DNA of 64,000 bases from Pseudaquabacterium terrae. GTDB lineage: Bacteria > Pseudomonadota > Gammaproteobacteria > Burkholderiales > Burkholderiaceae_C. Shown one piece after another: positions 1 through 64,000 of the stretch. Within the stretch, counting starts at the first letter, position 1. The number at the start of each line of letters is the position of its first letter. The notes beneath the pieces are model-generated. The model did no database searches and was not told the origin of the DNA. It saw nothing but the letters and a program-made list of their open reading frames with translations. The position numbers and the translations under genes are program-made. The DNA is taken from positions 1 through 64,000 of the forward strand of contig NZ_JABRWJ010000001.1 in NCBI RefSeq assembly GCF_013266755.1, in the 5' to 3' direction.

Positions 1-200
1 GCGGCCCCATTGCGGACGACAGGGGTCGCAATGTCCCAATTCGAGATCCAAATCTCGGCCAAATCGGCTGCCTCCAACCAAATCGGCCGTACAGCTCACC
101 TACCGTGAAACATGCGGGCTAAGGCGATGCCGCCTGGGCGACAGCGCCGGCGCCGCAGCCACTTCTAGAATTCCTGCGCCCGCCGTCCGCGGCGGGCAAA
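1..200. other. Leader / intergenic region upstream of the FMN riboswitch
   Basis: No convincing coding sequence was seen. At 178-197 there is a perfect 8-bp GC-rich stem (GCCCGCCG / CGGCGGGC) with a 4-nt loop directly before the riboswitch. It lacks a following T-run, so whether it terminates an upstream gene or belongs to the ribH leader is unclear. The promoter for the riboswitch transcript should lie here but no clear -35/-10 pair stands out. Confidence 0.4.
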
Positions 201-359
201 CGTTCTCAGGGCGGGGCGGAATTCCCCACCGGCGGTATGCCGCGCAAGCGGCGAGCCCGCGAGCGCCCGTTGCCGTGCAAGGATTTCATGCAGGCGGCGG
301 GGTCAGCAGACCTGGTGCGAGGCCAGGGCCGACGGTCACAGTCCGGATGAAAGAGAGCG
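201..359 (+). promoter_or_regulatory. FMN riboswitch (RFN element)
   Basis: The highly conserved RFN blocks occur in order: AATTCCCCACCGGCGGTA near 220-237, GCCCGCGAGCG near 252-262, GGCCGACGGTCACAGTCC near 327-344, and the closing GGATGAAAGAGAGCG ending near 359. Known elements of this class bind flavin mononucleotide and shut off riboflavin genes in cis. The variable stem sits at about 263-326. The downstream stretch includes CCTGATTCTGG at about 419, commonly seen between RFN elements and the start codon in proteobacteria. The ribH Shine-Dalgarno (AAGGGGAA) is about 85 nt downstream, compatible with translational control. Confidence 0.95.
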
Positions 360-454
360 TGAGCGTGGTCGCGGCGTGCCCGTTCATCGGCACGCCCGCG
401 GCCATGCGCGCGTGCGCCCTGATTCTGGTCGTCCACTCTCGCAAGGGGAAATCC

Positions 455-985
455 ATGAATCAGACCTCCTCCCACCCTTCCTCCGACACCACGCTGCGGC
501 CGCGCATTGCGGTCGTTTCCGCCACCTGGCATCGCGACATCGTCGCCCGGGCCACCGACGCGCTGAAGGCCGAGCTCGAACGAAGTCGACGCTTCGCGGG
601 CCGTATCGACCATCTCGAGGTGCCCGGCGCCTTCGAGATCCCGCTGCATGCGAAGAAGCTGGCGCAGACCGGCCGCTACGACGCGATCATTGCCTGCGCG
701 CTGGTCGTCAACGGCGGCATCTACCGCCATGAGTTCGTCGCCGCAGCGGTGATCGACGCGCTGATGCGCGTGCAGCTCGATTGCGAGGTGCCGGTGTTCT
801 CGGCGGTGCTGACGCCGCGCGATTTCCACGAGCACGACGAGCACCGGCAGTTCTTCGCCGAGCACTTCGTCAAGAAGGGCACCGAGGTCGCGCGCGCCTG
901 CCTGGACACGCTGGCCAGCCTGGCCACGCTGGCCGAGCTCGACCGGCCAGGCAGCCTCGGACAGCTTGCCGCGCGCACGGGCTGA
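455..985 (+). CDS. ribH: 6,7-dimethyl-8-ribityllumazine synthase (RibH2-like), riboswitch-controlled
   Basis: Lumazine synthase condenses 5-amino-6-ribitylamino-uracil with dihydroxybutanone phosphate, the penultimate step of riboflavin synthesis, in the cytoplasm. The 176-residue protein carries PGAFEIP (about 57-63), the NGGIYRHEF segment with the presumed catalytic His92, and the PVFSAVLTP block near 113-121. The wording around His92 and the long DFHEHDEHRQFF segment resemble the RibH2 class (decameric, often riboswitch-linked) more than the icosahedral RibH1 class. The start at 455 was chosen because AAGGGGAA precedes it; earlier in-frame starts would overlap the riboswitch. No other rib gene of the main pathway follows, so this is a solitary, FMN-regulated copy. 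Confidence 0.93.
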   Translation: MNQTSSHPSSDTTLRPRIAVVSATWHRDIVARATDALKAELERSRRFAGRIDHLEVPGAFEIPLHAKKLAQTGRYDAIIACALVVNGGIYRHEFVAAAVIDALMRVQLDCEVPVFSAVLTPRDFHEHDEHRQFFAEHFVKKGTEVARACLDTLASLATLAELDRPGSLGQLAARTG

Positions 986-1045
986 CGGGCACGGCGCTTG
1001 CCGTAGGGACGGCATCGATACCAATTGTTTTTCGGAGTTGTTGCG

Positions 1046-1930
1046 ATGTCTGCCGTTCCCGTCAGGTTCGGCATGGCCCTGGGTGGCGCCATGTGTGCGG
1101 CGGCCGGGGCTGCGCTGCTGGATCAGAGCCTGCGCGTGCGCCGGGCGCTGGCCGATGCACGCGCCGCGGCAGCGGTGCACACGGCCTTCGAACGGCGCAT
1201 CGAGACCGCGCATGCGCGCGTGCTGGTGCTCGGCGACAGCACCGGCGCCGGCATCGGCGCGCAGGCGGCCGACGAGGCGATTGCCGGATTGCTGGCGCGT
1301 GACCATCCGCAGATCGAGGTGCTGAACCTGAGCCGCTCGGGCGCCCGCATCGCGGACGTCGGCCGCCAGACCGAGTCCCTGCCCCGTTCGAGCCAGCCGC
1401 TGTTCGACCTGCTGCTGCTGCACGTCGGCGCCAACGACATCCTGCGCGCGCGCCGCCTCGCCGAGATCGACGAGCCGGCGCAACGCATGGTGTGCACGCT
1501 GCGCCCGCTGGCGCGCCGCATGATCTGGGTGGGTCCGGGCGACCTCGGTCTGGCACCGCTGTTCCGAGCGCCCTTCACCTGGTGGCTGTCGCGCCGCACG
1601 CACGCCGCGGCCCGACGCTTCGGCCGCCTGGCGCAACACCACGACATCCATTTCGTCGGCTTCCACGAGGGGCCGCACCGCGCGGTGCTGGCCGCTGATC
1701 CGCGGCGTTACTTCTGCGCCGACGGCATCCACCCCAGCACCGAGGGCTACCGCTACTGCTACGGCTGGCTGAGGAGCGCGGCGGTGCTGGAGTTGGGTGG
1801 CGCGGTCCGTGACCAGGCGACCGGGGACACCTTCGATTCGGGAGGTGACGTCTCCCAGATGACGCGATGCCCGACTGCGGCCTGCTCGAGGTCGGAGATA
1901 GCGTCTCCCGGGCTCCTCAATCCGGCTTGA
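1046..1930 (+). CDS. SGNH/GDSL-family hydrolase (esterase-like)
   Basis: The 294-residue protein has the SGNH hydrolase blocks in order: GDST with the nucleophile Ser65, GAND at 128-131 (oxyanion Asn) and DGIHP with Asp226 and His229 as catalytic partners. This family hydrolyses ester bonds in lipids or acylated sugars; the substrate is not readable. A hydrophobic stretch at about residues 8-25 could be a signal anchor. ATG 1046 is preferred because GGAG lies 9 nt upstream; an in-frame ATG at 1025 lacks a ribosome site. The 3' end overlaps the convergent Bug gene by 14 bp. Confidence 0.85.
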   Translation: MSAVPVRFGMALGGAMCAAAGAALLDQSLRVRRALADARAAAAVHTAFERRIETAHARVLVLGDSTGAGIGAQAADEAIAGLLARDHPQIEVLNLSRSGARIADVGRQTESLPRSSQPLFDLLLLHVGANDILRARRLAEIDEPAQRMVCTLRPLARRMIWVGPGDLGLAPLFRAPFTWWLSRRTHAAARRFGRLAQHHDIHFVGFHEGPHRAVLAADPRRYFCADGIHPSTEGYRYCYGWLRSAAVLELGGAVRDQATGDTFDSGGDVSQMTRCPTAACSRSEIASPGLLNPA

Positions 1931-2906
1931 TCTTCGCCCGCGCGATCACCGCCTTCCAGCGCTGCTGCTCGACGCCGATGAACTTCGCGAACTCGGCCGG
2001 CGTGCTGCCGACGGCGATCGCGGCGTCGGCCTGCAGGCGCTCGAGCGCCGTCGGTTCCTTGACCGCCTTGATGGCGGCGGCGGCCAGCTTGTCGGTGGCC
2101 GCCCCCGGCAGCGTCGACGGAGCGAGCAGGCCGTACCACTGCGTCATCTCGAAGCCCGGAAAGCCCTGCTCGGCGACGGTGGACACATCCGGCAATTGCG
2201 GGATGCGTTGCGGCGTGCCGGTGGCGATGCAGCGCAGCTTGCCGGTCTTGACGAACTGCAGCACCGCCGGCGCGCCGACCGATGCGGCGTCGAGCCGGCC
2301 GGCCAGCAGGTCGGTCAATTGCGGGCCGGTGCCGCGGTACGGCACATGGACCATGAACAGGTCGGCGGCCATCTTCAGGTATTCCATCGCCAGGTGGCCG
2401 GCGCTGCCGTTGCCGGCCGAGCCATAGTTCAGCCGGCCCGGTTTGGACTTCACCAGCGCGACGAATTCCTTCAGGTTGCGCACCGGCAGGTCGGGATGCA
2501 CGAGGTACAGGCTCGGCACCTTCGCCAGCAGCGAGATCGGCTTGAAGTCCTTGTTCGGGTCGTAGGGCAGCTTGTCGAAGATGAACGGGTTCACTGCCAG
2601 CGTGCCGATGTGGCCGAGGATCACCGTGTGCTGGTCGTCGGCACGCGCGACCTCCTGCATCGCAACGTTGCCGGCGGCGCCGGGCTTGTTGTCGACGTAG
2701 ACGCTCTGGCCGAGCAGCTTCGCCATCTCGGCGGCACTGGCACGGGCGACGATCTCGGAGCTGCCGCCCGGCGCGAACGGCACGACGAAACGGATCGGCT
2801 TGGAAGGCCATGCGGCCTGGGCGTGTAGCGCCGGGGCGAAGGCGCCGGCAGCGCCGGCCGCGGCGGCGTGCAGCAGCGCGCGGCGGCGCAAATTCAGCTC
2901 GGTCAT
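1917..2906 (-). CDS. Bug/TctC-family tripartite tricarboxylate transporter substrate-binding protein
   Basis: A 329-residue exported binding protein of the Bug family, the periplasmic part of tripartite tricarboxylate transporters, a family hugely expanded in Burkholderiales. The N-terminus has twin arginines followed by an Ala-rich hydrophobic segment ending ALHAQA, so Tat or Sec export is likely. WPSKPIRFVVPFAPGGSSE is the diagnostic first strand and ligand-loop block. AAAGGAGAAACACC precedes the ATG at 2906. The leader contains copy A of a dispersed GC-rich repeat (2932-2975). No TctA/TctB membrane genes are nearby, as is typical of orphan Bug proteins; the ligand cannot be predicted. Confidence 0.93.
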   Translation of the reverse strand: MTELNLRRRALLHAAAAGAAGAFAPALHAQAAWPSKPIRFVVPFAPGGSSEIVARASAAEMAKLLGQSVYVDNKPGAAGNVAMQEVARADDQHTVILGHIGTLAVNPFIFDKLPYDPNKDFKPISLLAKVPSLYLVHPDLPVRNLKEFVALVKSKPGRLNYGSAGNGSAGHLAMEYLKMAADLFMVHVPYRGTGPQLTDLLAGRLDAASVGAPAVLQFVKTGKLRCIATGTPQRIPQLPDVSTVAEQGFPGFEMTQWYGLLAPSTLPGAATDKLAAAAIKAVKEPTALERLQADAAIAVGSTPAEFAKFIGVEQQRWKAVIARAKIKPD

Positions 2907-2931
2907 GGTGTTTCTCCTTTTGGCCCCCAAT

Positions 2932-2975
2932 CCCCCCGAGGGGGCGTCGTCGCCTGGGGGCGGCCCGGCGGCGAC
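2932..2975 (-). repeat. Dispersed GC-rich leader repeat, copy A
   Basis: Read on the minus strand, this 44-nt block begins GTCGCCGCCGGGCCGCCCC and ends CCCCCTCGGGGGG. It matches copy B at 29411-29453 (+) at about 40 of 44 positions. Both copies lie in the same orientation directly upstream of a Shine-Dalgarno and start codon. The ends can fold into small GC hairpins. It does not code for protein in a conserved frame. Confidence 0.7.
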
Positions 2976-3144
2976 TGGCAGCGGATGTCTTCGAGTGCGG
3001 CGACTGTGCCCGCGGCGACCTTTCAAACGCCTATCAGGCTCTGGCCGCCCCGGCACCGGGCGCTGGCTCTAAAGCCTCGCTTGCGCGGCGGCGGCGCCGG
3101 CTGCACAGTGGCCCGCTGCGGCAGGGCCGTCAACAAGGAGCTCG

Positions 3145-4416
3145 GTGAACGACAACAAGGTTTCGACGCCGCCGGCGCTGCCGGTGCGGGCCTCCGCACC
3201 CGCGCTGCCGCTGCGGATCTCCGACCTGCGCGGCCTGTCGCGCCTGGGCGTCGAAGGCGTGCTCGGCCTGACCGATGTGGTCGAGGCGATGCACCACACG
3301 ATCGCTTCGCGCGCCGGCATCGTCGGGCCGGCGCCGGCGGGGCGGACCCGCGGCATCACCGGTGCGGTTTACGGCGCAGTGCGCGGCACGACGCGGCTGG
3401 TCGGCCACGCGGCCGATGCGCTGTTCGGCGCACTGCCGCACGGTGGCGAGGCCGACCACCGCTCGCCGCGGCGCGAGGCGACGATCGCCGCACTGAACGG
3501 CGTGTGGGGCGACCACCTGGCCGAGACCGCCAACCCGCTGGCGCTGCCAATGCGGCTGCGCAGCGAGGGCCGCGCGCTGGCGCTGAATGCCGCGTCGCTC
3601 GCCGCGCTGCCGCGCCCGCCGCATGGCCGCCGCCTGCTGGTGCTGGTGCACGGCCTGTGCATGAACGACTTGCAGTGGCAGCGCAAGGGCCATGACCACG
3701 GTTGCTGGCTGGCGCGCGAGCTCGGCTACACACCGCTTTACCTGCACTACAACACCGGCCGCCACGTGTCGCAGAACGGGCGCGACCTGGCCGCGCTGCT
3801 CGAGCGCCTGGTCGCGGGATGGCCGGTGCCGGTGGACGAGCTGGTGCTGCTCGGCCACAGCATGGGCGGCTTGATCGCGCGCAGCGCCTGCCACGCGGCG
3901 ACGCAATCGGACCAGGCCTGGTTGTCGTCGTTGAAGGCGCTGGTCTTCCTCGGCACGCCGCACCATGGCGCGGCGCTGGAGCGCGGCGGCCGGCTCGTCG
4001 ATGCGCTGTTCGGCTTCAGCCCGTATGCCGCGCCGATCGGGCGCGTCGGCACGAGTCGCAGCGCCGGCATCACCGACCTGCGTTTCGGCAACCTGCAAGA
4101 CGCCGACTGGCAAGGCCGCGAGCGCCGCGACCAGCGCCACGACGACCGCCAGCCGACACCGCTGCCCACCGGCGTGCCGGCCTATGCGCTGGCGGGCACG
4201 CTGGCACGGACGCTGCCCGAACGCGCGCCGCGCCTGCGCGACCGGCTGATCGGCGATGGCCTCGTGTCGCCGGCCAGCGCACTCGGCGACCACGACGACC
4301 CGGCGCTCGCGCTCGCGCTGCCGGCGGCGCATCGGCGCGTGCTGACCGACTGCAGCCACTGGGACCTGCTCGACCGCCCCGAGGCCGCTGCGCAACTCTG
4401 CGACTGGTTGCGCTGA
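3145..4416 (+). CDS. Alpha/beta hydrolase (lipase/PGAP1-like)
   Basis: The 423-residue protein has the alpha/beta hydrolase core: LLVLVHGLCMND (oxyanion strand-loop, about 168-179) and GHSMGG (nucleophile elbow Ser near 239). FLGTPHHGA follows, a block typical of PGAP1-like and triacylglycerol lipases. A long N-terminal region (about 1-150) precedes the core. A late DCSHWDLL segment probably supplies the catalytic His. There is no signal peptide, so a cytoplasmic or membrane-peripheral esterase is likely. The GTG start at 3145 follows AAGGAG by 4 nt. The tctD-like gene starts 4 nt after its stop, suggesting cotranscription. Confidence 0.88.
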   Translation: MNDNKVSTPPALPVRASAPALPLRISDLRGLSRLGVEGVLGLTDVVEAMHHTIASRAGIVGPAPAGRTRGITGAVYGAVRGTTRLVGHAADALFGALPHGGEADHRSPRREATIAALNGVWGDHLAETANPLALPMRLRSEGRALALNAASLAALPRPPHGRRLLVLVHGLCMNDLQWQRKGHDHGCWLARELGYTPLYLHYNTGRHVSQNGRDLAALLERLVAGWPVPVDELVLLGHSMGGLIARSACHAATQSDQAWLSSLKALVFLGTPHHGAALERGGRLVDALFGFSPYAAPIGRVGTSRSAGITDLRFGNLQDADWQGRERRDQRHDDRQPTPLPTGVPAYALAGTLARTLPERAPRLRDRLIGDGLVSPASALGDHDDPALALALPAAHRRVLTDCSHWDLLDRPEAAAQLCDWLR

Positions 4417-4420
4417 GCCG

Positions 4421-5146
4421 ATGCGCATCCTGCTGGCCGAGGACGAACACACGCTCGGCGAGTGGCTTGCGAAGGCGCTCGGCCAGGCGGGGTTTCGCGT
4501 CGACTGGCTCGACGACGGCCGGCTGGTCGAGCGCGCGCTGGTCGAGCACGACTACGACGCGCTGGTGCTCGACTTGGGCCTGCCCGGCCGCGGCGGCCAC
4601 GAGATCCTGCGCCGGCTGCGCGCGGCCGACCGGCGCCTGCCTGTTCTGGTGCTGACGGCGCGCGACTCGCTGGCCGAACGGGTCGACACGCTGAACGAAG
4701 GCGCCGACGACTTCCTCGCCAAGCCCTTCGCACTGGCCGAGCTGGAGGCGCGGCTGGTGGCGCTGATCCGCCGCGCGCGCGGCAGCGAGCATCCGCGCTT
4801 CGGCTGCGGGCCGCTGCAGTTCGACGCGGTGACGCGCCAGTTCACGCTCGCCGACGAGGTGCTCGCGCTGTCGCCGCGCGAGCAGGCGCTGCTGCGCGCG
4901 CTGATCTCGAAGTCGGGCGAGCCGCTCGGCCGCCAGCAGCTGCTCGACCGCGTGTTCGCCGACGACGAGGACGTGCAGCCGAGCGCGCTCGACGTGCTGC
5001 TGCACCGGCTGCGCAAGCGGCTCGACGGCAGCGGCGTGCGCATCCACACCTACCGCGGCCTGGGTTACGTGCTGGAGCCCGAGCCGGCGCCGGGGGCGCC
5101 GCTGGCGGGCCCCGTGCGCGATGCAGGCGATGCGGGCGATGCCTGA
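4421..5146 (+). CDS. tctD: OmpR-family response regulator, TctD-like
   Basis: A 241-residue regulator with an N-terminal receiver (phospho-acceptor Asp51 in VLDLGLPG, Thr/Ala switch near 79, Lys101 in LAKPF) and a C-terminal winged helix ending in the YRGLGYVLE hairpin. The overlapping sensor kinase and the TctC-like gene beyond it identify it as TctD-type, which controls uptake of citrate-like acids. ATG 4421 lies 4 nt behind the hydrolase stop. The 3' end overlaps the kinase start by 26 bp, implying translational coupling. Confidence 0.9.
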   Translation: MRILLAEDEHTLGEWLAKALGQAGFRVDWLDDGRLVERALVEHDYDALVLDLGLPGRGGHEILRRLRAADRRLPVLVLTARDSLAERVDTLNEGADDFLAKPFALAELEARLVALIRRARGSEHPRFGCGPLQFDAVTRQFTLADEVLALSPREQALLRALISKSGEPLGRQQLLDRVFADDEDVQPSALDVLLHRLRKRLDGSGVRIHTYRGLGYVLEPEPAPGAPLAGPVRDAGDAGDA

Positions 5147-6530
5147 TCCGGCGCGCCGGCGCGCCAGCCTGCGCACGCGGCTGCTGGTGCTGCTGCTGCC
5201 CGCGCTGGCGCTGCTGGCCGGCGCGGGCCTGTGGCTGACGCGCGCCGATGCCGTGGCCGCTGCAAATGCGGCCTATGACCGCTCGCTGCTCGGCGCGATC
5301 AAGGCGCTCGAGCTGAACGTGTCGACGGCCTCCGGCGGCCTCGCGGTCGAGCTGCCGTACCGGCTGTTCGAGTTCTTCCAGCTGACCGCCAGCGGCACGG
5401 TGCACTTCCGTGTCGCCACCGCCGACGGCCTGGTCGAGATCGGCAGCCCCGACCTGCCGCCGCCGCCGGCACCGCTGCGCAGCGGCGAGCCGCAGTTCTA
5501 CGACGCGGCGTATTTCGGCGAGCCGCTGCGGCTGGGCGTGTTGAAGCGGCCGCTGGAACGGCCACTGGAAGCGCCGCTCGGCGAATCACGCGAGATCGTG
5601 ATCCAGGTCGGCGAGAGCACCGTCTCGCGCGAGCGTTTCACGTCGGCCTTCGTGCGCCGCGCGCTGCAGCGCGACCTGGTGCTGCTGGCGCTGCTGGTGG
5701 TGGCGGTGATCGCCGTGTCGACCGTCGTGCTGCGACCGCTGGCGCGGCTGGCGGCCGACACCCGAGCACGCGCCGCCGACGACCTGCGGCCGCTCGATCC
5801 CGCCGGCCTGCCCGCCGACGTGCTGCCGCTGGTCGATGCGGTGAACCAGCAGCTCGCGCGCAGCGAACAGTTGCTCGACCAGCGCCGCCGCTTCGTCGAC
5901 GACGCGTCGCACCAGCTGCGCACGCCGCTGACGACCTTGCGCGCGCAGCTCGACTACGCGTTGCGCGAAGCCGACCCGGTGCGCGCACGCGGTGCGCTGC
6001 AGGCGCTGTCGGCAGCGCTCGACCAGGCGATCCGCGCGACGAATCAGTTGCTGGTGCTGGCGCGCAGCGATGCTGCGGTACCCCGCCAGGACCCGTTCGA
6101 CCTGGGCGAGCTCGCGCGTGAGGTGGCGCTGCAACTGCTGCCGCTGGCGCGCGAACGCAGCCTCGACTTCGGCCTCGACGTGCCCGAGGACCCACTGCCG
6201 GTGCGCGGCGACCGCGCGCTGCTGCACGAGGCGCTGTTGAACCTGGGCCACAACGCGATCGAGCATGGCCGCGGCGGCGGCACGGTGACCTTGCAGGCCG
6301 CCGCCGATGGCCTGGGCGCGAGCCTTGCGGTGATCGATGATGGTCCGGGCCTGGCGCCTGAAGTCAGCGGCCAGGCCGGTGAACGTTTTGCGAAGAGCCG
6401 CGGCAGCCGCGGCTCGGGCCTCGGCCTGGCGATCGCCAAGACGGTGATCCAGCGGCATCGCGGCCGCCTGCGGCTGGAACCGCGCGACGACGGGCCGGGT
6501 TTGCGCGCGTCGCTGTGGTGGCCACGATGA
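5121..6530 (+). CDS. tctE: Two-component sensor histidine kinase, TctE-like
   Basis: A 469-residue inner-membrane kinase. TM1 is about residues 21-40, followed by a periplasmic domain of about 140 residues resembling the 2CSK_N sensor of TctE-type kinases. TM2 is about 185-205, followed by HAMP and HisKA with the phospho-acceptor His264 in DASHQLRTPL. The ATPase domain shows the N-box (GHNAIEHGR), DDGPGL and GSGLGLAI. In-frame ATGs at 5121, 5130 and 5139 all overlap the regulator gene, so the exact start is uncertain. The stop overlaps the next start as ATGA. Such kinases sense tricarboxylates, often with the help of a TctC/Bug protein. Confidence 0.92.
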   Translation: MQAMRAMPDPARRRASLRTRLLVLLLPALALLAGAGLWLTRADAVAAANAAYDRSLLGAIKALELNVSTASGGLAVELPYRLFEFFQLTASGTVHFRVATADGLVEIGSPDLPPPPAPLRSGEPQFYDAAYFGEPLRLGVLKRPLERPLEAPLGESREIVIQVGESTVSRERFTSAFVRRALQRDLVLLALLVVAVIAVSTVVLRPLARLAADTRARAADDLRPLDPAGLPADVLPLVDAVNQQLARSEQLLDQRRRFVDDASHQLRTPLTTLRAQLDYALREADPVRARGALQALSAALDQAIRATNQLLVLARSDAAVPRQDPFDLGELAREVALQLLPLARERSLDFGLDVPEDPLPVRGDRALLHEALLNLGHNAIEHGRGGGTVTLQAAADGLGASLAVIDDGPGLAPEVSGQAGERFAKSRGSRGSGLGLAIAKTVIQRHRGRLRLEPRDDGPGLRASLWWPR

Positions 6531-7558
6531 CGATGCGTCGCCGCACGCTGCTGCTCGGTGCGCTCACGGCGCCGCCCGCGACGCACGCGCTGCCGCCAGG
6601 TTCGGCGCCGGCGTTGCCAGCGGGGTCTGTGCCGCCGGCCTTGCCACCGGGGGCCGAATGCATCGCCCCGGCCAAGCCCGGCGGCGGCTTCGACCTGTCG
6701 TGCCGGCTCGCGCAGGCCGCGCTGCAACAGGCCGATGCCGCGCGCCCGCTGCTGCCGATCCGCTACCTGCCGGGCGGCATCGGCGCGCTGGCCTACCGCA
6801 CCGCGCTGACGCAGCGCGCGGCCGATGCGGCGGCGCTGGTCGCGTTTTCCAGCGGCACGCTGCTGAACCTGGTGCAGGGCCGCTTCGGCCCGACCCCGCC
6901 GCGCGAGGTGCGCTGGCTCGCCGCGCCGGGCTTCGACCATGGCGTGATCGCCGTGAACCGCGCGGCGCCGTGGCCGACCCTCGGCGCCTTGGTCGAGGCG
7001 CTGCGTGCGCAGCCCAACGCCATCGTCTTCGGCGCCGGCGGCACGATCGGCAGCCAGGACTGGATGAAGGCCGCGCTGCTCGCACGCTCGGCCGGCGTCG
7101 GCCACCGCACGATGCGCTTCGTCGCGTTCGAGGGCGGCGGCGAAGCGGTCGGTGCGCTCGCCGGCCGCCATGTGCAGGTGCTGGCCGGGGATGCGGCCGA
7201 GCTCGCGCATCAGCAGGACGCAGGTGCACCGGTGCGCGTGCTGGCGGTGCTGGCTGACCGCCGCCTGCCCGGCCGCTGGGCGGCTGTGCCCACCGCCCGC
7301 GAACAAGGCTTCGACATCCGCTGGCCGATCCTGCGTGGCTTCTACCTTGGGCCGGCGGTCGACGACGCGGCCTATCACACATGGTCAGCGGCCTTCGAAG
7401 CGGCGTTCGCGGCGCCCGGTTTTGCCGCGTTGCGGCAACGTGCCGGGCTCGAGGCGCCGTCGTTGATCGGCACGCCGCTGCAGGACTTCGTGCAGCGGCA
7501 GCTGGCCGACTACCGCGCACTGACCGACAGTTTCGGCCTGCCGCGGCGCGCGGCGTAA
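6527..7558 (+). CDS. TctC/Bug-like substrate-binding protein coupled to the TctDE sensor
   Basis: A 343-residue exported binding protein. The N-terminus MTMRRRTLLLGALTAPP has a twin-arginine-like signal, then an Ala/Pro-rich spacer and the C.APAKPGGGFDL block that replaces the usual PFxPGG ligand loop. Later RYLPGGIGALAY and FGAGGTIGSQDW match TctC-type binding loops. The start codon overlaps the kinase stop (ATGA), so the protein is made together with TctDE. No tctA/tctB follows; the next gene is a sigma factor. It may act as a ligand-presenting co-sensor rather than a transporter subunit (inference). Confidence 0.88.
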   Translation: MTMRRRTLLLGALTAPPATHALPPGSAPALPAGSVPPALPPGAECIAPAKPGGGFDLSCRLAQAALQQADAARPLLPIRYLPGGIGALAYRTALTQRAADAAALVAFSSGTLLNLVQGRFGPTPPREVRWLAAPGFDHGVIAVNRAAPWPTLGALVEALRAQPNAIVFGAGGTIGSQDWMKAALLARSAGVGHRTMRFVAFEGGGEAVGALAGRHVQVLAGDAAELAHQQDAGAPVRVLAVLADRRLPGRWAAVPTAREQGFDIRWPILRGFYLGPAVDDAAYHTWSAAFEAAFAAPGFAALRQRAGLEAPSLIGTPLQDFVQRQLADYRALTDSFGLPRRAA

Positions 7559-7603
7559 GCCTCGGTCGGGAACGGATCGCCGCGGCATGCCATCCAACGC
7601 CGC

Positions 7604-8314
7604 ATGATGACGCCGCTGCCCGCCCCCCTGCCCGCGCCCGAGCCTGAAACCGACGCCGGCCTCGCCGCCCGCGCCGCCGGCGGCGACACGCTGGCCTTCG
7701 AGCTGATCATGCGGCGCAACAACCGCCTGCTCTTTCGCACCGCCCGCAGCATCCTGAAGAGCGACGCCGAGGCCGAGGACGCGCTGCAGGACACATATCT
7801 GAAGGCCTGGCGCGGACTCGGCGGCTTCCGCGCCGATGCGAAGCTGTCGACCTGGCTGGTACGCATCGTCAGCAACGAGGCGCTGGCCCGGCTGCGTCCG
7901 CGCAGCGCGCAGGTGATTTCGCTGGAGGGCGCGATGGACGACACGGCGCATGCGGCCGGGCTGACGCTGCCCGACGACCCCGACCGGCAGCCCGACCGCG
8001 CCGCCATGCGTGCCGAGCTGCGCCGCCTGATGGAGGCACGCATCGACCGGCTGCCCGACGTGTTTCGCACGGTGTTCGTGCTGCGCGCGGTCGAGGAGTG
8101 GAAGGTCGAGGAGATCGCCGCAGCGCTGGCGATTCCCGAAGCCACCGTGCGAACCCGCTTCTTCCGCGCGCGCAGCCTGCTGCGCGAAGCCTTGTCGTGC
8201 GACATCGACGTGGCGATCGCCGACGCGTTCTCCTTCGACGGTGCGCGCTGTGACCGCATCGTGTGTCGTGTGCTGGCCAGCCTTGCCGATCAACCGGCGG
8301 CCGACCCCAGCTGA
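7604..8314 (+). CDS. ECF-type RNA polymerase sigma factor
   Basis: A 236-residue sigma-70 family factor with region 2 (about 25-95: the ALQDTYLKAWRGL helix and STWLVRIVSNEAL) and region 4 (about 160-205: FRTVFVLRAVEEW and the helix-turn-helix EEIAAALAIPEATVRTR). There is no region 1 or 3, as in ECF factors. A tail with CDRIVCRVL follows region 4, as in several proteobacterial ECF groups. No anti-sigma gene lies beside it. The ferritin-like gene begins 25 nt downstream, suggesting one operon with the exported ferritin-like protein and cytochrome c. Start could be 7604 or the next codon, also ATG. Confidence 0.92.
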   Translation: MMTPLPAPLPAPEPETDAGLAARAAGGDTLAFELIMRRNNRLLFRTARSILKSDAEAEDALQDTYLKAWRGLGGFRADAKLSTWLVRIVSNEALARLRPRSAQVISLEGAMDDTAHAAGLTLPDDPDRQPDRAAMRAELRRLMEARIDRLPDVFRTVFVLRAVEEWKVEEIAAALAIPEATVRTRFFRARSLLREALSCDIDVAIADAFSFDGARCDRIVCRVLASLADQPAADPS

Positions 8315-8339
8315 TTCCCACCCTTCCATTGGAGTTGCC

Positions 8340-8909
8340 ATGTCATCGTTCCTGCTCACGCCGACGCCCGCCGTCGCGCGGCGCCTCTTTCTCGGGCACT
8401 CGGGCCTCGTGTTGTCCGGTGCGGCCGTCGCGCTGCTCGCGGGCAAGCAGGCGCTGGCGGCCAAGTCCGGCGCCGACCCGAAGGACGTTCAGATCCTCAA
8501 CACCGCGCTCGGCGCGGAGCTGGAGGCGATCGCCGCCTATCAGCTCGGCGCCGAGAGCAAGCTGCTGCAAAAGCCCGTGCTCGACCTGGCGCTGACCTTC
8601 CAGGGTCATCACAAGGAGCATGCCGACCTGCTGGCGAAGACGGTCGAGAAGCTCGGCGGCAAGCCGGTGCAGGCCAAGGCCGCATACAACTTTCCGGTCG
8701 ATCAGCTGAAGGCACAGGCCGACGTGCTGCGCTTCGCCGCCAAGCTCGAGCAAGGGGCGGTCAGCGCCTACCTCGGCGCGGTGCCGCTGTTCGCGAATCG
8801 CGACCTGGCCAAGGCCGCGGCCAGCATCCTCGGCGACGAGGCGATGCACTGGGCGGTGCTGCGGCAGGCGCTCGGCGAGGTGCCGGTGCCGTCGGCTTTC
8901 GTGTCGTGA
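8340..8909 (+). CDS. Exported ferritin-like domain protein
   Basis: The 189-residue protein starts at ATG 8340 behind GGAGTTGCC; in-frame upstream codons overlap the sigma factor. An N-terminal arginine pair and hydrophobic segment (about 16-40) suggest Tat/Sec export. The rest is a four-helix bundle of the ferritin-like superfamily: LGAELEAIAAYQ, GHHKEHADLL, AAKLEQGAVSAY and LGDEAMHWAVL provide Glu/His residues expected for a di-metal site. Homologues are often found with ECF sigma factors in stress or desiccation contexts. The exact reaction is unknown. It overlaps the cytochrome gene by 4 nt (GTGA). Confidence 0.82.
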   Translation: MSSFLLTPTPAVARRLFLGHSGLVLSGAAVALLAGKQALAAKSGADPKDVQILNTALGAELEAIAAYQLGAESKLLQKPVLDLALTFQGHHKEHADLLAKTVEKLGGKPVQAKAAYNFPVDQLKAQADVLRFAAKLEQGAVSAYLGAVPLFANRDLAKAAASILGDEAMHWAVLRQALGEVPVPSAFVS

Positions 8910-9286
8910 GGCGGGCAGCAGCGCTGGCGGCAGCCGCATTGGTATCGAGCACTGCATCCGGCGCGCCCGATGTGCTGAAGGGCGAGCAGGTCTACGCCCG
9001 CTGCATGGCGTGCCACGCCCTCGCCTTCGACCGCGTCGGCCCGCGGCACTGCGGCCTCATCGGCCGGCGCGCCGGCAGCGTGCCGGGCTTCGACTACTCG
9101 GCGGCGATGAAACGCTCGAAGATCGTCTGGGACGAGAAGACGCTCGATCGGTTCCTGGCCGGGCCGCTGAAGATGGTGCCGGGGAGCACGATGACTTACG
9201 ACGGTATTTCGGATCGGCGGGAACGGGCCGATCTGATTGCCTACCTGAAGCAGGCGGGCCAGACGGCGGAGTGCACGAAGCGCTGA
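8906..9286 (+). CDS. Periplasmic c-type cytochrome (class I, small)
   Basis: A 126-residue protein with a short signal peptide (RRAAALAAAALVSSTASGA) and one haem motif CMACH (Cys33, Cys36, His37). A Met in the GSTMTYDGI segment is the likely sixth ligand, and a terminal helix (DLIAYLK) follows. The pattern is the cytochrome c2/c550-like class I fold, a periplasmic single-electron carrier. The GTG start overlaps the ferritin-like stop, so the two are translationally coupled, which hints at redox partnership (inference). Confidence 0.9.
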   Translation: MRRAAALAAAALVSSTASGAPDVLKGEQVYARCMACHALAFDRVGPRHCGLIGRRAGSVPGFDYSAAMKRSKIVWDEKTLDRFLAGPLKMVPGSTMTYDGISDRRERADLIAYLKQAGQTAECTKR

Positions 9287-9310
9287 CCGAGCCGGGATCT
9301 CCTATCAGGC

Positions 9311-9739
9311 TCAGTCGATCGATGACTCGGTCGGCTGGCTCAAGTCGGCCGCAATCAGCCGAAACTGCTTCAGGGCCGCTTCCAGGTCGTCGATGATCTC
9401 TTGCGCGATCACGTCCGGCGCCAGCAGGTTGTCGCCGTCGACCAGCGACTCGTCCTTCAGGCAGAAGATGTCCAGGCTTGCCTTGTCGCGGGCGGCCAGC
9501 TCGTCGTAGTCGTAGGCGCGCCAACGGCCTTCGGGACGTTCGGCGGCCCACGTCGGAGCCCGAGCGAAGCGATTCGCGACGTTGTACACGCCGACGAATT
9601 CGTCGAGGTCAGCGCGCTTCAGCGGATTGGTCTTCAGCGTGAAGTGCTTGTTCGTGCGCAGGTCGTAGGTCCAAAGCTTGCGGGTCCACGGCGTTTCGCT
9701 CGCGGGTTTCTTGTCGAGGAACAGCACGTTGGCCCGTCG
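9311..9739 (-). pseudogene. hsdM remnant: C-terminal part of a type I DNA methyltransferase
   Basis: The reading frame matches only the C-terminal third of type I HsdM proteins: LFLDKKPASETPWTRKLW, YDLRTNKHFTLKTNPLKR, GRWRAYDYDEL and the DVIAQEIIDDLEAAL helix. The catalytic N-6 adenine methylase domain (NPPF motif) is entirely missing. Homology starts at RANVLF immediately after, and in frame with, the stop codon of the nuclease gene at 9740. The insertion or deletion endpoint is therefore defined almost to the base. The first possible start is a GTG at 9727 with no clear ribosome site. Confidence 0.85.
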
Positions 9740-10825
9740 CTATTCAAACCGCGCTCGCGCGGTTTCGATGGCCGCTTGCAAGCGGCGGTGCAGGAGCTCG
9801 CGCGCCGGCAGCTCGGTCAGGTACTCGGCGACGTGGATGCCGGCGCTGTCGAGCTCGAGCAGTTCGACCTGTTCCTCGTTCTTCTGGGCGCACAGGATGA
9901 TGCCCAGGGGTGGCAGTTCATCGTCCTGCCGCTCGTGCTTGTCCAGCCAGCGCAGGTACAACTCCATCTGGCTCTTGTAGGCCGACTTGAATCGCCCGAG
10001 CTTCAAGTCCAGCGCGATCAGCCGCTTCAGGCGGCGGTTGTAGAACAGCAGGTCGATGTAGAAGTCCTCGCCGTCGATCTGCAGGCGCTTCTGGCGTGCG
10101 ATGAAGCTGAATCCCGCGCCCATCTCCAGCAGGAAGCCCTCCAGTTCACGCAGGATGGCGTCTTCCAGATCACGCTCGACGTAGCGGTCGGCGACGCCGA
10201 GGAAGTCGAGCACGTACGGGTCCTTGAGCACCAGCGCCGGCGTCAACTCGCCGCGCGCTCGCAGTGCGGCCATTTCCTTCGCGACCACGGCCTCGGGCTG
10301 GCGCGACAGCGCGGTGCGTTCGTAGAGCATCGAGTCGATGCGGGCAGCCAGGGTGCGCACGCTCCAGCCCTCGATCCGGCACATCTCGGCATAGAACTCG
10401 CGTTGCAGCGGCTGCTTCAGCGGCAGCAGCTCGCGGAAGTGCGACCAGCTCAAATGTCGCCACAGCGTGGCGACAATCGCCTCGTCCGGGAAGGCCTCGG
10501 CGAACTGCACCATCCGCCGCAGGTTCTTCTCCTCGAAGCCCCGCCCATACTCGGCGGCCAATTGTCGCGACAGCGTGGCGACAATCTGCTCGCCGTAGTC
10601 GGCCCGGGTGGCGCCCAGAACCTCATCGCGGATGCGCTTGCCGATGCGCCAGTAGAGCACCGTCAGGCTGATGTTCACGGCGACGGCAGCAGCGTGACGA
10701 GCCTCCTGGATCAGCCGCCGCAGATCGGCAAGCAGCGTGTCGCCTGCCGGGGCCGGCGGCGTCGCCTTCACCCTGCGCCGGCTCGGCAAGGTGGTGGCAG
10801 TGGAGCCTTTGCGCGCGGTGACCAT
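9740..10825 (-). CDS. DUF1016/YhcG-type PDDEXK nuclease-domain protein
   Basis: A 361-residue protein with the YhcG architecture. The N-terminal helical DUF1016_N domain (about 25-160) includes the YWRIGKRI and [20 protein letters not shown] segments. The C-terminal PDDEXK nuclease domain (about 185-340) has [22 protein letters not shown], in which an Asp followed by DLK fits the nuclease signature, and a later YLRWLDKHE. In many genomes this family sits inside type I restriction loci, as here. All domains look intact, so it may still work although hsdR and hsdM around it are destroyed. ATG 10825 is 4 nt from the hsdR remnant stop. Confidence 0.88.
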
Positions 10826-10829
10826 CGGG

Positions 10830-11018
10830 TCAAGTCGGGCCGTCGAACAGGTCGGCCGTGGTGTTGTCCGGTGCAGCGCGTGTCGCCGAGAGCGTCGCGC
10901 CGCGCCTCTTGGCTTCGATCAAGCCGCAGGTCCTGCCGTCGACGTCCTGCACCGCCCAGCCCGCGGCTTGCAGCAGACGATCGATTTCTTGTCGCGCAAC
11001 CTGCTCCGGGTTCGCCAT
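10830..11018 (-). pseudogene. hsdR remnant: start of type I restriction subunit with internal deletion
   Basis: The 62-residue reading frame begins like HsdR subunits ([18 protein letters not shown]). After AVQD it jumps directly to [19 protein letters not shown], a block that in full-length HsdR lies about 35-40 residues further on within the nuclease domain. It then ends in unrelated sequence and a stop. The core nuclease acidic residues and the whole helicase are missing. It is read as an in-frame internal deletion plus truncation, forming the leading end of the decayed locus. Confidence 0.75.
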
Positions 11019-11104
11019 CGCCAGGCCCCATTCCTCGCTGGGGACGAAGGGTAGCGCATCGCGGCGGCGCCGATGCGCGCCGGCGGCCCTAGACTGCGCG
11101 CACC

Positions 11105-11974
11105 ATGCCCAGCGCCGCAGCCAGCCCGGTCGACACGCTGACCGAGATCAACATCGACGATCTGTTCGATGCGATCGGCCTGGCCGCCTGGCGCCGCACG
11201 CCGCTGCGGCGGCTGTTGCGCCCGCCGGCGCGGCGCTTCGCCGACATCGCGCACGAGTTCGACGGCGAAGTCGCCGCGCACGGCCTGGCCGAGGGCAGCG
11301 CCTGGATGCTGCGGCGCATGAGCGGCGGCCTCGAGGTGCGCGGGCTGCAGCACGTGCCGGTGCACGGCCCGGTGTGCGTGCTCGCGAACCATCCGGGCAT
11401 GACCGACACGGTGGCGCTGATCGCCAGCCTTGGCGGGCGGCCCGACCTGCGCGTGATCGCGCTCGACCGGCCCTTCCTGCGCGCGCTGCCGGCGGTGGCG
11501 CGGCAGCTGATCTTCGTGCCCGCCGACGACGCGCCCGGCCGCCTGGCGGTGGTGCGCCGCGGCGTGCAGCACCTGAAGGACGGCGGCGCGCTGCTGACCT
11601 TTCCGGCGGCGCGCATCGAGCCGGACCCCGCCGTCTTCGGCGCCCGCCGCGCGCTCGATGCGCTGGCGGACTGGTCGGCGAGCTTCGCGGTGTTCGCGCG
11701 ACTCGTGCCGCAGACGGCGTGCGTGCCGGCGCTGGTCAGCCAGGTGCTGGATGCCGACGCGCAGCGCCATCCGCTGACGCGGTTGCGCCGGCGGCCCGAG
11801 GACCGCGAGAAGCTCGCCGCCGCGCTGCAGGTGTCGATAACGCGTTATCAGCGCGCCAAGGTGCGGGTCAGCTTCGGGCCAGCGCTGCAGGTGGACGCCG
11901 CCGACACGGCGGCGCTGCGCGCGGCGCTGCTGGACCGGATGGCGCGGCTGGTCGACGAAGACGGCCATCGATGA
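11105..11974 (+). CDS. PlsC-family acyltransferase
   Basis: A 289-residue protein of the phospholipid/glycerol acyltransferase family. The catalytic HX4D motif is NHPGMTD near residues 97-103. An [10 protein letters not shown] block follows, and [10 protein letters not shown] occupies the position of the acceptor-binding motif. Typical members acylate lysophosphatidate, but divergent members acylate other acceptors. There is no clear transmembrane anchor. The stop overlaps the next start (ATGA), tying it to the dehydrogenase/PTPS-like/glycosyltransferase cluster and suggesting that a product of that cluster may be acylated (inference). Confidence 0.82.
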
Positions 11975-12957
11975 ACGATCCGCACGACACCGCCCTCGCC
12001 TGCTGGCTCGCCGAGCCCGGCCGCGCCGAGCTGCGCACGCAAGCGCTGCCGCCGCCCGGCGACGGCGAGGTGCGGGTGCGCACGCTGCACAGCGCGATCA
12101 GCCGCGGCACCGAGACGCTGGTGTTCCGCGGCGAGGTGCCGGCGAGCGAATACGCACGCATGCGCGCGCCGTTCCAGGAGGGCGACTTTCCCGGCCCGCT
12201 GAAGTACGGCTACTCAAGCGTCGGCATCGTCGAGCACGGCCCGCCGGCCCTTTGCGGCCGCGCGGTGTTCTGCCTGTATCCGCACCAGACGCGCTATGTC
12301 GTGCCGGCGCATGCCGTCCATGCGCTGCCCGAGGGCGTGCCGCCGGCGCGCGCGGTGCTCACGGCCAACCTCGAGACCGCGGTCAACGCGCTGTGGGATG
12401 CCGCGCCGCGCATCGGCGACCGCATCAGCGTGGTCGGCGGCGGCGCGGTCGGGCTGCTGGTGGCGCGGCTCGCCGGCCGGCTGCCGGGCTGCAGCGTGCA
12501 GCTGGTCGACGTGCAGCCGCAGCGGCGCACGCTCGCCGAACAGCTGGGCGCGGCCTTCGCCCTGCCCGACGACGCGCGCGGCGACGCCGATCTGGTGATC
12601 CACGCCAGCGGCCGCGAAGCGGGCCTGGCCACCGCGCTGCGCCTGGCCGGCTTCGAGGCCACGGTGCTGGAGCTGAGCTGGTACGGCGCGCGCCAAGTCG
12701 GCGTGCCGCTGGGCGAAGCCTTTCATGCGCGGCGGCTGGTGCTGAAGTCGTCGCAGGTCGGGCATGTCGCCGCGGCACAGCGCAGCCGCTGGGATGCGCC
12801 GCGGCGCCTGGCGCTGGCGCTGTCGCTGCTGGCCGATCCGGCGCTCGACGCGCTGGTCACCGACGTTTCTGCCTTTGCCGAGCTGCCGGCGGTGCTGGCG
12901 CGGCTTGCCGCGGGCGGTGCCGAGGGCACTGTCTGCCACCGCATCGACTACGACTGA
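11971..12957 (+). CDS. MDR-superfamily dehydrogenase without obvious zinc ligands
   Basis: A 328-residue medium-chain dehydrogenase/reductase. The N-terminal GroES-like domain reads [15 protein letters not shown] where zinc alcohol dehydrogenases have Cys-Gly-x-Asp, and [10 protein letters not shown] where they have GHE. The structural four-Cys lobe is absent. The Rossmann motif is [11 protein letters not shown] near 152-162, so NAD(P) binding is retained. The SRGTE wording recalls BchC-like and other zinc-free MDR enzymes. Start overlaps the acyltransferase stop and its stop overlaps the PTPS-like start by one base. The substrate is unknown. Confidence 0.85.
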
Positions 12958-13385
12958 TGACGCCCATGTACAGCGTCAACGTCCGCGACCACTTCATGAT
13001 CGCCCACAGCTTCGCCGGCGCGACCTTCGGCCCGGCCCAGCGCCTGCACGGCGCGACCTACGTCGTCGACTGCGAGATGCGGCGCGCGGCGCTCGACAGC
13101 GACGGCGTCGTCGTCGACATCGCGCGCGCGGCGGCACTGCTGCGCAGCGTGCTGGAGGCGATGAATTTCCGCAACCTCGACGACGCGCCCGAGTTCCATG
13201 GCCGCAACACCACCACCGAGTTCCTCGCGCGTTTCGTCTTCGATCGGCTGGCCGGCCGCATCGCCGCCGGCGAGCTCGGCGCGGAAGGTGCGGGCCTCGC
13301 GTCGCTGAAGGTCACGCTGCACGAATCGCATGTCGCCTGGGCGGCGTACGAAGGGCCCCTGCCGGCGCCTTCGGCCGCGGGCTGA
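12957..13385 (+). CDS. 6-pyruvoyl/6-carboxy-tetrahydropterin synthase-like protein with lost catalytic residues
   Basis: A 142-residue T-fold protein related to PTPS/QueD by length, AHSF (His17), the RLHGATY block (His31), [15 protein letters not shown] and [13 protein letters not shown] (Glu123). Against QueD/PTPS the catalytic Cys position is Ala27, the catalytic Asp-His pair is Asn70-Phe71 (MNFRNLD), and the third zinc His is Ala33 (HGA instead of HGH). The usual lyase chemistry on dihydroneopterin triphosphate is therefore unlikely. Two possible starts exist (12957, 12966). It sits between the MDR dehydrogenase and the glycosyltransferase with almost no gap. Confidence 0.85.
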
Positions 13386-13402
13386 CTCGCCGGGGGCGAC
13401 GC

Positions 13403-14470
13403 ATGCGCCGGCTCGTCTTCCTCGTGCCCGGCGATCCGGCAAGCCTGACCGGCGGCTACGGCTACGACCGGGCCATCGTCGCCGGCCTGCGCGAACGCGG
13501 GTGGTCGATCGCCATGCCGGCGCTCGCGGCGAGCTTCCCGTGGCCGGACGCGCCAGCGCTGAACGCTGCCGCGAAAGACGTCGCGGCGATCGACAACGGC
13601 ACGCTCGTCGTCGCCGACGGGCTGGCCTTCGGCGCGCTGCCGGCACTCACCGAGCAGCATGCCGCGCGGCTGCGCTGGGTTGCGCTGGTTCACCATCCGC
13701 TGGCGCTGGAAACGGGGCTCGACGACGCGGCGCGCCGGCAGCTCGCCGACAGCGAGCGCCGCGCGCTGGCCAGCGCGCGCATCGTCATCGTGCCGAGCGC
13801 GGCGACCGCGCGGGCGCTGGCGCCGTACGGCGTGCCGGCCGCGCGCATCCGCATCGTGCCGCCGGGCACCGCACCCGCATCGCTGGCGACCGGATCGGGT
13901 GCCGGCGCCGTCGCGGGGCTCAACTTGCTGTGTGTCGCGACACTGAGTGCACGCAAGGGTCATGCGCTGCTGATCGAGGCGCTGGCCGGCCTGGCCGACC
14001 GCGCCTGGACCTTGCATTGCATCGGCAGCACGACCCGCGACCGGGCCACCGCGGACTCGCTGCGCGGCCTGATCCACGCCCACGGCCTCGCCCATCGCGT
14101 GCACCTGCTGGGCGAGTTGCCCCCCGCCGATCTGCAGACGCACTACAGCCAAGCGGACATCGCCGTGCTGGCCTCGTACTTCGAGGGTTATGGCATGGCG
14201 CTGGCCGAAGCGCTGGCGCATGGCCTGCCGGTGATCGCGACGACGGCCGGCGCGATTCCCGACACGGTGCCGCCTGCTGCCGGCATGCTGGTGCCGCCCG
14301 GCGATGCAGCGGCCTTGCGCGCGGCGCTGCGGCGGGTGTTCGACGAGCCCGCGCTGCGCGCGCAGCTGGCGGCCGGCGCACGCGCGGCGCGCGCCATGCT
14401 GCCGGCCTGGCCACAGGCCGTCGCCGCCTTCGAAGCGGCACTCGACGATGCCGGAAGCCTTCCCCGATGA
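13403..14470 (+). CDS. GT4-family (GT-B) glycosyltransferase
   Basis: A 355-residue glycosyltransferase of the GT-B fold. The N-terminal domain opens with VFLVPGDPASLTGGYGYDR. The C-terminal donor domain has CVATLSARKGHALLIEAL, the HLLGELP turn, and FEGYGMALAEALAHGLPVI, the E-x7-E motif that binds the nucleotide sugar. GT4 enzymes are retaining and use UDP- or GDP-sugars. No membrane segment is seen. It begins 17 nt after the PTPS-like stop and ends overlapping the methyltransferase start (ATGA). The acceptor is unknown; clustering suggests the cluster's small-molecule product. Confidence 0.88.
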   Translation: MRRLVFLVPGDPASLTGGYGYDRAIVAGLRERGWSIAMPALAASFPWPDAPALNAAAKDVAAIDNGTLVVADGLAFGALPALTEQHAARLRWVALVHHPLALETGLDDAARRQLADSERRALASARIVIVPSAATARALAPYGVPAARIRIVPPGTAPASLATGSGAGAVAGLNLLCVATLSARKGHALLIEALAGLADRAWTLHCIGSTTRDRATADSLRGLIHAHGLAHRVHLLGELPPADLQTHYSQADIAVLASYFEGYGMALAEALAHGLPVIATTAGAIPDTVPPAAGMLVPPGDAAALRAALRRVFDEPALRAQLAAGARAARAMLPAWPQAVAAFEAALDDAGSLPR

Positions 14471-15357
14471 CCGGATTCAGCGCCGACTGGCTGCAGCTGC
14501 GCGAGCCCTTCGATGCCGCGGCGCGTGCGGCGGCTGCCGAGGTCGTGGCCTTCGCGACCACGCGCGAACCCGGCGCGGCGCCGTGGCGCATCGTCGACCT
14601 GGCCTGCGGCAGCGGCGCCAACCTGCGCGCGCTGGCGCCGCAGCTCGGCCTGAAGCAGCAGTGGCGGCTGGTCGACCACGACCCGGCGCTGCTGGCCGCG
14701 GTGCCCGAAGCACTCGAGCGCTGGGCCGCGCAGCACGGTCACCAGCTCGCGCTGGATGGCGATCGGGCCTTGCACGGCACGATCCACCTCGCCGGCCGCG
14801 GCTGGTCGGCGAACGTCGCGCGGCAGCGGCTCGACCTGGCGCGCACGCTGGCCACGCTGGCGCTGCCGCGGGGCGGGCTGGTCACCAGCTCGGCCCTGCT
14901 CGACCTCGTGTCCGCGCCGTGGCTGCAGGCGCTGCTCGCGCGCGCCGCCGCCGCACGGGCGACGCTGCTGTGCGCGCTCAGCGTCGACGGCCGCATCGCC
15001 TGGGAGCCCACCGATCCGGCCGATGAGACCGTGCAGGCGCTCTTTGCGCAGCACCAGCACGGCGACAAGGGGTTCGGTGCCGCGCTCGGCCCGCAGGCGG
15101 CGGCGCAGGCCCTGCAGTGGATGGCTGCCGCCGGCTGGCGCACGCGGCAGGCGCCCACCGACTGGCAGATCGATGGCGCCCGCGCACCGGCGCTGCTGCG
15201 CGCGCTGATCGACGGCACCGCCGCCGCGGCGCTCGAGCAGGACCCGGCCGCCGCCGGCACGGTGCGCGCATGGTCGCAGCGTCGGATCGAGTGTCTGCCG
15301 GCGACACGGCTGCGCATCGGCCACCTCGACATCGCCGGCATCCCGCCGCACCGATGA
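14467..15357 (+). CDS. Class I SAM-dependent methyltransferase
   Basis: A 296-residue protein with a Rossmann methyltransferase core. Motif I is VDLACGSGANLRAL (about 43-56), the acidic end of strand 2 is RLVDHDPALL, and a later GGLVTSSALLDLVS resembles motif IV/post-IV. The start overlaps the glycosyltransferase stop, so it is the last gene of the plus-strand run. It ends 4 nt from the convergent RibD-like gene. The substrate is unknown; position suggests methylation of the same molecule handled by the upstream glycosyltransferase (inference). Confidence 0.85.
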   Translation: MTGFSADWLQLREPFDAAARAAAAEVVAFATTREPGAAPWRIVDLACGSGANLRALAPQLGLKQQWRLVDHDPALLAAVPEALERWAAQHGHQLALDGDRALHGTIHLAGRGWSANVARQRLDLARTLATLALPRGGLVTSSALLDLVSAPWLQALLARAAAARATLLCALSVDGRIAWEPTDPADETVQALFAQHQHGDKGFGAALGPQAAAQALQWMAAAGWRTRQAPTDWQIDGARAPALLRALIDGTAAAALEQDPAAAGTVRAWSQRRIECLPATRLRIGHLDIAGIPPHR

Positions 15358-15361
15358 GGCG

Positions 15362-16210
15362 CTAACTCCGCAGATCCACGTCCCAGAGGCGGTCGCTGCC
15401 GACGTTGAAGACGCGGCAGCGCGGCCGCGCGCAATCGGCCAGCCGCTCGGACCCCGCGAAGGACAGGCCGCGCCGGCCATCGCCGATCAGCACCGGGGCG
15501 ATCGACAGGTGCAGCCGGTCGAGGCGGCGCTGCGCGAGGAAACGCGACACCGTCACGCCGCCGCCTTCGACGAGCACGCGCCGGCAGCCGCGCGCCTGCA
15601 GCGCGGCGAGCGCGGCGGCCGCGTCCGGCGTGCCGTCGTCGCGCAGCAGCCCGGGCACTGCCAGCACGCGCGCCGCGCCGGCCAGCGCTGCAGCGCGCGC
15701 TTGCCAGCGGGCGTCGCACAGCCACAGCGTCGGCACGTCGGTGTCGGTGAACACGTGGGCACTGGCGACGCAGCCGGCCAGGCCGAGCCGCGGATCGAAC
15801 AGCACGCGCAGCGGATTTGGGCCGGCGGCGTGGCGCGTCGTCAGCCGCGGGTTGTCGATCGCCACCGTGCCGGCGCCAACGATCACCGCATCGCACAGCG
15901 CGCGCAGCCGGTGCAGGTGGCACAGCACCTCGGGGCCGCTGACGAAGGCCGAGTCGCCGCAGCGTGTGGCGATGCAGCCGTCCAGGCTCTGGCCGAGCTG
16001 CGCGATGACCCAGGGCGGGCCCTCGGCACGCGCATCGAGCAAGGGCTTGAACAGCGCCCACTGCTCGCGCGCGGCGTCGTCCCAGGGCCCGTCGCCGAGC
16101 TGCCAGCCAGCGGCGGCATCGTGCCGCACGCTGCCGGCCGGCAAAGACGGCGTGCCCGGCCCGCGCCAGCGCGCGATCGCCACCAGGCACGGCCACAGGT
16201 CTTCGAACAT
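15362..16210 (-). CDS. RibD C-terminal-type (DHFR-fold) reductase
   Basis: A 282-residue protein matching the reductase half of RibD, without the deaminase domain. QLGQSLDGCIAT is the first strand and loop, VIVGAGTVAIDNPRLT the central block, and VLVEGGGVTVSRFL the last conserved loop. Such enzymes use NADPH to reduce the ribosyl carbonyl of an aminopyrimidine, or related pterin-type substrates. About 65 extra N-terminal residues have no recognised domain. ATG 16210 has AGGA about 8 nt upstream; an in-frame ATG at 16219 is also possible. It faces the methyltransferase with a 4-nt gap, completing the putative pterin-like cluster. Confidence 0.85.
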   Translation of the reverse strand: MFEDLWPCLVAIARWRGPGTPSLPAGSVRHDAAAGWQLGDGPWDDAAREQWALFKPLLDARAEGPPWVIAQLGQSLDGCIATRCGDSAFVSGPEVLCHLHRLRALCDAVIVGAGTVAIDNPRLTTRHAAGPNPLRVLFDPRLGLAGCVASAHVFTDTDVPTLWLCDARWQARAAALAGAARVLAVPGLLRDDGTPDAAAALAALQARGCRRVLVEGGGVTVSRFLAQRRLDRLHLSIAPVLIGDGRRGLSFAGSERLADCARPRCRVFNVGSDRLWDVDLRS

Positions 16211-16294
16211 CGCGGTCATCCTAACCGTCGCCGGCGGTCTATCCTCGCGGCCTTGGCCGATCGGGCCCATCGTGCCAAAAGGGGAGCCTGCAGC

Positions 16295-17674
16295 GTGAAC
16301 GACACCTTCGACCTGATCGTCATCGGCGGCGGCTCCGGCGGCGTGGCCTGCGCGCGCCGCGCGGCGCACCACGGCGCGCGCGTCGCGCTGATCGAGGCGG
16401 TGCGCGTCGGCGGCACCTGCGTGCTGCGCGGCTGCGTGCCGAAGAAGCTGCTGATGTACGCGGCCCAGATCGGCGACACGCTGCGCGAGGCCGCCGGTTA
16501 CGGCTGGCAGCTGCCTGAACGCGCCAGCTTCGACATGGCGGCGTGGCAGGCCGCGAAAGCGCGCGAGCTGCAGCGGCTCGAAGGCATCTACCGCGAGCTG
16601 CTGTCGACCAGCGGCGTCACCTTCATCGAAGGCGCGGCGCGGCTCGACGGCCCGGGCTGCGTGCAGATCGGCCCGCGCCGGCTGCGCGCGCCGCACATCC
16701 TGCTGGCGACCGGCGCATCGCCGGTGCGCGACAGCATCCCCGGCATCGCCGGCTGCCCGACGTCCGACGAGCTGCTCGACCTCGAGGCGCTGCCGGCGCA
16801 GGCCGCGGTGGTCGGCGCCGGCTACATCGCGGTCGAGTTCGCCAGCATGCTGGCGCGCCTGGGCGTCGAGGTGACGCTGCTGTACCGCGACCGCCTGCCG
16901 CTGCGCGGCTTCGACGAGAGCCTGCGCACGCGCGCGGCCGAGGCGCTGGAGGCGGCCGGCGTCACGCTGATGCCGGGCCTGGCGCCGCTGTCGCTGACGC
17001 ACGACACCAGCGGCCGCTGGTCGCTGCAGTTGCCGAACGGCCAGGCGCTGCAGCGCCGCTGGGTGCTCAATGCCACCGGGCGGCGGCCGAACAGCGCCGG
17101 CCTGGGCCTCGACAGTGTGGGCATCGTCGCCGATGCGCGCCACGCGGTGCCGGTCGATGCGCGCGGCCACACGCAGGCCGCCGGCGTCTATGCGATCGGC
17201 GACCTGACGGCGCGCCACAACCTGACGCCGGTGGCGATCGCCGAAGGCCGCACGCTGGCCGACGCCTTGTTCGCCGACGGCGATGCGGCGCTGGGGCTCG
17301 AGCGCGTGGCCACCGCGGTGTTCATGCTGCCGCCGATCGCCAGCGTCGGCCCGACCGAGCTGCAGGCGATCGCGCAGGGCCACACGCTGGACGTCTTCGA
17401 GGCCGACTTCCGCCCGATGCGCACGGCCTTCGTCGGCGGCACCGAGCGCTGCTACATGAAGCTGCTGGTCGATGCGGCCGACGACCGCGTGCTCGGCCTG
17501 CACATGCTCGGCGCCGATGCACCGGAGATCGTGCAGAGCCTCGCCGTCGCGCTGCAGGCCGCTGCCACGAAGGCCGATTTCGACCGCACCGTCGCGGTCC
17601 ACCCGACGATCGCCGAGGAGTGGGTGCTGATGCGCACGCCGGCGCGCAACGTGGCCGCTGCTGCGCCGGCGTGA
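16295..17674 (+). CDS. gor: Glutathione-disulfide reductase
   Basis: A 459-residue flavoprotein of the disulfide reductase family. The FAD motif is VIGGGSGGVACARRA (about 9-23). The redox-active disulfide is in GGTCVLRGCVPKK, whose LRG spacing is the glutathione-reductase hallmark. The second dinucleotide motif is VVGAGYIAVEFA, and VAVHPTIAEEW carries the active-site His at the dimer interface. It reduces oxidised glutathione with NADPH in the cytosol. The GTG start at 16295 follows AAAAGGGGAG. It is divergent from the RibD-like gene with about 84 bp between starts. Confidence 0.93.
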   Translation: MNDTFDLIVIGGGSGGVACARRAAHHGARVALIEAVRVGGTCVLRGCVPKKLLMYAAQIGDTLREAAGYGWQLPERASFDMAAWQAAKARELQRLEGIYRELLSTSGVTFIEGAARLDGPGCVQIGPRRLRAPHILLATGASPVRDSIPGIAGCPTSDELLDLEALPAQAAVVGAGYIAVEFASMLARLGVEVTLLYRDRLPLRGFDESLRTRAAEALEAAGVTLMPGLAPLSLTHDTSGRWSLQLPNGQALQRRWVLNATGRRPNSAGLGLDSVGIVADARHAVPVDARGHTQAAGVYAIGDLTARHNLTPVAIAEGRTLADALFADGDAALGLERVATAVFMLPPIASVGPTELQAIAQGHTLDVFEADFRPMRTAFVGGTERCYMKLLVDAADDRVLGLHMLGADAPEIVQSLAVALQAAATKADFDRTVAVHPTIAEEWVLMRTPARNVAAAAPA

Positions 17675-17683
17675 GAGGAACGC

Positions 17684-19717
17684 TCAGGGCCGCGCGATCG
17701 AGTCGCTGGTCTCGGTGTTGTTCTGCGGCATGTAGGTGTAGGTGTTGCGGGTGACGCTGTTGACGGTGAAGGTGAACACGCCGCTGCCGCGGACGCTGGG
17801 CGACAGGAAGCGCGCAACGCCGGTGCTGTTGGTGCTCAGCACCACCGACGGCCGCGTGACCAGGCCGCTCCAGGCACCGTTGACCGTCGCGCCGACCAGC
17901 GGCAGGCCGTTGCCATCGACCACCTTGACCGCCGCGACGCCCGAAGCCGCGCCGCCGACGCCGATTGCCAGGCTCATGGCGATGTCGGAGACGCGCATCG
18001 TCTTCCCGGTTCCGCTCGCCGGATCGACGGTGATCGTCACGGCACTCACCGAGCTCAGGCCGAGCGCGTCGGTGACGGTCAACTGCGCGTTGTAGCTGCC
18101 GGGGTTGCTGTACAGGTGCGTCGCAGTGCTGCCGCTGGCCGACGCCCCGTCGCCGAAGGTCCAGCCGTAGGCGACGATGCTGCCGTCCGGATCGCTGGAG
18201 CCGGTGCCGGAGAAGTTGACCGTGAACGGGGCCGGGCCGCGCACGGCCGAGGTGCTGATCACTGCCACCGGCGCCTGGTTGACGGCGGTCGTGAAGCTCA
18301 CGGTGAGCGCGTACTGGCCGATGCTGCCGTAGGCCGGATAACCGGTCGTGCCGGCCTTGCCGGTGCCCTGCACCGACAGGTAGTAGGTGCCGTTGGCCGG
18401 CAGCGTGACGGTGATGCCGGCGGTCAGTGTGTCGACCGGGTTGGCCGTCGCCAGCACGTTGTTGGCGCCGTCCCGCAGCGTCAGCAAGGCGTCGAGGTTG
18501 GCCGAGCGCACCGCCGGGGTCAGCGTCAGCGTGGCCGGACCGGCCCCCGCGCTGAACGAGAACACGTCGACATCGGTCGGCCGCTCGATCACGCCCTCGG
18601 CGGCGGCGCTGCTGATGCCGGCGTTGCTGGTGGCGTTGAGCGCGGTCGCCGTCGCGTGGGTGCTGCCGTGGTCGTCGATGCGCAGCGGCAGGCCGTTGGA
18701 CTGCATCACGACGTAGTCGTCCTGCGGGTTGCTGGCGCCGCTGTACTCGCCCTTGCTCCACTGCACCAGCGCCTGGTAGTAGCCGACGCCCATGATCGGC
18801 GCCCAGCCGGTCGCGCCGCTGCCGTGGCCCGAGTAGTAGCCGGCGGTCGCGGTACCGTCGTGGCCCAGGCCCATGTTGTGGCCGGCCTCGTGCGAGATCG
18901 CCTCGGCGACGTTCTTCTCGCCGGCGCCGAGCGCGTCATAGAACACCAGCGCGGGCTTGTAGTAGTCGCTCGTGTCGTCGTAGATGCCGAGGTAGGCGAC
19001 GCCGCCACAGCCGCAGCTGTAGACGCCGGTGCGGTGCGTGATCAGCACGGTGGTGCCGAAGATGTCGTCGGAGGAGTTGCTGCGCGTGATGCGGTCCGGG
19101 CTCGGCGGCTCGGTCGTGACGTCGACATCGAACGCGGCGAAGTCCTCGGACACGCGCTGCCAGATGTACTGGATGCGCTGCAGCTCGGCGGTCGAGAAAG
19201 TGCCCGGCTGGCCATCCATGTCGAAGGCCTGCGCATTGATGGTGCCGTTGGTGTTCCACACCGTTCCGGTCAGCGTCGCGCCGCGGAAGTTCAGGTAGAT
19301 CGTGCGCTTGGCGCCGGCGCGGCTGTGCAGCAGGAAGGTCTGGTCCAGCGGTGCGAGCGTGCCGTCGAGCAGGCCGGAGGTCGGCAGCGGCGCGGGGCTG
19401 GCCGGCAGCGGCGTGTCGATCTCTTCGATGAAGAAGGCGCGGCCGCGCTGGTCGAGGCGCAGGCGCCTGTCGCGCAGCAGCATCGCCTTGAACTCGTCGG
19501 CCGACTTGCCGTAGTAGGTCGCGACCTCGCCCAGCCGGCTGCCCAGCGCGTCGATCGCGCGCTGGCCGCCGACCTGGCGTTCGGCCAGCGCGACCACCGG
19601 GAAGACTCCCTTGTTGACGTGCGGCACCACATCTGCCGGCGGCCCCGCCGCGGCAACCGGGCCGATCAGGCCCAGCGCAAGCAACACCGGACCGAGCAAT
19701 CGGGGAATCTGAATCAT
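17684..19717 (-). CDS. Secreted metzincin-type zinc metalloprotease with PKD domain
   Basis: A 677-residue exported protein. A signal peptide covers about residues 1-24. The protease domain carries HEAGHNMGLGHD (His276, Glu277, His280, His286), the extended zinc motif of metzincins, with GSGATGWAPIMG containing the Met-turn. Downstream lie a pre-peptidase-like beta domain (about 360-480), a PKD domain (about 485-580, ending YGWTFGDGASASGS to VTVDPAS) and a terminal Ig-like domain. It is probably secreted to degrade protein outside the cell. ATG 19717 was chosen because it opens a clean signal peptide; a longer start at 19810 exists but adds no recognisable domain. Confidence 0.9.
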   Translation of the reverse strand: MIQIPRLLGPVLLALGLIGPVAAAGPPADVVPHVNKGVFPVVALAERQVGGQRAIDALGSRLGEVATYYGKSADEFKAMLLRDRRLRLDQRGRAFFIEEIDTPLPASPAPLPTSGLLDGTLAPLDQTFLLHSRAGAKRTIYLNFRGATLTGTVWNTNGTINAQAFDMDGQPGTFSTAELQRIQYIWQRVSEDFAAFDVDVTTEPPSPDRITRSNSSDDIFGTTVLITHRTGVYSCGCGGVAYLGIYDDTSDYYKPALVFYDALGAGEKNVAEAISHEAGHNMGLGHDGTATAGYYSGHGSGATGWAPIMGVGYYQALVQWSKGEYSGASNPQDDYVVMQSNGLPLRIDDHGSTHATATALNATSNAGISSAAAEGVIERPTDVDVFSFSAGAGPATLTLTPAVRSANLDALLTLRDGANNVLATANPVDTLTAGITVTLPANGTYYLSVQGTGKAGTTGYPAYGSIGQYALTVSFTTAVNQAPVAVISTSAVRGPAPFTVNFSGTGSSDPDGSIVAYGWTFGDGASASGSTATHLYSNPGSYNAQLTVTDALGLSSVSAVTITVDPASGTGKTMRVSDIAMSLAIGVGGAASGVAAVKVVDGNGLPLVGATVNGAWSGLVTRPSVVLSTNSTGVARFLSPSVRGSGVFTFTVNSVTRNTYTYMPQNNTETSDSIARP

Positions 19718-19942
19718 GTAGCGGCTCTCGAACAGCTGACCAATGAAAGCAGGCGCGGGTGCGCCGACGGCGGCGATGGTAGGGGGGTGCGCCGATCTGG
19801 CGCAGCGCAATTGCGAAACGTTACCGACGCAATGGTTCGTGCACCACGCCGTCGCCCTGGGCGTGCACTACGCACGGCCGGCGCGGCCGGCGGTCGGCTA
19901 TAGGGGCCAGAGGGGCTATGGGGCGACCGCGGGCGCGGCGTC
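19718..19942. other. Intergenic region between protease and MalT-like regulator
   Basis: About 225 bp between two minus-strand genes. It should contain the protease promoter and the end of the regulator transcript. No strong terminator hairpin or operator was recognised by eye. Confidence 0.4.
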
Positions 19943-22675
19943 TCAGGCGCCGCGCAGATACCAGGCCGCGGCCTGGCCGCGCGACTGCAGCCCGAGCTTG
20001 TCGAGCACGTTGGCGACGTGGCGCTTGACGGTGTGCGGGCTGATGTCGAGCGCCCGCGCGATCAGCTTGTTGCTGGTGCCGGTGGCGATCAGCGCCAGCA
20101 CCTCGGCCTCGCGCGAGGTCAGCCCGGCGTCCGCGGTGGCCACGCTATCCGCCGCTGGAGTCGCGTCGCCCGCGGCCGGCTCGGCGGACGCGGCGGGCGC
20201 GCGCTCGATCGGCGCGTCTGCGGACCCGTCGCGCAGGTCCGCGGCGGTCGACGCGGCGGTCTGCAGCAGCAGCTGCTGCGCCGCCGGCAGGCGCGCGCCC
20301 CAGGCGGTGTCGGCCAGCGTGCGCAGCGCCGCCGCGCCGGCCATCCAGGCGTGGCCGAGGTCACCGTCGCGTTGCATGCGTTCGAGCGCCGGGCCCACCG
20401 CCTGCGCGGCGAGGTCGGGCTCGCCGCAGTGCACCCAGGCTTCGGCACAACGCAGGCGCAGCTCGACGTGATGGGCCATCACGTCCATCTCGTGCAGCTT
20501 GGGCAGCAAGGTCTGCAGGCCGTCGGCGGCGGCGCGCCAGCGGCCGCTGGCCGCCGCGTGACGCGCGCGCACGGCGATCGCGCGCGGGTTCTGGTACTGC
20601 GTGCTGCGCAGCGGGTCTTCCTTCAGGAATGCGGCCCAGTGCGCGATCACCTCGGGCCCGGCGCCGAGCGTATGGTTCATGCGCACGCCGTAGACGGCGA
20701 CCTGGTGCTGCCACAGCCGCAGCCGTTCCGGAGCGGCGCCGGACTCGCGCGCCAGCATCGCATCCAGGCGCCGGCCCAGCTCGTCGGCGCGGCCGCAGAT
20801 CGCGCACTCGATCAGCCGGAACAGCGTGATCGCGATCTCCATCTCGCCGGAGCAGGCGAGCCAGCGCAGATCGGCCTCGGCTTGCACGATGTCGGCGCGG
20901 GCCTCGTCGATGCGGCCGGCCCACAGGCGCACGAAGGCGCGCTGCGCGATCACTTCGCCGCGCATCGGCAGCGGCCGGCTGCCGATGCGCGCGAGCGCGC
21001 CGTCGACATAACGCTCGAACCACTGGCGCATGCCGGGCAGCGTGCTCCAGTTCGGCGCCGGCACGCATTCCCACCATTCGAACAGGCTCGCGCCGCGCTG
21101 CAGCGACTCGACCACCTCCTGGTACAGCGCCGGCAACGCATGCAGCTGGCCGCGCCGGAAGTGCTGCGTCGCATCGGCCATCAGCAGCAGGCGACGGGTG
21201 TGCGGCGCCAGCGGCTCGGCGTGCAGCCCGGCAATCAGCCGCTCGGCCTCGGCGTTGCGGTCCATCGCGTACAGCGCCATCGGCAGCAGCGCCTGCGCAT
21301 GCTGGCGCTCGGCTTGCTGGTCCTGCGCCGCCGCGTGCGCCAGCGCGGCGGCGAAGTGGCGCTCCATCGCCGGCCAGTCCCAGCGCAGCAGCGCCACCGT
21401 GCCGGCCAGGCGTTCGAGCCGGGCCGATGCGGCGCGCCAGCCGGCATCGAACTGCTCGATCAGCCGCTGCACCTCGCCAACGCCGCCGCCGACGAAGAGC
21501 TCCGGCGCGGCGGCATCGAGCGCCGCCTCGGCGCCGGACCAGTCGCCGGCGCGCAGCAGGTAGCCGATGCGCCGCGCCGGGTCGGGCTCGGACGCGGCAG
21601 CGCGGTGCAGCAGCGGATTCAGCTCGCCGGGCAGGCGGCGCTCGAGCCGCGCCTCGAGCGCGGTGCGGAACAGGTCATGCAGCACCAGCGTGCGTTCGGC
21701 GGTCGCCAGCGTGGTGACGAAGAGGCCGCGGCGCTCGATGTCGTCGAGCAGGTCGGCGGCGTTCCAGGCGCCGCTGACGGCCGCCGCCCGGGCCGCGGTG
21801 AGCTCGGGCAGCACGGCGCAGCGCAGCAGGAAGTCGTGCAGCGGCGCCGGCAGCGCGTCGAGCACCTCGCTGGTCAGGTAGTCGAACAGGTAGCGCTCGG
21901 TCAGCGCACCGGCGGCGGCCAGCCCCGGCCGCGACTTCAGCGCCACCAGCGTCAGCCGCAGGCCGGCCGGCCAGCCCTGCGTGCGCTCGATCAGCGCCGT
22001 GGCATTCGCGCCCGCCGCGGCCAGGCCTTCGGCGGCGATCAGCGCGCCCGCCTCGTCGCTGCTGAAGCGCAGCGCCGCGGTATCGAACTCGGCCAGCTCG
22101 TCGGCGGCGCGCCAGCGCGCGAGCGACAGCGCCGGCAGCTCGCGGCTCGACAGCACCAGCGTCCAGTTGCGCGGCAGCCGCTCGATCAGCTGGTCGCCGA
22201 GCGCGACCAGCGCGCGGTCGGCGACGCGGTGCAGGTCCTCCACCACGATCACGCCATGCGCGACGTCGGCATGCGCCATCGCGGTGACCAGCTCGTCGAG
22301 CGCGCGCCGCGCACCGTCGTCGCCGGCGCTGACGTGCGGCACCAGGGCCTCGGGCAGCGTGCGCCACGGCAGGTCGAAGGGCTCGAGCGCGGCGGCCAGG
22401 CAGGCGAACAGCCGCGCCGCGTCGTCCCCGGCATCCAGCGACACCCACGCCAGCGCCGTGCCGGCGGGCAGCGCCGCGGCCAGCGAGGCCAGCGCCGTCG
22501 TCTTGCCGTAGCCGGCCGGCGCGTTCAGCAGCACGATCCGGCGCGTCAGCGCGGCGTCGAGCAGCGCGGCATCGAGCGCCGGCCGTTCGATGCGGCGCGC
22601 ACGTGGGCGCGCGGCCTGGATCTTGGTGGCGGCGAAACGCGGCGGATCGGTGCGCGGGGCGTGGGCGGTGGACAT
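19943..22675 (-). CDS. MalT-like LuxR-family transcriptional regulator (STAND ATPase)
   Basis: A 910-residue regulator of the MalT/LAL class. An N-terminal P-loop NTPase has Walker A APAGYGKTT at about 52-60 and a Walker B-like GVIVVEDLHRV near 140. A long alpha-helical, tetratricopeptide-like middle follows. The C-terminal LuxR helix-turn-helix reads LTSREAEVLALIATGTSNKLIARALDIS and so on, the last about 60 residues. Such STAND proteins oligomerise and activate genes after binding inducer and ATP. The target is unknown; the nearest gene in the same direction is the secreted protease. ATG 22675 opens the frame; its leader contains a GC-rich repeat-like segment. Confidence 0.92.
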   Translation of the reverse strand: MSTAHAPRTDPPRFAATKIQAARPRARRIERPALDAALLDAALTRRIVLLNAPAGYGKTTALASLAAALPAGTALAWVSLDAGDDAARLFACLAAALEPFDLPWRTLPEALVPHVSAGDDGARRALDELVTAMAHADVAHGVIVVEDLHRVADRALVALGDQLIERLPRNWTLVLSSRELPALSLARWRAADELAEFDTAALRFSSDEAGALIAAEGLAAAGANATALIERTQGWPAGLRLTLVALKSRPGLAAAGALTERYLFDYLTSEVLDALPAPLHDFLLRCAVLPELTAARAAAVSGAWNAADLLDDIERRGLFVTTLATAERTLVLHDLFRTALEARLERRLPGELNPLLHRAAASEPDPARRIGYLLRAGDWSGAEAALDAAAPELFVGGGVGEVQRLIEQFDAGWRAASARLERLAGTVALLRWDWPAMERHFAAALAHAAAQDQQAERQHAQALLPMALYAMDRNAEAERLIAGLHAEPLAPHTRRLLLMADATQHFRRGQLHALPALYQEVVESLQRGASLFEWWECVPAPNWSTLPGMRQWFERYVDGALARIGSRPLPMRGEVIAQRAFVRLWAGRIDEARADIVQAEADLRWLACSGEMEIAITLFRLIECAICGRADELGRRLDAMLARESGAAPERLRLWQHQVAVYGVRMNHTLGAGPEVIAHWAAFLKEDPLRSTQYQNPRAIAVRARHAAASGRWRAAADGLQTLLPKLHEMDVMAHHVELRLRCAEAWVHCGEPDLAAQAVGPALERMQRDGDLGHAWMAGAAALRTLADTAWGARLPAAQQLLLQTAASTAADLRDGSADAPIERAPAASAEPAAGDATPAADSVATADAGLTSREAEVLALIATGTSNKLIARALDISPHTVKRHVANVLDKLGLQSRGQAAAWYLRGA

Positions 22676-22943
22676 GTCAGTGCCGCCCGGCCGCCCGAAG
22701 GCGGTGACGCGCCCCAGGGATCCCGCAAGGGATCCTTCGGATCCGTGGGGGCAGCGAACGAAGTGAGCGTGGGGGTTTCATCCTGGGCCGATGCTAGCGG
22801 GCCGGCTCGCTCAGCCGCCGTCCCGCCGCTGCTGTCGCGCCTCCACAGACGTGAGGATCACGCGCCGCGCAGCGCGCCACACAATTCCTCGCGCCCCTGG
22901 CAATCCGGCCCCGGGCAGCGCTGCAACGAGCAAGGGAGTCCCC
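22676..22943. repeat. Intergenic region with GC-rich repeat-like hairpins
   Basis: The divergent region between the MalT-like regulator and the unknown protein holds GGATCC-containing inverted repeats at about 22717-22745. A GTGGGGGCAGCGAACGAAG segment follows at about 22746, a type of leader sequence that recurs in related genomes (recalled, not searched). It is only loosely related to repeat copies A and B. AAGGGAG at about 22932 serves the plus-strand gene. Confidence 0.4.
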
Positions 22944-23870
22944 ATGATCATCACGATCGTCAACATGTCGAAGCGCATCGCTGACGCCGAATTGCAGCGC
23001 GTGGTTCGCGCGGTGAACCGGCAGATTCGCGAGGACTTCGAGCCCTACTGGAGCCTGGGCGCCACGCTGCGCCTCGAAGGCAAGAGCAAGAATTCACCCG
23101 ACAAGCTGAACCTGCCGGACATGCGCGGGGACGCGGTCCTCTACGTCTGGGACAAGGTCGACGTGCCGGGGGCGCTGGGCTATCACGACGCGAACGCCCG
23201 CGGCATTCCGTACGGCTTCGTGTTCACGGACCTCGAACAGGCCCTCAACGAGGCCTGGACCACGACGCTTTCGCACGAGGCGCTGGAGCTGATCGCCGAT
23301 CCGCTGGTCAACCTGCTGGTCGCGGGACCGCATCCGAGCGAGGACCGCACCGTCTTTCATTGGTACGAGATGTCCGATGCCGTGCAGGGCGAGGCGTACA
23401 CGATCGACGGCGTCGAGGTGTCGAATTTCGTGCTGCCGCTGTATTTCACGCCGACCACCGAGGTGGGCAGCCGCAACGACTTTCTCGGCATTGCGCGTGA
23501 TGGAGAAACGCTGCCGTCCTTCGGCATCAATCCCGGCGGCTACATCGGCTTCTTCGATCCGCTGGCCGGCGAGCACGGCGAGCACGTGACGTTCTCGATG
23601 GCCGGCGACACGGACGCGCTCAAGCGCCTCGAGGCCAAGCGCGCCCTGAGCGCCGACGGTGGTTCCGGCGGACGCCGCGGCTACCGCATCGCAGGCTGGC
23701 CGCGCGAAAGGGCGCTCGCCCCGGCCTCACGCGGCGCCCGCGCGCCCGTCCGGGCGGCGGCTGCATCGCCGCCCGCCGCCTACCGCGGCTCCAGCCAGGC
23801 GGTCGCGGTGGAGCAGATGGCGACGGCCGTGTCGTCGAAGTGCAAGCGCCGGTTCGAGCAGGTGTCCTGA
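22944..23870 (+). CDS. Protein of unknown function with SHEALELI motif and Arg/Ala-rich tail
   Basis: A 308-residue protein starting at ATG 22944 behind AAGGGAG. There is no signal peptide or membrane segment. Residues 1-225 look like a compact domain: NRQIREDFEPYWS, MRGDAVLYVWD, and TTLSHEALELIADP followed by VFHWYEM. The His-Glu in SHEALEL and the later His/Glu in FHWYEM could bind metal, giving a protease-like impression, but the full HExxH signature is absent. From about residue 225 the sequence turns into a low-complexity Arg/Ala/Pro/Ser tail that looks disordered. I do not recognise the family; function is not assigned. Confidence 0.75.
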   Translation: MIITIVNMSKRIADAELQRVVRAVNRQIREDFEPYWSLGATLRLEGKSKNSPDKLNLPDMRGDAVLYVWDKVDVPGALGYHDANARGIPYGFVFTDLEQALNEAWTTTLSHEALELIADPLVNLLVAGPHPSEDRTVFHWYEMSDAVQGEAYTIDGVEVSNFVLPLYFTPTTEVGSRNDFLGIARDGETLPSFGINPGGYIGFFDPLAGEHGEHVTFSMAGDTDALKRLEAKRALSADGGSGGRRGYRIAGWPRERALAPASRGARAPVRAAAASPPAAYRGSSQAVAVEQMATAVSSKCKRRFEQVS

Positions 23871-23878
23871 GCGCCGGA

Positions 23879-24745
23879 TCAAGCGTGCATTTCCAGGTCG
23901 ACGATCAGCGGCTGGTGGTCGGATGCGATGCACGCCGCATCGACCGCCACCGCGCGCACCCTGCCGGCCAGGTCTTCGGTGACGAAGACGGTGTCGAAGG
24001 ACTGCGGCTGGTCGTTCCACTGCACCCGGTCGTGCACCCCGGCGGTCAGCGGATGCTCGACGGCCGGGCAGGCCGCTTCCCACGCATCGCGCCATGACGG
24101 CGTAGCGTCGTCGAATGGCGCCACGAGCCGGGTGCGCTCGGGCGAGCGGGGGCCGCAATTGAAGTCGCCGGTCAGGATCGCAGCCGTGGCGCCGATCGCG
24201 GCGTCGTAAGGACCGCCTGATCCCGAGCGCGGGCGCGCGCGTCGCGCGTGGTCTGCCGCGTCGGCGTGCAGCGCGCGCAAACACTCGACTTGAGCGGCCC
24301 GTTGGCGCGCCGAGTAGTACTCGAGGTGCGTGGTCATCACGCGCAGCGGCCCGATGGCCGTGTCGATGATCACCTCCAGCGCCATTCGCTGCATGCTGCG
24401 CACGGCCGGGTCGGCGGGCCATGGCAGCAGGTGCCGCCGCACCGATTCGATCGGCAGGCGCGTCAGGATCATGTTGCCGAAACGGCGGCGGCGCCGCGCC
24501 GAGGCGGCCATGTCGGTGGCCACGCCGGCCACGGCACGGTGCCGCGGCAGCCGGCGCGCCAATGCCGCGAACTGATCCCGGCCGTCGCAGCCGGCGAGCT
24601 CGGTGGCCGAGAAACCGTCCGCGACTTCCTGCAGGCAGATGATCTCGGGCGTTCCGAGGCACTCGATCTCACCGACGACGCGGTCCAGATCGACCCGGCC
24701 ATCGGCCCCCCTCCCCCATTGAATGTTCCAGGTCAGCACTCTCAA
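23879..24745 (-). CDS. Endonuclease/exonuclease/phosphatase (EEP) family protein
   Basis: A 288-residue protein with the EEP fold blocks: LTWNIQWGRG (Asn for metal), ICLQEV (catalytic Glu near 41), MTTHLEYYS (His), LTGDFNCGP (Asp/Asn) and ASDHQPLIVDL (terminal catalytic His). Members cleave phosphodiester bonds in DNA, RNA or phospholipid headgroups. There is no signal peptide, so a cytoplasmic role is likely. It is convergent with the unknown protein (8 nt between stops) and divergent from lemA. Confidence 0.88.
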   Translation of the reverse strand: MRVLTWNIQWGRGADGRVDLDRVVGEIECLGTPEIICLQEVADGFSATELAGCDGRDQFAALARRLPRHRAVAGVATDMAASARRRRRFGNMILTRLPIESVRRHLLPWPADPAVRSMQRMALEVIIDTAIGPLRVMTTHLEYYSARQRAAQVECLRALHADAADHARRARPRSGSGGPYDAAIGATAAILTGDFNCGPRSPERTRLVAPFDDATPSWRDAWEAACPAVEHPLTAGVHDRVQWNDQPQSFDTVFVTEDLAGRVRAVAVDAACIASDHQPLIVDLEMHA

Positions 24746-24888
24746 CGCTCACCCCTCTCATCGGCCCCACGCCGCCTTGCGAATTTGGCATTCGAGGGCA
24801 GCGCGGCCATCAACCCGATTGTTGAGAGTCGCACGGGGCACGCCGCTTGCTGCACGACGTTCACGTCCTTGCAGCGCGGGAGTCGCCC

Positions 24889-25527
24889 ATGCTTCGTCGT
24901 TTTCACCCGTGGCGGCTCCTGCCGGTGCTGCTGCTCGCCGCCGTCCTGTCCGGCTGCGGCTACAACGAGTTCCAGCGCCTCGATGAACAGGTGCGTGCCG
25001 CATGGGCCGAGGTGCTGAACCAGTACCAGCGCCGCGCCGACCTGGTGCCGAACCTGGTCGCCACGGTCAAGGGCGAGGCGAACTTCGAGCAGGAAACGCT
25101 GACCCGCGTGGTCGAGGCGCGCGCCAAGGCGACGTCGATCCAGGCGACGCCGGAACTGATCAACGATCCGGCCGCGTTCCAGCGCTTCCAGGCCGCGCAG
25201 GGCGAGCTGTCGAGCGCGTTGAGCCGGTTGCTGGTGGTGACCGAGAACTATCCGAACCTGAAGGCCAACCAGGGCTTCCAGGACCTGCGCGTGCAGCTCG
25301 AGGGCACCGAGAACCGCATCGCCGTCGCGCGCAACCGCTACATCCAGGCGGTGGCGGCCTTCAACGTGCTGGCACGCAGCTTCCCGACCAACCTGACCGG
25401 CAAGATGTTCGGCTATGCGCCCAAACCGAGCTTCACGGTGGCCAACGAGGCGCAGATCAGCGTGCCGCCGACGGTCGACTTCACGAACCCGAATCCGAAG
25501 CCGCCGGCGCCGGCGGCCTCGCGCTGA
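24889..25527 (+). CDS. lemA: LemA family lipoprotein
   Basis: A 212-residue LemA protein. The N-terminal signal ends in the lipobox LSGC (Cys23), so a lipid-anchored protein is expected, while many LemA proteins use a plain membrane anchor. The helical core shows YNEFQRLDEQVRAAWAEVLNQ, QRRADLVPNLVATVKG and ENRIAVARNRYIQAV, all characteristic of the family. GGGAG precedes ATG 24889. Two TPM-domain genes follow within 25 nt and 3 nt, the widespread LemA-TPM arrangement linked to envelope functions. Confidence 0.94.
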   Translation: MLRRFHPWRLLPVLLLAAVLSGCGYNEFQRLDEQVRAAWAEVLNQYQRRADLVPNLVATVKGEANFEQETLTRVVEARAKATSIQATPELINDPAAFQRFQAAQGELSSALSRLLVVTENYPNLKANQGFQDLRVQLEGTENRIAVARNRYIQAVAAFNVLARSFPTNLTGKMFGYAPKPSFTVANEAQISVPPTVDFTNPNPKPPAPAASR

Positions 25528-25551
25528 AGCCGGCGGCGGAGCGCATCACCC

Positions 25552-26469
25552 ATGCTCGCCGTGCTGGCGTTGTTGTTGTCGCTGCTGGCGCTGCCCTGCG
25601 CCGCCCAGCAGCCGGTACCGCCGCTGACGGCGCGCGTGATCGACAGCACCGCGACGCTGACCGAAGCGCAGCACGCGGCGCTGGAGGCCAAGCTCGCCGC
25701 TTTCGAGCGCGATGCCGGCCCGCAGATCGTCGTGCTGATGGTGCCGACCACGGCACCCGAGGACATCGTGAGTTACGCGCAGCGGGTCGGCGAGCAATGG
25801 AAGATCGGCCGCCGCGAGGTCGGCGACGGGCTGCTGATCGTGATCGCGAAGAACGACCGCCAGGTGCGCATCGCGCCGGCCAAGGCGCTCGAGGGCGCGG
25901 TGCCGGACCTGGCGGCGCGCCAGATCATCGAGCGCCAGATGGTGCCGGCGCTGCGCAGCGGGGACTTCGCCGGCGGGCTGCACGCGGGCATTGACGCGCT
26001 GATCGCGCGCATCCGCGGCGAGGCGCTGCCGGCGCCCGCGCCGCCGCGTGAAGAGCGCGGCGCGCGCGGCAGCGGGCTCGACTTCGGCGCGCTCGGCCTG
26101 TTCTTCTTCGCCGGCGTGCCGATCGTCGGCGGCATGTTGAGCCGCGTCGTTGGCCGCCGCTTCGGCGCGCTGCTGACCGCCGGGGGTGCCGGCGCGCTGG
26201 CCTGGCTGATCGGCGGCGGCATCGTGATGGCGATCGGCGCCGCGGTGGTCGCGCTGCTGATGGTCGGCGTGTTTGGTGGCGGCGGCGGCATGGGCGGCAT
26301 CGGCGGGCGCGGCCGGCGCGGCGGCGTGTTCGGCGGCGCCGCGCCGCCCATCATCTGGGGCGGTGGGGGTGGCGGCGGCTGGGGCGGTGGTTTCTCCGGC
26401 GGCGGCGGTGGTTTCTCGTCCGGCGGCGGCGGTGATTTCGGCGGCGGCGGCGCGTCCGGCCGCTGGTGA
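25552..26469 (+). CDS. TPM-domain membrane protein with Gly-rich C-terminus (YgcG-like)
   Basis: A 305-residue protein. The signal peptide is about 1-18, followed by an exported TPM domain (about 20-160) with RVIDSTATLTEAQHAALEAKL and GQVRIAPAKALEG-type segments. Hydrophobic segments at about 180-200 and 215-245 make a membrane anchor. The final 60 residues are nearly all Gly, Ser and aromatics (GGGGGFSSGG type). This is the usual YgcG plan seen beside LemA. The exact biochemical role of bacterial TPM proteins is unsettled. It starts 24 nt after lemA. Confidence 0.92.
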   Translation: MLAVLALLLSLLALPCAAQQPVPPLTARVIDSTATLTEAQHAALEAKLAAFERDAGPQIVVLMVPTTAPEDIVSYAQRVGEQWKIGRREVGDGLLIVIAKNDRQVRIAPAKALEGAVPDLAARQIIERQMVPALRSGDFAGGLHAGIDALIARIRGEALPAPAPPREERGARGSGLDFGALGLFFFAGVPIVGGMLSRVVGRRFGALLTAGGAGALAWLIGGGIVMAIGAAVVALLMVGVFGGGGGMGGIGGRGRRGGVFGGAAPPIIWGGGGGGGWGGGFSGGGGGFSSGGGGDFGGGGASGRW

Positions 26470-26472
26470 GCG

Positions 26473-26997
26473 ATGAAGCCGATGCCGATGCCCGCGCGCT
26501 GGTGGCGCCTGCTGAGGCACCGCTGCTTCGATGAGCGTGATGCGCGCCGGCTGCTCGACGAGGCCGCGCTCGACCGGCTGCAGCAGCGCATCGCGGCCAG
26601 CGAGGGCCGCCACAGCGGCGAGATCCGCGTCTGCATCGAGGCCGGGCTGCCGCTGGCCGAGCTGTGGCGCGGCGCCAGCGTGCGCGAGCGTGCCGTCGCG
26701 CTGTTCGGCGAGCTCGGCGTCTGGGACACCGAGTTCAACAACGGCGTGCTGATCTACCTGCTGCTGGCCGAGCATGCGATCGAGGTCGTCGCCGACCGCG
26801 GCCTGAACCGCGTCGTGCCGCCGGCGCACTGGCAGCAACTGGCCGAGCGCATGGCCGCGGCCTTCCACGCGGGGCAGTTCGAAGCCGGGCTGATGCAGGC
26901 GATCGATGCGGTCGAAGCCCCGCTGCTGCGGCAGTTTCCGCTCGCCCGGGGCGCCGCCGATGTCAACGAGCTGCCGGACCGGCCGGTGCGGGTCTGA
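26473..26997 (+). CDS. Second TPM-domain protein (short, no signal)
   Basis: A 174-residue protein with a single TPM domain: GRHSGEIRVCIEAGLP, ALFGELGVWDTEFNNGVLIYLLLAEHAIEVVADRGLN and FEAGLMQAIDAVE. It lacks both a signal peptide and the Gly-rich tail of its neighbour. It is the third gene of the LemA operon, 3 nt after the previous stop. A cytoplasmic-facing partner of the membrane TPM protein is plausible (inference). Two Met codons at the beginning (MKPMPMP) make the start uncertain by a few residues. Confidence 0.9.
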   Translation: MKPMPMPARWWRLLRHRCFDERDARRLLDEAALDRLQQRIAASEGRHSGEIRVCIEAGLPLAELWRGASVRERAVALFGELGVWDTEFNNGVLIYLLLAEHAIEVVADRGLNRVVPPAHWQQLAERMAAAFHAGQFEAGLMQAIDAVEAPLLRQFPLARGAADVNELPDRPVRV

Positions 26998-27015
26998 GCT
27001 CGCGCCGGCGCGAAG

Positions 27016-29325
27016 TCAGGGCGACTCGGCCGGCAGCACGTAGCGCGTGCTCGGCCCCTTGCCGACCTGCGCCAGCAGCCCGCGCGCCGCCAGCTTGCCG
27101 AGGTGTTTCGACGCCGTCGCGAGGCCGACACCGCACAGCTGCGCATAGGCGCTCTTGTTGACCGAGCCGGCCGCCAGCAGCCGCTTCAACAGCTCCTCGC
27201 CGCTGGACCACGCGACCAGGTCGGTCGACGCGCTTCGCCACTGCGCACTCAGCCGCTGTTCGCGGCTCAACTGGCGCTCGAAGACATCGCGCAGCCGGTC
27301 GAGCTCGGGCGCGAAGCGCTCGCGCAGGCCGTGCTTGTCGAGCAGCTGCACCGCCGCCTCACGCTCCTTCACGGCCATCTCGACGTATGCGCGGGCGATC
27401 GCCAGCTGCGCCTCGATCTGCGCCAGCGGCTCCAGCGGCACCGCCAGCGCCGCGCGATGCCGCTGCACCTGCGACATCTGCTCGAAGTGCGCGGCCAGCT
27501 CGGCCGGCAGCATGCGGTCGATGAAGGCCTCGTCGCGCGGCCCGAGGATCTCGCGCTTCAGGCGCCGCGTGGCCTCGATCGCCGCCGCATCGCCGCCCTC
27601 GGGCCAGCAGGCCAGCGCGGCGCCGATGTGGGCATCGCCGAGGCGCTCGTCGACCGGATCGTCGAGCGCCTGGAAGCGCTTGTAGAACGCCTCGGCCATG
27701 TTGTAGTGCGCGCGGCCGACGAGCACGCGCAGGCCCGCGCCCTGCGCGATCTCGAGCGCGCGCGCGTAGTGCTCGATCGCCGGCTCGTACTTGCCCTGCC
27801 AGAAGTACGCGGCGCCGGCATTCAGGTGCGTCGCGGCGACGGTCTCCGGCTCGACCGCGAAGCGGCCGGCCATCTCGAGCACGCGCTGCGAGTAGTCGAT
27901 CGCCCGCGCGAAGTCCTTCGCGTCGCCGTAGATCAGCGCCAGGTTGCCCCAGGTCTTCAGCACCGCCTCGCGGTCACCGAGCCGCTCGTAGGCCTGCAGC
28001 GCGCGGTGCTTGTGCTCCAGCGCGCGCTGCAGCTCGCCGCTGCGGCGCCAGTATTCGCCCCAGGCCTGCTCGAGCATCGCGATCTGCTCGGCCGCCTGCG
28101 GGATGTGCTCGCGCAGCGCTTCGGCGCGGTCGAGCACGGCCTTCGAGCGCGGATCGTTGCGCAGCACGTACAGCCAGCCCAGCTTGACCAGCGTGTCGAC
28201 ATGGGCCTGCAGCACCTGGGGCGCGGCCGCCGCCGGGTCGTCGGACAGGCCAGCCCGGCGCAGGAACTCGGCGCTGTCCTGATAACACGCAAACGCCCTG
28301 TCCGGGTCCCGCGCCTCGTCGACCTTGCCGAGCACGCCGTAGACGATGCCGAGCATCAGCGCATCGTCGGCCGCAGCCGCCAGGCGCAGCGCCTCCTCGC
28401 AGGCCGCGCGCTCGGCGCTCGCGTCGCCGCGCACGCGCCACAGCGCGGCACGCGCCAGGCACAGCTCGAAGCGCATGCGCGGCTCGAGCGGCTGCGCGGC
28501 GAAGCGCTGCAGCAGCGCATCGGTGTCGGTGTCGCTCGCCAGCTCGATGCGAAAACGCTGCAGGCAGGCGATGAAGCCGGGCACGTCGCCGGCGTGCAGC
28601 AGGTGCCACAGCGCGGCGCGGGCGCCGTGCGATTGCAGCGCTGACGCGGCGCGGCCGGCGTGCGAGCGCAGCGCCGCCGCGGCCTGGCGGATTTGCCACG
28701 CGGTGCGCGCGGCGCCGTCGGCCGGCAGCAGCGTTTGAAGCTCGTGCTGCAGCCGCAGGTCGCGCTCCAGCGCGGCGTCGCCGTGCGGCGGCGGGCCGAA
28801 GAGCTGTTCCGCCAGGCGCCGCCGGCCCTTGTCGACATAGCGGTAGAAGGTGCTGCCGCCGACGCCCCACAGCCCGCACAGCTGCTCGGCCGCCGGTTCA
28901 TCGCCGCGCGGCCGGTAGCGATCCGGGAAGGCGGCCACCGGCTCGAAGCCCGCGTGGCACATCAAGGCCAGCAGCGGACGCCAGGCGGTGCGCACGACCC
29001 AGTCGTGCTCGCTGATGCCGCCGAGGCCCGGCGCGCCATCGGGCCGCAATGCGGCCAGCGCGGCGCGCAGCAGCACGATCCAGGCCGCCGGCTGCGGCGC
29101 CGGATCGTCACCGAAGACATCACCGGCCACCGCCCGCAGCGGCGCCAGCAGGCGGCGCGCGAACCAGCGCGTGAGCAGCGGGCGGCTGCGCAGCAGCTCG
29201 TCCAGCGTGCCCGCCTTGTGCGCGGCCAACACGGTCGTCAGCACCGGTTCGAAGAAGGCCCGGCGCCGCGCGACGCGGTGGCGACGCAAGCTAGGGGGGT
29301 GCGCAGCGGCAGACTCGACCATCAT
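27016..29325 (-). CDS. TPR-repeat transcriptional regulator with two predicted DNA-binding helices
   Basis: A 769-residue protein. The N-terminal region (about 1-190) ends in an HTH-like GVGGSTFYRYVDKGRRRLAEQL. The middle 450 residues are helical repeats of TPR type (for example the ALEHKHRALQAYERLGDREA and YFWQGKYEPAIEHYARALEI units). The C-terminal 60 residues form a winged helix (NKSAYAQLCGVGLATASKHLGKL, then the wing VGKGPSTRYVLP). The architecture suggests a signal-binding transcription regulator. It faces the caspase-like peptidase gene across 172 bp and is a natural candidate for its control. Starts at 29325 or 29322 are equivalent. Confidence 0.8.
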   Translation of the reverse strand: MMVESAAAHPPSLRRHRVARRRAFFEPVLTTVLAAHKAGTLDELLRSRPLLTRWFARRLLAPLRAVAGDVFGDDPAPQPAAWIVLLRAALAALRPDGAPGLGGISEHDWVVRTAWRPLLALMCHAGFEPVAAFPDRYRPRGDEPAAEQLCGLWGVGGSTFYRYVDKGRRRLAEQLFGPPPHGDAALERDLRLQHELQTLLPADGAARTAWQIRQAAAALRSHAGRAASALQSHGARAALWHLLHAGDVPGFIACLQRFRIELASDTDTDALLQRFAAQPLEPRMRFELCLARAALWRVRGDASAERAACEEALRLAAAADDALMLGIVYGVLGKVDEARDPDRAFACYQDSAEFLRRAGLSDDPAAAAPQVLQAHVDTLVKLGWLYVLRNDPRSKAVLDRAEALREHIPQAAEQIAMLEQAWGEYWRRSGELQRALEHKHRALQAYERLGDREAVLKTWGNLALIYGDAKDFARAIDYSQRVLEMAGRFAVEPETVAATHLNAGAAYFWQGKYEPAIEHYARALEIAQGAGLRVLVGRAHYNMAEAFYKRFQALDDPVDERLGDAHIGAALACWPEGGDAAAIEATRRLKREILGPRDEAFIDRMLPAELAAHFEQMSQVQRHRAALAVPLEPLAQIEAQLAIARAYVEMAVKEREAAVQLLDKHGLRERFAPELDRLRDVFERQLSREQRLSAQWRSASTDLVAWSSGEELLKRLLAAGSVNKSAYAQLCGVGLATASKHLGKLAARGLLAQVGKGPSTRYVLPAESP

Positions 29326-29410
29326 CCAGCGATCGTCTACGGTGTCCGTGCGGGCGGCGCGAAAGTGTGCATGTGAATGCAACGCGGTCCGGCCGTAGTG
29401 TGGCCGCCCT

Positions 29411-29453
29411 GTCGCCGCCGGGCCGCCCCAAGGCGACATGCCCCCTCGGGGGG
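29411..29453 (+). repeat. Dispersed GC-rich leader repeat, copy B
   Basis: A 43-nt block matching copy A (2932-2975, minus strand) at roughly 40 positions, beginning GTCGCCGCCGGGCCGCCCC and ending CCCCCTCGGGGGG. It lies about 45 nt before the ATG of the caspase-like peptidase, just before CTGGAG, in the same orientation relative to the gene as copy A. Confidence 0.7.
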
Positions 29454-29497
29454 CCGACGCCGAAGGCGTCTAGGGGGCGCCTAACTGGAGACACCCC

Positions 29498-30973
29498 ATG
29501 CCCAACCTCACTTTCAGCAGTCCGGCGTTGCCCGGCACCCCCGCGCCGGTCGGCGTCACGTTCGCGGTCTACGCCCCTTTCGGCACCGACGAGGTGCTGA
29601 GCGAATACCCGTCCGGCACCGCGCAGCCGATCCAGCAGCATCCGCTGGTGCAGCACCTGGTGCAGGTCAGCCAGTGCGGCGTGCACGTGTCGGCGCTGAT
29701 CGACCTGCATGGCGATGACAGCTACCTGGTCGACATCCCGGCCAACAAGCCGCTGTCGATGCAGATCGCCTCGCGCTGGAAGCAGGACATGCACTCCCCG
29801 CGCACGCTGGCCGGCTTCCTGCGCCGCGCGCGCCAGCTGCATCCGGAGACGGCGATGGTCTTCGCGCTCGAAGGCCATGGCGCCGGCTTCCTGCCCGAGC
29901 TCGACATCAGCCAGCTGACGACTGCGAATCTGACGCAGAACGGCAGCCTGCAATGGAAGATCACCGAAGGCCAGGGCGAGCCGCTGCTGCCGATGGGCTC
30001 GCCCCTGCTGCCGATGGGCTCACCCTTGTTGCCGATGGGCTCGCCGCTGCTGCCGGTGAACCACCTGCCGCTGTCGACCTGGGGCCTGGGCCATGCGCTG
30101 AAGGACGCGCAAGGCGCCGGCCGCAAGCTCGCGGTGATCCATTTCAACAACTGCTTCAACATGGCAGTGGAAGTGCTGCACACGGTGGCGCCGTTTGCCG
30201 ATGTCGCCACCGGTTACATGAACTACAACTTCTTCACGAGTGGCGAGACCTACCCGAACGCCTTCAACAAGCTGAAGACCGCCGGCAGCGCGACGACGCA
30301 GCAGTTCGCGCAGTGGCTCGCGGAAGCCAACCGCGACCTGCTGGCGAGCAAGACGCACCACCCGACCACCGGCGGCGTGGTGCCGCTGTCGCGGCTGCCG
30401 CAGATCGCCGGCCGCATCGACGTGCTGGCGCAGGCGCTGGTCGGCGTGCTGAGCAGCGCGACGCCCGAACAGCGGCCGGCGGTGGTCAGCCGCGTGCGCA
30501 CGGCGCTGGTCAAGGCGCAGCAGTACGACACCGTCGGCGCGCCGAAACTGGACGCACCCGACGAGCTGACCGATCTGTGCAGCCTGGCCGAGCAGCTGAG
30601 GAGCTTTCTCGGCAGCGCGGCCGTGGCCGACGCGGCCGCGCAGCTGCAGGCGGCGCTCGGCGGCATCAAGGTCTACGGCGCCAAGACCACCCCGTGGATT
30701 GCGCCCGAGACGATCTGGGACTTCTCGCGGCCGACGCTGGCGATGAACATCCTCTGCCCCGACCCGCTGCTCGGCGGGCTGTGGGATTGGCGCTCGCCGT
30801 ACTACCTGCAGAAGGTTGCGACGCCGGTGCAGCCCCAGGTGATCGACTTCCTGAAGTCCACCGCCTGGGTCGACTTCATCATTGAATACCACCGCCAGGC
30901 GCCATTCGTAGGCCTGCGGCCGGCGGCGATTCCGGCCTATCCGATCTTCAACCGCAAGCACACCTTGCCGTAG
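29498..30973 (+). CDS. Clostripain-like (C11, caspase-fold) cysteine peptidase
   Basis: A 491-residue protein. VFALEGHGAG (His127) and VIHFNNCFNMAVEV (Cys219) have the spacing and strand context of the His/Cys dyad of clan CD clostripain-like peptidases, which cut after basic residues. There is no signal peptide. A three-fold LLPMGSP repeat (about 163-187) is inserted between the two catalytic strands. The C-terminal half holds AQWLAEANRDLL and IIEYHRQAPF segments with no recognised domain. CTGGAG precedes the ATG. The gene is divergent from the TPR-HTH regulator and ends before a strong hairpin. Assignment to the family is by motif only; the substrate is unknown. Confidence 0.7.
   Translation: MPNLTFSSPALPGTPAPVGVTFAVYAPFGTDEVLSEYPSGTAQPIQQHPLVQHLVQVSQCGVHVSALIDLHGDDSYLVDIPANKPLSMQIASRWKQDMHSPRTLAGFLRRARQLHPETAMVFALEGHGAGFLPELDISQLTTANLTQNGSLQWKITEGQGEPLLPMGSPLLPMGSPLLPMGSPLLPVNHLPLSTWGLGHALKDAQGAGRKLAVIHFNNCFNMAVEVLHTVAPFADVATGYMNYNFFTSGETYPNAFNKLKTAGSATTQQFAQWLAEANRDLLASKTHHPTTGGVVPLSRLPQIAGRIDVLAQALVGVLSSATPEQRPAVVSRVRTALVKAQQYDTVGAPKLDAPDELTDLCSLAEQLRSFLGSAAVADAAAQLQAALGGIKVYGAKTTPWIAPETIWDFSRPTLAMNILCPDPLLGGLWDWRSPYYLQKVATPVQPQVIDFLKSTAWVDFIIEYHRQAPFVGLRPAAIPAYPIFNRKHTLP
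29984..30058 (+). repeat. 21-bp in-frame tandem repeat, 3.5 copies
   Basis: The unit begins CTGCTGCCGATGGGCTCGCC and occurs at 29984-30004, 30005-30025 and 30026-30046, with a partial fourth at 30047-30058. Each copy encodes LLPMGSP. Copies differ only at a few, mainly third, positions. The repeat falls inside the peptidase gene between its catalytic His and Cys segments and can change copy number without breaking the frame. Confidence 0.9.
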
Positions 30974-31010
30974 GTGCCGTAGCGCTGATCTCCCGAACGC
31001 CGCCCCTCCC

Positions 31011-31048
31011 ATCGGCCCCTGCGGACATGCCCGTCCGCAGGGGCCGAT
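31011..31048 (+). terminator. Perfect 16-bp hairpin after the peptidase gene
   Basis: ATCGGCCCCTGCGGAC and its exact reverse complement are separated by a 6-nt loop, 38 nt after the peptidase stop. The trailing sequence CGCTTTA has only a short T-run, so it is a likely but not textbook intrinsic terminator. The remaining intergenic DNA to 31235 carries the leader of the RTX gene (CAAGGAG at about 31221). Confidence 0.65.
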
Positions 31049-31235
31049 CGCTTTAGGGGGCCGCGGCGCCGGCCGCGGCGCAATCGTCCAGCCATCGTCT
31101 GCGGGATGTGAATGCGTCGTGCGACTTCGCACGTCGCGGCGCAAGGGGACCCGGCGCTGCAATGGCGCCCTCGCCGCCCTTCCGGCGGGGACCGGACCCC
31201 GGTCAACCCACTCAGCTGTTCAAGGAGATCCTCCC

Positions 31236-33203
31236 ATGACCATCATCATCCATGGCGACAACAACGCCAACGTCTTGAATGCCAGCGCCCTCGACGACCA
31301 CGAGCTCTACGGCCACGGCGCCAACGACACGCTGAACGGCAACATCCAGGACGATCTTCTCGACGGCGGCACCGGCGGCGACAAGATGAGCGGCGGCGCC
31401 GGCAACGACGTCTTCATCGTCGACAACATCGCCGACACGGTCGCCGACTCGAGCGGCACCGACCGCGTCGAGTCGACGATCAGCTACACGCTCGGCGCCA
31501 CGATCGAGAACCTGTACCTCACCGGCGCCGCCAACATCAACGGCACCGGCAACGGCCTGGTCAACAAGCTGATCGGCAACAGCGGCAACAACACGCTGAA
31601 CGGCGGCGCCGGTGCCGACGTGATGGCCGGCGGCAACGGCAACGACACCTACTTTGTCGACAACGCCGGTGATGCGCTGCTCGAATTCGCCGGCGCCGGC
31701 ACCGGCATCGACTGGGTCAATTCGACCGTCAGCCACACGCTGGGCGTCAACTTCGAGCACCTGGACCTGATCGGCATCGCGCCGATCAACGGCACCGGCA
31801 ACGACCTGGCCAACACGATCTACGGCAACAGCGCCAACAACGTGATCGACGGCAAGGCCGGTGCCGACACGATGGCCGGCGCCGGCGGCAACGACACCTA
31901 CTACGTCGACGTCGCGGCCGACGTCGTCAGCGAAGCCGCGGGCGGCGGCACCGACACGGTGTACTCGCGCGCCGCCACTTTCACGCTCGGCGCCAACGTC
32001 GAGCACCTGGACCTGCTCAACACCGCGATCATCGTGGTGCCCGGCGGCGGTTTCGACGTGCTGCCCGGCGGCATCGACGGCACCGGCAATTCGCTGGCCA
32101 ACACGATCGAAGGCAGCAGCGGCGCCAACGTGCTGCGCGGCATGGGCGGCAACGACACGATCTACGGCGAAGGCGGCCACGACACGCTGGACGGCGGCAC
32201 CGGCAACGACAACCTGCACGGCGGCACGGGCGACGACCAGTACGTCGTCGATGCGGCCGGCGACAACGTCATCGAGCTGGCCGGCGAAGGCACCGACAGC
32301 GTCAGCGCGTCGGTCACGCACACGCTGGATGCCAACGTCGAGAAGCTGACGCTGACCGGCGTCGGCAACATCAACGGCACAGGCAACGCGCTGGCCAACA
32401 CCATCACCGGCAATGCCGGCAGCAACTGGATCGACGGCGGCGCCGGCGCCGACACGATGAGCGGCGGCGCGGGCAACGACTTCTACGTCATCGACAACGC
32501 CGGCGACGTGGCCAGCGAGTTGGCCGGCGGGGGAACCGACTGGGTCTATGCCGGCATCAGCCACACGCTGGCCGACCCCGACATCGAGAACCTGGTGCTG
32601 ACCGGCGTCGCCGCGATCAACGGCACCGGCCACGCCGGTGCCAATTCGATCCACGGCAATGCGGGCAACAACGTGCTGATGGGCCAGGCCGGCAACGACA
32701 CCCTCTACGGCAATGGCGGCAACGACACGCTGCAAGGCGGCACCGGCGCCGACGCGATCCACGGCGGCGTCGGCAACGACACGCTGCGCGCGGTCGACAA
32801 CGTGGCCTTCGTCGACGACGCGGCCGAGGACCGCTTCCACTTCGACACCGCACTGAACGCCTTCACCAACGTCGACCTGATCGACAAGGCCAACTTCACC
32901 GCCGCCGGCGGCGAAGGCACCGACGACGAGCTGGTGCTGGAGAACAGCATCTTCAGCGCGCTGCTGTCGACGGTGGGCACCAACACCGGCACGCTCGGTG
33001 CCGCCTACTACTTCGAAGGCGCCGCCAACGGCAGCGGCCAGTTCGACCCGATCGGGATCTACAACAACACGGCGACCGGGCAGCTGTTCTACAACCCGAC
33101 CTTCGGGACGGCCGGGGACAGCGTGCTGTTTGCGGTGGTGAACCTCGTCGGCGTGGCGGGCGGGTCGGCGGTGTTGTCGGCGGAGGAGTTCACGTTGGGG
33201 TGA
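31236..33203 (+). CDS. RTX / hemolysin-type calcium-binding repeat protein
   Basis: A 655-residue acidic protein built almost wholly of Gly/Asp-rich nonapeptide repeats (GGxGxDxxx, for example GGAGADVMAGGNGNDTY, GGNDTIYGEGGHDTLDGG). They are arranged in about seven blocks separated by VENLxLTGxAxINGTGN-type linkers. These repeats form calcium-filled beta-rolls on export by type I secretion. There is no N-terminal signal, as expected for that route. A C-terminal ~100-residue domain (about 540-655) lacks repeats and could hold the secretion signal. AAGGAG precedes ATG 31236. No ABC/HlyD/TolC secretion genes flank it; only an HlyD scrap occurs at 48.4-48.6 kb. Confidence 0.9.
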   Translation: MTIIIHGDNNANVLNASALDDHELYGHGANDTLNGNIQDDLLDGGTGGDKMSGGAGNDVFIVDNIADTVADSSGTDRVESTISYTLGATIENLYLTGAANINGTGNGLVNKLIGNSGNNTLNGGAGADVMAGGNGNDTYFVDNAGDALLEFAGAGTGIDWVNSTVSHTLGVNFEHLDLIGIAPINGTGNDLANTIYGNSANNVIDGKAGADTMAGAGGNDTYYVDVAADVVSEAAGGGTDTVYSRAATFTLGANVEHLDLLNTAIIVVPGGGFDVLPGGIDGTGNSLANTIEGSSGANVLRGMGGNDTIYGEGGHDTLDGGTGNDNLHGGTGDDQYVVDAAGDNVIELAGEGTDSVSASVTHTLDANVEKLTLTGVGNINGTGNALANTITGNAGSNWIDGGAGADTMSGGAGNDFYVIDNAGDVASELAGGGTDWVYAGISHTLADPDIENLVLTGVAAINGTGHAGANSIHGNAGNNVLMGQAGNDTLYGNGGNDTLQGGTGADAIHGGVGNDTLRAVDNVAFVDDAAEDRFHFDTALNAFTNVDLIDKANFTAAGGEGTDDELVLENSIFSALLSTVGTNTGTLGAAYYFEGAANGSGQFDPIGIYNNTATGQLFYNPTFGTAGDSVLFAVVNLVGVAGGSAVLSAEEFTLG

Positions 33204-33306
33204 GTTGTGGACCGGGGCCTGCGCGCCGCGAGCAGGGTGCTGTTACGCGGCGGCTGGCGGGGTGCGACGACAATTGGGCTTTCGTCGCCCCCGCCCGAGC
33301 CCCCCG

Positions 33307-34608
33307 ATGTCCAACCTCGTCGTCCACGGCGGCACGCCGCTCACCGGCCGCGTGCTCCCCTCCGCCAACAAGAACGCGGTCCTTCCGATCCTCTGCGCGA
33401 CCCTGCTGACCCGCGAGCCGGTGACGCTGCACGGCATCACCGAAATCACCGATGTGCGCAAGATCCTCGAGTTCTTCCGCTCGATCGGCAGCGCGGTCGA
33501 GGTCGACTACGCCGCGCGCGTGCTGAAGGTGCACCACCGCGACACGCTGTTCGACGAGCGCCAGCACAAGCTGCCGGAGGAGATGCGCTCGTCGATCATG
33601 CTGGTGCCGCCGCTCTTGGCGCGCTTCCAGGTCGCGCGCATCGAGGACGACGTGCAGGGCTGCACGCTGGGCGTGCGCGAGATCGATCCGCACGTCGAGG
33701 TGATGGAGCGCTTCGGCGGCCAGGTGGCTCGGGCGCCCGATTCGATCACCGTGCGCAGTGCCGGCCGGCTGCGCGCCAACGACCACTGGCTCGACTACGC
33801 GTCGGTGACGACGAGCGAGAACTTCGTGCTCTGCGCGACGCTGGCCGAGGGCGTGTCGACGCTGACCAATGCCGCCTCCGAGCCGCACGTGCAGGAGCTG
33901 TGCGACTTTCTGGTGATGCTCGGCGCGCAGATCGATGGCCGCGGCACCTCGCGCGTGACGGTCACCGGCGTCGAGGCCTTGCGCGGCGGCGAATACACCT
34001 TCGCCGAGGACTTCCACGAGATCGTCACCTTCCTCGCGCTCGGCGCGATCACCGGCGGCGACGTGGTGGTGAAGAACTCGGTGCCGCGGCAGTTCCCGCT
34101 GCTCGACCGCACCTTCGCGAAATTCGGCGTGACCATCGAGCACCACGAGGGCTGGTCCCGCGCGAAGACCGACGGCCCGCTGCGCGTGCGCGAGCCCTTC
34201 ACGCGCAACATGCTGCAGAAGGTCGAGGCCGCACCCTGGCCCTACGTGCCGGTGGACCTGCTGCCGATCTTCATCGCCATCGGCGTCAGGGCCGAAGGCA
34301 GCGCGATGTTCTGGAACAAGGTCTACGACGGTGCGCTGGGCTGGACCTCGGAAGTGTCGAAGTTCGGCGCCCACGTCTTCCTGTCGGACCCGCACCGCGT
34401 CGTCACCTTCGGCGGCAAGCCGCTGACGCCGGCCGAGGTCGAGAGCCCGTACATCATCCGCGTGGCGATCGCGCTGCTGATGCTCGCGGCCAGCATTCCC
34501 GGCCGCTCGGTGATCCGCAATGCCACGCCGATCCGGCGCGCCCATCCGCGCTTCGTCGAGAACCTGCAGGCACTGGGCGCACGCATCGACTGGACCGAGG
34601 AAGAGTAG
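33307..34608 (+). CDS. murA: UDP-N-acetylglucosamine 1-carboxyvinyltransferase (MurA-type)
   Basis: A 433-residue protein of the EPSP/MurA fold. SANKNAVLPI contains the Lys22-Asn23 pair that binds UDP-GlcNAc, and QGCTLGVREID places the catalytic Cys at 119 in the active-site loop. MurA transfers enolpyruvate from PEP to UDP-GlcNAc, the first committed step of peptidoglycan synthesis, in the cytosol. The loop following the Cys (GVREIDPHVEVM) differs from the usual ARPVDLH, so this may be a divergent second copy. There are no neighbouring cell-wall genes. It is convergent with the collagen-like gene. Confidence 0.88.
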   Translation: MSNLVVHGGTPLTGRVLPSANKNAVLPILCATLLTREPVTLHGITEITDVRKILEFFRSIGSAVEVDYAARVLKVHHRDTLFDERQHKLPEEMRSSIMLVPPLLARFQVARIEDDVQGCTLGVREIDPHVEVMERFGGQVARAPDSITVRSAGRLRANDHWLDYASVTTSENFVLCATLAEGVSTLTNAASEPHVQELCDFLVMLGAQIDGRGTSRVTVTGVEALRGGEYTFAEDFHEIVTFLALGAITGGDVVVKNSVPRQFPLLDRTFAKFGVTIEHHEGWSRAKTDGPLRVREPFTRNMLQKVEAAPWPYVPVDLLPIFIAIGVRAEGSAMFWNKVYDGALGWTSEVSKFGAHVFLSDPHRVVTFGGKPLTPAEVESPYIIRVAIALLMLAASIPGRSVIRNATPIRRAHPRFVENLQALGARIDWTEEE

Positions 34609-34662
34609 CGCGCATAAGACGCGTCAGAGGCTTCGCGTGCGGCCCCCGCCGGCCGTTCGATG

Positions 34663-35763
<1,101 letters not shown>

Positions 35764-35788
35764 TGAGGACTCTCCTGGGTTGGGTTTT

Positions 35789-36451
35789 TCAAGCCGAAGG
35801 ACGGGTGCTGCGGGCCGTGCGGCGCGCCAGCGCCCACGCCGCGCCGGCCAGCACCAGCAGCGCGGGGCTGGCCGGCTCGGGCACGCTGCCGATCGATATG
35901 TCCAGCGCCCAGTGCGCGTCGCGCTGCGCACCGTCCACCTGCACGAAGTGGAGCCCGGGCTGGCCGGCGAAGAGCTGGCCGGTGTAGTCGGGCACGCCGT
36001 CCTGCGCAAAGCCGTCGTCGAAGAAGGTGCCGAGCGGCTCGTTGCCGTCCTGCGTCAGCACCAGGCGGTAGTGACCGGCGGCAAACAGGCCGTCGAACAT
36101 CGCGTCCCAGCAGAAGCCGGTGGCGGGATCGGCGCTGCCGCCCTGGGCGCAGGTGTGCGTGCTGCCGCGCACGATGCGCAGCAGGCCCTCGGTGGCTTCG
36201 AACAAGGCCAGCACCGGCACGAAGCCGCCGGCGGCCACCGCGTCGCCGGCGGCATTGGTGCCGCCGGCATACGACCAGGTGGTGGCGCTCAGCCGCGTGG
36301 CGGCGGCGAGGTCGAAGTCGATCACGAAGCGGTCGTCGTCGCCATCGAAACGGCCCTGGTAGCTGGTGATCGCGGCGGCGGCCGGTGCCGCCAGCGTGGC
36401 CAGCGTCAGCGCGAGAGCGGCGAGTCGGGCGGTGGTGCTTGAGGTGTGCAT
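35789..36451 (-). CDS. PEP-CTERM sorting-signal protein
   Basis: A 220-residue exported protein. A signal peptide covers about 1-27 ([18 protein letters not shown]). The mature domain has [22 protein letters not shown], similar to DVUA0089-type beta domains. At the C-terminus is the tripartite PEP-CTERM signal: VPEPAS, a hydrophobic helix ([12 protein letters not shown]) and a basic end (ARRTARS). Such proteins are processed by an exosortase and often go with exopolysaccharide export. ATG 36451 is preferred over a GTG at 36460. It lies directly upstream of the collagen-like gene in the same direction. Confidence 0.9.
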
Positions 36452-36522
36452 GGCCGCCACTCTAGGCAGCGCGTTCGCCGCCCGATAGCCATCGAACGGA
36501 TCGGCCGACCCCCTCCGGACGG

Positions 36523-38346
36523 ATGGGCTGCCAGTGCACTATTCACGGCATGATCCGGCCCATGGTCGGCCCCCTGCTGATGAACCGCACCCTGCTGCGC
36601 GCCCGCGAGCCGACCGACGCCCGTTCGCGCCTGGCGATGCTGCATGCGTACTTCGAGTACAGCCGCTACAGCCTGGTCTTCGCACTGCTGCTGATCACGA
36701 TGCAGGTGGTCTACATCGCGGGCCGCGTGCCCTGGAGCCTGCTGCTGGCCTGGCTGCTCGGCAGCGTGCTGATGCTGGCCACGCGCTGGCACTGGCGGGC
36801 CCGTTTCCTCGCGCAGAGCGCGGCGCGCACGATGGCCGAGCTGGACGCCTGGCGCTGGCGCGCGGTGGCCGGCGCCGGCGGCGCGGGTCTGATGTGGGCG
36901 GTGGCGCTGCTGATGGACTTCGAGCCCGGCGACGTCACCTCGCAGATGTTCTGCGCCACCATCGCCTGCCTCACCTGCGTCGGCAGCATCAACGTGATGG
37001 CGCCGGTGCCGCGCGCCTTTCATGCGCTGCTGCTGCCGGTGATCACCACGCTGACGCTGCAGTTCCTGAGCCTCGCCACGCGCGACAACTTCAGCGGCTT
37101 CTACCTCGCCGGGCTGACGCTGGTGGCCGCGGTGATGGCCAACGGCCTGGCGCGCAACCACTCGAAGCTGCTGCACGAGAGCCACGAAATGCGCTTCGAG
37201 CGCGAGGCCATCATGCTGCAGCTGGAGGAGGCCAACGCGGCGAAGTCGCGCTTCCTGGCCGCAGCCAGCCACGATCTGCGCCAGCCGCTGCACGCGCTGG
37301 GCCTGCTCGCGAGCCAGGTGCGCGACGAGGTCGAGGGCCGGCGCGCCGCGCAGACGGCCGAGCGCATCGAGACCATCGTCGGCTCGCTCGATAAGCTGGT
37401 CGATGCGCTGATGGACATCTCGCGCCTGGACAGCGGCCGCATCGAGATGCACGTGGCGCCGCTGCCGCTGGCGCCGGTGTTCGAGCGTCTGGCCGGCGAG
37501 TTCGCGGCGCTGGCCGAGGACCGCGATCTGCAGTGGCGCCTGCGGCCCACCGGGCTGTGGGTGCACTCGGACCCGGTGCTGCTGGAGCGCATGCTGCGCA
37601 ACCTGCTCGGCAATGCGCTGCGCTACACCGAGTCGGGCGGCGTGCTGCTGGCGGCGCAGCGGCGCAGCCATCCGGACGGCGACCGCGTGCGCATCGGCAT
37701 CTGGGACACCGGCATCGGCATCGCGCCGGAGCACCAGCAGAAGGTGTTCGACGAGTTCGTGCAGCTGCACAACCCGGGCCGGCTGCGCGAGCTGGGCCTG
37801 GGGCTCGGGCTGTCGATCGTCGCGCGGCTGGCCAAGCTGCTCGAGCACCGCGTCGGCGTGCGCAGCCGGCTCGGCCGCGGCTCGTGCTTCAGCATCGAGC
37901 TGCCGCTCGCGCCGGCGCTGCCGGCGGCCGCACCGGCGGCCGTGCTGGCCGGGCCGCTCGGCGAGCCGCTGGCCGGCCTGGGCGTGGCGCTGGTGGAAGA
38001 CGACGATGCCGTGCGCGACTCGACGGTCGGGCTGCTGCAGCGCTGGGGCTGCCATGTCTGGGCCGCCCCCAGCGCGCCTCAGCTGCAGGCGCTGCTCGGT
38101 GCGCCGGACCGGCTGATCTGCGACTGGCGCCTGGCCGAAGGCGACGGCATGCAGGCCATCACGTCGCTGCGTCGGTGGCTCGGTACCGAGGTGCCGGCCC
38201 TGCTGCTCAGCGGCGAGACGGTGCCCGCAGCGGTGCTCGAAGCAGCGCGCCAGGCCGGCGTCGAGGTGGCGCGCAAGCCGCTGCCGCCGGCGGCGTTGCG
38301 GGCCTGGCTCGGATCACCCCTGGCGCGGGGCGAGGCTTTGCAGTAG
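36523..38346 (+). CDS. Hybrid sensor histidine kinase / response regulator
   Basis: A 607-residue membrane kinase. The N-terminal half holds about six hydrophobic segments (about 50-68, 70-86, 115-132, 142-160, 165-182, 193-208) with no extra sensor domain. HisKA follows with His250 in AAASHDLRQPLHALG, then the ATPase domain (LLGNALRYTESGG, WDTGIGI, GLGLGLSIV) and a C-terminal receiver (about 485-600: ALVEDDDAVRD, CDWRL for the phospho-acceptor, RKPLP). In-frame ATGs at 36550, 36562 and 36580 are alternative starts and none has a strong ribosome site. The 3' end overlaps the convergent NarL-type regulator by 33 bp. Confidence 0.9.
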   Translation: MGCQCTIHGMIRPMVGPLLMNRTLLRAREPTDARSRLAMLHAYFEYSRYSLVFALLLITMQVVYIAGRVPWSLLLAWLLGSVLMLATRWHWRARFLAQSAARTMAELDAWRWRAVAGAGGAGLMWAVALLMDFEPGDVTSQMFCATIACLTCVGSINVMAPVPRAFHALLLPVITTLTLQFLSLATRDNFSGFYLAGLTLVAAVMANGLARNHSKLLHESHEMRFEREAIMLQLEEANAAKSRFLAAASHDLRQPLHALGLLASQVRDEVEGRRAAQTAERIETIVGSLDKLVDALMDISRLDSGRIEMHVAPLPLAPVFERLAGEFAALAEDRDLQWRLRPTGLWVHSDPVLLERMLRNLLGNALRYTESGGVLLAAQRRSHPDGDRVRIGIWDTGIGIAPEHQQKVFDEFVQLHNPGRLRELGLGLGLSIVARLAKLLEHRVGVRSRLGRGSCFSIELPLAPALPAAAPAAVLAGPLGEPLAGLGVALVEDDDAVRDSTVGLLQRWGCHVWAAPSAPQLQALLGAPDRLICDWRLAEGDGMQAITSLRRWLGTEVPALLLSGETVPAAVLEAARQAGVEVARKPLPPAALRAWLGSPLARGEALQ

Positions 38347-38958
38347 CTGCCGGCCGGCCAGCACGGCCTGGGTGCGGTTCTTGACGTTCAGCACGCGGAA
38401 GATCGTGACGAGGTGGGCCTTCACCGTCGGCTCGGCCAGCTCGAGCTGGCGCGCGATCTCCTTGTTGGCCAGGCCGCGGGTCAGGCTCTCGAGCACGTCG
38501 CGCTGGCGCGGCGTGAGGGCTTGCGCGGCGGCCGGCGGCGGCTGCAGGTTCAGCAGGAACGGCGGCACGTAGCAGTTGCCGTCCAGCACCAGGCGCAGCG
38601 CGTGCGCCAGCAGCGCGGTGTCCGCTGACTTCGGCAGGTAGCCGGCGGCGCCCAGGCGCAGCGTCTGCTGCGCCAGCACCGGGTCGGTGTCGCCCGAGAG
38701 CATCGCCACCGGCAGCATCGGGAAGGCCAGGCGCAGCTCGCGCAGCGCCTGCAGCGGCTCGGTGCCCGGCAGGTGCACGTCCAGCAGCACCAGCGCCACG
38801 TCGGGCCGCGCCGCCAGCACGCCATGCGCCTGGGCCAGGGTCGCGGCCTGGCTGACTTCGCTGTCGGGCCACTCGCGTTGCAGCAACTGCACGATGCCCT
38901 CGCGCGCGATCGGATGATCGTCGATCACCAGCAAGTGCAAGCGCGGGGTGGCAGGCAT
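38314..38958 (-). CDS. NarL/FixJ-family response regulator
   Basis: A 214-residue regulator. The receiver domain carries the acidic pair in VIDDHP, phospho-acceptor Asp60 in VLLDVHLPG and Lys in YLPKSADTA. The C-terminal LuxR-type helix-turn-helix reads LTPRQRDVLESLTRGLANKEIARQLELAEPTVKAHL and so on. It is convergent with and overlaps the hybrid kinase gene, its probable partner although transcribed from the other strand. Its ATG is in a short intergenic gap that it shares with bchE downstream on the same strand. Confidence 0.92.
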   Translation of the reverse strand: MPATPRLHLLVIDDHPIAREGIVQLLQREWPDSEVSQAATLAQAHGVLAARPDVALVLLDVHLPGTEPLQALRELRLAFPMLPVAMLSGDTDPVLAQQTLRLGAAGYLPKSADTALLAHALRLVLDGNCYVPPFLLNLQPPPAAAQALTPRQRDVLESLTRGLANKEIARQLELAEPTVKAHLVTIFRVLNVKNRTQAVLAGRQLLQSLAPRQG

Positions 38959-39003
38959 GGCGGCGCGAGGATAGCGCAGCCGCCGCGCCCGCGAAACACC
39001 CGG

Positions 39004-40596
39004 TTACCGGGGCGACGTCACGGCAGCTGGGGAATGCTTGCGTGAAGGATGAGCGGGCGCCCCGCGCTGGGGATCCGCGGCCCGGTCGATCGGAATGACC
39101 CTGCGCCGCCGCGCCAACGCGTATTCACGCTCCACCAGCGACGGCCCGAGGAATTCGCGCAGCGTCGGTCCGTGCTTCAACAGCGGGTTGTCGAAGAGGA
39201 ACTGCGCCACTTCGTGAAACCAGACCCGCCGCCCGATGCGCGTGTACCAGCGCATCGCGTGGAGAAAATCCGCATCGCCGCGGAACAGCAAACGCGCCAG
39301 CGCACGCGGCCGCAACTGCATCGACAGCTCGATCGCCTTCGACCACAGGAACACGCGCCACGGCGGCACGCCCTTGGCCGCCAGCACCTGGTGCTTGTAG
39401 TCCCAGCGCCGCGTATCGGGCTGGATCACGCGACGATCGGCCACCGTGTCGTAGAACGGCGTCCAGCGGTGCGGTGTCGCGAACAGCAATTGGATCTGAT
39501 CCGGGTCGTAGCGCCACAAATGGCGCAATGAGCGCCAGTAGTCGCGATCGGACTCTTCGCTGAAGCCGATGACGTAGGTGGCCATCGAAACGATGCCATG
39601 CTGGCGCAGCAGCCGGATGGCCTCCGCATCTTCGCTGGTCGTCGCGCCCTTCTTGATGGCTGCCAGGGTCGCTTCGTCGTAACTCTCGATGCCGAGCAGG
39701 AAGCGGATCACGCCGGCACGCCGGTACAGGTGCAGGATGTCGGCATCACGCACGATGTCGCCGGCGCGCGTCGAGCCGACGAGCAGCAGCGGCACATTCT
39801 CGGCGATCAGCGCTTCGAGAAACGCCTGCCAGGCCTTGCGCGAGCCGGTGGGCAATTCGTCGGCGAAATTGATCAGCTCGACGCCGTGCTCGCGGTGCAG
39901 GCGCGCGAGCTCCTTCGCCAGCTTCACCGGATCACGATGCCGCCAGCGCGTCCAGTAGCCGCGCTGGCCGCAGTAGTTGCACAGGTACGGACAGCCACGC
40001 GCGAATTGCACCACCACCGCGCGCTTGCCGCCCCAGTACGAATAGCGGCGGTGATCGATCAACTCCCAGCCGATGCGATGGGCGTCGAGGTCCAGGATCA
40101 TCTCGGCGGCCGGCGTGTCGATCACCCGGCCGTCGCGCCGGAAGGCGATGCCGCGCACCGCGTCGAGCGCTCGCCCGGCGGACAGCGCCTGCACCAGCGA
40201 CCGCGTCGTCTCTTCTCCTTCGCCACGCACGACGATGTCGATCTGCGGCGACTCGCGCAGGATCTCGTCCCAGTGGTAGGTCGGGTGCACGCCGCCATAG
40301 ACCGTGACCAGCCGCGGCAGCGCTAGCTTCAGCAGTGCGCACAGCGCCAGCACGGTGGCGTGCGCCGAGCTCGAGCCCGAATGCCCGAGCATCACGATGT
40401 CCGGCCGAAACGCCCGCGTCCGTTCGACGATCTGCCGCAGCGTCAGCGGGCCGAACTCGGCGTCGAGCAACTGGACGTCGAAGCCGGCGTCGATCAGCGG
40501 GCCGCCGATGCTGAGCAAGCCCAGCGGCGGCAAGTGTTCGCGCGGAATGCGGCTGCCGATGGCCGTGTGCGGCGGATTGATCAGCAGGATCTTCAT
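39004..40596 (-). CDS. bchE: BchE-type anaerobic Mg-protoporphyrin IX monomethyl ester cyclase
   Basis: A 530-residue cobalamin-binding radical SAM protein. The N-terminal B12 domain begins with LLINPPHTAIGSR and includes LLDAEFGP and VMLGHSGSS. The radical SAM cluster is GCPYLCNYC (Cys202, 206, 209). RHRDPVKLAKELARLHREHGVE, RFLLGIESYDE and DPDQIQLLFATPHRWTPF match BchE throughout. The enzyme makes the isocyclic E ring of bacteriochlorophyll without oxygen. No other bch/crt/puf gene lies in this window, so it is detached from any photosynthesis cluster here. The upstream membrane-protein gene is 9 nt away and likely cotranscribed. Confidence 0.9.
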   Translation of the reverse strand: MKILLINPPHTAIGSRIPREHLPPLGLLSIGGPLIDAGFDVQLLDAEFGPLTLRQIVERTRAFRPDIVMLGHSGSSSAHATVLALCALLKLALPRLVTVYGGVHPTYHWDEILRESPQIDIVVRGEGEETTRSLVQALSAGRALDAVRGIAFRRDGRVIDTPAAEMILDLDAHRIGWELIDHRRYSYWGGKRAVVVQFARGCPYLCNYCGQRGYWTRWRHRDPVKLAKELARLHREHGVELINFADELPTGSRKAWQAFLEALIAENVPLLLVGSTRAGDIVRDADILHLYRRAGVIRFLLGIESYDEATLAAIKKGATTSEDAEAIRLLRQHGIVSMATYVIGFSEESDRDYWRSLRHLWRYDPDQIQLLFATPHRWTPFYDTVADRRVIQPDTRRWDYKHQVLAAKGVPPWRVFLWSKAIELSMQLRPRALARLLFRGDADFLHAMRWYTRIGRRVWFHEVAQFLFDNPLLKHGPTLREFLGPSLVEREYALARRRRVIPIDRAADPQRGAPAHPSRKHSPAAVTSPR

Positions 40597-40605
40597 CGTG
40601 CGCTT

Positions 40606-41076
40606 TCAGATCCGGGCCACGCCGACGAGGCCGCAGGCCAGTAGCGTCGCGCCGAAGGCGGCCTTGCAGGCCGCACCGGCCTGCACGCGCCGTATCGCCT
40701 GCTCGACGAGCCGGCGCGGCGAGCGCCGCGCGCCGCCTTCGCCGCCGCGGCGGAACGCCATCCAGGCGCAGCCGATCGCTGCCGTCACCCACACCGCCGC
40801 CGCGCCGATCGACAGCCCGGCGCCGAGCGCGCTGGCCGCCACGGTCGCCACGGCCGCCACCGACAGCCAGCGCGGCCGCGCCGGCCAGTCGCAGTGAAGC
40901 TGCCCGGCAAACTGGGCCGCGGCCAGCGCGGCGGCCGCTGGCAGCGCGACCGCCGGGGCAATGGGTGCGAGCACGGCGCATTGCAGCCCCAGCCACAGCG
41001 CGGGCGGCCAGGCCTCGACGCGGGACGCCCAACGCAGCGGGCGCGATGGTTGACGGTGATGTGATCGGATCGACAA
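40606..41076 (-). CDS. Small membrane protein cotranscribed with bchE
   Basis: A 156-residue protein. A TTG start at 41076 is proposed because it has an excellent Shine-Dalgarno (GGAGGAAG, 4 nt spacing). In-frame ATGs further upstream have none, and they extend into the divergent-gene intergenic region. Hydrophobic segments at about 22-48, 60-82 and 132-150 predict three membrane helices, joined by an Arg-rich loop (RRGGEGGARRSPRR). I do not recognise the family. Being 9 nt upstream of bchE, it may support pigment synthesis or its membrane placement (inference). Confidence 0.65.
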   Translation of the reverse strand: MSIRSHHRQPSRPLRWASRVEAWPPALWLGLQCAVLAPIAPAVALPAAAALAAAQFAGQLHCDWPARPRWLSVAAVATVAASALGAGLSIGAAAVWVTAAIGCAWMAFRRGGEGGARRSPRRLVEQAIRRVQAGAACKAAFGATLLACGLVGVARI

Positions 41077-41188
41077 GCGGCTTCCTCCGTTTGGAAGCCG
41101 CCAGCATCGCGGCGCGCCGCGAAGCGGTGTTGAAGGGTGTGAGGCGACGGTGAAGCCGGCGTGTCGCCGGCGCGCGCGCCGAACGCGT

Positions 41189-42067
41189 TCAGGCGATCGC
41201 CGGCCCGCGCAGCCAATCGGTGAACGCCGCGACGCGTGCCGAATCACGCCGCGGCCCGATCGCATAGGCATAGGCGCCGGTGTCGACGCGCTGCGCCTGC
41301 ACGCAGCGCAAGGCGCCGGTCTCGAGCAGCCCGGCGATGAACAGCTCCGGCAGCACGCACAGCCCCAGCCCCTCGGCCGTGGCCTGGATCGCGAGCACCG
41401 TGTTGTCGAACTCCAGCGTCGGCTCCCACGCGTTCACACCCAGGCCGTGGAATGCGGCCCATTGCGGCCACAGGTCCGGCCGCGAACGCGCGCCGATGCG
41501 CGGCCAGCGTGCGAGCTGTCGCGCCCCGGGCCGCGCCAAGGCGGCCGCCGGATGCGTGGCGCTGGCCACCAGCACCGAACGCTCGGCCAGGAAGCGCTGC
41601 GGGACGAGCCCGCGCAGCTCCGCATGATCGCGGCGGATGAAGACATCGGCGCGCGACGCCGGATCGACATCGCCATCCGTCGTGCCGACCTGCACGTCGA
41701 TCTGCGGATGGCGCTCGGCGAAGCCGCGCAGGCGCGGGATCAGCCAGTGCATCGCCAGCGTCACGCCGGTCTCGACGCGCACGATCGAGCGGCGCCGCCC
41801 GGCAGCGCCCGCGCCGGACAAGGCGTCGGTGATCGCCTCCATCTTGTCGCCCACGCGCTGGTGCAGGCGGCGACCGGCGGCGGTGAGCTGCGTGGCGCCG
41901 GGCCCGCGCTCGAACAGCGCCTGGCCGAGGTGCGCTTCGAGCGCCTGGATCTGCCGGCTCACAGCGCCCGGCGTGACGCACAACTGCTGCGCCGCGAGCC
42001 GGACGCCGCCGTGCCGCGCGACGGCGCAGAAGACATGCAAGGCGTTCAGCGGCGGCCGTGTCGACAT
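41189..42067 (-). CDS. LysR-family transcriptional regulator (GcvA-like)
   Basis: A 292-residue LysR regulator. The N-terminal winged helix (LNALHVFCAVARHGGVRLAAQQLCVTPGAVSRQIQALE) has the GcvA-type wording. The C-terminal effector domain contains LRGFAERHPQIDVQVGTTDG and GLGLCVLPE. The start at 42067 was chosen over a GTG at 42094 because the 21-bp palindrome at 42074-42094 would otherwise be inside the coding region. It is divergent from the MFS transporter, which it probably controls. Confidence 0.9.
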   Translation of the reverse strand: MSTRPPLNALHVFCAVARHGGVRLAAQQLCVTPGAVSRQIQALEAHLGQALFERGPGATQLTAAGRRLHQRVGDKMEAITDALSGAGAAGRRRSIVRVETGVTLAMHWLIPRLRGFAERHPQIDVQVGTTDGDVDPASRADVFIRRDHAELRGLVPQRFLAERSVLVASATHPAAALARPGARQLARWPRIGARSRPDLWPQWAAFHGLGVNAWEPTLEFDNTVLAIQATAEGLGLCVLPELFIAGLLETGALRCVQAQRVDTGAYAYAIGPRRDSARVAAFTDWLRGPAIA

Positions 42068-42073
42068 CGCGGG

Positions 42074-42094
42074 GTGTTGAGCTGAGCTCAACAC
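42074..42094. promoter_or_regulatory. Perfect 21-bp palindrome, putative LysR operator
   Basis: The half-site GTGTTGAGCT and its exact reverse complement flank one central base. It contains the T-N11-A core (TTGAGC-N3-GCTCAA) typical of LysR-type binding sites. It lies 7 bp from the LysR start and upstream of the divergent MFS gene, so autorepression plus activation of the transporter is the natural reading. Confidence 0.8.
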
Positions 42095-42169
42095 ATCATG
42101 GCAGAAATCTCGTTTGCCGCGCCGGGCCGCGCCACCCAGACTGCGGCGCTTTCACCGATCGGTGCTCCG

Positions 42170-43351
42170 ATGCCCTTTCCGCCTTTCGTACCCGCGCTGG
42201 CCCTGACCCTGGTGTTGTCGTGGGGGAGCCTCTTCTACGCCTTCGCGCTGATGGCGCGCCCGGTGCAGGCCGAGCTGCAGGCCGGTGCCACGGCCGTGAT
42301 GGGCGCTTATTCGTTCGGGCTGCTGGTCTGGGGCCTGGCGACCGGCGTCGTCGGCGCCGTGCTGCAGCGCCGCGGTGGCCGCGCGGTGATGGGCGCGGGC
42401 TCGCTGCTCGCCGGGCTGGCCTTCATCGGGCTTGGCGAGGTGAATTCGATCGGCGGCCTGTACCTGGCGTGGGGCACGCTCGGCGCGGCGATGGCATTGA
42501 CCCTGTATGAGCCGGCCTTCGCGGTGATCGTGCAGGCCTGTCCGGGCGAGCGGCGCCGCTTCATCACCGCGCTGACGCTGGCCGGCGGGCTGGCCAGCGC
42601 CGTGTTCTGGCCATTGACCGATCAGCTGGTCGCGCAGGTCGGCTGGCGCGCGACCGCGCTGACCTACGGGCTGATGCACCTGGGCATCTGCGCGCCGCTG
42701 CATGCGCTGCTGCTGCCGCGCGCGGCCACGGTGCCCGCGGCGCCTCCGCCGACCGCGGCGCAGGCCGCCGCCCTGCCCCGCCCCCGCGCGCTGCTGCTGC
42801 TCGGCATCGCCTTCGCCGCCAACGGATTCGTCACCGCAGCCCTCGCGGTGCACGTGATCCCGCTGCTCGAGTCGCGCGGCGTCGCGCCGGGCGCGGCGGT
42901 TGCGCTGGCCACCTGCATCGGCCCGATGCAGGTGGCAGGACGCACGCTGGAGTTCATCTCCGGCGGCGCGCTCGATGCGCGCCGCCTCGGGCTGATCACG
43001 CTGGCGCTGATCATGCTGGCGCTGTCCGCGCTGTGGCTCGCCGCGTGGGCGCCGCTGCTGTGCGGCGTATTCGTCATCAGCTACGGCGCCGGTCTCGGGC
43101 TGATGACCATCGTGCGCGCGACGACGCCGCTGGCCCTGTTCGGCCCCGCGCGTTATGCCGCGCTGAGCGGCACGCTGGGCATGCCCGCGTTGCTGGCGCG
43201 CGCCGCCGGCCCGATCGGCGCGACCTGGCTGCTCGACCGGCTGAGCGGCCCCGGCGCGCTGCTGCTGGCCCTGCTGGCGATCGCCGCCTGCGCGGCCGGC
43301 GCATTCGCGCAGGCATGGGCCGCCGGCGAATCCATCGATAAGCAATCCTGA
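42170..43351 (+). CDS. MFS transporter
   Basis: A 393-residue major facilitator permease with twelve hydrophobic segments and a central hydrophilic loop rich in Pro/Ala (about 205-225). Segments such as GAYSFGLLVWGLATGVVGAVLQRRGGR correspond to helices 2-3 with the loop 2-3 basic motif. The family moves small solutes by proton coupling; the substrate is not predictable. ATG 42170 is preferred because the frame-opening ATG at 42098 would sit 4 bp from the palindromic operator; the longer start remains possible. It precedes the aminotransferase gene by 73 bp. Confidence 0.88.
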   Translation: MPFPPFVPALALTLVLSWGSLFYAFALMARPVQAELQAGATAVMGAYSFGLLVWGLATGVVGAVLQRRGGRAVMGAGSLLAGLAFIGLGEVNSIGGLYLAWGTLGAAMALTLYEPAFAVIVQACPGERRRFITALTLAGGLASAVFWPLTDQLVAQVGWRATALTYGLMHLGICAPLHALLLPRAATVPAAPPPTAAQAAALPRPRALLLLGIAFAANGFVTAALAVHVIPLLESRGVAPGAAVALATCIGPMQVAGRTLEFISGGALDARRLGLITLALIMLALSALWLAAWAPLLCGVFVISYGAGLGLMTIVRATTPLALFGPARYAALSGTLGMPALLARAAGPIGATWLLDRLSGPGALLLALLAIAACAAGAFAQAWAAGESIDKQS

Positions 43352-43424
43352 CGCTTGATTCATCAAAGGTAATCACCGCTCGCCTAGACTCCGCCCCCAT
43401 CGTCAGTCAGCCATGGGAGCGTGC

Positions 43425-44708
43425 ATGTTCGACGGATACCTCAGGACGGTGGAAACATCGCAGACGCTGTTGCTCAACGAGCAATCGCGCCAGCTCGAAA
43501 CCTCCGGCACGGAAGTCTTCAAGTTCGGCTTCGGGCAGTCGCCGTTCCCGCCGCTGCCGGCGGCTGTCGAAGCGCTGCGCGCACACGCCGCGGCCAAGGA
43601 CTACACGCCGGTGCAAGGCCTGCCCGAGCTGCGCGAGCGGGTCGCCGAATTCCATCGCGCCGCCGAGGGCATCGACGTCGGCGCCGAGCAGGTGCTGATC
43701 GCACCGGGCTCCAAGCTCCTGTTGTATGCGGTGATGGCGGCCTTCCAGCGCGCCGACGTGCTGATCCCCGCCCCTGCGTGGGTCTCGTACGCGCCGCAGG
43801 CGAAGCTGCTCGGCCACGCGGCGATCCGCGTGGCCACCGATGTCGAGCGGCGCTGGCGCGTGACGCCGGCGGCGCTGGAGCAGACGCTCGCAGCGAAGGC
43901 CGATGGCGCCGTGCCGAGCGTGCTGGTGCTGAACCACCCGGGCAATCCGGACGGCCTGTCGTACAGCGCCGACGAGCTGCAGGCACTCGCCATCGTGCTG
44001 CGCCGCCACCGCGTCCTGGTGATCTCCGACGAGATCTACGGCCTCCTGAACCACGCCGGCGCGCACGTCTCGCTGGCGCGCCACTACCCCGAGGCGACGA
44101 TCGTCACCGGCGGCCTGTCGAAATGGTGCGGCGCCGGCGGCTGGCGGCTCGGCATCGCGCTGCTGCCGCGTTCTTTGGGAGATAGCTTCAAGCACACGCT
44201 GCTCGGCATCGCCTCCGAAACCTATTCGTGCGCCCCGCTGCCGGTGCAGCGCGCCGCCATCGCCGCCTACCAATGGAACGCCGAGACGCAGGACTACCTG
44301 GCGCACCAGCGCCGGCTGCTGGCGACGCTGGGCACCTGGTGCGCCGACGAGCTGCGCGCGAGCGGCCTGCGCATCCACGCGCCCGAAGGCGGCTTCTACC
44401 TGTTCCCCGATTTCACGCCGCACGCTGCCGCATTGCACCGCGCCGGCATCACCAGCGCGCAGCAGCTGTGCGCACGGCTGCTGGGCGACACCGGCGTTGC
44501 GCTGCTGCCGGGCGACGCCTTCGGCCTGCCGTCGCAGCAGCTGTGCGCGCGCCTGGCGTATGTCGAATTCGATGGTGCCGCGGCGCTGCAGGCCTCGCGC
44601 GAGATCGGCCTGCAGCGGCGCCTCTCCGCCGACGAGCAGGCGCTGTTGTTCGCCAAGACCCAGCGCGGCATTCACCAGCTCAAGCGCTGGCTCGCCGCCT
44701 TCCAGTGA
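43425..44708 (+). CDS. PLP-dependent class I/II aminotransferase
   Basis: A 427-residue fold-type I aminotransferase. FGFGQSPFPPLPAAVEAL and KDYTPVQGLPELRE form the substrate-recognition start. LNHPGNPDG and ISDEIYG (Asp202) contact the cofactor, and GGLSKWCGAGGWRLG holds the PLP lysine (Lys233). It probably transfers amino groups between an amino acid and a 2-oxo acid in the cytosol. ATG 43425 has GGGAG 7 nt upstream and is preferred over ATG 43413. The radical SAM gene follows after 34 nt, so the two likely form an operon. Confidence 0.92.
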   Translation: MFDGYLRTVETSQTLLLNEQSRQLETSGTEVFKFGFGQSPFPPLPAAVEALRAHAAAKDYTPVQGLPELRERVAEFHRAAEGIDVGAEQVLIAPGSKLLLYAVMAAFQRADVLIPAPAWVSYAPQAKLLGHAAIRVATDVERRWRVTPAALEQTLAAKADGAVPSVLVLNHPGNPDGLSYSADELQALAIVLRRHRVLVISDEIYGLLNHAGAHVSLARHYPEATIVTGGLSKWCGAGGWRLGIALLPRSLGDSFKHTLLGIASETYSCAPLPVQRAAIAAYQWNAETQDYLAHQRRLLATLGTWCADELRASGLRIHAPEGGFYLFPDFTPHAAALHRAGITSAQQLCARLLGDTGVALLPGDAFGLPSQQLCARLAYVEFDGAAALQASREIGLQRRLSADEQALLFAKTQRGIHQLKRWLAAFQ

Positions 44709-44742
44709 TCCGATCACAACGACTCATCAGGGAAACCGACTC

Positions 44743-46224
44743 ATGAACATCGACACGATGGATGACCTGCCCGAGACCGCGCTGGCCGACGTCAAGCCGG
44801 CACGCGGTCGCTTCAACAACAACAACGTGATTCCGCTGCTGGAGAGCTTCTATCCGCCGCAGCAGATCCAGGTGATGCGCGAGCACGGCGTCGACCAGCG
44901 CATGATGTTCGGCATCAATCCGTACTACATGGCGCTGGTCAAGGGCGACGAGTACCGCGATGCCGAGGGCACGCTTCTGCTGCCGGCGATGCCGCCGAGC
45001 CGGCCGCTCGAAGCGCTGGTGGTGCCGATCCTCGCCGAGGCCGCCGACATGAGCGGCGAGAAAGACCCGTCGAACCAGATCCGCTACAGCCCGGACAGCC
45101 TGAAGGGCAAGATCCTGCACAAGTACGACGAGATCGTGCTCGGCTACAGCGCGCTGGCCTGCTCGGCGCACTGCCGCTACTGCTACCGGCTGGACATCTT
45201 CAACGGCTCGACCGGCAAGGGCCTGATCAAGCCCGACGAGCTGAAGGCCTACATCGTCGACTACAACACGCGGCTCGCGGCCAGCGGCGGCGTCGATCCG
45301 GCCACGGGCGTTGCGCGTTATCCGATTCGCGAGGTGCTGCTGTCCGGCGGCGACCCGATGGTGCTGTCGAACAAGAACGTCTACCGCTACCTGGCCGCCG
45401 CGGCCGAGGCCGGCGTGCACCTGGTGCGCATCGGCACCAAGGAAATGGCCTTCCGGCCGCAGCGCTTCGATGCCAATTTCGGCGTGATGCTGGAGTACTT
45501 CCACCGCCAGTACCCGGACGTGCACGTCAACCTCGTCGTGCACTTCACGCATGCCGACGAGATGCTTGAGCGCGATGCCGACAACCACTACGTGCGCAAT
45601 GAGCAGGGCTACTACCGCTGGCTGCCCGCGGTGCGCCGCGCACTCGACGAAGTGCAGCGCTTCGGCTTCGTCACGCTGGAGAACCAGACGCCGGTGATCG
45701 CGCGCGTCAACGACGACGCGCAGGCCTTGCGCATCCTGCAGGAAGAGCTGCGCCGCAACGGCATCAAGCCGAAGTACCTGTTCCAGTGCCGCGAGATCGA
45801 AGGCCACGCCGCGTTCGCTGTTCCCGTCGAGCGCGCCTGGGCGCTGCACAACGAGTCGCAGCGCGGCCTGTCCGACACCGCGCGCTCGCGCTTCACGATG
45901 TCCACCGAATGGGGCAAGCTCGAAGTGGTGTCGGTGATCGACGGCCCGCAGCGCGACGGCGACAGCGTCTACGCGCCCGACATCGCCAGCGTCTTCGCCG
46001 ACGGGCTGGTGGTCATGAAGATGCACCGCTCGCCCGCCGGCGCGACACAGCAGGGTGACCTGATCATCGCGCGGCGCAATCCGCAGGCGCTGTGGCTGTC
46101 GGGCTACGAGGACCGCATCGTCTACGACGGGCGCAAGGACGTGGCCGACAAGTTCAAGCGTTATGTGCTGGCCGAGCAGGCCGGTGCTGGGGTGGTGGAT
46201 CGCCGGCGGGCCGTGCCGGCCTGA
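44743..46224 (+). CDS. KamA-family radical SAM protein (lysine 2,3-aminomutase-like)
   Basis: A 493-residue radical SAM enzyme related to lysine 2,3-aminomutase. The cluster motif is CSAHCRYC (Cys140, 144, 147). EVLLSGGDPMVLSN and LVRIGTKEMAFRPQRF follow, as in the family. Where aminomutases carry the Gly-rich PLP-lysine loop (PGGGGK), this protein has TEWGKLEVVSV, so PLP binding and a true aminomutase reaction are doubtful. CAGGGA precedes the ATG. With the aminotransferase 34 nt upstream it suggests modification of an amino acid or derived metabolite; the substrate is unknown. Confidence 0.88.
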   Translation: MNIDTMDDLPETALADVKPARGRFNNNNVIPLLESFYPPQQIQVMREHGVDQRMMFGINPYYMALVKGDEYRDAEGTLLLPAMPPSRPLEALVVPILAEAADMSGEKDPSNQIRYSPDSLKGKILHKYDEIVLGYSALACSAHCRYCYRLDIFNGSTGKGLIKPDELKAYIVDYNTRLAASGGVDPATGVARYPIREVLLSGGDPMVLSNKNVYRYLAAAAEAGVHLVRIGTKEMAFRPQRFDANFGVMLEYFHRQYPDVHVNLVVHFTHADEMLERDADNHYVRNEQGYYRWLPAVRRALDEVQRFGFVTLENQTPVIARVNDDAQALRILQEELRRNGIKPKYLFQCREIEGHAAFAVPVERAWALHNESQRGLSDTARSRFTMSTEWGKLEVVSVIDGPQRDGDSVYAPDIASVFADGLVVMKMHRSPAGATQQGDLIIARRNPQALWLSGYEDRIVYDGRKDVADKFKRYVLAEQAGAGVVDRRRAVPA

Positions 46225-46242
46225 GTGAGCGCTGACGCCAGG

Positions 46243-47397
46243 CTAGTACACCGGCCCGTCCATCCGCTCCTTCTTGACAAGGATCGTGCGATTGAACGAG
46301 TTCAACATCAGGTGCTCGTCGAACTCGACCTTGCGGCCGTCGGGGAACTGCACGAAGCCGTCGCAGACGCAGATCTGGTAGCAGTACATGCGAACGCCGG
46401 CGTCGCAGTTCCAGTATTCATACGCGCGGCCGTGGCAGCGGATGTCGAGGTCGACGAGACATTCGTCCGAGCTCATGGACAGGCGCCAGCGCACCGGCAG
46501 GTGGTAGCCGCTGCGCGGGTCTTCCCAGTACGCCAGGTTGTGATAGCTGATGGAGCCCTTGCCGGCGGCCGGGTTGAACTTGATCTCGCGGTTGCCGACA
46601 TACACCGTGCCGATGTCGACGATGCCGGGGCGAAAGAAATTGATGCCGATGTCGCCGTCCTTGTCGGCCTTGGTGGCGTACAGCCACCACATCACGCGCG
46701 GCGCCGGCAGGTTGCGGATCGGGTCGGCCGCCTGGCCGACCAGGATGTGCTCGCGCACGCCCTGCCCGTTCTCGATCACGAAGGTCCTGTCGCCCGCCTT
46801 GATGCTGCCGTTGACGCGGGCAAAGACGTCGTAGCCGCCACGCTGGGTCTGCGCCGCCGATTCGAACGAGCCCCAGTTCCACAGCGGCTTGCCCATCTGG
46901 CTGTAGGCCAGGTCGAGCTCCAGCCCGGCGATGCTGCCGCCGGCGTGCCATGAAGGCGGTTGCGTCTGCGGCCGAGAGATGAACTGCTGCTGCTCGAACT
47001 GCCACAGCACGCGGTCGCTGCCGCGCTCGAACTTGACGTCATCCCAGGCCAGGCGCTCGGTGCGGTGCCAGCCGCTGCGAACGAAGTGGTTGTCGCTCAT
47101 CGTGCCGCGCTGCGACTTCGGCACGGCGATGAACATGATGTCGTGTTCCGCGGCCTGCTTGTCGATCCAGACCCCACGCCCGTTGCCCTTGAGCAGGTAC
47201 CCCGCGCTCCACATCAGCAGGTCGTGGTCACCACACTCTGCCACCAGGCCGAAGGCCGTCTCTTCCCACAGGTCGGTCTTGTCGTGGGCCAGCAAGCCGT
47301 AGCGGGGCATCTCGTCGTCGAGCGTGACCGCCGGCGTATGCGCCTCGGCGTGGGTGGCGACGTACTGCCTGTCGTAGCTGTCGTGGTCGGTGCTCAC
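46243..47397 (-). CDS. Protein of unknown function (beta-rich, possible lipocalin/AttH-like)
   Basis: A 384-residue protein without signal peptide. It is rich in alternating beta-strand segments with many Trp/Tyr (SWHAGGSIAGLELDLAYSQ, RVMWWLYATKADKDGDIGINFF, HLPVRWRLSMSSDECLVDL) and ends with a Cys-rich RMYCYQICVCDG block. The pattern vaguely resembles AttH/hydratase-like lipocalin relatives, but I cannot assign it. GTG 47397 is taken as start because it comes 2 nt after the stop of the 77-residue gene, implying translational coupling. The divergent-looking radical SAM gene ends convergently 18 bp away. Confidence 0.7.
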   Translation of the reverse strand: MSTDHDSYDRQYVATHAEAHTPAVTLDDEMPRYGLLAHDKTDLWEETAFGLVAECGDHDLLMWSAGYLLKGNGRGVWIDKQAAEHDIMFIAVPKSQRGTMSDNHFVRSGWHRTERLAWDDVKFERGSDRVLWQFEQQQFISRPQTQPPSWHAGGSIAGLELDLAYSQMGKPLWNWGSFESAAQTQRGGYDVFARVNGSIKAGDRTFVIENGQGVREHILVGQAADPIRNLPAPRVMWWLYATKADKDGDIGINFFRPGIVDIGTVYVGNREIKFNPAAGKGSISYHNLAYWEDPRSGYHLPVRWRLSMSSDECLVDLDIRCHGRAYEYWNCDAGVRMYCYQICVCDGFVQFPDGRKVEFDEHLMLNSFNRTILVKKERMDGPVY

Positions 47398-47399
47398 GT

Positions 47400-47633
47400 C
47401 TAGCGCCAGGGCCTGAACAGCGCTTCCCAGGCATCGACGGGAGCGGGCATGTGCTCGGGCACCTGGTGCTCCGCAGGATGTTGATCGGGCGCGTTCATCA
47501 GCAGCGCGCCTGGCGTGTCCGCACCAGCGGCAGCGCCGACGGCTGGCGTCGCGGCGATGATGACCCCGCTGACCGACAGACAAAGCCCCGCACCGCCCAG
47601 AAAGCCCACGACCAACCCGTGTCGAACGACCAT
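47400..47633 (-). CDS. Small single-pass membrane protein (77 aa)
   Basis: A short gene with a strong Shine-Dalgarno (GAGGAGACAGCC) before ATG 47633. Residues 8-35 (LVVGFLGGAGLCLSVSGVIIAA) form one predicted membrane helix. The tail is soluble, with His/Pro-rich PDQHPAEHQVPEHMPAP. Its stop is 2 nt from the GTG of the next gene, so it probably works with that protein. No family is recognised. Confidence 0.7.
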   Translation of the reverse strand: MVVRHGLVVGFLGGAGLCLSVSGVIIAATPAVGAAAGADTPGALLMNAPDQHPAEHQVPEHMPAPVDAWEALFRPWR

Positions 47634-47678
47634 GGCTGTCTCCTCATTCCTGACGCTCGGCGTCGCGAAACAACGATC

Positions 47679-47694
47679 ACCTAGTTATCTAGGT
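47679..47694 (-). promoter_or_regulatory. Palindrome within probable promoter of the 77-aa gene operon
   Basis: ACCTAG-TTAT-CTAGGT is a perfect 6-4-6 inverted repeat about 46 bp upstream of ATG 47633. Read on the minus strand, TTGCTC at about 47711-47706 and TAGATA at about 47689-47684 make a plausible -35/-10 pair with 16-bp spacing, so the palindrome overlaps the -10 box. The CTAG-centred form resembles MarR/PadR-type operators; no such regulator is adjacent. Confidence 0.5.
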
Positions 47695-47788
47695 TAGATT
47701 ATTTGGAGAGCAACAACATCATGGTTTGCCCGCACCGCCGCGACCATCCTGGAAGGAGAACGAGCGCATCCTCGCCTCGTGCGCCCGG

Positions 47789-48392
47789 CTACCGCTGCAA
47801 GGCGTCCTTCTTCATCTGATCGATCAGCGTCTGGACGAGGACGCCCGCCGGGGTGCTGAAGTCCGAGAACCGGGAGGCCTTGGGCTGCATGTGCAGCGTC
47901 GCCGACCACAACACCGTGCTGCGGTCCGCCGAGACGAGCCGCGCCGCCACGAAGAACGCAAAGCACGCGCCCGGGCAATCCATCGTCGCGCCGACCGGCT
48001 TGATCGTCAGCACCGGATCGGCAGCACCGGCCGGCAGCACGGCAGCCAACTCAGCCGGCGTCGCCAGATTCGAGGTGGTCAACACCGGCGCACCGGACAG
48101 CACGAGCCCCGACGCCTTCAGTGCCGGTGGCAACTGCTTCAGCACCTCGTCGGCCATCGCGCGCATCCTTCGTCAGGCTGTCGGGCGAGGCACCGACTGG
48201 AATCATGCCGACTGAGCCTAGAGCGCTGCCGACGCCGGGATTCGCTTTGCTGGGATTCATTGGCGCGGCGATGACGACGAGCGCCGCCGCCGGCACGCTG
48301 CCGGCCAATGCCGGGCTGCGCTGCGCGGACAGCACCCGCGTGGCGCAGCCGGTAGACAGCACGATCAGTGCGGCGGCCAGCGGCCAGCGCAC
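47789..48392 (-). pseudogene. Lipoprotein gene split by a frameshift
   Basis: The 5' part (48392 down to about 48165) starts at GTG and encodes a lipoprotein signal ending LSTGC, then SVPAAALVVIAAP and IPVGASPDSLTKDA. The 3' part in another frame (from about 48166 to 47789) continues RAMADEVLKQLPPALKASGLVL through LIDQMKKDALQ, a plausible lipoprotein body. The frame change falls in a GCGCGCG run near 48160-48168; a two-base contraction or one-base gain would explain it. Restored, the protein would be about 200 residues. It lies just downstream of the HlyD remnant. A sequencing error is the main alternative. Confidence 0.6.
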
Positions 48393-48426
48393 GAGTCTGA
48401 AAGAGGTCCCAACATGGTCGAAAGTC

Positions 48427-48564
48427 CTATCGTTCCCGCGCCGCTTCCTGCGCGACCTTGCGCACCGGCGACAGCAGGTATTCCATCACCGTGCGCTCGC
48501 CTTGGTGGATCTCGGCGGCCATCAGCATGCCGGCGTTCAGCGCCAGGCGTTCACCGGGCGACAG
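48427..48564 (-). pseudogene. HlyD-family membrane-fusion protein, C-terminal fragment
   Basis: Forty-five codons ending at a TAG read LSPGERLALNAGMLMAAEIH and then ERTVMEYLLSPV followed by RKVAQEAARER. This is the conserved end of the HlyD/PrtE-type adaptor of type I secretion. The frame is closed by a TGA immediately upstream (48565-48567) and there is no start. It is therefore a leftover of a deleted secretion locus; the downstream lipoprotein gene with a frameshift belongs to the same wreck. Confidence 0.8.
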
Positions 48565-48608
48565 TCAGTTGAACGGATTGAGACATAGTTCTCGGCCCCT
48601 AGTGGCCA

Positions 48609-49724
48609 TTAGTCTTTGGTCGATATGTGATAGATGTACACGCCGAACTCGGTGGCAATCACAAATCGCCTGCTCGAGGGGTCAAACGCGCCTTGGTAGG
48701 GCCGGCGCTGTTTGGTGACGTACACCAGCCGCCAGTCGCGCGTGTCCCACATGTAGATGCGGCCTGGGTCTTCTCCCTGACTCACAGGCGCTGTTCCAAG
48801 AAGCCAACGCCCATCTGGCGAAAACGTCAAGTAGGTGGGCTGTGGGCCTTCCGGGAGTGGCAGTCGACGCTCCTCGGAACACGTAGAGTTCCGATATAAC
48901 GTGACGTATGGCAAGGAGCTCGTCGCAACCGCCGAAAGCGCTCCGTCGGCTGTAAGAGCGGGGCGCACGGTTGAGACGTCGCGATTGCCTTGCAGATCCC
49001 CACCGAGTTGAATGACGCAGCGCTGCAGCGCGGTTCGACTATCGACGACCCACAGTTGGTGGGCAATGCGCTGGTCCACGTAGCGAACTGCCCACCCGAC
49101 CGCGAGGATCGCTTTGTCGATCGCGATGGCTGATCCGTTCCTGAACTGATAGTGGGCACCGTCATCCGGGAAGCGCCAGGTCCAATGTTGCTTTCCGTCC
49201 GACAGCCGCGTGGCCTGAATTGACTTCGTAGAGCGACTGGGATCCGAGCTCGTTGCGCCAAAGGCGACCACAAACTCGTGCCCGGACTGCTCAACAAGTG
49301 ACGCGCTGACACCATGAAAGTCCAGAGTCTGTTGCTTGTGTACTGAACTAACGGAACCCGTTGGCTGGGCGGCGATCGTTTCGATCGACCTGCCCCGTGC
49401 TATTGTGAGACGAGGGGACGTGGACGACCACATGAGATCTTCCCGGTCACCTCCTGGCAATTCGGCGGTGAACTCAACCTGGGCCCCGGTTTCCGGGTCG
49501 ACGATGTATCGACTCTTCGCTGCAGCTTCAGACACCGCTATCAACCCGGAGGTTTTGCTCCATGCTGCGCTCGTGTATTCTGGCACGAGCGTTCGTGACG
49601 ACCGAATCCCCAATTTCTGAGTCAGCGTTACGGCCGTCGCCCCCTTGGTACCTTCGTTGGCCGACGCGCAGTGCAGGATAGTGAGGCAAGCGAGCCCGAT
49701 GACTCGCGGGATTCGAGGCGTCAT
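48609..49724 (-). CDS. Exported protein of unknown function, beta-propeller-like
   Basis: A 371-residue protein with a signal peptide at about 1-22 (RIPRVIGLACLTILHCASA). The rest shows repeated short blocks such as LTFSPDGRWLLGTA, RIYMWDTRDWRLVYV and RQLWVVD-like segments, consistent with a WD40/YVTN-type propeller of about six blades. No catalytic motif is seen. Base composition is clearly lower in GC than in neighbours, with codons such as AGT, ACA and TTG used freely, suggesting recent acquisition. ATG 49724 gives a clean signal peptide; in-frame ATGs extend to 49883. Confidence 0.65.
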   Translation of the reverse strand: MTPRIPRVIGLACLTILHCASANEGTKGATAVTLTQKLGIRSSRTLVPEYTSAAWSKTSGLIAVSEAAAKSRYIVDPETGAQVEFTAELPGGDREDLMWSSTSPRLTIARGRSIETIAAQPTGSVSSVHKQQTLDFHGVSASLVEQSGHEFVVAFGATSSDPSRSTKSIQATRLSDGKQHWTWRFPDDGAHYQFRNGSAIAIDKAILAVGWAVRYVDQRIAHQLWVVDSRTALQRCVIQLGGDLQGNRDVSTVRPALTADGALSAVATSSLPYVTLYRNSTCSEERRLPLPEGPQPTYLTFSPDGRWLLGTAPVSQGEDPGRIYMWDTRDWRLVYVTKQRRPYQGAFDPSSRRFVIATEFGVYIYHISTKD

Positions 49725-49859
49725 GCGGATGAGCGGCGCCAGCATGCCGATTGTGGCCAGGATTGAACCGAATCCAGATCCGGCAAACGAGACGGTAGCG
49801 CAGGAATGAGTTGCGTCGAGATGTGTTGATTTGGCAATCATGTCAAGCCCATCATGGCT

Positions 49860-49991
49860 GTGCAGAGCGTTCGGCGAGGGCAAAGCTGCCTAATTGAATT
49901 TCGCAGCTCGAGCGGCAGCATTCGGATCGATGGCGTGGACACGCGGAACCTGAGCACGAACGATGGTCGTGCGCGCCGAGACGCAGCTTGA
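49860..49991 (+). pseudogene. Possible ABC-transporter ATPase remnant
   Basis: One plus-strand frame reads RGQSCLIEFRSSSGSIRIDG followed by VDTRNLST. This resembles the stretch just after the Walker A motif of ABC exporters (GKSSLI... GSIRIDGVDTRNLS), but it is short, lacks a start and is interrupted by flanking stops. It is taken as a weak remnant in the otherwise gene-free stretch between the propeller-like gene and the LysR gene. Confidence 0.3.
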
Positions 49992-50052
49992 CGTCCCAAT
50001 GCTTCGGATCGGCGCGAAGGTCTGACGGCGCCATCGTCTCGATCCGCCGGCT

Positions 50053-51003
50053 TCACACCCGGCGCCCTTTGGCCCCCGCCGGCAGCAACCGCGCCATGTA
50101 CCCCGGCGCTTCGGCCTTCAGGAACTCCCGGAACGCCGCCGCCGCCGGGCTCAGGCGCCGACCGCTGCGGTACAGCACGTACCAGTCGCGCACGACAGGC
50201 AGCCCCTGCAGGTCGAGCAGCGCCAAGTGGCCGGTCTGGTGCTCCAGCAGCACCGTGTGCAGCGAGATGAAGGCCAGGCCCATGCCGGCCATCACCTCCT
50301 GCTTGATCGACTCGTTGCTGGTCATCTCGCGCGCCAGCGGCGGATCGAGGCCGTGGGCGGCGAAGTACTGCTCCATCGCGTGGCGCGTGCCGGAGCCGGC
50401 CTCGCGGGCGATGAAGGCCTCGCGCGCCACCTTCTTCGGTTGGACGCGTCTTTTGCCGGCCAGCGGGTGGTCGGGCGCGGCGATCACGCCGTGCGGGTGC
50501 TTGGCGAAAGGCTCGGCCTGCAGCGCCAGGTGCGTCGGCGGCCGGCCCATGATCGCCAGGTCGACCTGGTTGCCGTCGAGCCGGCCGATGACGCCCTCGC
50601 GGTGCTCGATCGAGACGTCGAGTTCGATCTGCGGGTGGGCCTGGCGGAACTGCGCGATCAGGCGCGGCATGAAGTAGCGCGTCGTCGTCACCAGCGCGAT
50701 GCGCAGCCGGCCGCGGTGCAGGCCCTGCAGCGCATCGATCGCCTCGCCGGCGTCGCGCAGGGTCTCGGCCAGCCGCTCGGCAAACGGTACCAGCGTCTGC
50801 CCGGCCTGCGTCAGCGCGAGGTTGCGGCCGCGCTTCTCGAACAGCGGCAGGCCGACGCTTTCGGCCAGCTGGCTCATCTGCATCGACACCGCCGGCTGCG
50901 TCAGGTGCAGCAGCTGCGCGGCGCGCACGAAGCTCTCGTGCTCGGCGGCGACGAGGAAGATCTGCCACTGGCGCAGCGTGGCGTGGCGCAGGGTGTCGGG
51001 CAT
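50053..51003 (-). CDS. LysR-family transcriptional regulator (CbbR-like)
   Basis: A 316-residue LysR protein. The N-terminal helix-turn-helix is LRQWQIFLVAAEHESFVRAAQLLHLTQPAVSMQMSQLAE, with CbbR-like wording. The effector domain includes RGRLRIALVTTTRYFMPRLIAQF and EAGSGTRHAMEQYF. The start at 51003 fits the family's usual length; upstream in-frame codons enter the intergenic region. It is divergent from the phasin gene by about 180 bp. There are no Calvin-cycle genes here, so its target is open. Confidence 0.9.
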   Translation of the reverse strand: MPDTLRHATLRQWQIFLVAAEHESFVRAAQLLHLTQPAVSMQMSQLAESVGLPLFEKRGRNLALTQAGQTLVPFAERLAETLRDAGEAIDALQGLHRGRLRIALVTTTRYFMPRLIAQFRQAHPQIELDVSIEHREGVIGRLDGNQVDLAIMGRPPTHLALQAEPFAKHPHGVIAAPDHPLAGKRRVQPKKVAREAFIAREAGSGTRHAMEQYFAAHGLDPPLAREMTSNESIKQEVMAGMGLAFISLHTVLLEHQTGHLALLDLQGLPVVRDWYVLYRSGRRLSPAAAAFREFLKAEAPGYMARLLPAGAKGRRV

Positions 51004-51185
51004 GGCGGCGGAGCTCAGAAGAGGGCCGCATCGTAGGCGACGGCGGCCGGCTTCCGATCCCGGCGCCGCGAAGCGCGAGCGCAAAGTTTGCGGCAAGGTC
51101 TGCCGAGATCGAAGGCACCCATGTTGCTCTGCAGCAATGCGCCGCGAACCAGCGGCGCTTGCCTTCAGTTCTCAGGAGATTCCAG

Positions 51186-51845
51186 ATGCAACAGGGAAGC
51201 TTTTTCCAATCCGGGTCGGGCCGGCAAACCCCCGTTCAGGTCACCACGTTTGCGCTGCGCAGCCTCGGCCAGCTCTACGACATGAACCTCGCCGCGACGC
51301 GCGTACTGCTGCAGACGCAGGCACGCGCAGCCTCCGCCTTCGGCTGGCCCGATCTGTCGGGCGTCTTCGACCAGGTCGACGAACGGGCGCGCAGTGCCTT
51401 CGCGACCGGCGCCGAGCAGATCGCGCAGACGGCCCAACGCGCCAATGAAGCGGCCGCCGAGCTGCAGCGCCAGGTCGGCCGCGTCGTCGAGACGCAGGCG
51501 GTGACGATGACCGAACGCCTGCAGCAGGGCCTGCAGGAGCTCGGCTCGCAGACCAGCGAAGGCCTGCAGCAGCTGTGCGAAACCGCGCGTGCCCAGGCCG
51601 ATGAGGCCGAACGCGTCTCGAAGGCGATCAGCCAGGAGCTGCGCGACACGCTGCGCGAAGGCGGCCAGCAGGCTCGCAGCGCGATCCGTGAAGGCGGCGA
51701 GCGGCTCGGCGAGACGCTGCGCCAGGGCGGCCAGCAGACGACCGATGCGCTGCGCCAGGGTGGCCAGGAAGCCCGCGACGCAGCGCAGCGCGGCCCGGAC
51801 GACGCGGGTCGGCCGCCGGCGCGCCCGGCCAAGACACCGGCCTGA
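51186..51845 (+). CDS. Phasin family protein with heptad/11-mer repeat tail
   Basis: A 219-residue helical protein of phasin type, expected to coat polyhydroxyalkanoate granules. The core is residues 15-110 (RSLGQLYDMNLAATRVLL, DERARSAFATGAEQIAQTAQRANEAAAELQ). From about 145 the chain consists of Gly-Gly-Gln units spaced 11 residues apart (REGGQQARSAI, REGGERLGETL, RQGGQQTTDAL, RQGGQEARDAA), an amphipathic-helix repeat, then a basic Pro/Ala tail like those of DNA-binding PhaM/AlgP proteins. AGGAG precedes ATG 51186. Confidence 0.85.
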   Translation: MQQGSFFQSGSGRQTPVQVTTFALRSLGQLYDMNLAATRVLLQTQARAASAFGWPDLSGVFDQVDERARSAFATGAEQIAQTAQRANEAAAELQRQVGRVVETQAVTMTERLQQGLQELGSQTSEGLQQLCETARAQADEAERVSKAISQELRDTLREGGQQARSAIREGGERLGETLRQGGQQTTDALRQGGQEARDAAQRGPDDAGRPPARPAKTPA

Positions 51846-51986
51846 TGCGGTGCTGACGCGCGAATGACGCGTCCCGAAAGCGCATCGATGCGGTGATCGG
51901 CAGATTCGGATCGATGCGCTGCAGCGCCCGGCCCCGTGCGGCCGGCGCGCTGCTGCCCTCGGCCAGCGCCGCCCCAGAATGGGCAC

Positions 51987-52889
51987 ATGCTCCACGCCCG
52001 CCAGCTCTGGGTTCTCACCCTCCTGACACTCTTCTGGGGCCTCAACTGGCCGATCATGAAACTCGCCGTCGGCGAGATGGCGCCGCTGACGTTTCGTGCG
52101 CTGTCGCTGCTGCTCGGCCTGCCCTGCCTGGCACTCGCGCTGCTGCTGCTGAAGGTGCCGTTGCGGATGCCGCGGCACGAGTGGGCGCAGGCGCTGCGGC
52201 TGGCGGTGACCAACATGATGACCTGGCACGTGCTGCTGATCCTCGCGCTGCCGCACGTCAGCTCGGGGCGCGCGGCGATCCTCGGCTACACGATGCCGGT
52301 GTTCGCGGCCTTGTGGGGCCGCACGCTGTACGGCGACCGGCTGAGCACGCGCCAGCTCGCCGGCATCGTCGCCGCCGGCGGCGCGGTGCTGCTGCTGCTG
52401 TGGCATGAGCTGAGCCGGCTGAGCGGCGCGCCGCTGGCGGCGGGGGCCATCCTCGTCGCCGCGCTGGTCTGGGGCCTGGGCACGCAGCAGCTGCGGCGCG
52501 CGCACTTCAGCGTCGCGACGCTGACGATCGCCTTCTGGATGACGGCGGCGACGACCGTCGTGCTGTGCGTGCTGGCCGTGGCCTTCGAAGCGCCTCGCTG
52601 GCAATGGCCGCTGAGCTCGACCGCGCTGTGGGCCATCGCCTACAACGGCGTGCTGGTCTTCGGCTACTCGCAGGCCGCCTGGTTCTATCTGGCGCGCACG
52701 TTGACGCCGGTGGCTTCGAGCACCAGCGTGATGCTGATTCCGGTGCTCGGCATCGGCTCCGGCGCGCTCTGGCTCGGCGAGCAGCTGCATTGGCAGGACG
52801 GCGCGGCGGTGGCGCTGATCCTGGCGGCGATCGCGCTGGTGCTGCTGCCGCCGCGGCCGGCCTCATCGACGAATTCGATGAGGGCATAG
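51987..52889 (+). CDS. EamA/DMT-superfamily transporter
   Basis: A 300-residue permease with ten hydrophobic segments forming two EamA repeats (about 5-135 and 148-285). Family-type blocks are LFWGLNWPIMKLAV in the first and WAIAYNGVLVFGYSQAAWFYLARTLTPVASSTSVMLIPVLGIGSGALWLGE in the second (interrupted here for reading). Such exporters move amino acids or other metabolites; the substrate is unknown. ATG 51987 fits the first helix. It is an isolated gene between the phasin and the receiver-domain gene. Confidence 0.9.
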   Translation: MLHARQLWVLTLLTLFWGLNWPIMKLAVGEMAPLTFRALSLLLGLPCLALALLLLKVPLRMPRHEWAQALRLAVTNMMTWHVLLILALPHVSSGRAAILGYTMPVFAALWGRTLYGDRLSTRQLAGIVAAGGAVLLLLWHELSRLSGAPLAAGAILVAALVWGLGTQQLRRAHFSVATLTIAFWMTAATTVVLCVLAVAFEAPRWQWPLSSTALWAIAYNGVLVFGYSQAAWFYLARTLTPVASSTSVMLIPVLGIGSGALWLGEQLHWQDGAAVALILAAIALVLLPPRPASSTNSMRA

Positions 52890-52964
52890 AAATCGAATCC
52901 GTTGGCGTGCCCGCCGGCCAGGCCGTACAACGGGTGACAGCAGCCATCGTCATCGGGGTACGTC

Positions 52965-53444
52965 ATGAAGCTCCCGCACGCTCAACGGTCCGGTCCTTCG
53001 GGCGACGTCGCCGAGCGGCTGGTGCTGCTGGCCGACGCCGACGACAACAACGCCCTGTACGAGACCGCGGCGCTCGAGATGCTGGGCTACGACGTCGTGC
53101 GCGTGCGCGACGGCGGCACCGCGGTGGCGCTGGTGATGACGGGGCTCTTCGACCTGGTGATGATGGAGCTGCGCATGCCGCTGCTGAACGGCGCCGACGC
53201 CACCCGCGCGATCCGCCGCTTCGAAGCCTCGGCGCGGCGGATCCCGACGCCGATCGTCGCGCTGACCGCCTCGGTGATGCCGCACGAGCAAGTGCACTGC
53301 ACCGAAGCCGGCATGGACGACGTGCTGCCCAAGCCCTTCACCCTGCCCGACCTGCGGCGCACCGTCGACCGCTGGCAGGGCACGCAAGCGGTCTGCCGCT
53401 GCCGCACGCTGTCGGCCAAGGCCTGCTCCCCGGGCATGACGTAA
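52965..53444 (+). CDS. Stand-alone receiver-domain protein with Asp-to-Glu phospho-site
   Basis: A 159-residue protein made of one receiver domain. ADADDNN supplies the acidic pocket, PIVALTAS the switch Thr, and LPKPF the invariant Lys. At the phospho-acceptor position, receivers of the hybrid-kinase type read MDxxMP. Here it is MELRMP with a GAG codon, so Asp is replaced by Glu and normal phosphorylation is not expected. A permanently active-like state or a pure protein-docking role is possible. No kinase or output domain is adjacent. Confidence 0.82.
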   Translation: MKLPHAQRSGPSGDVAERLVLLADADDNNALYETAALEMLGYDVVRVRDGGTAVALVMTGLFDLVMMELRMPLLNGADATRAIRRFEASARRIPTPIVALTASVMPHEQVHCTEAGMDDVLPKPFTLPDLRRTVDRWQGTQAVCRCRTLSAKACSPGMT

Positions 53445-53447
53445 GCC

Positions 53448-53777
53448 CTAGAACGGCAGCCGCAGCCCCACCCAGGCCACCAGGATCACCGAGTTGATCG
53501 GCACGCTGAGCACGCTGGGCAGGAAGAACAGCAGCGACACCGGCGCGCCGAGCGCCAGCTCGACCAGGCTGCCGATCGCCCAGCCGGCCAGGCCGACCAC
53601 CGCCCAGCGCCGCATGTAGGTCGGCAGCCAGCGCGCTGCCGCCCGGTTGTGCCGCAGTGCAGCAGCGCGCTCCAGCAGGTCGCGCACGCCGGCATCGCGG
53701 AACAGCCACGCGAAGAAGAAGTAGCGGTACAGCAGCGTGCGGAACGGCAGCGGCGGGGCGGCGAGCAGGGGCTCCAT
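53448..53777 (-). CDS. Small membrane protein of unknown function
   Basis: A 109-residue protein beginning at ATG 53777 with GGAGAC about 8 nt upstream. An aromatic-rich helix at about 14-28 (TLLYRYFFFAWLF), then hydrophobic segments at about 62-78 and 80-105, predict two or three membrane helices. It ends close to the convergent receiver gene (3 bp between stops). No family recognised. Confidence 0.7.
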   Translation of the reverse strand: MEPLLAAPPLPFRTLLYRYFFFAWLFRDAGVRDLLERAAALRHNRAAARWLPTYMRRWAVVGLAGWAIGSLVELALGAPVSLLFFLPSVLSVPINSVILVAWVGLRLPF

Positions 53778-53936
53778 GTCGCGTGTCTCCAGCGGCGAGA
53801 ACCTGGGAGCAATCGTCACACCTGGCGCGCCGTCGCGCAAGCCACGTGCCGCCGCCGCCGCGCGCGCCGGCTGAAATGAACCTTCCACATCACTGGCGTT
53901 CAAGACCAGGCGGCTCCGCCGCGCGATGCTGCGGCC

Positions 53937-54725
53937 ATGTTGCGTGCCTTCACCCCACCCTTCACGGCCTCCGGCCGCTCGTCGCTGGTCGCGCCGCCGC
54001 CGTGGCATTACGCCGGCTGGCTGCTGAACGTCGAATTCGATTGCGACCCGACGCACGGCGCCGCGCTGGTGCCGCCGGCGCTCGGCCGGCCGACCGGTCG
54101 CGGCTGTCTGCACTTCGCGCACTGGCAGGCCTGCGGCAACGGCGGCGCCGAGCTGCTCGATCCGATCTACGCGCAATACCGCGAGACCATCGTCGTGCTC
54201 GAGCTCGCGCGCGACGGCGGGCCGCCGGCCGGCTACTGCCCGTTCATCTGGGTCGATCAGGACATCTCGCTGCTGCGCGGCTGGCTGCAGGGCTGGCCGA
54301 AGAAGATGGGCAGCACCTGGCTGACGCTGAGCCTGCCGCTCGAGCACCCGGCCGCGGCGCCGTTGCGCGCCGGCACGCGCCTGGGTGCCAGCCTGAGCGT
54401 CAAGGACCGCCGGCTGGTCGAGGCGCGGCTGACGCTGACCGGCGCGCCCGGCGAGCGGCTCGGCTTCCTGGCCCGGCCGACGATCGGCGCCGTCGGCTGG
54501 GCCGACCTGACGCAGCCGCAGGACTGTCCGCAGCCGCAGTTCGTGCGCGCCGACATCGCCGACGTGGTCGCGCCGCAATGGTGGGCGGCTGAAGGCCAGA
54601 TCACGAGCTTCGCGCATCCGGTCGAGGAGCTGGAGCTGCTCGGCGAGCTGCGCGCCACGCGGGCCAGCGCCGGTTGGGCCGGGCTGACGGTGCGCGGTGC
54701 GCTGGGTTTAAGCTCGGCGCGGTGA
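53937..54725 (+). CDS. Acetoacetate decarboxylase-like protein
   Basis: A 262-residue protein of the acetoacetate decarboxylase fold. QYRETIVVLELARDGGPPAGYCPFIWVDQD and RGWLQGWPKKMGSTWLT (given in parts) match the family. The WPKK lysine pair corresponds to the Schiff-base lysine region. The family decarboxylates acetoacetate or modifies related 3-oxo acids. Its stop overlaps the GTG of the AraC gene, so the regulator and enzyme are coupled. The true substrate is uncertain because many relatives are not decarboxylases. Confidence 0.75.
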   Translation: MLRAFTPPFTASGRSSLVAPPPWHYAGWLLNVEFDCDPTHGAALVPPALGRPTGRGCLHFAHWQACGNGGAELLDPIYAQYRETIVVLELARDGGPPAGYCPFIWVDQDISLLRGWLQGWPKKMGSTWLTLSLPLEHPAAAPLRAGTRLGASLSVKDRRLVEARLTLTGAPGERLGFLARPTIGAVGWADLTQPQDCPQPQFVRADIADVVAPQWWAAEGQITSFAHPVEELELLGELRATRASAGWAGLTVRGALGLSSAR

Positions 54726-55522
54726 ATCCCAGCGCAGCCGCCTCGCACCTGACCCGCTGGCCGCTGCCCGGCGGCCAGGCGCTGGAAGTGCTGGTCAGCA
54801 GCGAGCCCGAGCGCCGTTTTGCGCCGCACTGGCACGCCGAATGGAGCATCGGGGCAGTGCTCGAAGGCCGCTGCCGCTTCGCCTGCGCCGGCCGCGCGCA
54901 GGTCGCCGAGGCCGGCGACCTGGTCGTGATGCCGCCCTTCGCACTGCACACCGCCGGTGTCGGCGCGCAGGCATTCCGGATGGCGATGGTCTATGCGCCG
55001 CACGACTGGCTGGCCGATCGGCTCGGCTGGCCGCGCGACCGGGCACCCGGCATCGCCACCGTGACGCACGACGCCGCCGCGGCCGCGGCCCTGGGCGATG
55101 CTGCGCAGCACGCCGCAGCGCAGCCGCTGATCGAGGTGGTCCTCGCGACTGTCGGACGCCTGGCCGGCGCTCCGTCGGCCGCATGGCAGCCGCCCGCCGT
55201 GACGCACGACGCTCGCATCGAGCAGCTGTGCCGCGTGCTGCAGGCGGCCGACGACGCCGGGACCATCGACCTGCGCGTGCTGGCCGCGCAGGTGGGCGTC
55301 TCGCGCGAGCACCTGCACCGCCTGTTCCGCAGCGCGCTCGGGCTGTCGCCGCTGGCCTATGCGCGGCTGGCGCGGATCGCGCGCGCGAAGACGCTGCTCG
55401 GCGAGGGCCACGCCGCCGCCAGCGTCGCGGCCGACTGCGGTTTCGCCGACCAGGCGCACTTCTCGCGCTGGTTCCGGCGCTGCTTCGGCGTCACGCCGTC
55501 GCGTTATCTCGCCGGCGCCTGA
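54722..55522 (+). CDS. AraC-family transcriptional regulator
   Basis: A 266-residue regulator. The N-terminal cupin-like sensor (about 10-95: FAPHWHAEWSIGAVLEG, AGDLVVMPPFALHTAG) is followed by the C-terminal double helix-turn-helix (DLRVLAAQVGVSREHLHRLFRSALGLSPLAYARL and AASVAADCGFADQAHFSRWFRRCFGVTPSRY). GTG 54722 overlaps the stop of the decarboxylase-like gene (GTGA), and the two probably form one unit. The inducer is unknown. The end overlaps the convergent monooxygenase-type gene by 19 bp. Confidence 0.9.
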   Translation: MNPSAAASHLTRWPLPGGQALEVLVSSEPERRFAPHWHAEWSIGAVLEGRCRFACAGRAQVAEAGDLVVMPPFALHTAGVGAQAFRMAMVYAPHDWLADRLGWPRDRAPGIATVTHDAAAAAALGDAAQHAAAQPLIEVVLATVGRLAGAPSAAWQPPAVTHDARIEQLCRVLQAADDAGTIDLRVLAAQVGVSREHLHRLFRSALGLSPLAYARLARIARAKTLLGEGHAAASVAADCGFADQAHFSRWFRRCFGVTPSRYLAGA

Positions 55523-55845
55523 GCCGCGGGCACCGCCAGCCGATCGCCGAGCTTCGAATCGCCGTAGGTCCGGATCACTTCGGAGATCACCACCTGGTAT
55601 CCGTCGAGCCAGTGGTCCTGGCGCGCCTTCGCCTGCAGGTGCAGGGGATGCTTCACCAGCGACTGCAGCGCCTCCAGCGATTCCCAGTAGTAGACGTTCG
55701 AGACCAGCCCGAGCGCCGTGTTCTCCCAGGTCTCTTCACCGAGATAACCCGGAATCGCCTTGGCCATCGCCGCGATCTGCTGATCGAGGCGATGGAAGGC
55801 ATCGTCGAACTGCTTCGTGGCGAAGATGAAGGTGGACGAGTACAT
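55504..55845 (-). CDS. Antibiotic biosynthesis monooxygenase-like (ABM, dimeric alpha-beta barrel) protein
   Basis: A 113-residue protein with a small alpha/beta sandwich pattern: YSSTFIFATKQFDDAFHRLDQQIAAMAKAIPGYLGEETW and VSNVYYWESLEALQSLVKHPLHLQAKA. This is the typical ABM/heme-degrading-like fold with the YYWES strand and a His in KHPLHL. The role is probably detoxifying or cofactorless oxidation; not proven. ATG 55845 was chosen for family length; the frame is open further upstream to 56151. Confidence 0.78.
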   Translation of the reverse strand: MYSSTFIFATKQFDDAFHRLDQQIAAMAKAIPGYLGEETWENTALGLVSNVYYWESLEALQSLVKHPLHLQAKARQDHWLDGYQVVISEVIRTYGDSKLGDRLAVPAAQAPAR

Positions 55846-56110
55846 GGCGACGCTTCGCGGTTCGGGAAAAAGGGCGGCGATTATTGACGAGAACCAACGC
55901 AGCGCCATCAGCAGCACGCCGGTGACCGCCAGCGCCGCGGTCCAGACCCGGCCGGGCGCCGCGCCGCTCAGCACGCGCGGGTACCGGGCCACGCCGCGGC
56001 ACACGCCGTTGGCGATGACGCCGGTCGGGACCAACATCGCCGCGGGGTGCCGCCGTCGCGGGGGCGACAATCGCCGCGTTCGCCGCGCGCTTGTCACGGC
56101 GCAGCGATTG

Positions 56111-56929
56111 ATGGACAGTGACGCCATGGCACAGAGCGCGGGTTCGGACAAGTGGCACAGCGGTGACGCCTACGAGCGCTACATGGGCCGTTGGAGCCGG
56201 CAGCTCGCGCCGCGCTTCCTGCACTGGCTGCAAGAGCCCCCCGGGCGCCGCTGGCTCGACGTCGGCTGCGGCACCGGGGCGCTCAGCGCGGCGATCCTGG
56301 ACTCGTGCGCACCCCGGTCCGTCATCGGCGTGGATCCGTCCGAAGGTTTCCTGGTCACCGCGAAGGACCGGCTCGGCACCGCCGTGGCCTTGCACCGGGC
56401 CGCGGCCAGCGAGCTGCCGCTGCCGGACGCTGCGGTCGACGTGGCCGTCTCGGGCCTGGTGCTGAACTTCGTGCCCGACGCGCCCGCAGCGCTGCGCGAG
56501 ATGGCGCGCGTGACGGTGGACGGTGGCCGGGTCGCCGTCTACGTCTGGGACTACGCGGAGAAGATGGACCTGATCCGCCTCTACTGGAACGCCGCGGCAC
56601 AGCTCGATCCGGCGAGCCAGGGCCAGGACCAGGGCGAGCGATTTCCGCTGTGCCGCCCCGATGCACTGGCGGCCGCCTTCTCGAGCGCGGGCCTGCGCGA
56701 GGTGGCGGGTTCGGCCATCGACCTGCCGATGCACTTCACGGACTTCGACGACTACTGGCGCCCGTTCCTCGGTGGCCAGGGACCCGCGCCGGCCCACGCC
56801 ATGAGTCTGGACGAGGCCTCGCGCGAGCGCCTGCGTTCGTTGATTCGCGAGCGCATGCCGATGCAGCCCGACGGCACGATTCATCTCGCTGCGCGCGCAT
56901 GGGCCGCACGCGGCGTGGTGGCCAGGTAG
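56111..56929 (+). CDS. Class I SAM-dependent methyltransferase
   Basis: A 272-residue methyltransferase. Motif I is WLDVGCGTGALSAAIL, motif II VIGVDPSEGFL, and motif IV AVDVAVSGLVLNFVPD; the MAR-V-DGGRVAVYVWDY segment is post-IV. The pattern matches UbiE/Methyltransf_11 relatives of broad small-molecule specificity. ATG 56111 or the in-frame ATG 56126 are both possible. It is divergent from the ABM gene and not evidently in an operon. Confidence 0.88.
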   Translation: MDSDAMAQSAGSDKWHSGDAYERYMGRWSRQLAPRFLHWLQEPPGRRWLDVGCGTGALSAAILDSCAPRSVIGVDPSEGFLVTAKDRLGTAVALHRAAASELPLPDAAVDVAVSGLVLNFVPDAPAALREMARVTVDGGRVAVYVWDYAEKMDLIRLYWNAAAQLDPASQGQDQGERFPLCRPDALAAAFSSAGLREVAGSAIDLPMHFTDFDDYWRPFLGGQGPAPAHAMSLDEASRERLRSLIRERMPMQPDGTIHLAARAWAARGVVAR

Positions 56930-57017
56930 GCACCTGCTGAAACCGTCGTGACCTTGGGGATCGCCCCTGCCGCGCGCCGCTGCGAGACTCGCGCGACCCA
57001 CTCCAGGAGGCCACGCG

Positions 57018-57389
57018 ATGGTTATCGATCACCTCGGCTTCAACCTGACCGACTATGCGAAGGGCAAGGCGTTCTTCCTGCAGGCGCTGCAGCCGCTGGG
57101 CCTGCAGATCACGATCGAGGCCGAAGGCTGGGCGATGATCGGCCGGCGCGGCGAAGGCGAGCTGTGGATCGGCTCGTTCGGCGGCAGCCCGGGGCCGATC
57201 CACGTCGCCTTCTCGGCTGCTAACCGCGAACAGGTGCGGCAGTTCCACGCCGCCGCATTGGCCGCCGGAGGCAAGGACAACGGCGCGCCCGGCATCCGCG
57301 AGCGCTACCACCCGAACTACTACGCGGCCTACGTGATCGGGCCGGACGGGCACAACATCGAGGCGGTGTGCCATCGGCCGGAGGGCTGA
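57018..57389 (+). CDS. VOC-superfamily (glyoxalase-like) protein
   Basis: A 123-residue single-domain vicinal-oxygen-chelate protein. IDHLGFNLTDYAKGKAFFLQAL opens with the metal-ligand His5. HVAFSAANREQVRQFHAAAL and GPDGHNIEAVCH provide the second His/Glu ligand pair. Dimeric members isomerise or cleave thio- or catechol-type substrates; the true role is unknown. AGGAGG precedes ATG 57018 by a good distance. Confidence 0.88.
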   Translation: MVIDHLGFNLTDYAKGKAFFLQALQPLGLQITIEAEGWAMIGRRGEGELWIGSFGGSPGPIHVAFSAANREQVRQFHAAALAAGGKDNGAPGIRERYHPNYYAAYVIGPDGHNIEAVCHRPEG

Positions 57390-57457
57390 AGACACCCTTG
57401 CCCGCGCCCGCCCGGCAGGCGAATAATCCCGGCACCCTGGGCTGCCGGAGAAACTGC

Positions 57458-58123
57458 ATGATCGAACGATTTTTCGTCAAGGGCGCGCGCTTCAACTGGG
57501 CCGCACCCAGCGCCATCAGCACCCAGCCGCAGGATGGGTCGATCGTCGTCAGCCCGCCGGTGACGGCGCCGATGTTCTACGTCGGCCTGGACGACGAGGT
57601 CGTCGACCACAGCCTGCCGAACGTGTCGACGCTCGGTTTCCGCAAGGACATGGGCATCCCGTACACCTGGCTGAACTACATCCACGGCCGCACCGCGAAG
57701 GTGTCCACGATGGGCGACGTGTTGACCGGCTTCATGAGCGGCTGCTGGATCACCACCTGGACCGACTTGAACGGGCGCTGGGTCGGGCACCTCGGCACCA
57801 TCGAATCCGTCGGCAAGACCCAGCCGCCGAACTCGACCGTGAAGAACACCTTCGCGCAGGCGATGCCGCTGACGGTCACGGGCTACAACCCGGCGCTGGC
57901 CTTCGATGCCGGCGACATCATGCCGCTGATGGCGAAGATGCGCGGCAAGCCCAGCGGCCAGGTATTGAGCCTGGTGACCGCCGCCAACGACTTCTATTCG
58001 ATCCTGCTGCTGGAGCGCATGGACGAGCGCGGCATCTGGATCTGCGCCGGCAAGAAGCAGATGCCGCCCGTCGCGCACGGCGTGATGTCGCTCGAACTGA
58101 TCACGACACGCCCGCGCCGTTGA
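57458..58123 (+). CDS. Conserved-looking protein of unknown function
   Basis: A 221-residue soluble protein. GGAG lies 8 nt before ATG 57458. It contains MFYVGLDDEVVDHS, GIPYTWLNYIHGRTAKVSTMGDVLTGFMSGCWI and NDFYSILLLERMDERG blocks but no motif I can tie to a family. No signal peptide or membrane helix. The stop overlaps the TTG start of the pseudouridine synthase gene, so the two are cotranscribed. Confidence 0.72.
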   Translation: MIERFFVKGARFNWAAPSAISTQPQDGSIVVSPPVTAPMFYVGLDDEVVDHSLPNVSTLGFRKDMGIPYTWLNYIHGRTAKVSTMGDVLTGFMSGCWITTWTDLNGRWVGHLGTIESVGKTQPPNSTVKNTFAQAMPLTVTGYNPALAFDAGDIMPLMAKMRGKPSGQVLSLVTAANDFYSILLLERMDERGIWICAGKKQMPPVAHGVMSLELITTRPRR

Positions 58124-58839
58124 CGCAAACCTGCACCGACGCGCCGCTGCGGCTGCTGCACCTCGACGATCACCTGGTGGCGATTCACAAGCCGCCCGGG
58201 TTGCTGGTGCATGCGTCGGCGCTCGATGCGCACGAGACGCGCAACGCGCTCGACCTGCTGCGCGCGCAGCTCGGCCTGGCGTTGTGGACGGTACATCGGC
58301 TCGACAAGCCGACCTCCGGCGTGCTGCTGTTCGCGCGCAGCGTGCAGGCGGCGCGCGCGCTGGGGGAGGCCTTCGAGGCCGGCCGGGTGCACAAGCGCTA
58401 CCTGGCGCTGGTGCGCGGCTGGCCGGCGGCCGAGGGCGAGATCGACCAGGCGCTGGCGCGCGACCCCGAGTTGCCGTCGGCCGTGCAGCCGCGCCTGCCG
58501 GCGCTCACGCGTTACCGCCGGCTGGCCTGCCACGAGTGGCCGTTTCCCGACGGCCGCCACGCCACCAGCCGCTATGCGCTGCTCGAGGTCGAACCGCTGA
58601 CCGGCCGGCGGCACCAGATTCGCCGCCATTTCAAGCACATCGCGCATCCGCTGGTCGGCGACAGCACGCACGGCAAGGGGGCGCACAACCGCGCGGTGGC
58701 CGAATGGCTGGGCGTGGCGCGGCTGTGGCTGCATGCGAGCCGGCTGGAGGTGCCGGGCTTCGACGGCCGCGCCCCGATCGTGATCGAGGCGGCCGCCGGC
58801 GGCGAATGGCAGCGCCTGCTGCAGGCGACCCCCGCTTGA
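58120..58839 (+). CDS. truC: tRNA pseudouridine synthase (RluA family, TruC-like)
   Basis: A 239-residue pseudouridine synthase. LVAIHKPPGLLVHAS is motif I, HRLDKPTSGVLLFARS motif II with catalytic Asp62, and GRRHQIRRHFKHIAHPLVGD motif III. This length without an S4 domain and the HRLDK wording fit TruC, which modifies U65 of tRNA. The start is a TTG at 58120 overlapping the preceding stop (TTGA); no better start is nearby. Confidence 0.88.
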   Translation: MTQTCTDAPLRLLHLDDHLVAIHKPPGLLVHASALDAHETRNALDLLRAQLGLALWTVHRLDKPTSGVLLFARSVQAARALGEAFEAGRVHKRYLALVRGWPAAEGEIDQALARDPELPSAVQPRLPALTRYRRLACHEWPFPDGRHATSRYALLEVEPLTGRRHQIRRHFKHIAHPLVGDSTHGKGAHNRAVAEWLGVARLWLHASRLEVPGFDGRAPIVIEAAAGGEWQRLLQATPA

Positions 58840-58859
58840 GCCGGGGCCTGCCCGCGCGT

Positions 58860-59216
58860 TCAGTGCGGTTTCTTGGGCGACTGGCCGCCGCCGGTCGCCA
58901 GGTCCTTGCCCTCGATGCCGGCAAACAGCTTCGCGGCGCGCACCTTGATGTCGAGCAGTTCGTTCGCGGTGACGCTGTAGCGCCCGCTGAACAGGTCGAC
59001 GCGCACGCCGAACTCGACGTCCTTGCCGCCATGCGACAGCACGCCGCTGGTGAAGGCGTAGTCCGGCAGCGCCGCGGGAATGCCTCTGGCCTTGAGGTCG
59101 TAGTTGTCGTAGACCACGTCGTAGATTTCGCCGCTGGCGAGGTCCAGCGAAGCGGTGGAATGGACGATCTCTTCATCGAGCTCGTCGACCAGGGCAATGG
59201 GTACTTTGAGGTGCAT
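58860..59216 (-). CDS. Small protein of unknown function
   Basis: A 118-residue soluble protein. VALVDELDEEIVHSTASLDLASGEIYDVVYDNYDLKARGIP and FGVRVDLFSGRYSVTANEL give it a beta-rich pattern ending in a Gly/Lys tail. There are no recognisable catalytic residues. It is convergent with truC and divergent from the RIO-kinase gene. It looks like a genuine, compact protein by composition, but no family is assigned. Confidence 0.7.
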   Translation of the reverse strand: MHLKVPIALVDELDEEIVHSTASLDLASGEIYDVVYDNYDLKARGIPAALPDYAFTSGVLSHGGKDVEFGVRVDLFSGRYSVTANELLDIKVRAAKLFAGIEGKDLATGGGQSPKKPH

Positions 59217-59299
59217 GAGTCGGATTCTGCCTCTTGGTCGAATAGCGACACCCGGCGGCCCGGCGCAGCCCCTTTCGGGAAAGGCCCGAGAATCGCGCC

Positions 59300-60142
59300 A
59301 TGAAATCTCCCGCCCGCCTGCAGGCCCTGATTGCCGAAGGGCTGATCGACAGTGTCGTGCGCCGGCTCAAGAGCGGCAAGGAAGCCGACGTTTACGTGGT
59401 GCGCTGCGGCGACGAGACGCGCGCGGCCAAGGTCTACAAGGAAGCCCACAAGCGCAGCTTTCGCCAGGCGGTCGACTACACCGAGAACCGCAAGGTGCGC
59501 AACAGCCGCCACGCCCGCGCGATGGCCAAGGGCACCGCCTTCGGCCGCCAGCAGCAGGAAGCCGCCTGGCAGAGCGCCGAAGTCGATGCCTTGTACCGCC
59601 TGGCCGCCGCCGGCGTGCGCGTGCCGCAGCCCAACAACTTCCACGAGGGCGTGCTGCTGATGGAGTTGGTGGCCGACCACCAGGGCGACGCCGCACCGCG
59701 CCTGAACGACCTGCCCTTCAGCGACGCCGAGGCGCTGCAGCACCATGACACGCTGATCGGCGAAGTGGTGCGCATGCTCTGCGCCGGCGTGATTCACGGC
59801 GACTTGTCGGAGTTCAACATCCTGCTGGCCGCCGATGGCCCGGTGATCATCGATCTGCCGCAGGCGGTGGACGCCGCCGGCAACAACCACGCCCCGCGCA
59901 TGCTGATGCGCGATGTCGACAACCTGCGCAGCTTCTTCGGCCGCTATGCGCCGGCGCTGCTGGCGACGCAGTACGGTCCCGAGATCTGGTCGCTCTACGC
60001 CAGTGGCCGGCTGGTGCCCGACATGCCGCTGACCGGCCGCTACGAGCACCAGGCCGGCGCCGTCGACCTGTCGGGCGTGCTGCGCGAGATCGAGGATGCG
60101 CGGCTCGAAGAGGCGGCGCGGCTGGAACGGATGAGCGCCTGA
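59300..60142 (+). CDS. PA4780-like RIO1-family serine protein kinase
   Basis: A 280-residue atypical kinase. Lys44 in AAKVYKEA serves ATP binding, VIHGDLSEFN carries the catalytic Asp168, and IIDLPQAVD holds the metal Asp185, all in RIO1 order. The insertion SFRQAVDYTENRKVRNSRHARAMAKG is the RIO1 flexible-loop region. Bacterial members of this type are small and of uncertain substrate. The gene stands alone on the plus strand, convergent with the tartrate dehydratase gene. Confidence 0.9.
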   Translation: MKSPARLQALIAEGLIDSVVRRLKSGKEADVYVVRCGDETRAAKVYKEAHKRSFRQAVDYTENRKVRNSRHARAMAKGTAFGRQQQEAAWQSAEVDALYRLAAAGVRVPQPNNFHEGVLLMELVADHQGDAAPRLNDLPFSDAEALQHHDTLIGEVVRMLCAGVIHGDLSEFNILLAADGPVIIDLPQAVDAAGNNHAPRMLMRDVDNLRSFFGRYAPALLATQYGPEIWSLYASGRLVPDMPLTGRYEHQAGAVDLSGVLREIEDARLEEAARLERMSA

Positions 60143-60185
60143 AGCTCGCGGCTTTCCTGAACCGGAGCTTGGCCCTCCTCGCCGG

Positions 60186-61352
60186 TCAATCCGACAGCGC
60201 CTTCATCTCCCGGTACAGATCGGCCTTGCCTTCGAAGCCGATGCCGGGCAGGTCGGGCAACGTGACGTAGCCGTTGTCGACCTTCACCCCGTCCGGGAAG
60301 CCGCCGAACGGCTGGAACAGGTCCGGGTAGGACTCGTTGCCGCCCAGGCCCAGGCCCGCGGCGATGTTCAGCGACATCTGGTGGCCGCCGTGCGGGATGC
60401 AGCGGCTGGCCGACCAGCCGTGCTCCTTCAGCATGTCGAGCGTGCGCAGGTACTCGACCAGTCCGTAGCTCAACGCGCAATCGAACTGCAGCCAGTCGCG
60501 GTCCGGGCGCATGCCGCCGTAGCGGATCAGGTTGCGCGCGTCCTGCATCGAGAACAGGTCCTCGCCGGTGGCCATCGGATTCTTGTAGTAGTTGCGCAGC
60601 GTGGCCTGCAATTCGAAGTCGAGCGGGTCGCCCGGCTCCTCGTACCAGAACAGGTCGTACTGCGAGAGCGCCTTGGCGTACTGGATCGCGGTGTCGAGGT
60701 CGAAGCGTCCATTGGCATCGACGCACAGCTTCTGCCCATCCTGCAGCACGCTCAGGATCGAATCGATGCGGCGCAGGTCCTCGTCGAGCGAGGCGCCACC
60801 GATCTTCTTCTTGACGACGGTGTAGCCGCGGTCGATGTAGCTGCGCATCTCGTCCTTGAGCTTCTGGTGGTCCTGCCCGGGGTAGTAGTAGCCGCCGGCG
60901 GCGTAGACGAAGATCTTGCGATCGGGCTTGCCATTGCCGTAGCGGTCGGCGAGCAATTGGAACAGCGGCTTGCCCTCGATCTTGGCGACCGCATCCCACA
61001 CGGCCATGTCGATCGTGCCGATGGCCACCGAACGCTCGCCATGGCCGCCCGGTTTTTCGTTGGTGAACATCGTGTTCCAGGCCTGGTGCGGATCGAGGTT
61101 CCTGCCCGTCGCGTCGACCAGCGCGTCCGGGGCCGCCTCCATCAGGCGCGGGATGAAACGCTCGCGCATCAGCTTGCCCTGCCCATACCGGCCGTTCGAG
61201 TTGAAGCCATAACCGACGACCGGCTTGCCGTCGCGGACGACGTCAGTGATCACGGCCACGAGGCTCAGCGTCATCTTGCTAAAGTCGATGTACGCATTGC
61301 GGATCGGGCTGGCGATGGCAATGGTCTTCTCTCGAATCTCGACGATCTTCAC
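60186..61352 (-). CDS. tarD: D(-)-tartrate dehydratase (enolase superfamily)
   Basis: A 388-residue enolase-superfamily enzyme very close in wording to the characterised Bradyrhizobium TarD: SPIRNAYIDFSKMTLSLVAV, MFTNEKPGGHGERSVA (Lys100), VVKKKIGG (Lys182/183), VDANG (Asp212), WYEEPGDP (Glu238), ATGEDLF (Glu264) and IPHGGHQ (His321). It dehydrates D-tartrate to oxaloacetate. GTG 61352 has CGGAG 7 nt upstream. It is divergent from a LysR gene with 107 bp between starts; the LysR protein is the likely regulator. Confidence 0.92.
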   Translation of the reverse strand: MKIVEIREKTIAIASPIRNAYIDFSKMTLSLVAVITDVVRDGKPVVGYGFNSNGRYGQGKLMRERFIPRLMEAAPDALVDATGRNLDPHQAWNTMFTNEKPGGHGERSVAIGTIDMAVWDAVAKIEGKPLFQLLADRYGNGKPDRKIFVYAAGGYYYPGQDHQKLKDEMRSYIDRGYTVVKKKIGGASLDEDLRRIDSILSVLQDGQKLCVDANGRFDLDTAIQYAKALSQYDLFWYEEPGDPLDFELQATLRNYYKNPMATGEDLFSMQDARNLIRYGGMRPDRDWLQFDCALSYGLVEYLRTLDMLKEHGWSASRCIPHGGHQMSLNIAAGLGLGGNESYPDLFQPFGGFPDGVKVDNGYVTLPDLPGIGFEGKADLYREMKALSD

Positions 61353-61409
61353 GGGCGTCTCCGGTGTGTGTTGGGGTGACGGAATGATCGGCGGCGCGGC
61401 GCGGCGTGA

Positions 61410-61450
61410 CCAATGCCGTTTATCTCGTCTTTGATGCCCTGAAAGCACCG
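61410..61450. repeat. 41-bp imperfect inverted repeat, left copy
   Basis: The reverse complement of this segment matches 62383-62423 at 31 of 41 positions, including 9 perfect bases at one end and AGGCATTGG-like ends at the other. It falls in the 5' region of the LysR gene, upstream of its likely start at 61460. It lies within the tarD-LysR divergent region, so a regulatory role is possible. Confidence 0.75.
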
Positions 61451-61459
61451 CCCGTGACC

Positions 61460-62374
61460 ATGAACCTGTCCTGGCTCGATGACTTCATGGCACTCGCGGC
61501 GACCGGAAACTTCTCGCGCGCTGCAGACGAGCGCCACATGACACAACCGGCCTTCAGCCGCCGCATCCGCGCGCTGGAGGAGTGGCTCGGTGCCGAGCTC
61601 TTCGACCGCAGCTCGCAGCCGGCACGCCTGACCGAAACGGGACACTGGTTTCGCAAGATCGCGCAGGAACTGCAGGCGCAGGTCGCCAAGGTGCCGGGCG
61701 AGGCGCGTGCCATCGCCGAGGCCAGCTCGACGACGCTTCGATTCGCCGCCACGCATGCCCTGTCGTTCACTTTCCTGCCGCGCTGGCTGCGGCAGCTGGA
61801 GGCGCACACCAACCTCGGACCGGTGCAACTGGTGTCCGACGTGCAGCAGCGCTGCGAGGCGCTGCTGCTGCACAAGCAAGTGCAGTTCGTGCTGGCGCAC
61901 GGGCACCCGCAGGTGAAGGGGCCGCTGGACGAGGCGAGCTGTCCCTTCCTGGTCGTCGGCTCGGATCAGCTGATTCCGGTGTCCGCCACGGACGGCAATG
62001 GGCAGCCGACGCACCTCATTCCCAGTGACGGCAAGGCGGCCGGCTTGCAGATGCTCGGCTACAGCGCCGAGTCCGGCGTGGGGCGGATCCTTCGCGCGAT
62101 GAAGGGCCCTGAACTGGAACGCCTGCGTGCGCAGCAGGTGCTGACGGCGCACCTGGCCTCGGTGCTGAGAACCATGGCGCTCGATGGGCGCGGCCTCGCA
62201 TGGCTGCCCGCCCTCCTGATCGGCGACGACATCGCAGCAGGCCGACTCGCCGTTGCCGCGCCCGACGCCTGGCGGATCGACCTGGAGGTCCGGTTGCACC
62301 GCGACCACGCAGCGCTGGGCCGGGCTGCAGAAGGATTCTGGGAGGCTGCGAAGGCGGCTTCGGACGCTGCTTGA
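61460..62374 (+). CDS. LysR-family regulator divergent from tarD
   Basis: A 304-residue LysR protein. The helix-turn-helix is LDDFMALAATGNFSRAADERHMTQPAFSRRIRALEEWLG, followed by an effector domain (LRFAATHALSFTFLPRWLRQLE, RTMALDGRGLAWLP). The start is taken at ATG 61460; a frame-opening ATG at 61406 would put the inverted repeat inside the coding region and add 18 residues. Because it faces tarD, control of tartrate use is likely. Imperfect 41-bp inverted repeats lie on both sides. Confidence 0.9.
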   Translation: MNLSWLDDFMALAATGNFSRAADERHMTQPAFSRRIRALEEWLGAELFDRSSQPARLTETGHWFRKIAQELQAQVAKVPGEARAIAEASSTTLRFAATHALSFTFLPRWLRQLEAHTNLGPVQLVSDVQQRCEALLLHKQVQFVLAHGHPQVKGPLDEASCPFLVVGSDQLIPVSATDGNGQPTHLIPSDGKAAGLQMLGYSAESGVGRILRAMKGPELERLRAQQVLTAHLASVLRTMALDGRGLAWLPALLIGDDIAAGRLAVAAPDAWRIDLEVRLHRDHAALGRAAEGFWEAAKAASDAA

Positions 62375-62382
62375 AGCCGCTG

Positions 62383-62423
62383 CGGTGCTTTGAAGGCATC
62401 AAAGCAAACAAGACAGGCATTGG
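62383..62423. repeat. 41-bp imperfect inverted repeat, right copy
   Basis: Matches the reverse complement of 61410-61450 at 31 of 41 positions (CGGTGCTTT end and GGCATTGG end conserved, centre divergent). It lies just after the LysR stop in the gap before the convergent NagR-like gene. The rest of that gap (62424-62542) shows nothing else recognisable. Confidence 0.75.
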
Positions 62424-62542
62424 CCTTGGCCAAGGCGCCCCACGATCATTTGTCCATCCGCCAACACGGCTCGATCCTCATCAAGGCCGCGGGCGCCTAT
62501 GCCGACTGAGCGGTCCTCCGGCAGCGTTTCGATCGGCTCCGA

Positions 62543-63457
62543 TCAGCCGCCGCCCTCGTCGACGAAGGTGTCGAACACCAGCGTGCGCAGCCAGTGGTTG
62601 TCGGGCGCGCGGTGGAACTTGGCGTGCCAGAAGACGTTGATCGCCACCTCCGGCAGCTTGGCCGGATGCGTGTGGCTGGCCAGCCGGAACGGCTCGGTCA
62701 TGCGCTGCGCGAGCCGCTCGGGCACCGTCGCCACCAGGTCGGTCGTCTGCAGGATGTGGCCGATCGCCACGTAGTGCGGCACCGTCAGGCGCACGTGGCG
62801 GTGGATGCCGCTGCGCTCGAGCAGCTCGTCGACCTTGCCGTGCCCGGTGCCGGGTGACACGACGACCAGGTGCTCGGCCGCCGAGAACTCGGCCAGCGAG
62901 ATCTTCTTCTTGTCGAGCCGGTGGCCCTGGCGCATCAGGCATACGTAGCGCTGCTTGAACAGTCGCCGCTGGAAGAAGCCGGCCTTCAGCTGCGGCAGCA
63001 GCCCGATCGCCAGGTCGACCTTGCCGGCCTCCATCTCGTCCTTCAGGTTGACCGCGGTGTTGCGCACCGTGCTCAGTGACACGCCCGGCGCCTGCTGCCG
63101 CAGGCGCTCCATCAGCGTGGGCAGGAAATAGATCTCGCCGATGTCGGTCATGCCGATGGTGAACGAGCGCGTGCTGCTCGCCGGCTCGAACGCACTGCGC
63201 TGGTTCAGCGCGCTGTGGATCATGCCGAGCGCGTAGGTCACCGGCTCGGCGAGCTGCTCGGCGAACGGCGTCGGCTGCATGCCGGTGGGCGTGCGCAGGA
63301 ACAGCTCGTCGCCGAGCAGCTTGCGCAGGCGCGCCAGCGCGTTGCTGACGGCCGGCTGCGTGAGCCCGAGGTTGTCCGCCACTTTCGACACCCGCCGCTC
63401 GACCAGGAGCTGGTTGAAAAGCACCAGCAGGTTGAGGTCGAGGTCGCGCAGCTCCAT
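62543..63457 (-). CDS. nagR: LysR-family regulator, NagR/DntR/NahR-like
   Basis: A 304-residue LysR protein. MELRDLDLNLLVLFNQLLVERRVS opens like NagR/DntR/NahR, and TQPAVSNALARLRKLL, GMTDIGEIYFLPTLM, LKAGFFQRRLFKQRYVCLMRQGH and EVAINVFWHAKFH keep the family's wording throughout. Known relatives sense salicylate and activate naphthalene- or nitrotoluene-degradation operons. ATG 63457 has GGAG 6 nt upstream; a GTG at 63472 is in frame. It is divergent from the NagAa-like gene with a NahR-like box between them. Confidence 0.88.
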   Translation of the reverse strand: MELRDLDLNLLVLFNQLLVERRVSKVADNLGLTQPAVSNALARLRKLLGDELFLRTPTGMQPTPFAEQLAEPVTYALGMIHSALNQRSAFEPASSTRSFTIGMTDIGEIYFLPTLMERLRQQAPGVSLSTVRNTAVNLKDEMEAGKVDLAIGLLPQLKAGFFQRRLFKQRYVCLMRQGHRLDKKKISLAEFSAAEHLVVVSPGTGHGKVDELLERSGIHRHVRLTVPHYVAIGHILQTTDLVATVPERLAQRMTEPFRLASHTHPAKLPEVAINVFWHAKFHRAPDNHWLRTLVFDTFVDEGGG

Positions 63458-63466
63458 CGCCGCTCC

Positions 63467-63481
63467 ATTCACATCGGTGAT
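63467..63481. promoter_or_regulatory. NahR/NagR-like operator (T-N11-A LysR box)
   Basis: ATTCAC-ATC-GG-TGAT fits the NahR-type consensus ATTCAC-GCT-NN-TGAT at 10 of its 13 defined positions, with all outer positions kept and the central triplet changed. It has a TCAC-N4-GTGA dyad. It lies between the NagR-like gene and the reductase gene, where known nag/nah promoters have their activator sites. Confidence 0.65.
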
Positions 63482-63539
63482 GTCATGTATTCAAGTCATT
63501 CTATTGGCTGAATGACGGCCGGCGCCGATCATGCGGCTC

Positions 63540-64000
63540 ATGGAAGTCACGATCCACCCTCTGCAACGCGTGCTGCACGTGCAGCCGGGCGCCAACCTGC
63601 TCGAGGTGCTGCGCGAGCACCAGGTGCCGATGTCGTACAGCTGCATGGCGGGGCGTTGCGGCACCTGCCGCTGCAAGGTGCTCAGCGGCGACGTGCTCGA
63701 CGGCGGCCAGGCGATGCAGCGGCCGCTCGACGGCGAGGCGGCGTTCGTGCTGGCCTGCCAGACCTTTCTCACCGAGCCCTGCACGATCCAGATCCCGGAG
63801 CCCGACGAGATCGTCGTGCACCCCGCGCGCATCGTGAAGGCGACCGTGCTGTCGATCGAGGACATGACGCACGACATCAAGCGGCTGCGGCTGAAGCCGG
63901 CCAAGCCGCTGGTCTTCTCGCCGGGCCAGTACGCGCAGCTGCAGTTCACGCCCGAGTTTGTGCGGCCGTATTCGATGGCCGGGCTGGCGGATGACGACAC
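63540..64000 (+). CDS. nagAa: NagAa-like ferredoxin reductase of an aromatic-ring dioxygenase (partial)
   Basis: The 5' 153 codons of an iron-sulfur flavoprotein that passes electrons from NADH to an aromatic dioxygenase system. A plant-type 2Fe-2S domain has CMAGRCGTC (Cys35, 40, 43) and a fourth Cys73 in LACQT. The FAD domain follows from about residue 95 with [10 protein letters not shown] and the RPYSMAGL flavin motif. The wording, for example [14 protein letters not shown], is close to NagAa of the naphthalene/salicylate dioxygenase of Ralstonia U2. The gene is cut by the window end, so the dioxygenase subunits should follow. ATG 63540 is taken as start; ATG 63531 is also in frame, and neither has a strong ribosome site. 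Confidence 0.88.

Follow-up and report, generated by a model that had tools for sequence, protein, structure and literature searches.

The closest described relatives of the locus reported here are the PTPS-IV proteins of COG0720, among them SCO6650 of Streptomyces coelicolor (PDB 3d7j), a subfamily marked by the motif FGPAQ and published in 2017 beside GTP cyclohydrolase II (GCH II) and RibD_C proteins; the accessible part of that paper names PF00925 and PF01872 as neighbours (PMC5445326). A second related system is the split start of riboflavin synthesis in archaea and rhizobia (GCH III/ArfB; BrbF). In two Rhizobiales, creatininase-family BrbF proteins have been proven to act as formamidases on the formylaminopyrimidine derived from GTP, and two more distant homologues did not complement (PMC9478397, accessible part), so that this role cannot simply be extended to the creatininases of the clusters considered below.

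Here we describe a locus in the window, by which we mean the whole stretch of 64,000 nucleotides analysed from Pseudaquabacterium terrae (contig NZ_JABRWJ010000001.1, positions 1 to 64,000). It is like the PTPS-IV loci in protein sequence, in FGPAQ and in its RibD_C neighbour, GCH II being a neighbour in fuller versions of the cluster; an MDR dehydrogenase, a GT4 glycosyltransferase and a methyltransferase (MT) are also present. We consider it, with a probability of roughly 0.6, to be a local and compact version of a widely distributed cluster that makes a GTP-derived, glycosylated, methylated and probably envelope-linked metabolite. The initial annotation knew of no characterised pathway with this gene set; a literature search of titles and abstract openings found neither a characterised product nor a product study, and to that extent the claim stands, whereas the PTPS-IV/GCH II/RibD_C neighbourhood itself had already been in print (PMC5445326, accessible part).

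Arrangement of the locus

With predicted start codons, the open reading frames of the cluster are as follows.

11105 to 11974, plus strand: PlsC/OlsF-like acyltransferase, 289 aa, a lineage-specific cluster member
11971 to 12957, plus strand: MDR dehydrogenase, 328 aa, overlapping the acyltransferase gene by 4 nt
12957 to 13385, plus strand: PTPS-IV-type T-fold protein, 142 aa, overlapping the MDR gene by 1 nt
13403 to 14470, plus strand: GT4 glycosyltransferase (PF00534), 355 aa, 17 nt after the PTPS-like gene
14467 to 15357, plus strand: class I SAM-dependent methyltransferase, 296 aa, overlapping the GT4 gene by 4 nt
15362 to 16219, minus strand: RibD_C-type reductase without a deaminase domain, 285 aa, tail to tail with the MT gene across 4 nt

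These calls bear out the earlier description of a five-gene plus-strand run with gaps or overlaps of at most 17 nt, faced at 4 nt by a convergent RibD-type reductase; the start codon called here carries the reductase to 16219, the previously given end at 16210 lying 9 nt inside. The acyltransferase, by contrast, had been counted as part of the cluster and falls outside the conserved core: it was found in 5 of 84 loci, none of the five having a CDP-alcohol phosphatidyltransferase in the examined stretch, and we reject it as a core gene. In a profile search it scores 22.2 bits against PF01553, just under the cut-off of 23, and it reads NHPGMTD at the site of HX4D, which we take to be the acyltransferase motif.

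Conservation of the gene set

Our genome survey sampled 398 Pseudomonadota genomes, the window's own included. Strong matches to the PTPS-IV protein (E < 1e-40, a line set after a gap had been seen between 5e-42 and 3e-14) and to the MDR (E < 1e-50) fell in the same 27 of the 398 genomes, and in all 27 carriers the two genes lay at most 130 bases apart. The first-look candidates scored per genome numbered up to 10 for PTPS-IV, 6 for the creatininase and 5 for the MDR, and the creatininase and MDR surveys listed matches only to E 1e-50. For gene neighbourhoods we used 80 named loci that, as the best of at least 588, are those closest to the query. Among these best 80, the core of MDR, PTPS, GT4 and MT stands in that order in 73 (69 of 73 where there is room on either side), MDR-PTPS and PTPS-GT4 are each adjacent in 78 and GT4-MT in 75, and a RibD gene lies nearby in 64. 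When the pairwise distances for each of the five core proteins are compared over 66 loci, they correlate with r of 0.69-0.79, where permutations reach at most 0.17-0.23; shared species history contributes to this correlation.

By record titles, carriers occur in at least four phyla (Pseudomonadota and some Acidobacteriota, Gemmatimonadota and Actinomycetota) and include culturable laboratory species such as Methylosinus trichosporium OB3b, in which plasmid pOB3b1 bears a compact copy. The order kept across several phyla and the joint presence of MDR and PTPS-like genes in the same genomes together place the cluster beyond chance. The neighbourhood search proposed with the initial annotation thus indicates that the genes do travel together, and the same co-occurrence and synteny lead us to reject the assignment of each gene to a separate known pathway. 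If one conserved pathway is shared by at least four phyla, its product would be a small molecule common among bacteria for which we found no report, and the cluster offers a gene set, a likely precursor (GTP) and strains for finding the metabolite.

The PTPS-like protein

The PTPS-like protein matches the PTPS family PF01242 at E 2.6e-24, and its best PDB match is 3d7j (5.2e-48). FGPAQ is present in 81 of 84 such proteins, including that of the window, which also carries HGAT; these are PTPS-IV proteins. The PF00925 and PF01872 neighbourhood of that subfamily is likewise found across loci, only RibD_C adjoining in the window. For PTPS-I (QueD) we take the functional residues to be three zinc histidines, a catalytic Cys and Asp-His. 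Although the T-fold is shared with QueD/PTPS-I and PTPS-II, and H17 and H31 are retained in 84/84, CxxxHGH occurs in none of the 84: its Cys and second His are both Ala (A27, A33) throughout, the catalytic Asp position holds Asn in 81, Asp in 2 and Ser in 1, and the catalytic His position holds F, Y, L or M in every protein. The acidic site residues E88 and E123 are present in all 84. A protein with these residues cannot be counted as a competent PTPS/QueD, and on the same grounds we reject a role in queuosine synthesis. In phages we found no match to the protein at E 1e-10.

The product had been proposed to be probably pterin-like. What holds of this proposal is the GTP-derived chemistry, indicated by RibD_C and, in fuller clusters, by GCH II and a creatininase; the pterin itself is not established, since all 84 proteins are without the catalytic Cys and the third zinc His, and the core could equally well be a ribitylaminopyrimidine. 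One alternative would retain the pterin, namely a soluble, 6-substituted glycosylated pterin like the cyanobacterial pterin glycosides; its synthesis would start from the product of FolE, and dihydroneopterin derivatives would be the substrates of PTPS-IV. The T-fold protein with its invariant E88 and E123, the GT4 and the MT would all suit such a product, but we regard it as unlikely given the two Ala substitutions in all 84 proteins, a clustered cyclohydrolase of the riboflavin type (GCH II) rather than FolE, and a ribotide reductase for which a 6-substituted pterin has no need.

Alternatively, PTPS-IV might serve in the biosynthesis of cofactor F420, making the cluster an F420-related pathway. 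F420 is likewise built from a ribitylaminopyrimidine, but the FO synthase CofH (TIGR03551) exceeded its curated cut-off in only 1 of 30 cluster-bearing genomes; one further genome has a split CofH below the cut-off, 10 others give weak matches as do most control genomes, and no CofH was found in three genomes of the window's genus. Moreover, F420 synthesis as described is not known to use GT4, MT or MDR enzymes. With CofH missing, we reject this reading as very improbable.

The other core enzymes

The MDR protein scores 27.5 bits against ADH_zinc_N (PF00107), under the cut-off of 31.8; PF08240 is absent from its matches down to E 0.1, where only a weak match to ADH_N_2 (E 0.058) appears. Its best NCBIfam match is BchC at 56.4 bits, so far under the cut-off of 291.25 that it is not a BchC. 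It reads KYGYSSVG at the site where zinc MDRs carry the GHE motif, and is apparently a distant, zinc-less relative of BchC and threonine dehydrogenase. The GT4 matches Glycos_transf_1 (PF00534) at E 2.3e-30. The methyltransferase reaches 21.2 bits against Methyltransf_25, under the cut-off of 27, and its AlphaFold2 model (pLDDT 96.2) has the class I SAM methyltransferase fold, and among the class I methyltransferases to which Foldseek matched it are 3mgg, GtmA, OxaG and TleD, the best E-value being 8e-11 and the TM-scores on the query 0.38-0.55.

The reductase matches RibD_C at E 6.9e-34 and has no deaminase domain, unlike a bifunctional RibD. Its best PDB match is 6p8c (2.1e-20), deposited as 2,5-diamino-6-ribosylamino-4(3H)-pyrimidinone 5'-phosphate reductase, and against TIGR01508 it scores 92.9 bits (cut-off 186.45). 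A housekeeping role for it is rejected because a separate full-length RibD is encoded elsewhere in the P. terrae genome, as a full-length housekeeping RibD is in all 8 genomes tested.

GTP supply and the fuller clusters

Neighbour families were sought with queries from 13 reference stretches, and a subset of the recurrent ORFs was identified. Co-occurrence of a RibA/FolE-type cyclohydrolase, which had been suggested as a check, is borne out in part. The enzyme found is GCH II, not FolE: of the best 80 of at least 588 loci, 19 have it no more than about 10 kb away, with RibD in all 19, and it is absent from the window's cluster. The only GCH II found in the P. terrae genome is on another contig, for which reason we assume supply by the housekeeping enzyme there. 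Cysteines C220, C231 and C233, which we take to be the zinc ligands, are invariant in 11/11 aligned neighbour proteins, identifying them as GCH II. At the position that presumably decides deformylation, Tyr is found in 19/19 readable loci, so many of these enzymes may need no deformylase. The GCH II near a creatininase in two Streptomyces plasmid clusters instead carries Met, in which it is like the SCO6655-type enzyme, which reportedly stops at the formylated intermediate.

A creatininase adjoins 21 of the best 80 of at least 588 loci, and these fuller clusters, with GCH II and a creatininase-family hydrolase, lend support to the idea of a GTP origin. The cluster creatininase of locus L080 scores 122.4 bits against mycofactocin MftE (cut-off 172) and is thus not an MftE. 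At 1e-50, creatininases occur in 19/27 genomes with a strong PTPS-IV match versus 51/371 without. We reject the creatininase as an obligatory partner, none of the cluster type having been found in the P. terrae genome and such genes being common outside clusters.

The fuller clusters share with the split riboflavin start a creatininase-fold hydrolase, a single-domain reductase and a GTP-opening enzyme, but have the MDR, GT4 and MT in place of lumazine synthase, and the window's copy is without the hydrolase. GCH II, a creatininase/BrbF-type hydrolase and RibD_C being early riboflavin-pathway functions (PMC9478397, accessible part), the cluster might be an auxiliary riboflavin/lumazine branch yielding a secreted flavin precursor, with the remaining genes as passengers. 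The supposed passengers, however, are the constant part (MDR in 82, GT4 in 82 and MT in 79 of 84 loci versus 20 for GCH II), the recurrent neighbour families identified include neither lumazine synthase nor riboflavin synthase, and the housekeeping RibD noted above is already present; this reading is very unlikely.

Other neighbours in the best 80 of at least 588 loci, several of them of envelope type, are a CDP-alcohol phosphatidyltransferase in 54, a sulfatase-like membrane enzyme resembling PbgA, LtaP and EptC in fold in 32, YceI in 29, a flippase-like protein in 23 and an FkbM methyltransferase in 23, with family 2 or MdoH glycosyltransferases adjoining some loci. In view of the envelope-type families and the acyltransferase, the cluster could also be read as one for an envelope glycolipid or polysaccharide, its T-fold and RibD_C proteins having been recruited to chemistry of another kind. 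Against this, some of the same clusters hold a GCH II with intact zinc cysteines, and the core with RibD also occurs without any tested envelope family (e.g., L012, L015 and L016); we think it very unlikely, to the same degree as the riboflavin branch. Envelope linkage is not universal among the clusters: a strong cluster-type CDP-alcohol phosphatidyltransferase was found in 8 of the 24 PTPS-IV carriers searched and none in the P. terrae genome, and 23 MDR-bearing stretches (some of them short contigs) have neither this enzyme nor the acyltransferase. Cytochrome b561, suggested as a steady partner by a Thiodictyon plasmid, gave tblastn matches in 5/85 stretches searched and was rejected.

Proposed pathway

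For the GTP-derived, glycosylated and methylated metabolite that we favour, we infer each reaction, their order and the product from gene content. Ring opening of GTP by GCH II, encoded in the cluster elsewhere and presumably the housekeeping enzyme here, would yield a (formyl)aminopyrimidine ribotide. Where deformylation is needed, the creatininase-family hydrolase would perform it, and the RibD_C reductase would reduce the ribosyl to a ribityl chain. The T-fold site of PTPS-IV would bind the ring, be it a pyrimidine or a pteridine, for non-PTPS chemistry or for substrate positioning. The MDR would supply a redox step, and the GT4 and the methyltransferase would add a sugar and a methyl group, respectively. 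The product would probably be attached to the membrane or envelope, here via the acyltransferase and elsewhere via the CDP-alcohol phosphatidyltransferase with the LtaS/EptC-like enzyme.

More tentatively, and with clearly less than even confidence, we speculate that the product represents a new class, a membrane-anchored, glycosylated, methylated pteridine or ribityl-pyrimidine serving as a lipid-linked redox or signalling cofactor. It would be made by about 7% of the sampled Pseudomonadota (27/398) and by some Acidobacteriota, Gemmatimonadota and Actinomycetota, with a T-fold protein lacking the PTPS residues performing new chemistry and the anchor swapped between phosphatidyl-type and acyl among lineages.

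Two Streptomyces plasmids bear solitary PTPS-IV genes, which counts against the favoured reading. Public plasmid records annotate the PTPS-like proteins as "6-carboxytetrahydropterin synthase" and the MDR as "zinc-binding alcohol dehydrogenase"; given the residue content of the two proteins, both names look wrong.

Results and Discussion

The six-gene cluster at 11105-16219 is real and widely conserved, and it is in part known already, as PTPS-IV, the published FGPAQ subfamily; we found no characterisation of its pathway in the open-access literature searched. ORF reading of the window confirmed the initial annotation's placement of all six genes, each open and contiguous with the next: the plus-strand run has overlaps of 4, 1 and 4 nt and a single 17-nt gap, and the RibD_C gene is convergent with it across 4 nt. 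The family labels also match Pfam and NCBIfam, with the acyltransferase, MDR and methyltransferase below Pfam's curated cut-offs. The identity of the methyltransferase is secured, at the level of predicted structure, by a confident AlphaFold model (pLDDT 96.2) that matches class I methyltransferases, several from natural-product pathways (best Foldseek TM-scores 0.38-0.55). Elsewhere in the window are the following genes.

Other genes in the window
1917-7558: esterase-like gene and two-component regulator pair, with a TctC-type tricarboxylate receptor on either side (two in all)
9740-10825: DUF1016/YhcG PDDEXK nuclease gene, immediately upstream of the cluster
17684-19810: large protein resembling metalloproteases, with PKD and PPC domains
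19943-22675: LuxR-family regulator, 910 aa, with a weak STAND-type NTPase match

That the genes travel together was borne out by the named loci, a 398-genome sample, the window's genus and a distance correlation. A search with an alignment of four PTPS-like sequences gave at least 588 confirmed stretches from many genomes, and the best 80, kept as named loci, are the query's closest relatives, a sampling that favours conservation. Among these best 80 of at least 588, MDR adjoins PTPS in 78, PTPS adjoins GT4 in 78, GT4 adjoins the methyltransferase in 75, the entire order of the four occurs in 73 and RibD is present in 64; where there is room on both sides, the four-gene core is entire in 69/73. 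A less biased check came from 398 Pseudomonadota genomes, the window's own among them: strong PTPS-like matches (E <1e-40, the next weaker being about 3e-14) occur in 27, the window's included, as do strong MDR matches (E <1e-50, the limit of that list), and the two genome lists, compared by eye, are identical, with the genes at most 130 bases apart in 27/27. At E 0.001 the PTPS search is positive in 125/398 genomes, through remoter PTPS-family paralogs. Within the window's genus the PTPS-like gene occurs in 3/21 genomes, the other two carriers having the same acyltransferase-to-RibD order, and distances among the five core proteins are correlated over 66 loci.

We aligned 84 members of the PTPS-like group with a PTPS-family paralog from the window's genome. 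H17 and H31 are kept in every member, the Cys and second His of CxxxHGH are both Ala in all 84, other residues stand in place of the Asp-His pair (Asp in 2/84, His in none), and H12, N84, T86, E88 and E123 are invariant; we take the CxxxHGH, histidine and Asp-His positions to have zinc and catalytic roles. The nearest solved structure is SCO6650 (3d7j), whose authors reportedly found neither zinc nor PTPS activity. The other PTPS-family protein of the window's genome (minus strand, 121 aa, PF01242 match) has SxxxHGH, not CxxxHGH, and is likewise without QueD's usual cysteine. The AGeNNT paper gives FGPAQ as the PTPS-IV signature, with GCH II and RibD_C nearby (PMC5445326). Zallot and co-workers assign PTPS-IV to F420 on unpublished grounds (PMC5041015), an assignment unfit here because CofH is over the cut-off in only 1/30 carriers.

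Searches by tblastn with queries from 13 reference stretches, with families named by Pfam and NCBIfam, gave further recurrent neighbours. Among the best 80 of at least 588 loci these include a CDP-alcohol phosphatidyltransferase (54), a PbgA/LtaP/EptC-like sulfatase-like enzyme (32), YceI (29), an LPG_synthase_TM flippase-like protein (23), an FkbM methyltransferase (23), a creatininase-family hydrolase (21) and GCH II (19). The sulfatase-like enzyme, a membrane protein of 560 residues, groups by AlphaFold and Foldseek with PbgA, LtaP and EptC-type alkaline-phosphatase-superfamily proteins (pLDDT 77.9; the seven matches below 0.001 have query TM-scores of no more than 0.28-0.36). Four aspartates of the phosphatidyltransferase, which we take to be its family motif, are invariant in 10/10 aligned sequences. 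The window's genome has one GCH II, on another contig than the cluster, and a full-length RibD separate from the cluster RibD_C; neither a cluster-type creatininase nor a cluster-type phosphatidyltransferase was found in it.

The acyltransferase, counted by the initial annotation among the cluster's parts, proved peripheral: it lies upstream of MDR at five loci (the window, two congeners and two other Burkholderiales). In 48 of the best 80 of at least 588 loci the same place is taken by a divergent CDP-alcohol phosphatidyltransferase, the two occur together in none of these 80, and no cluster-type phosphatidyltransferase was found genome-wide in the three carriers of the window's genus. Since both are lipid-attaching families, we infer an exchange of anchors, the acyltransferase sample being only five loci. 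Both genes are missing from 23 stretches that carry MDR, short contigs among them. At least one of the phosphatidyltransferase, sulfatase-like, YceI, flippase-like and acyltransferase genes occurs in 46/54 named loci with more than 20 kb of sequence.

Of the proposed pterin-like product of GTP metabolism, the GTP part is strengthened and the pterin is unproven. GCH II of the fuller clusters keeps its zinc cysteines, the RibD_C protein is similar to diaminopyrimidine ribotide reductases, and creatininase-family enzymes of Sinorhizobium and Brucella deformylate a GTP-derived formylaminopyrimidine, two remoter homologues giving no complementation in the same study (PMC9478397). Together these suggest a ribitylaminopyrimidine as the pathway's start. 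In two Streptomyces plasmid clusters (L216, L217) the GCH II near a creatininase has Met where the 19 other readable ones have Tyr. Retention or loss of the formyl group presumably depends on this position, which would explain the hydrolase in these two clusters, but many clusters combine a Tyr-type GCH II with a creatininase, a poor fit to so simple an explanation.

The PTPS-IV gene is carried on 19 plasmid records. MDR is adjacent in seven of the nine plasmids inspected, and two, both from Streptomyces, have a solitary gene.

Solitary PTPS-IV genes
9004-9402: Streptomyces plasmid stretch L213
9004-9429: Streptomyces plasmid stretch L215

Cupin, MBL-fold and BTAD-regulator genes lie near the solitary genes, MDR and GT4 being absent from the stretch. 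The Thiodictyon plasmid cluster includes a cytochrome b gene (stretch L212, 11534-12091) with a possible redox role, and similar genes occur in 5/85 other stretches.
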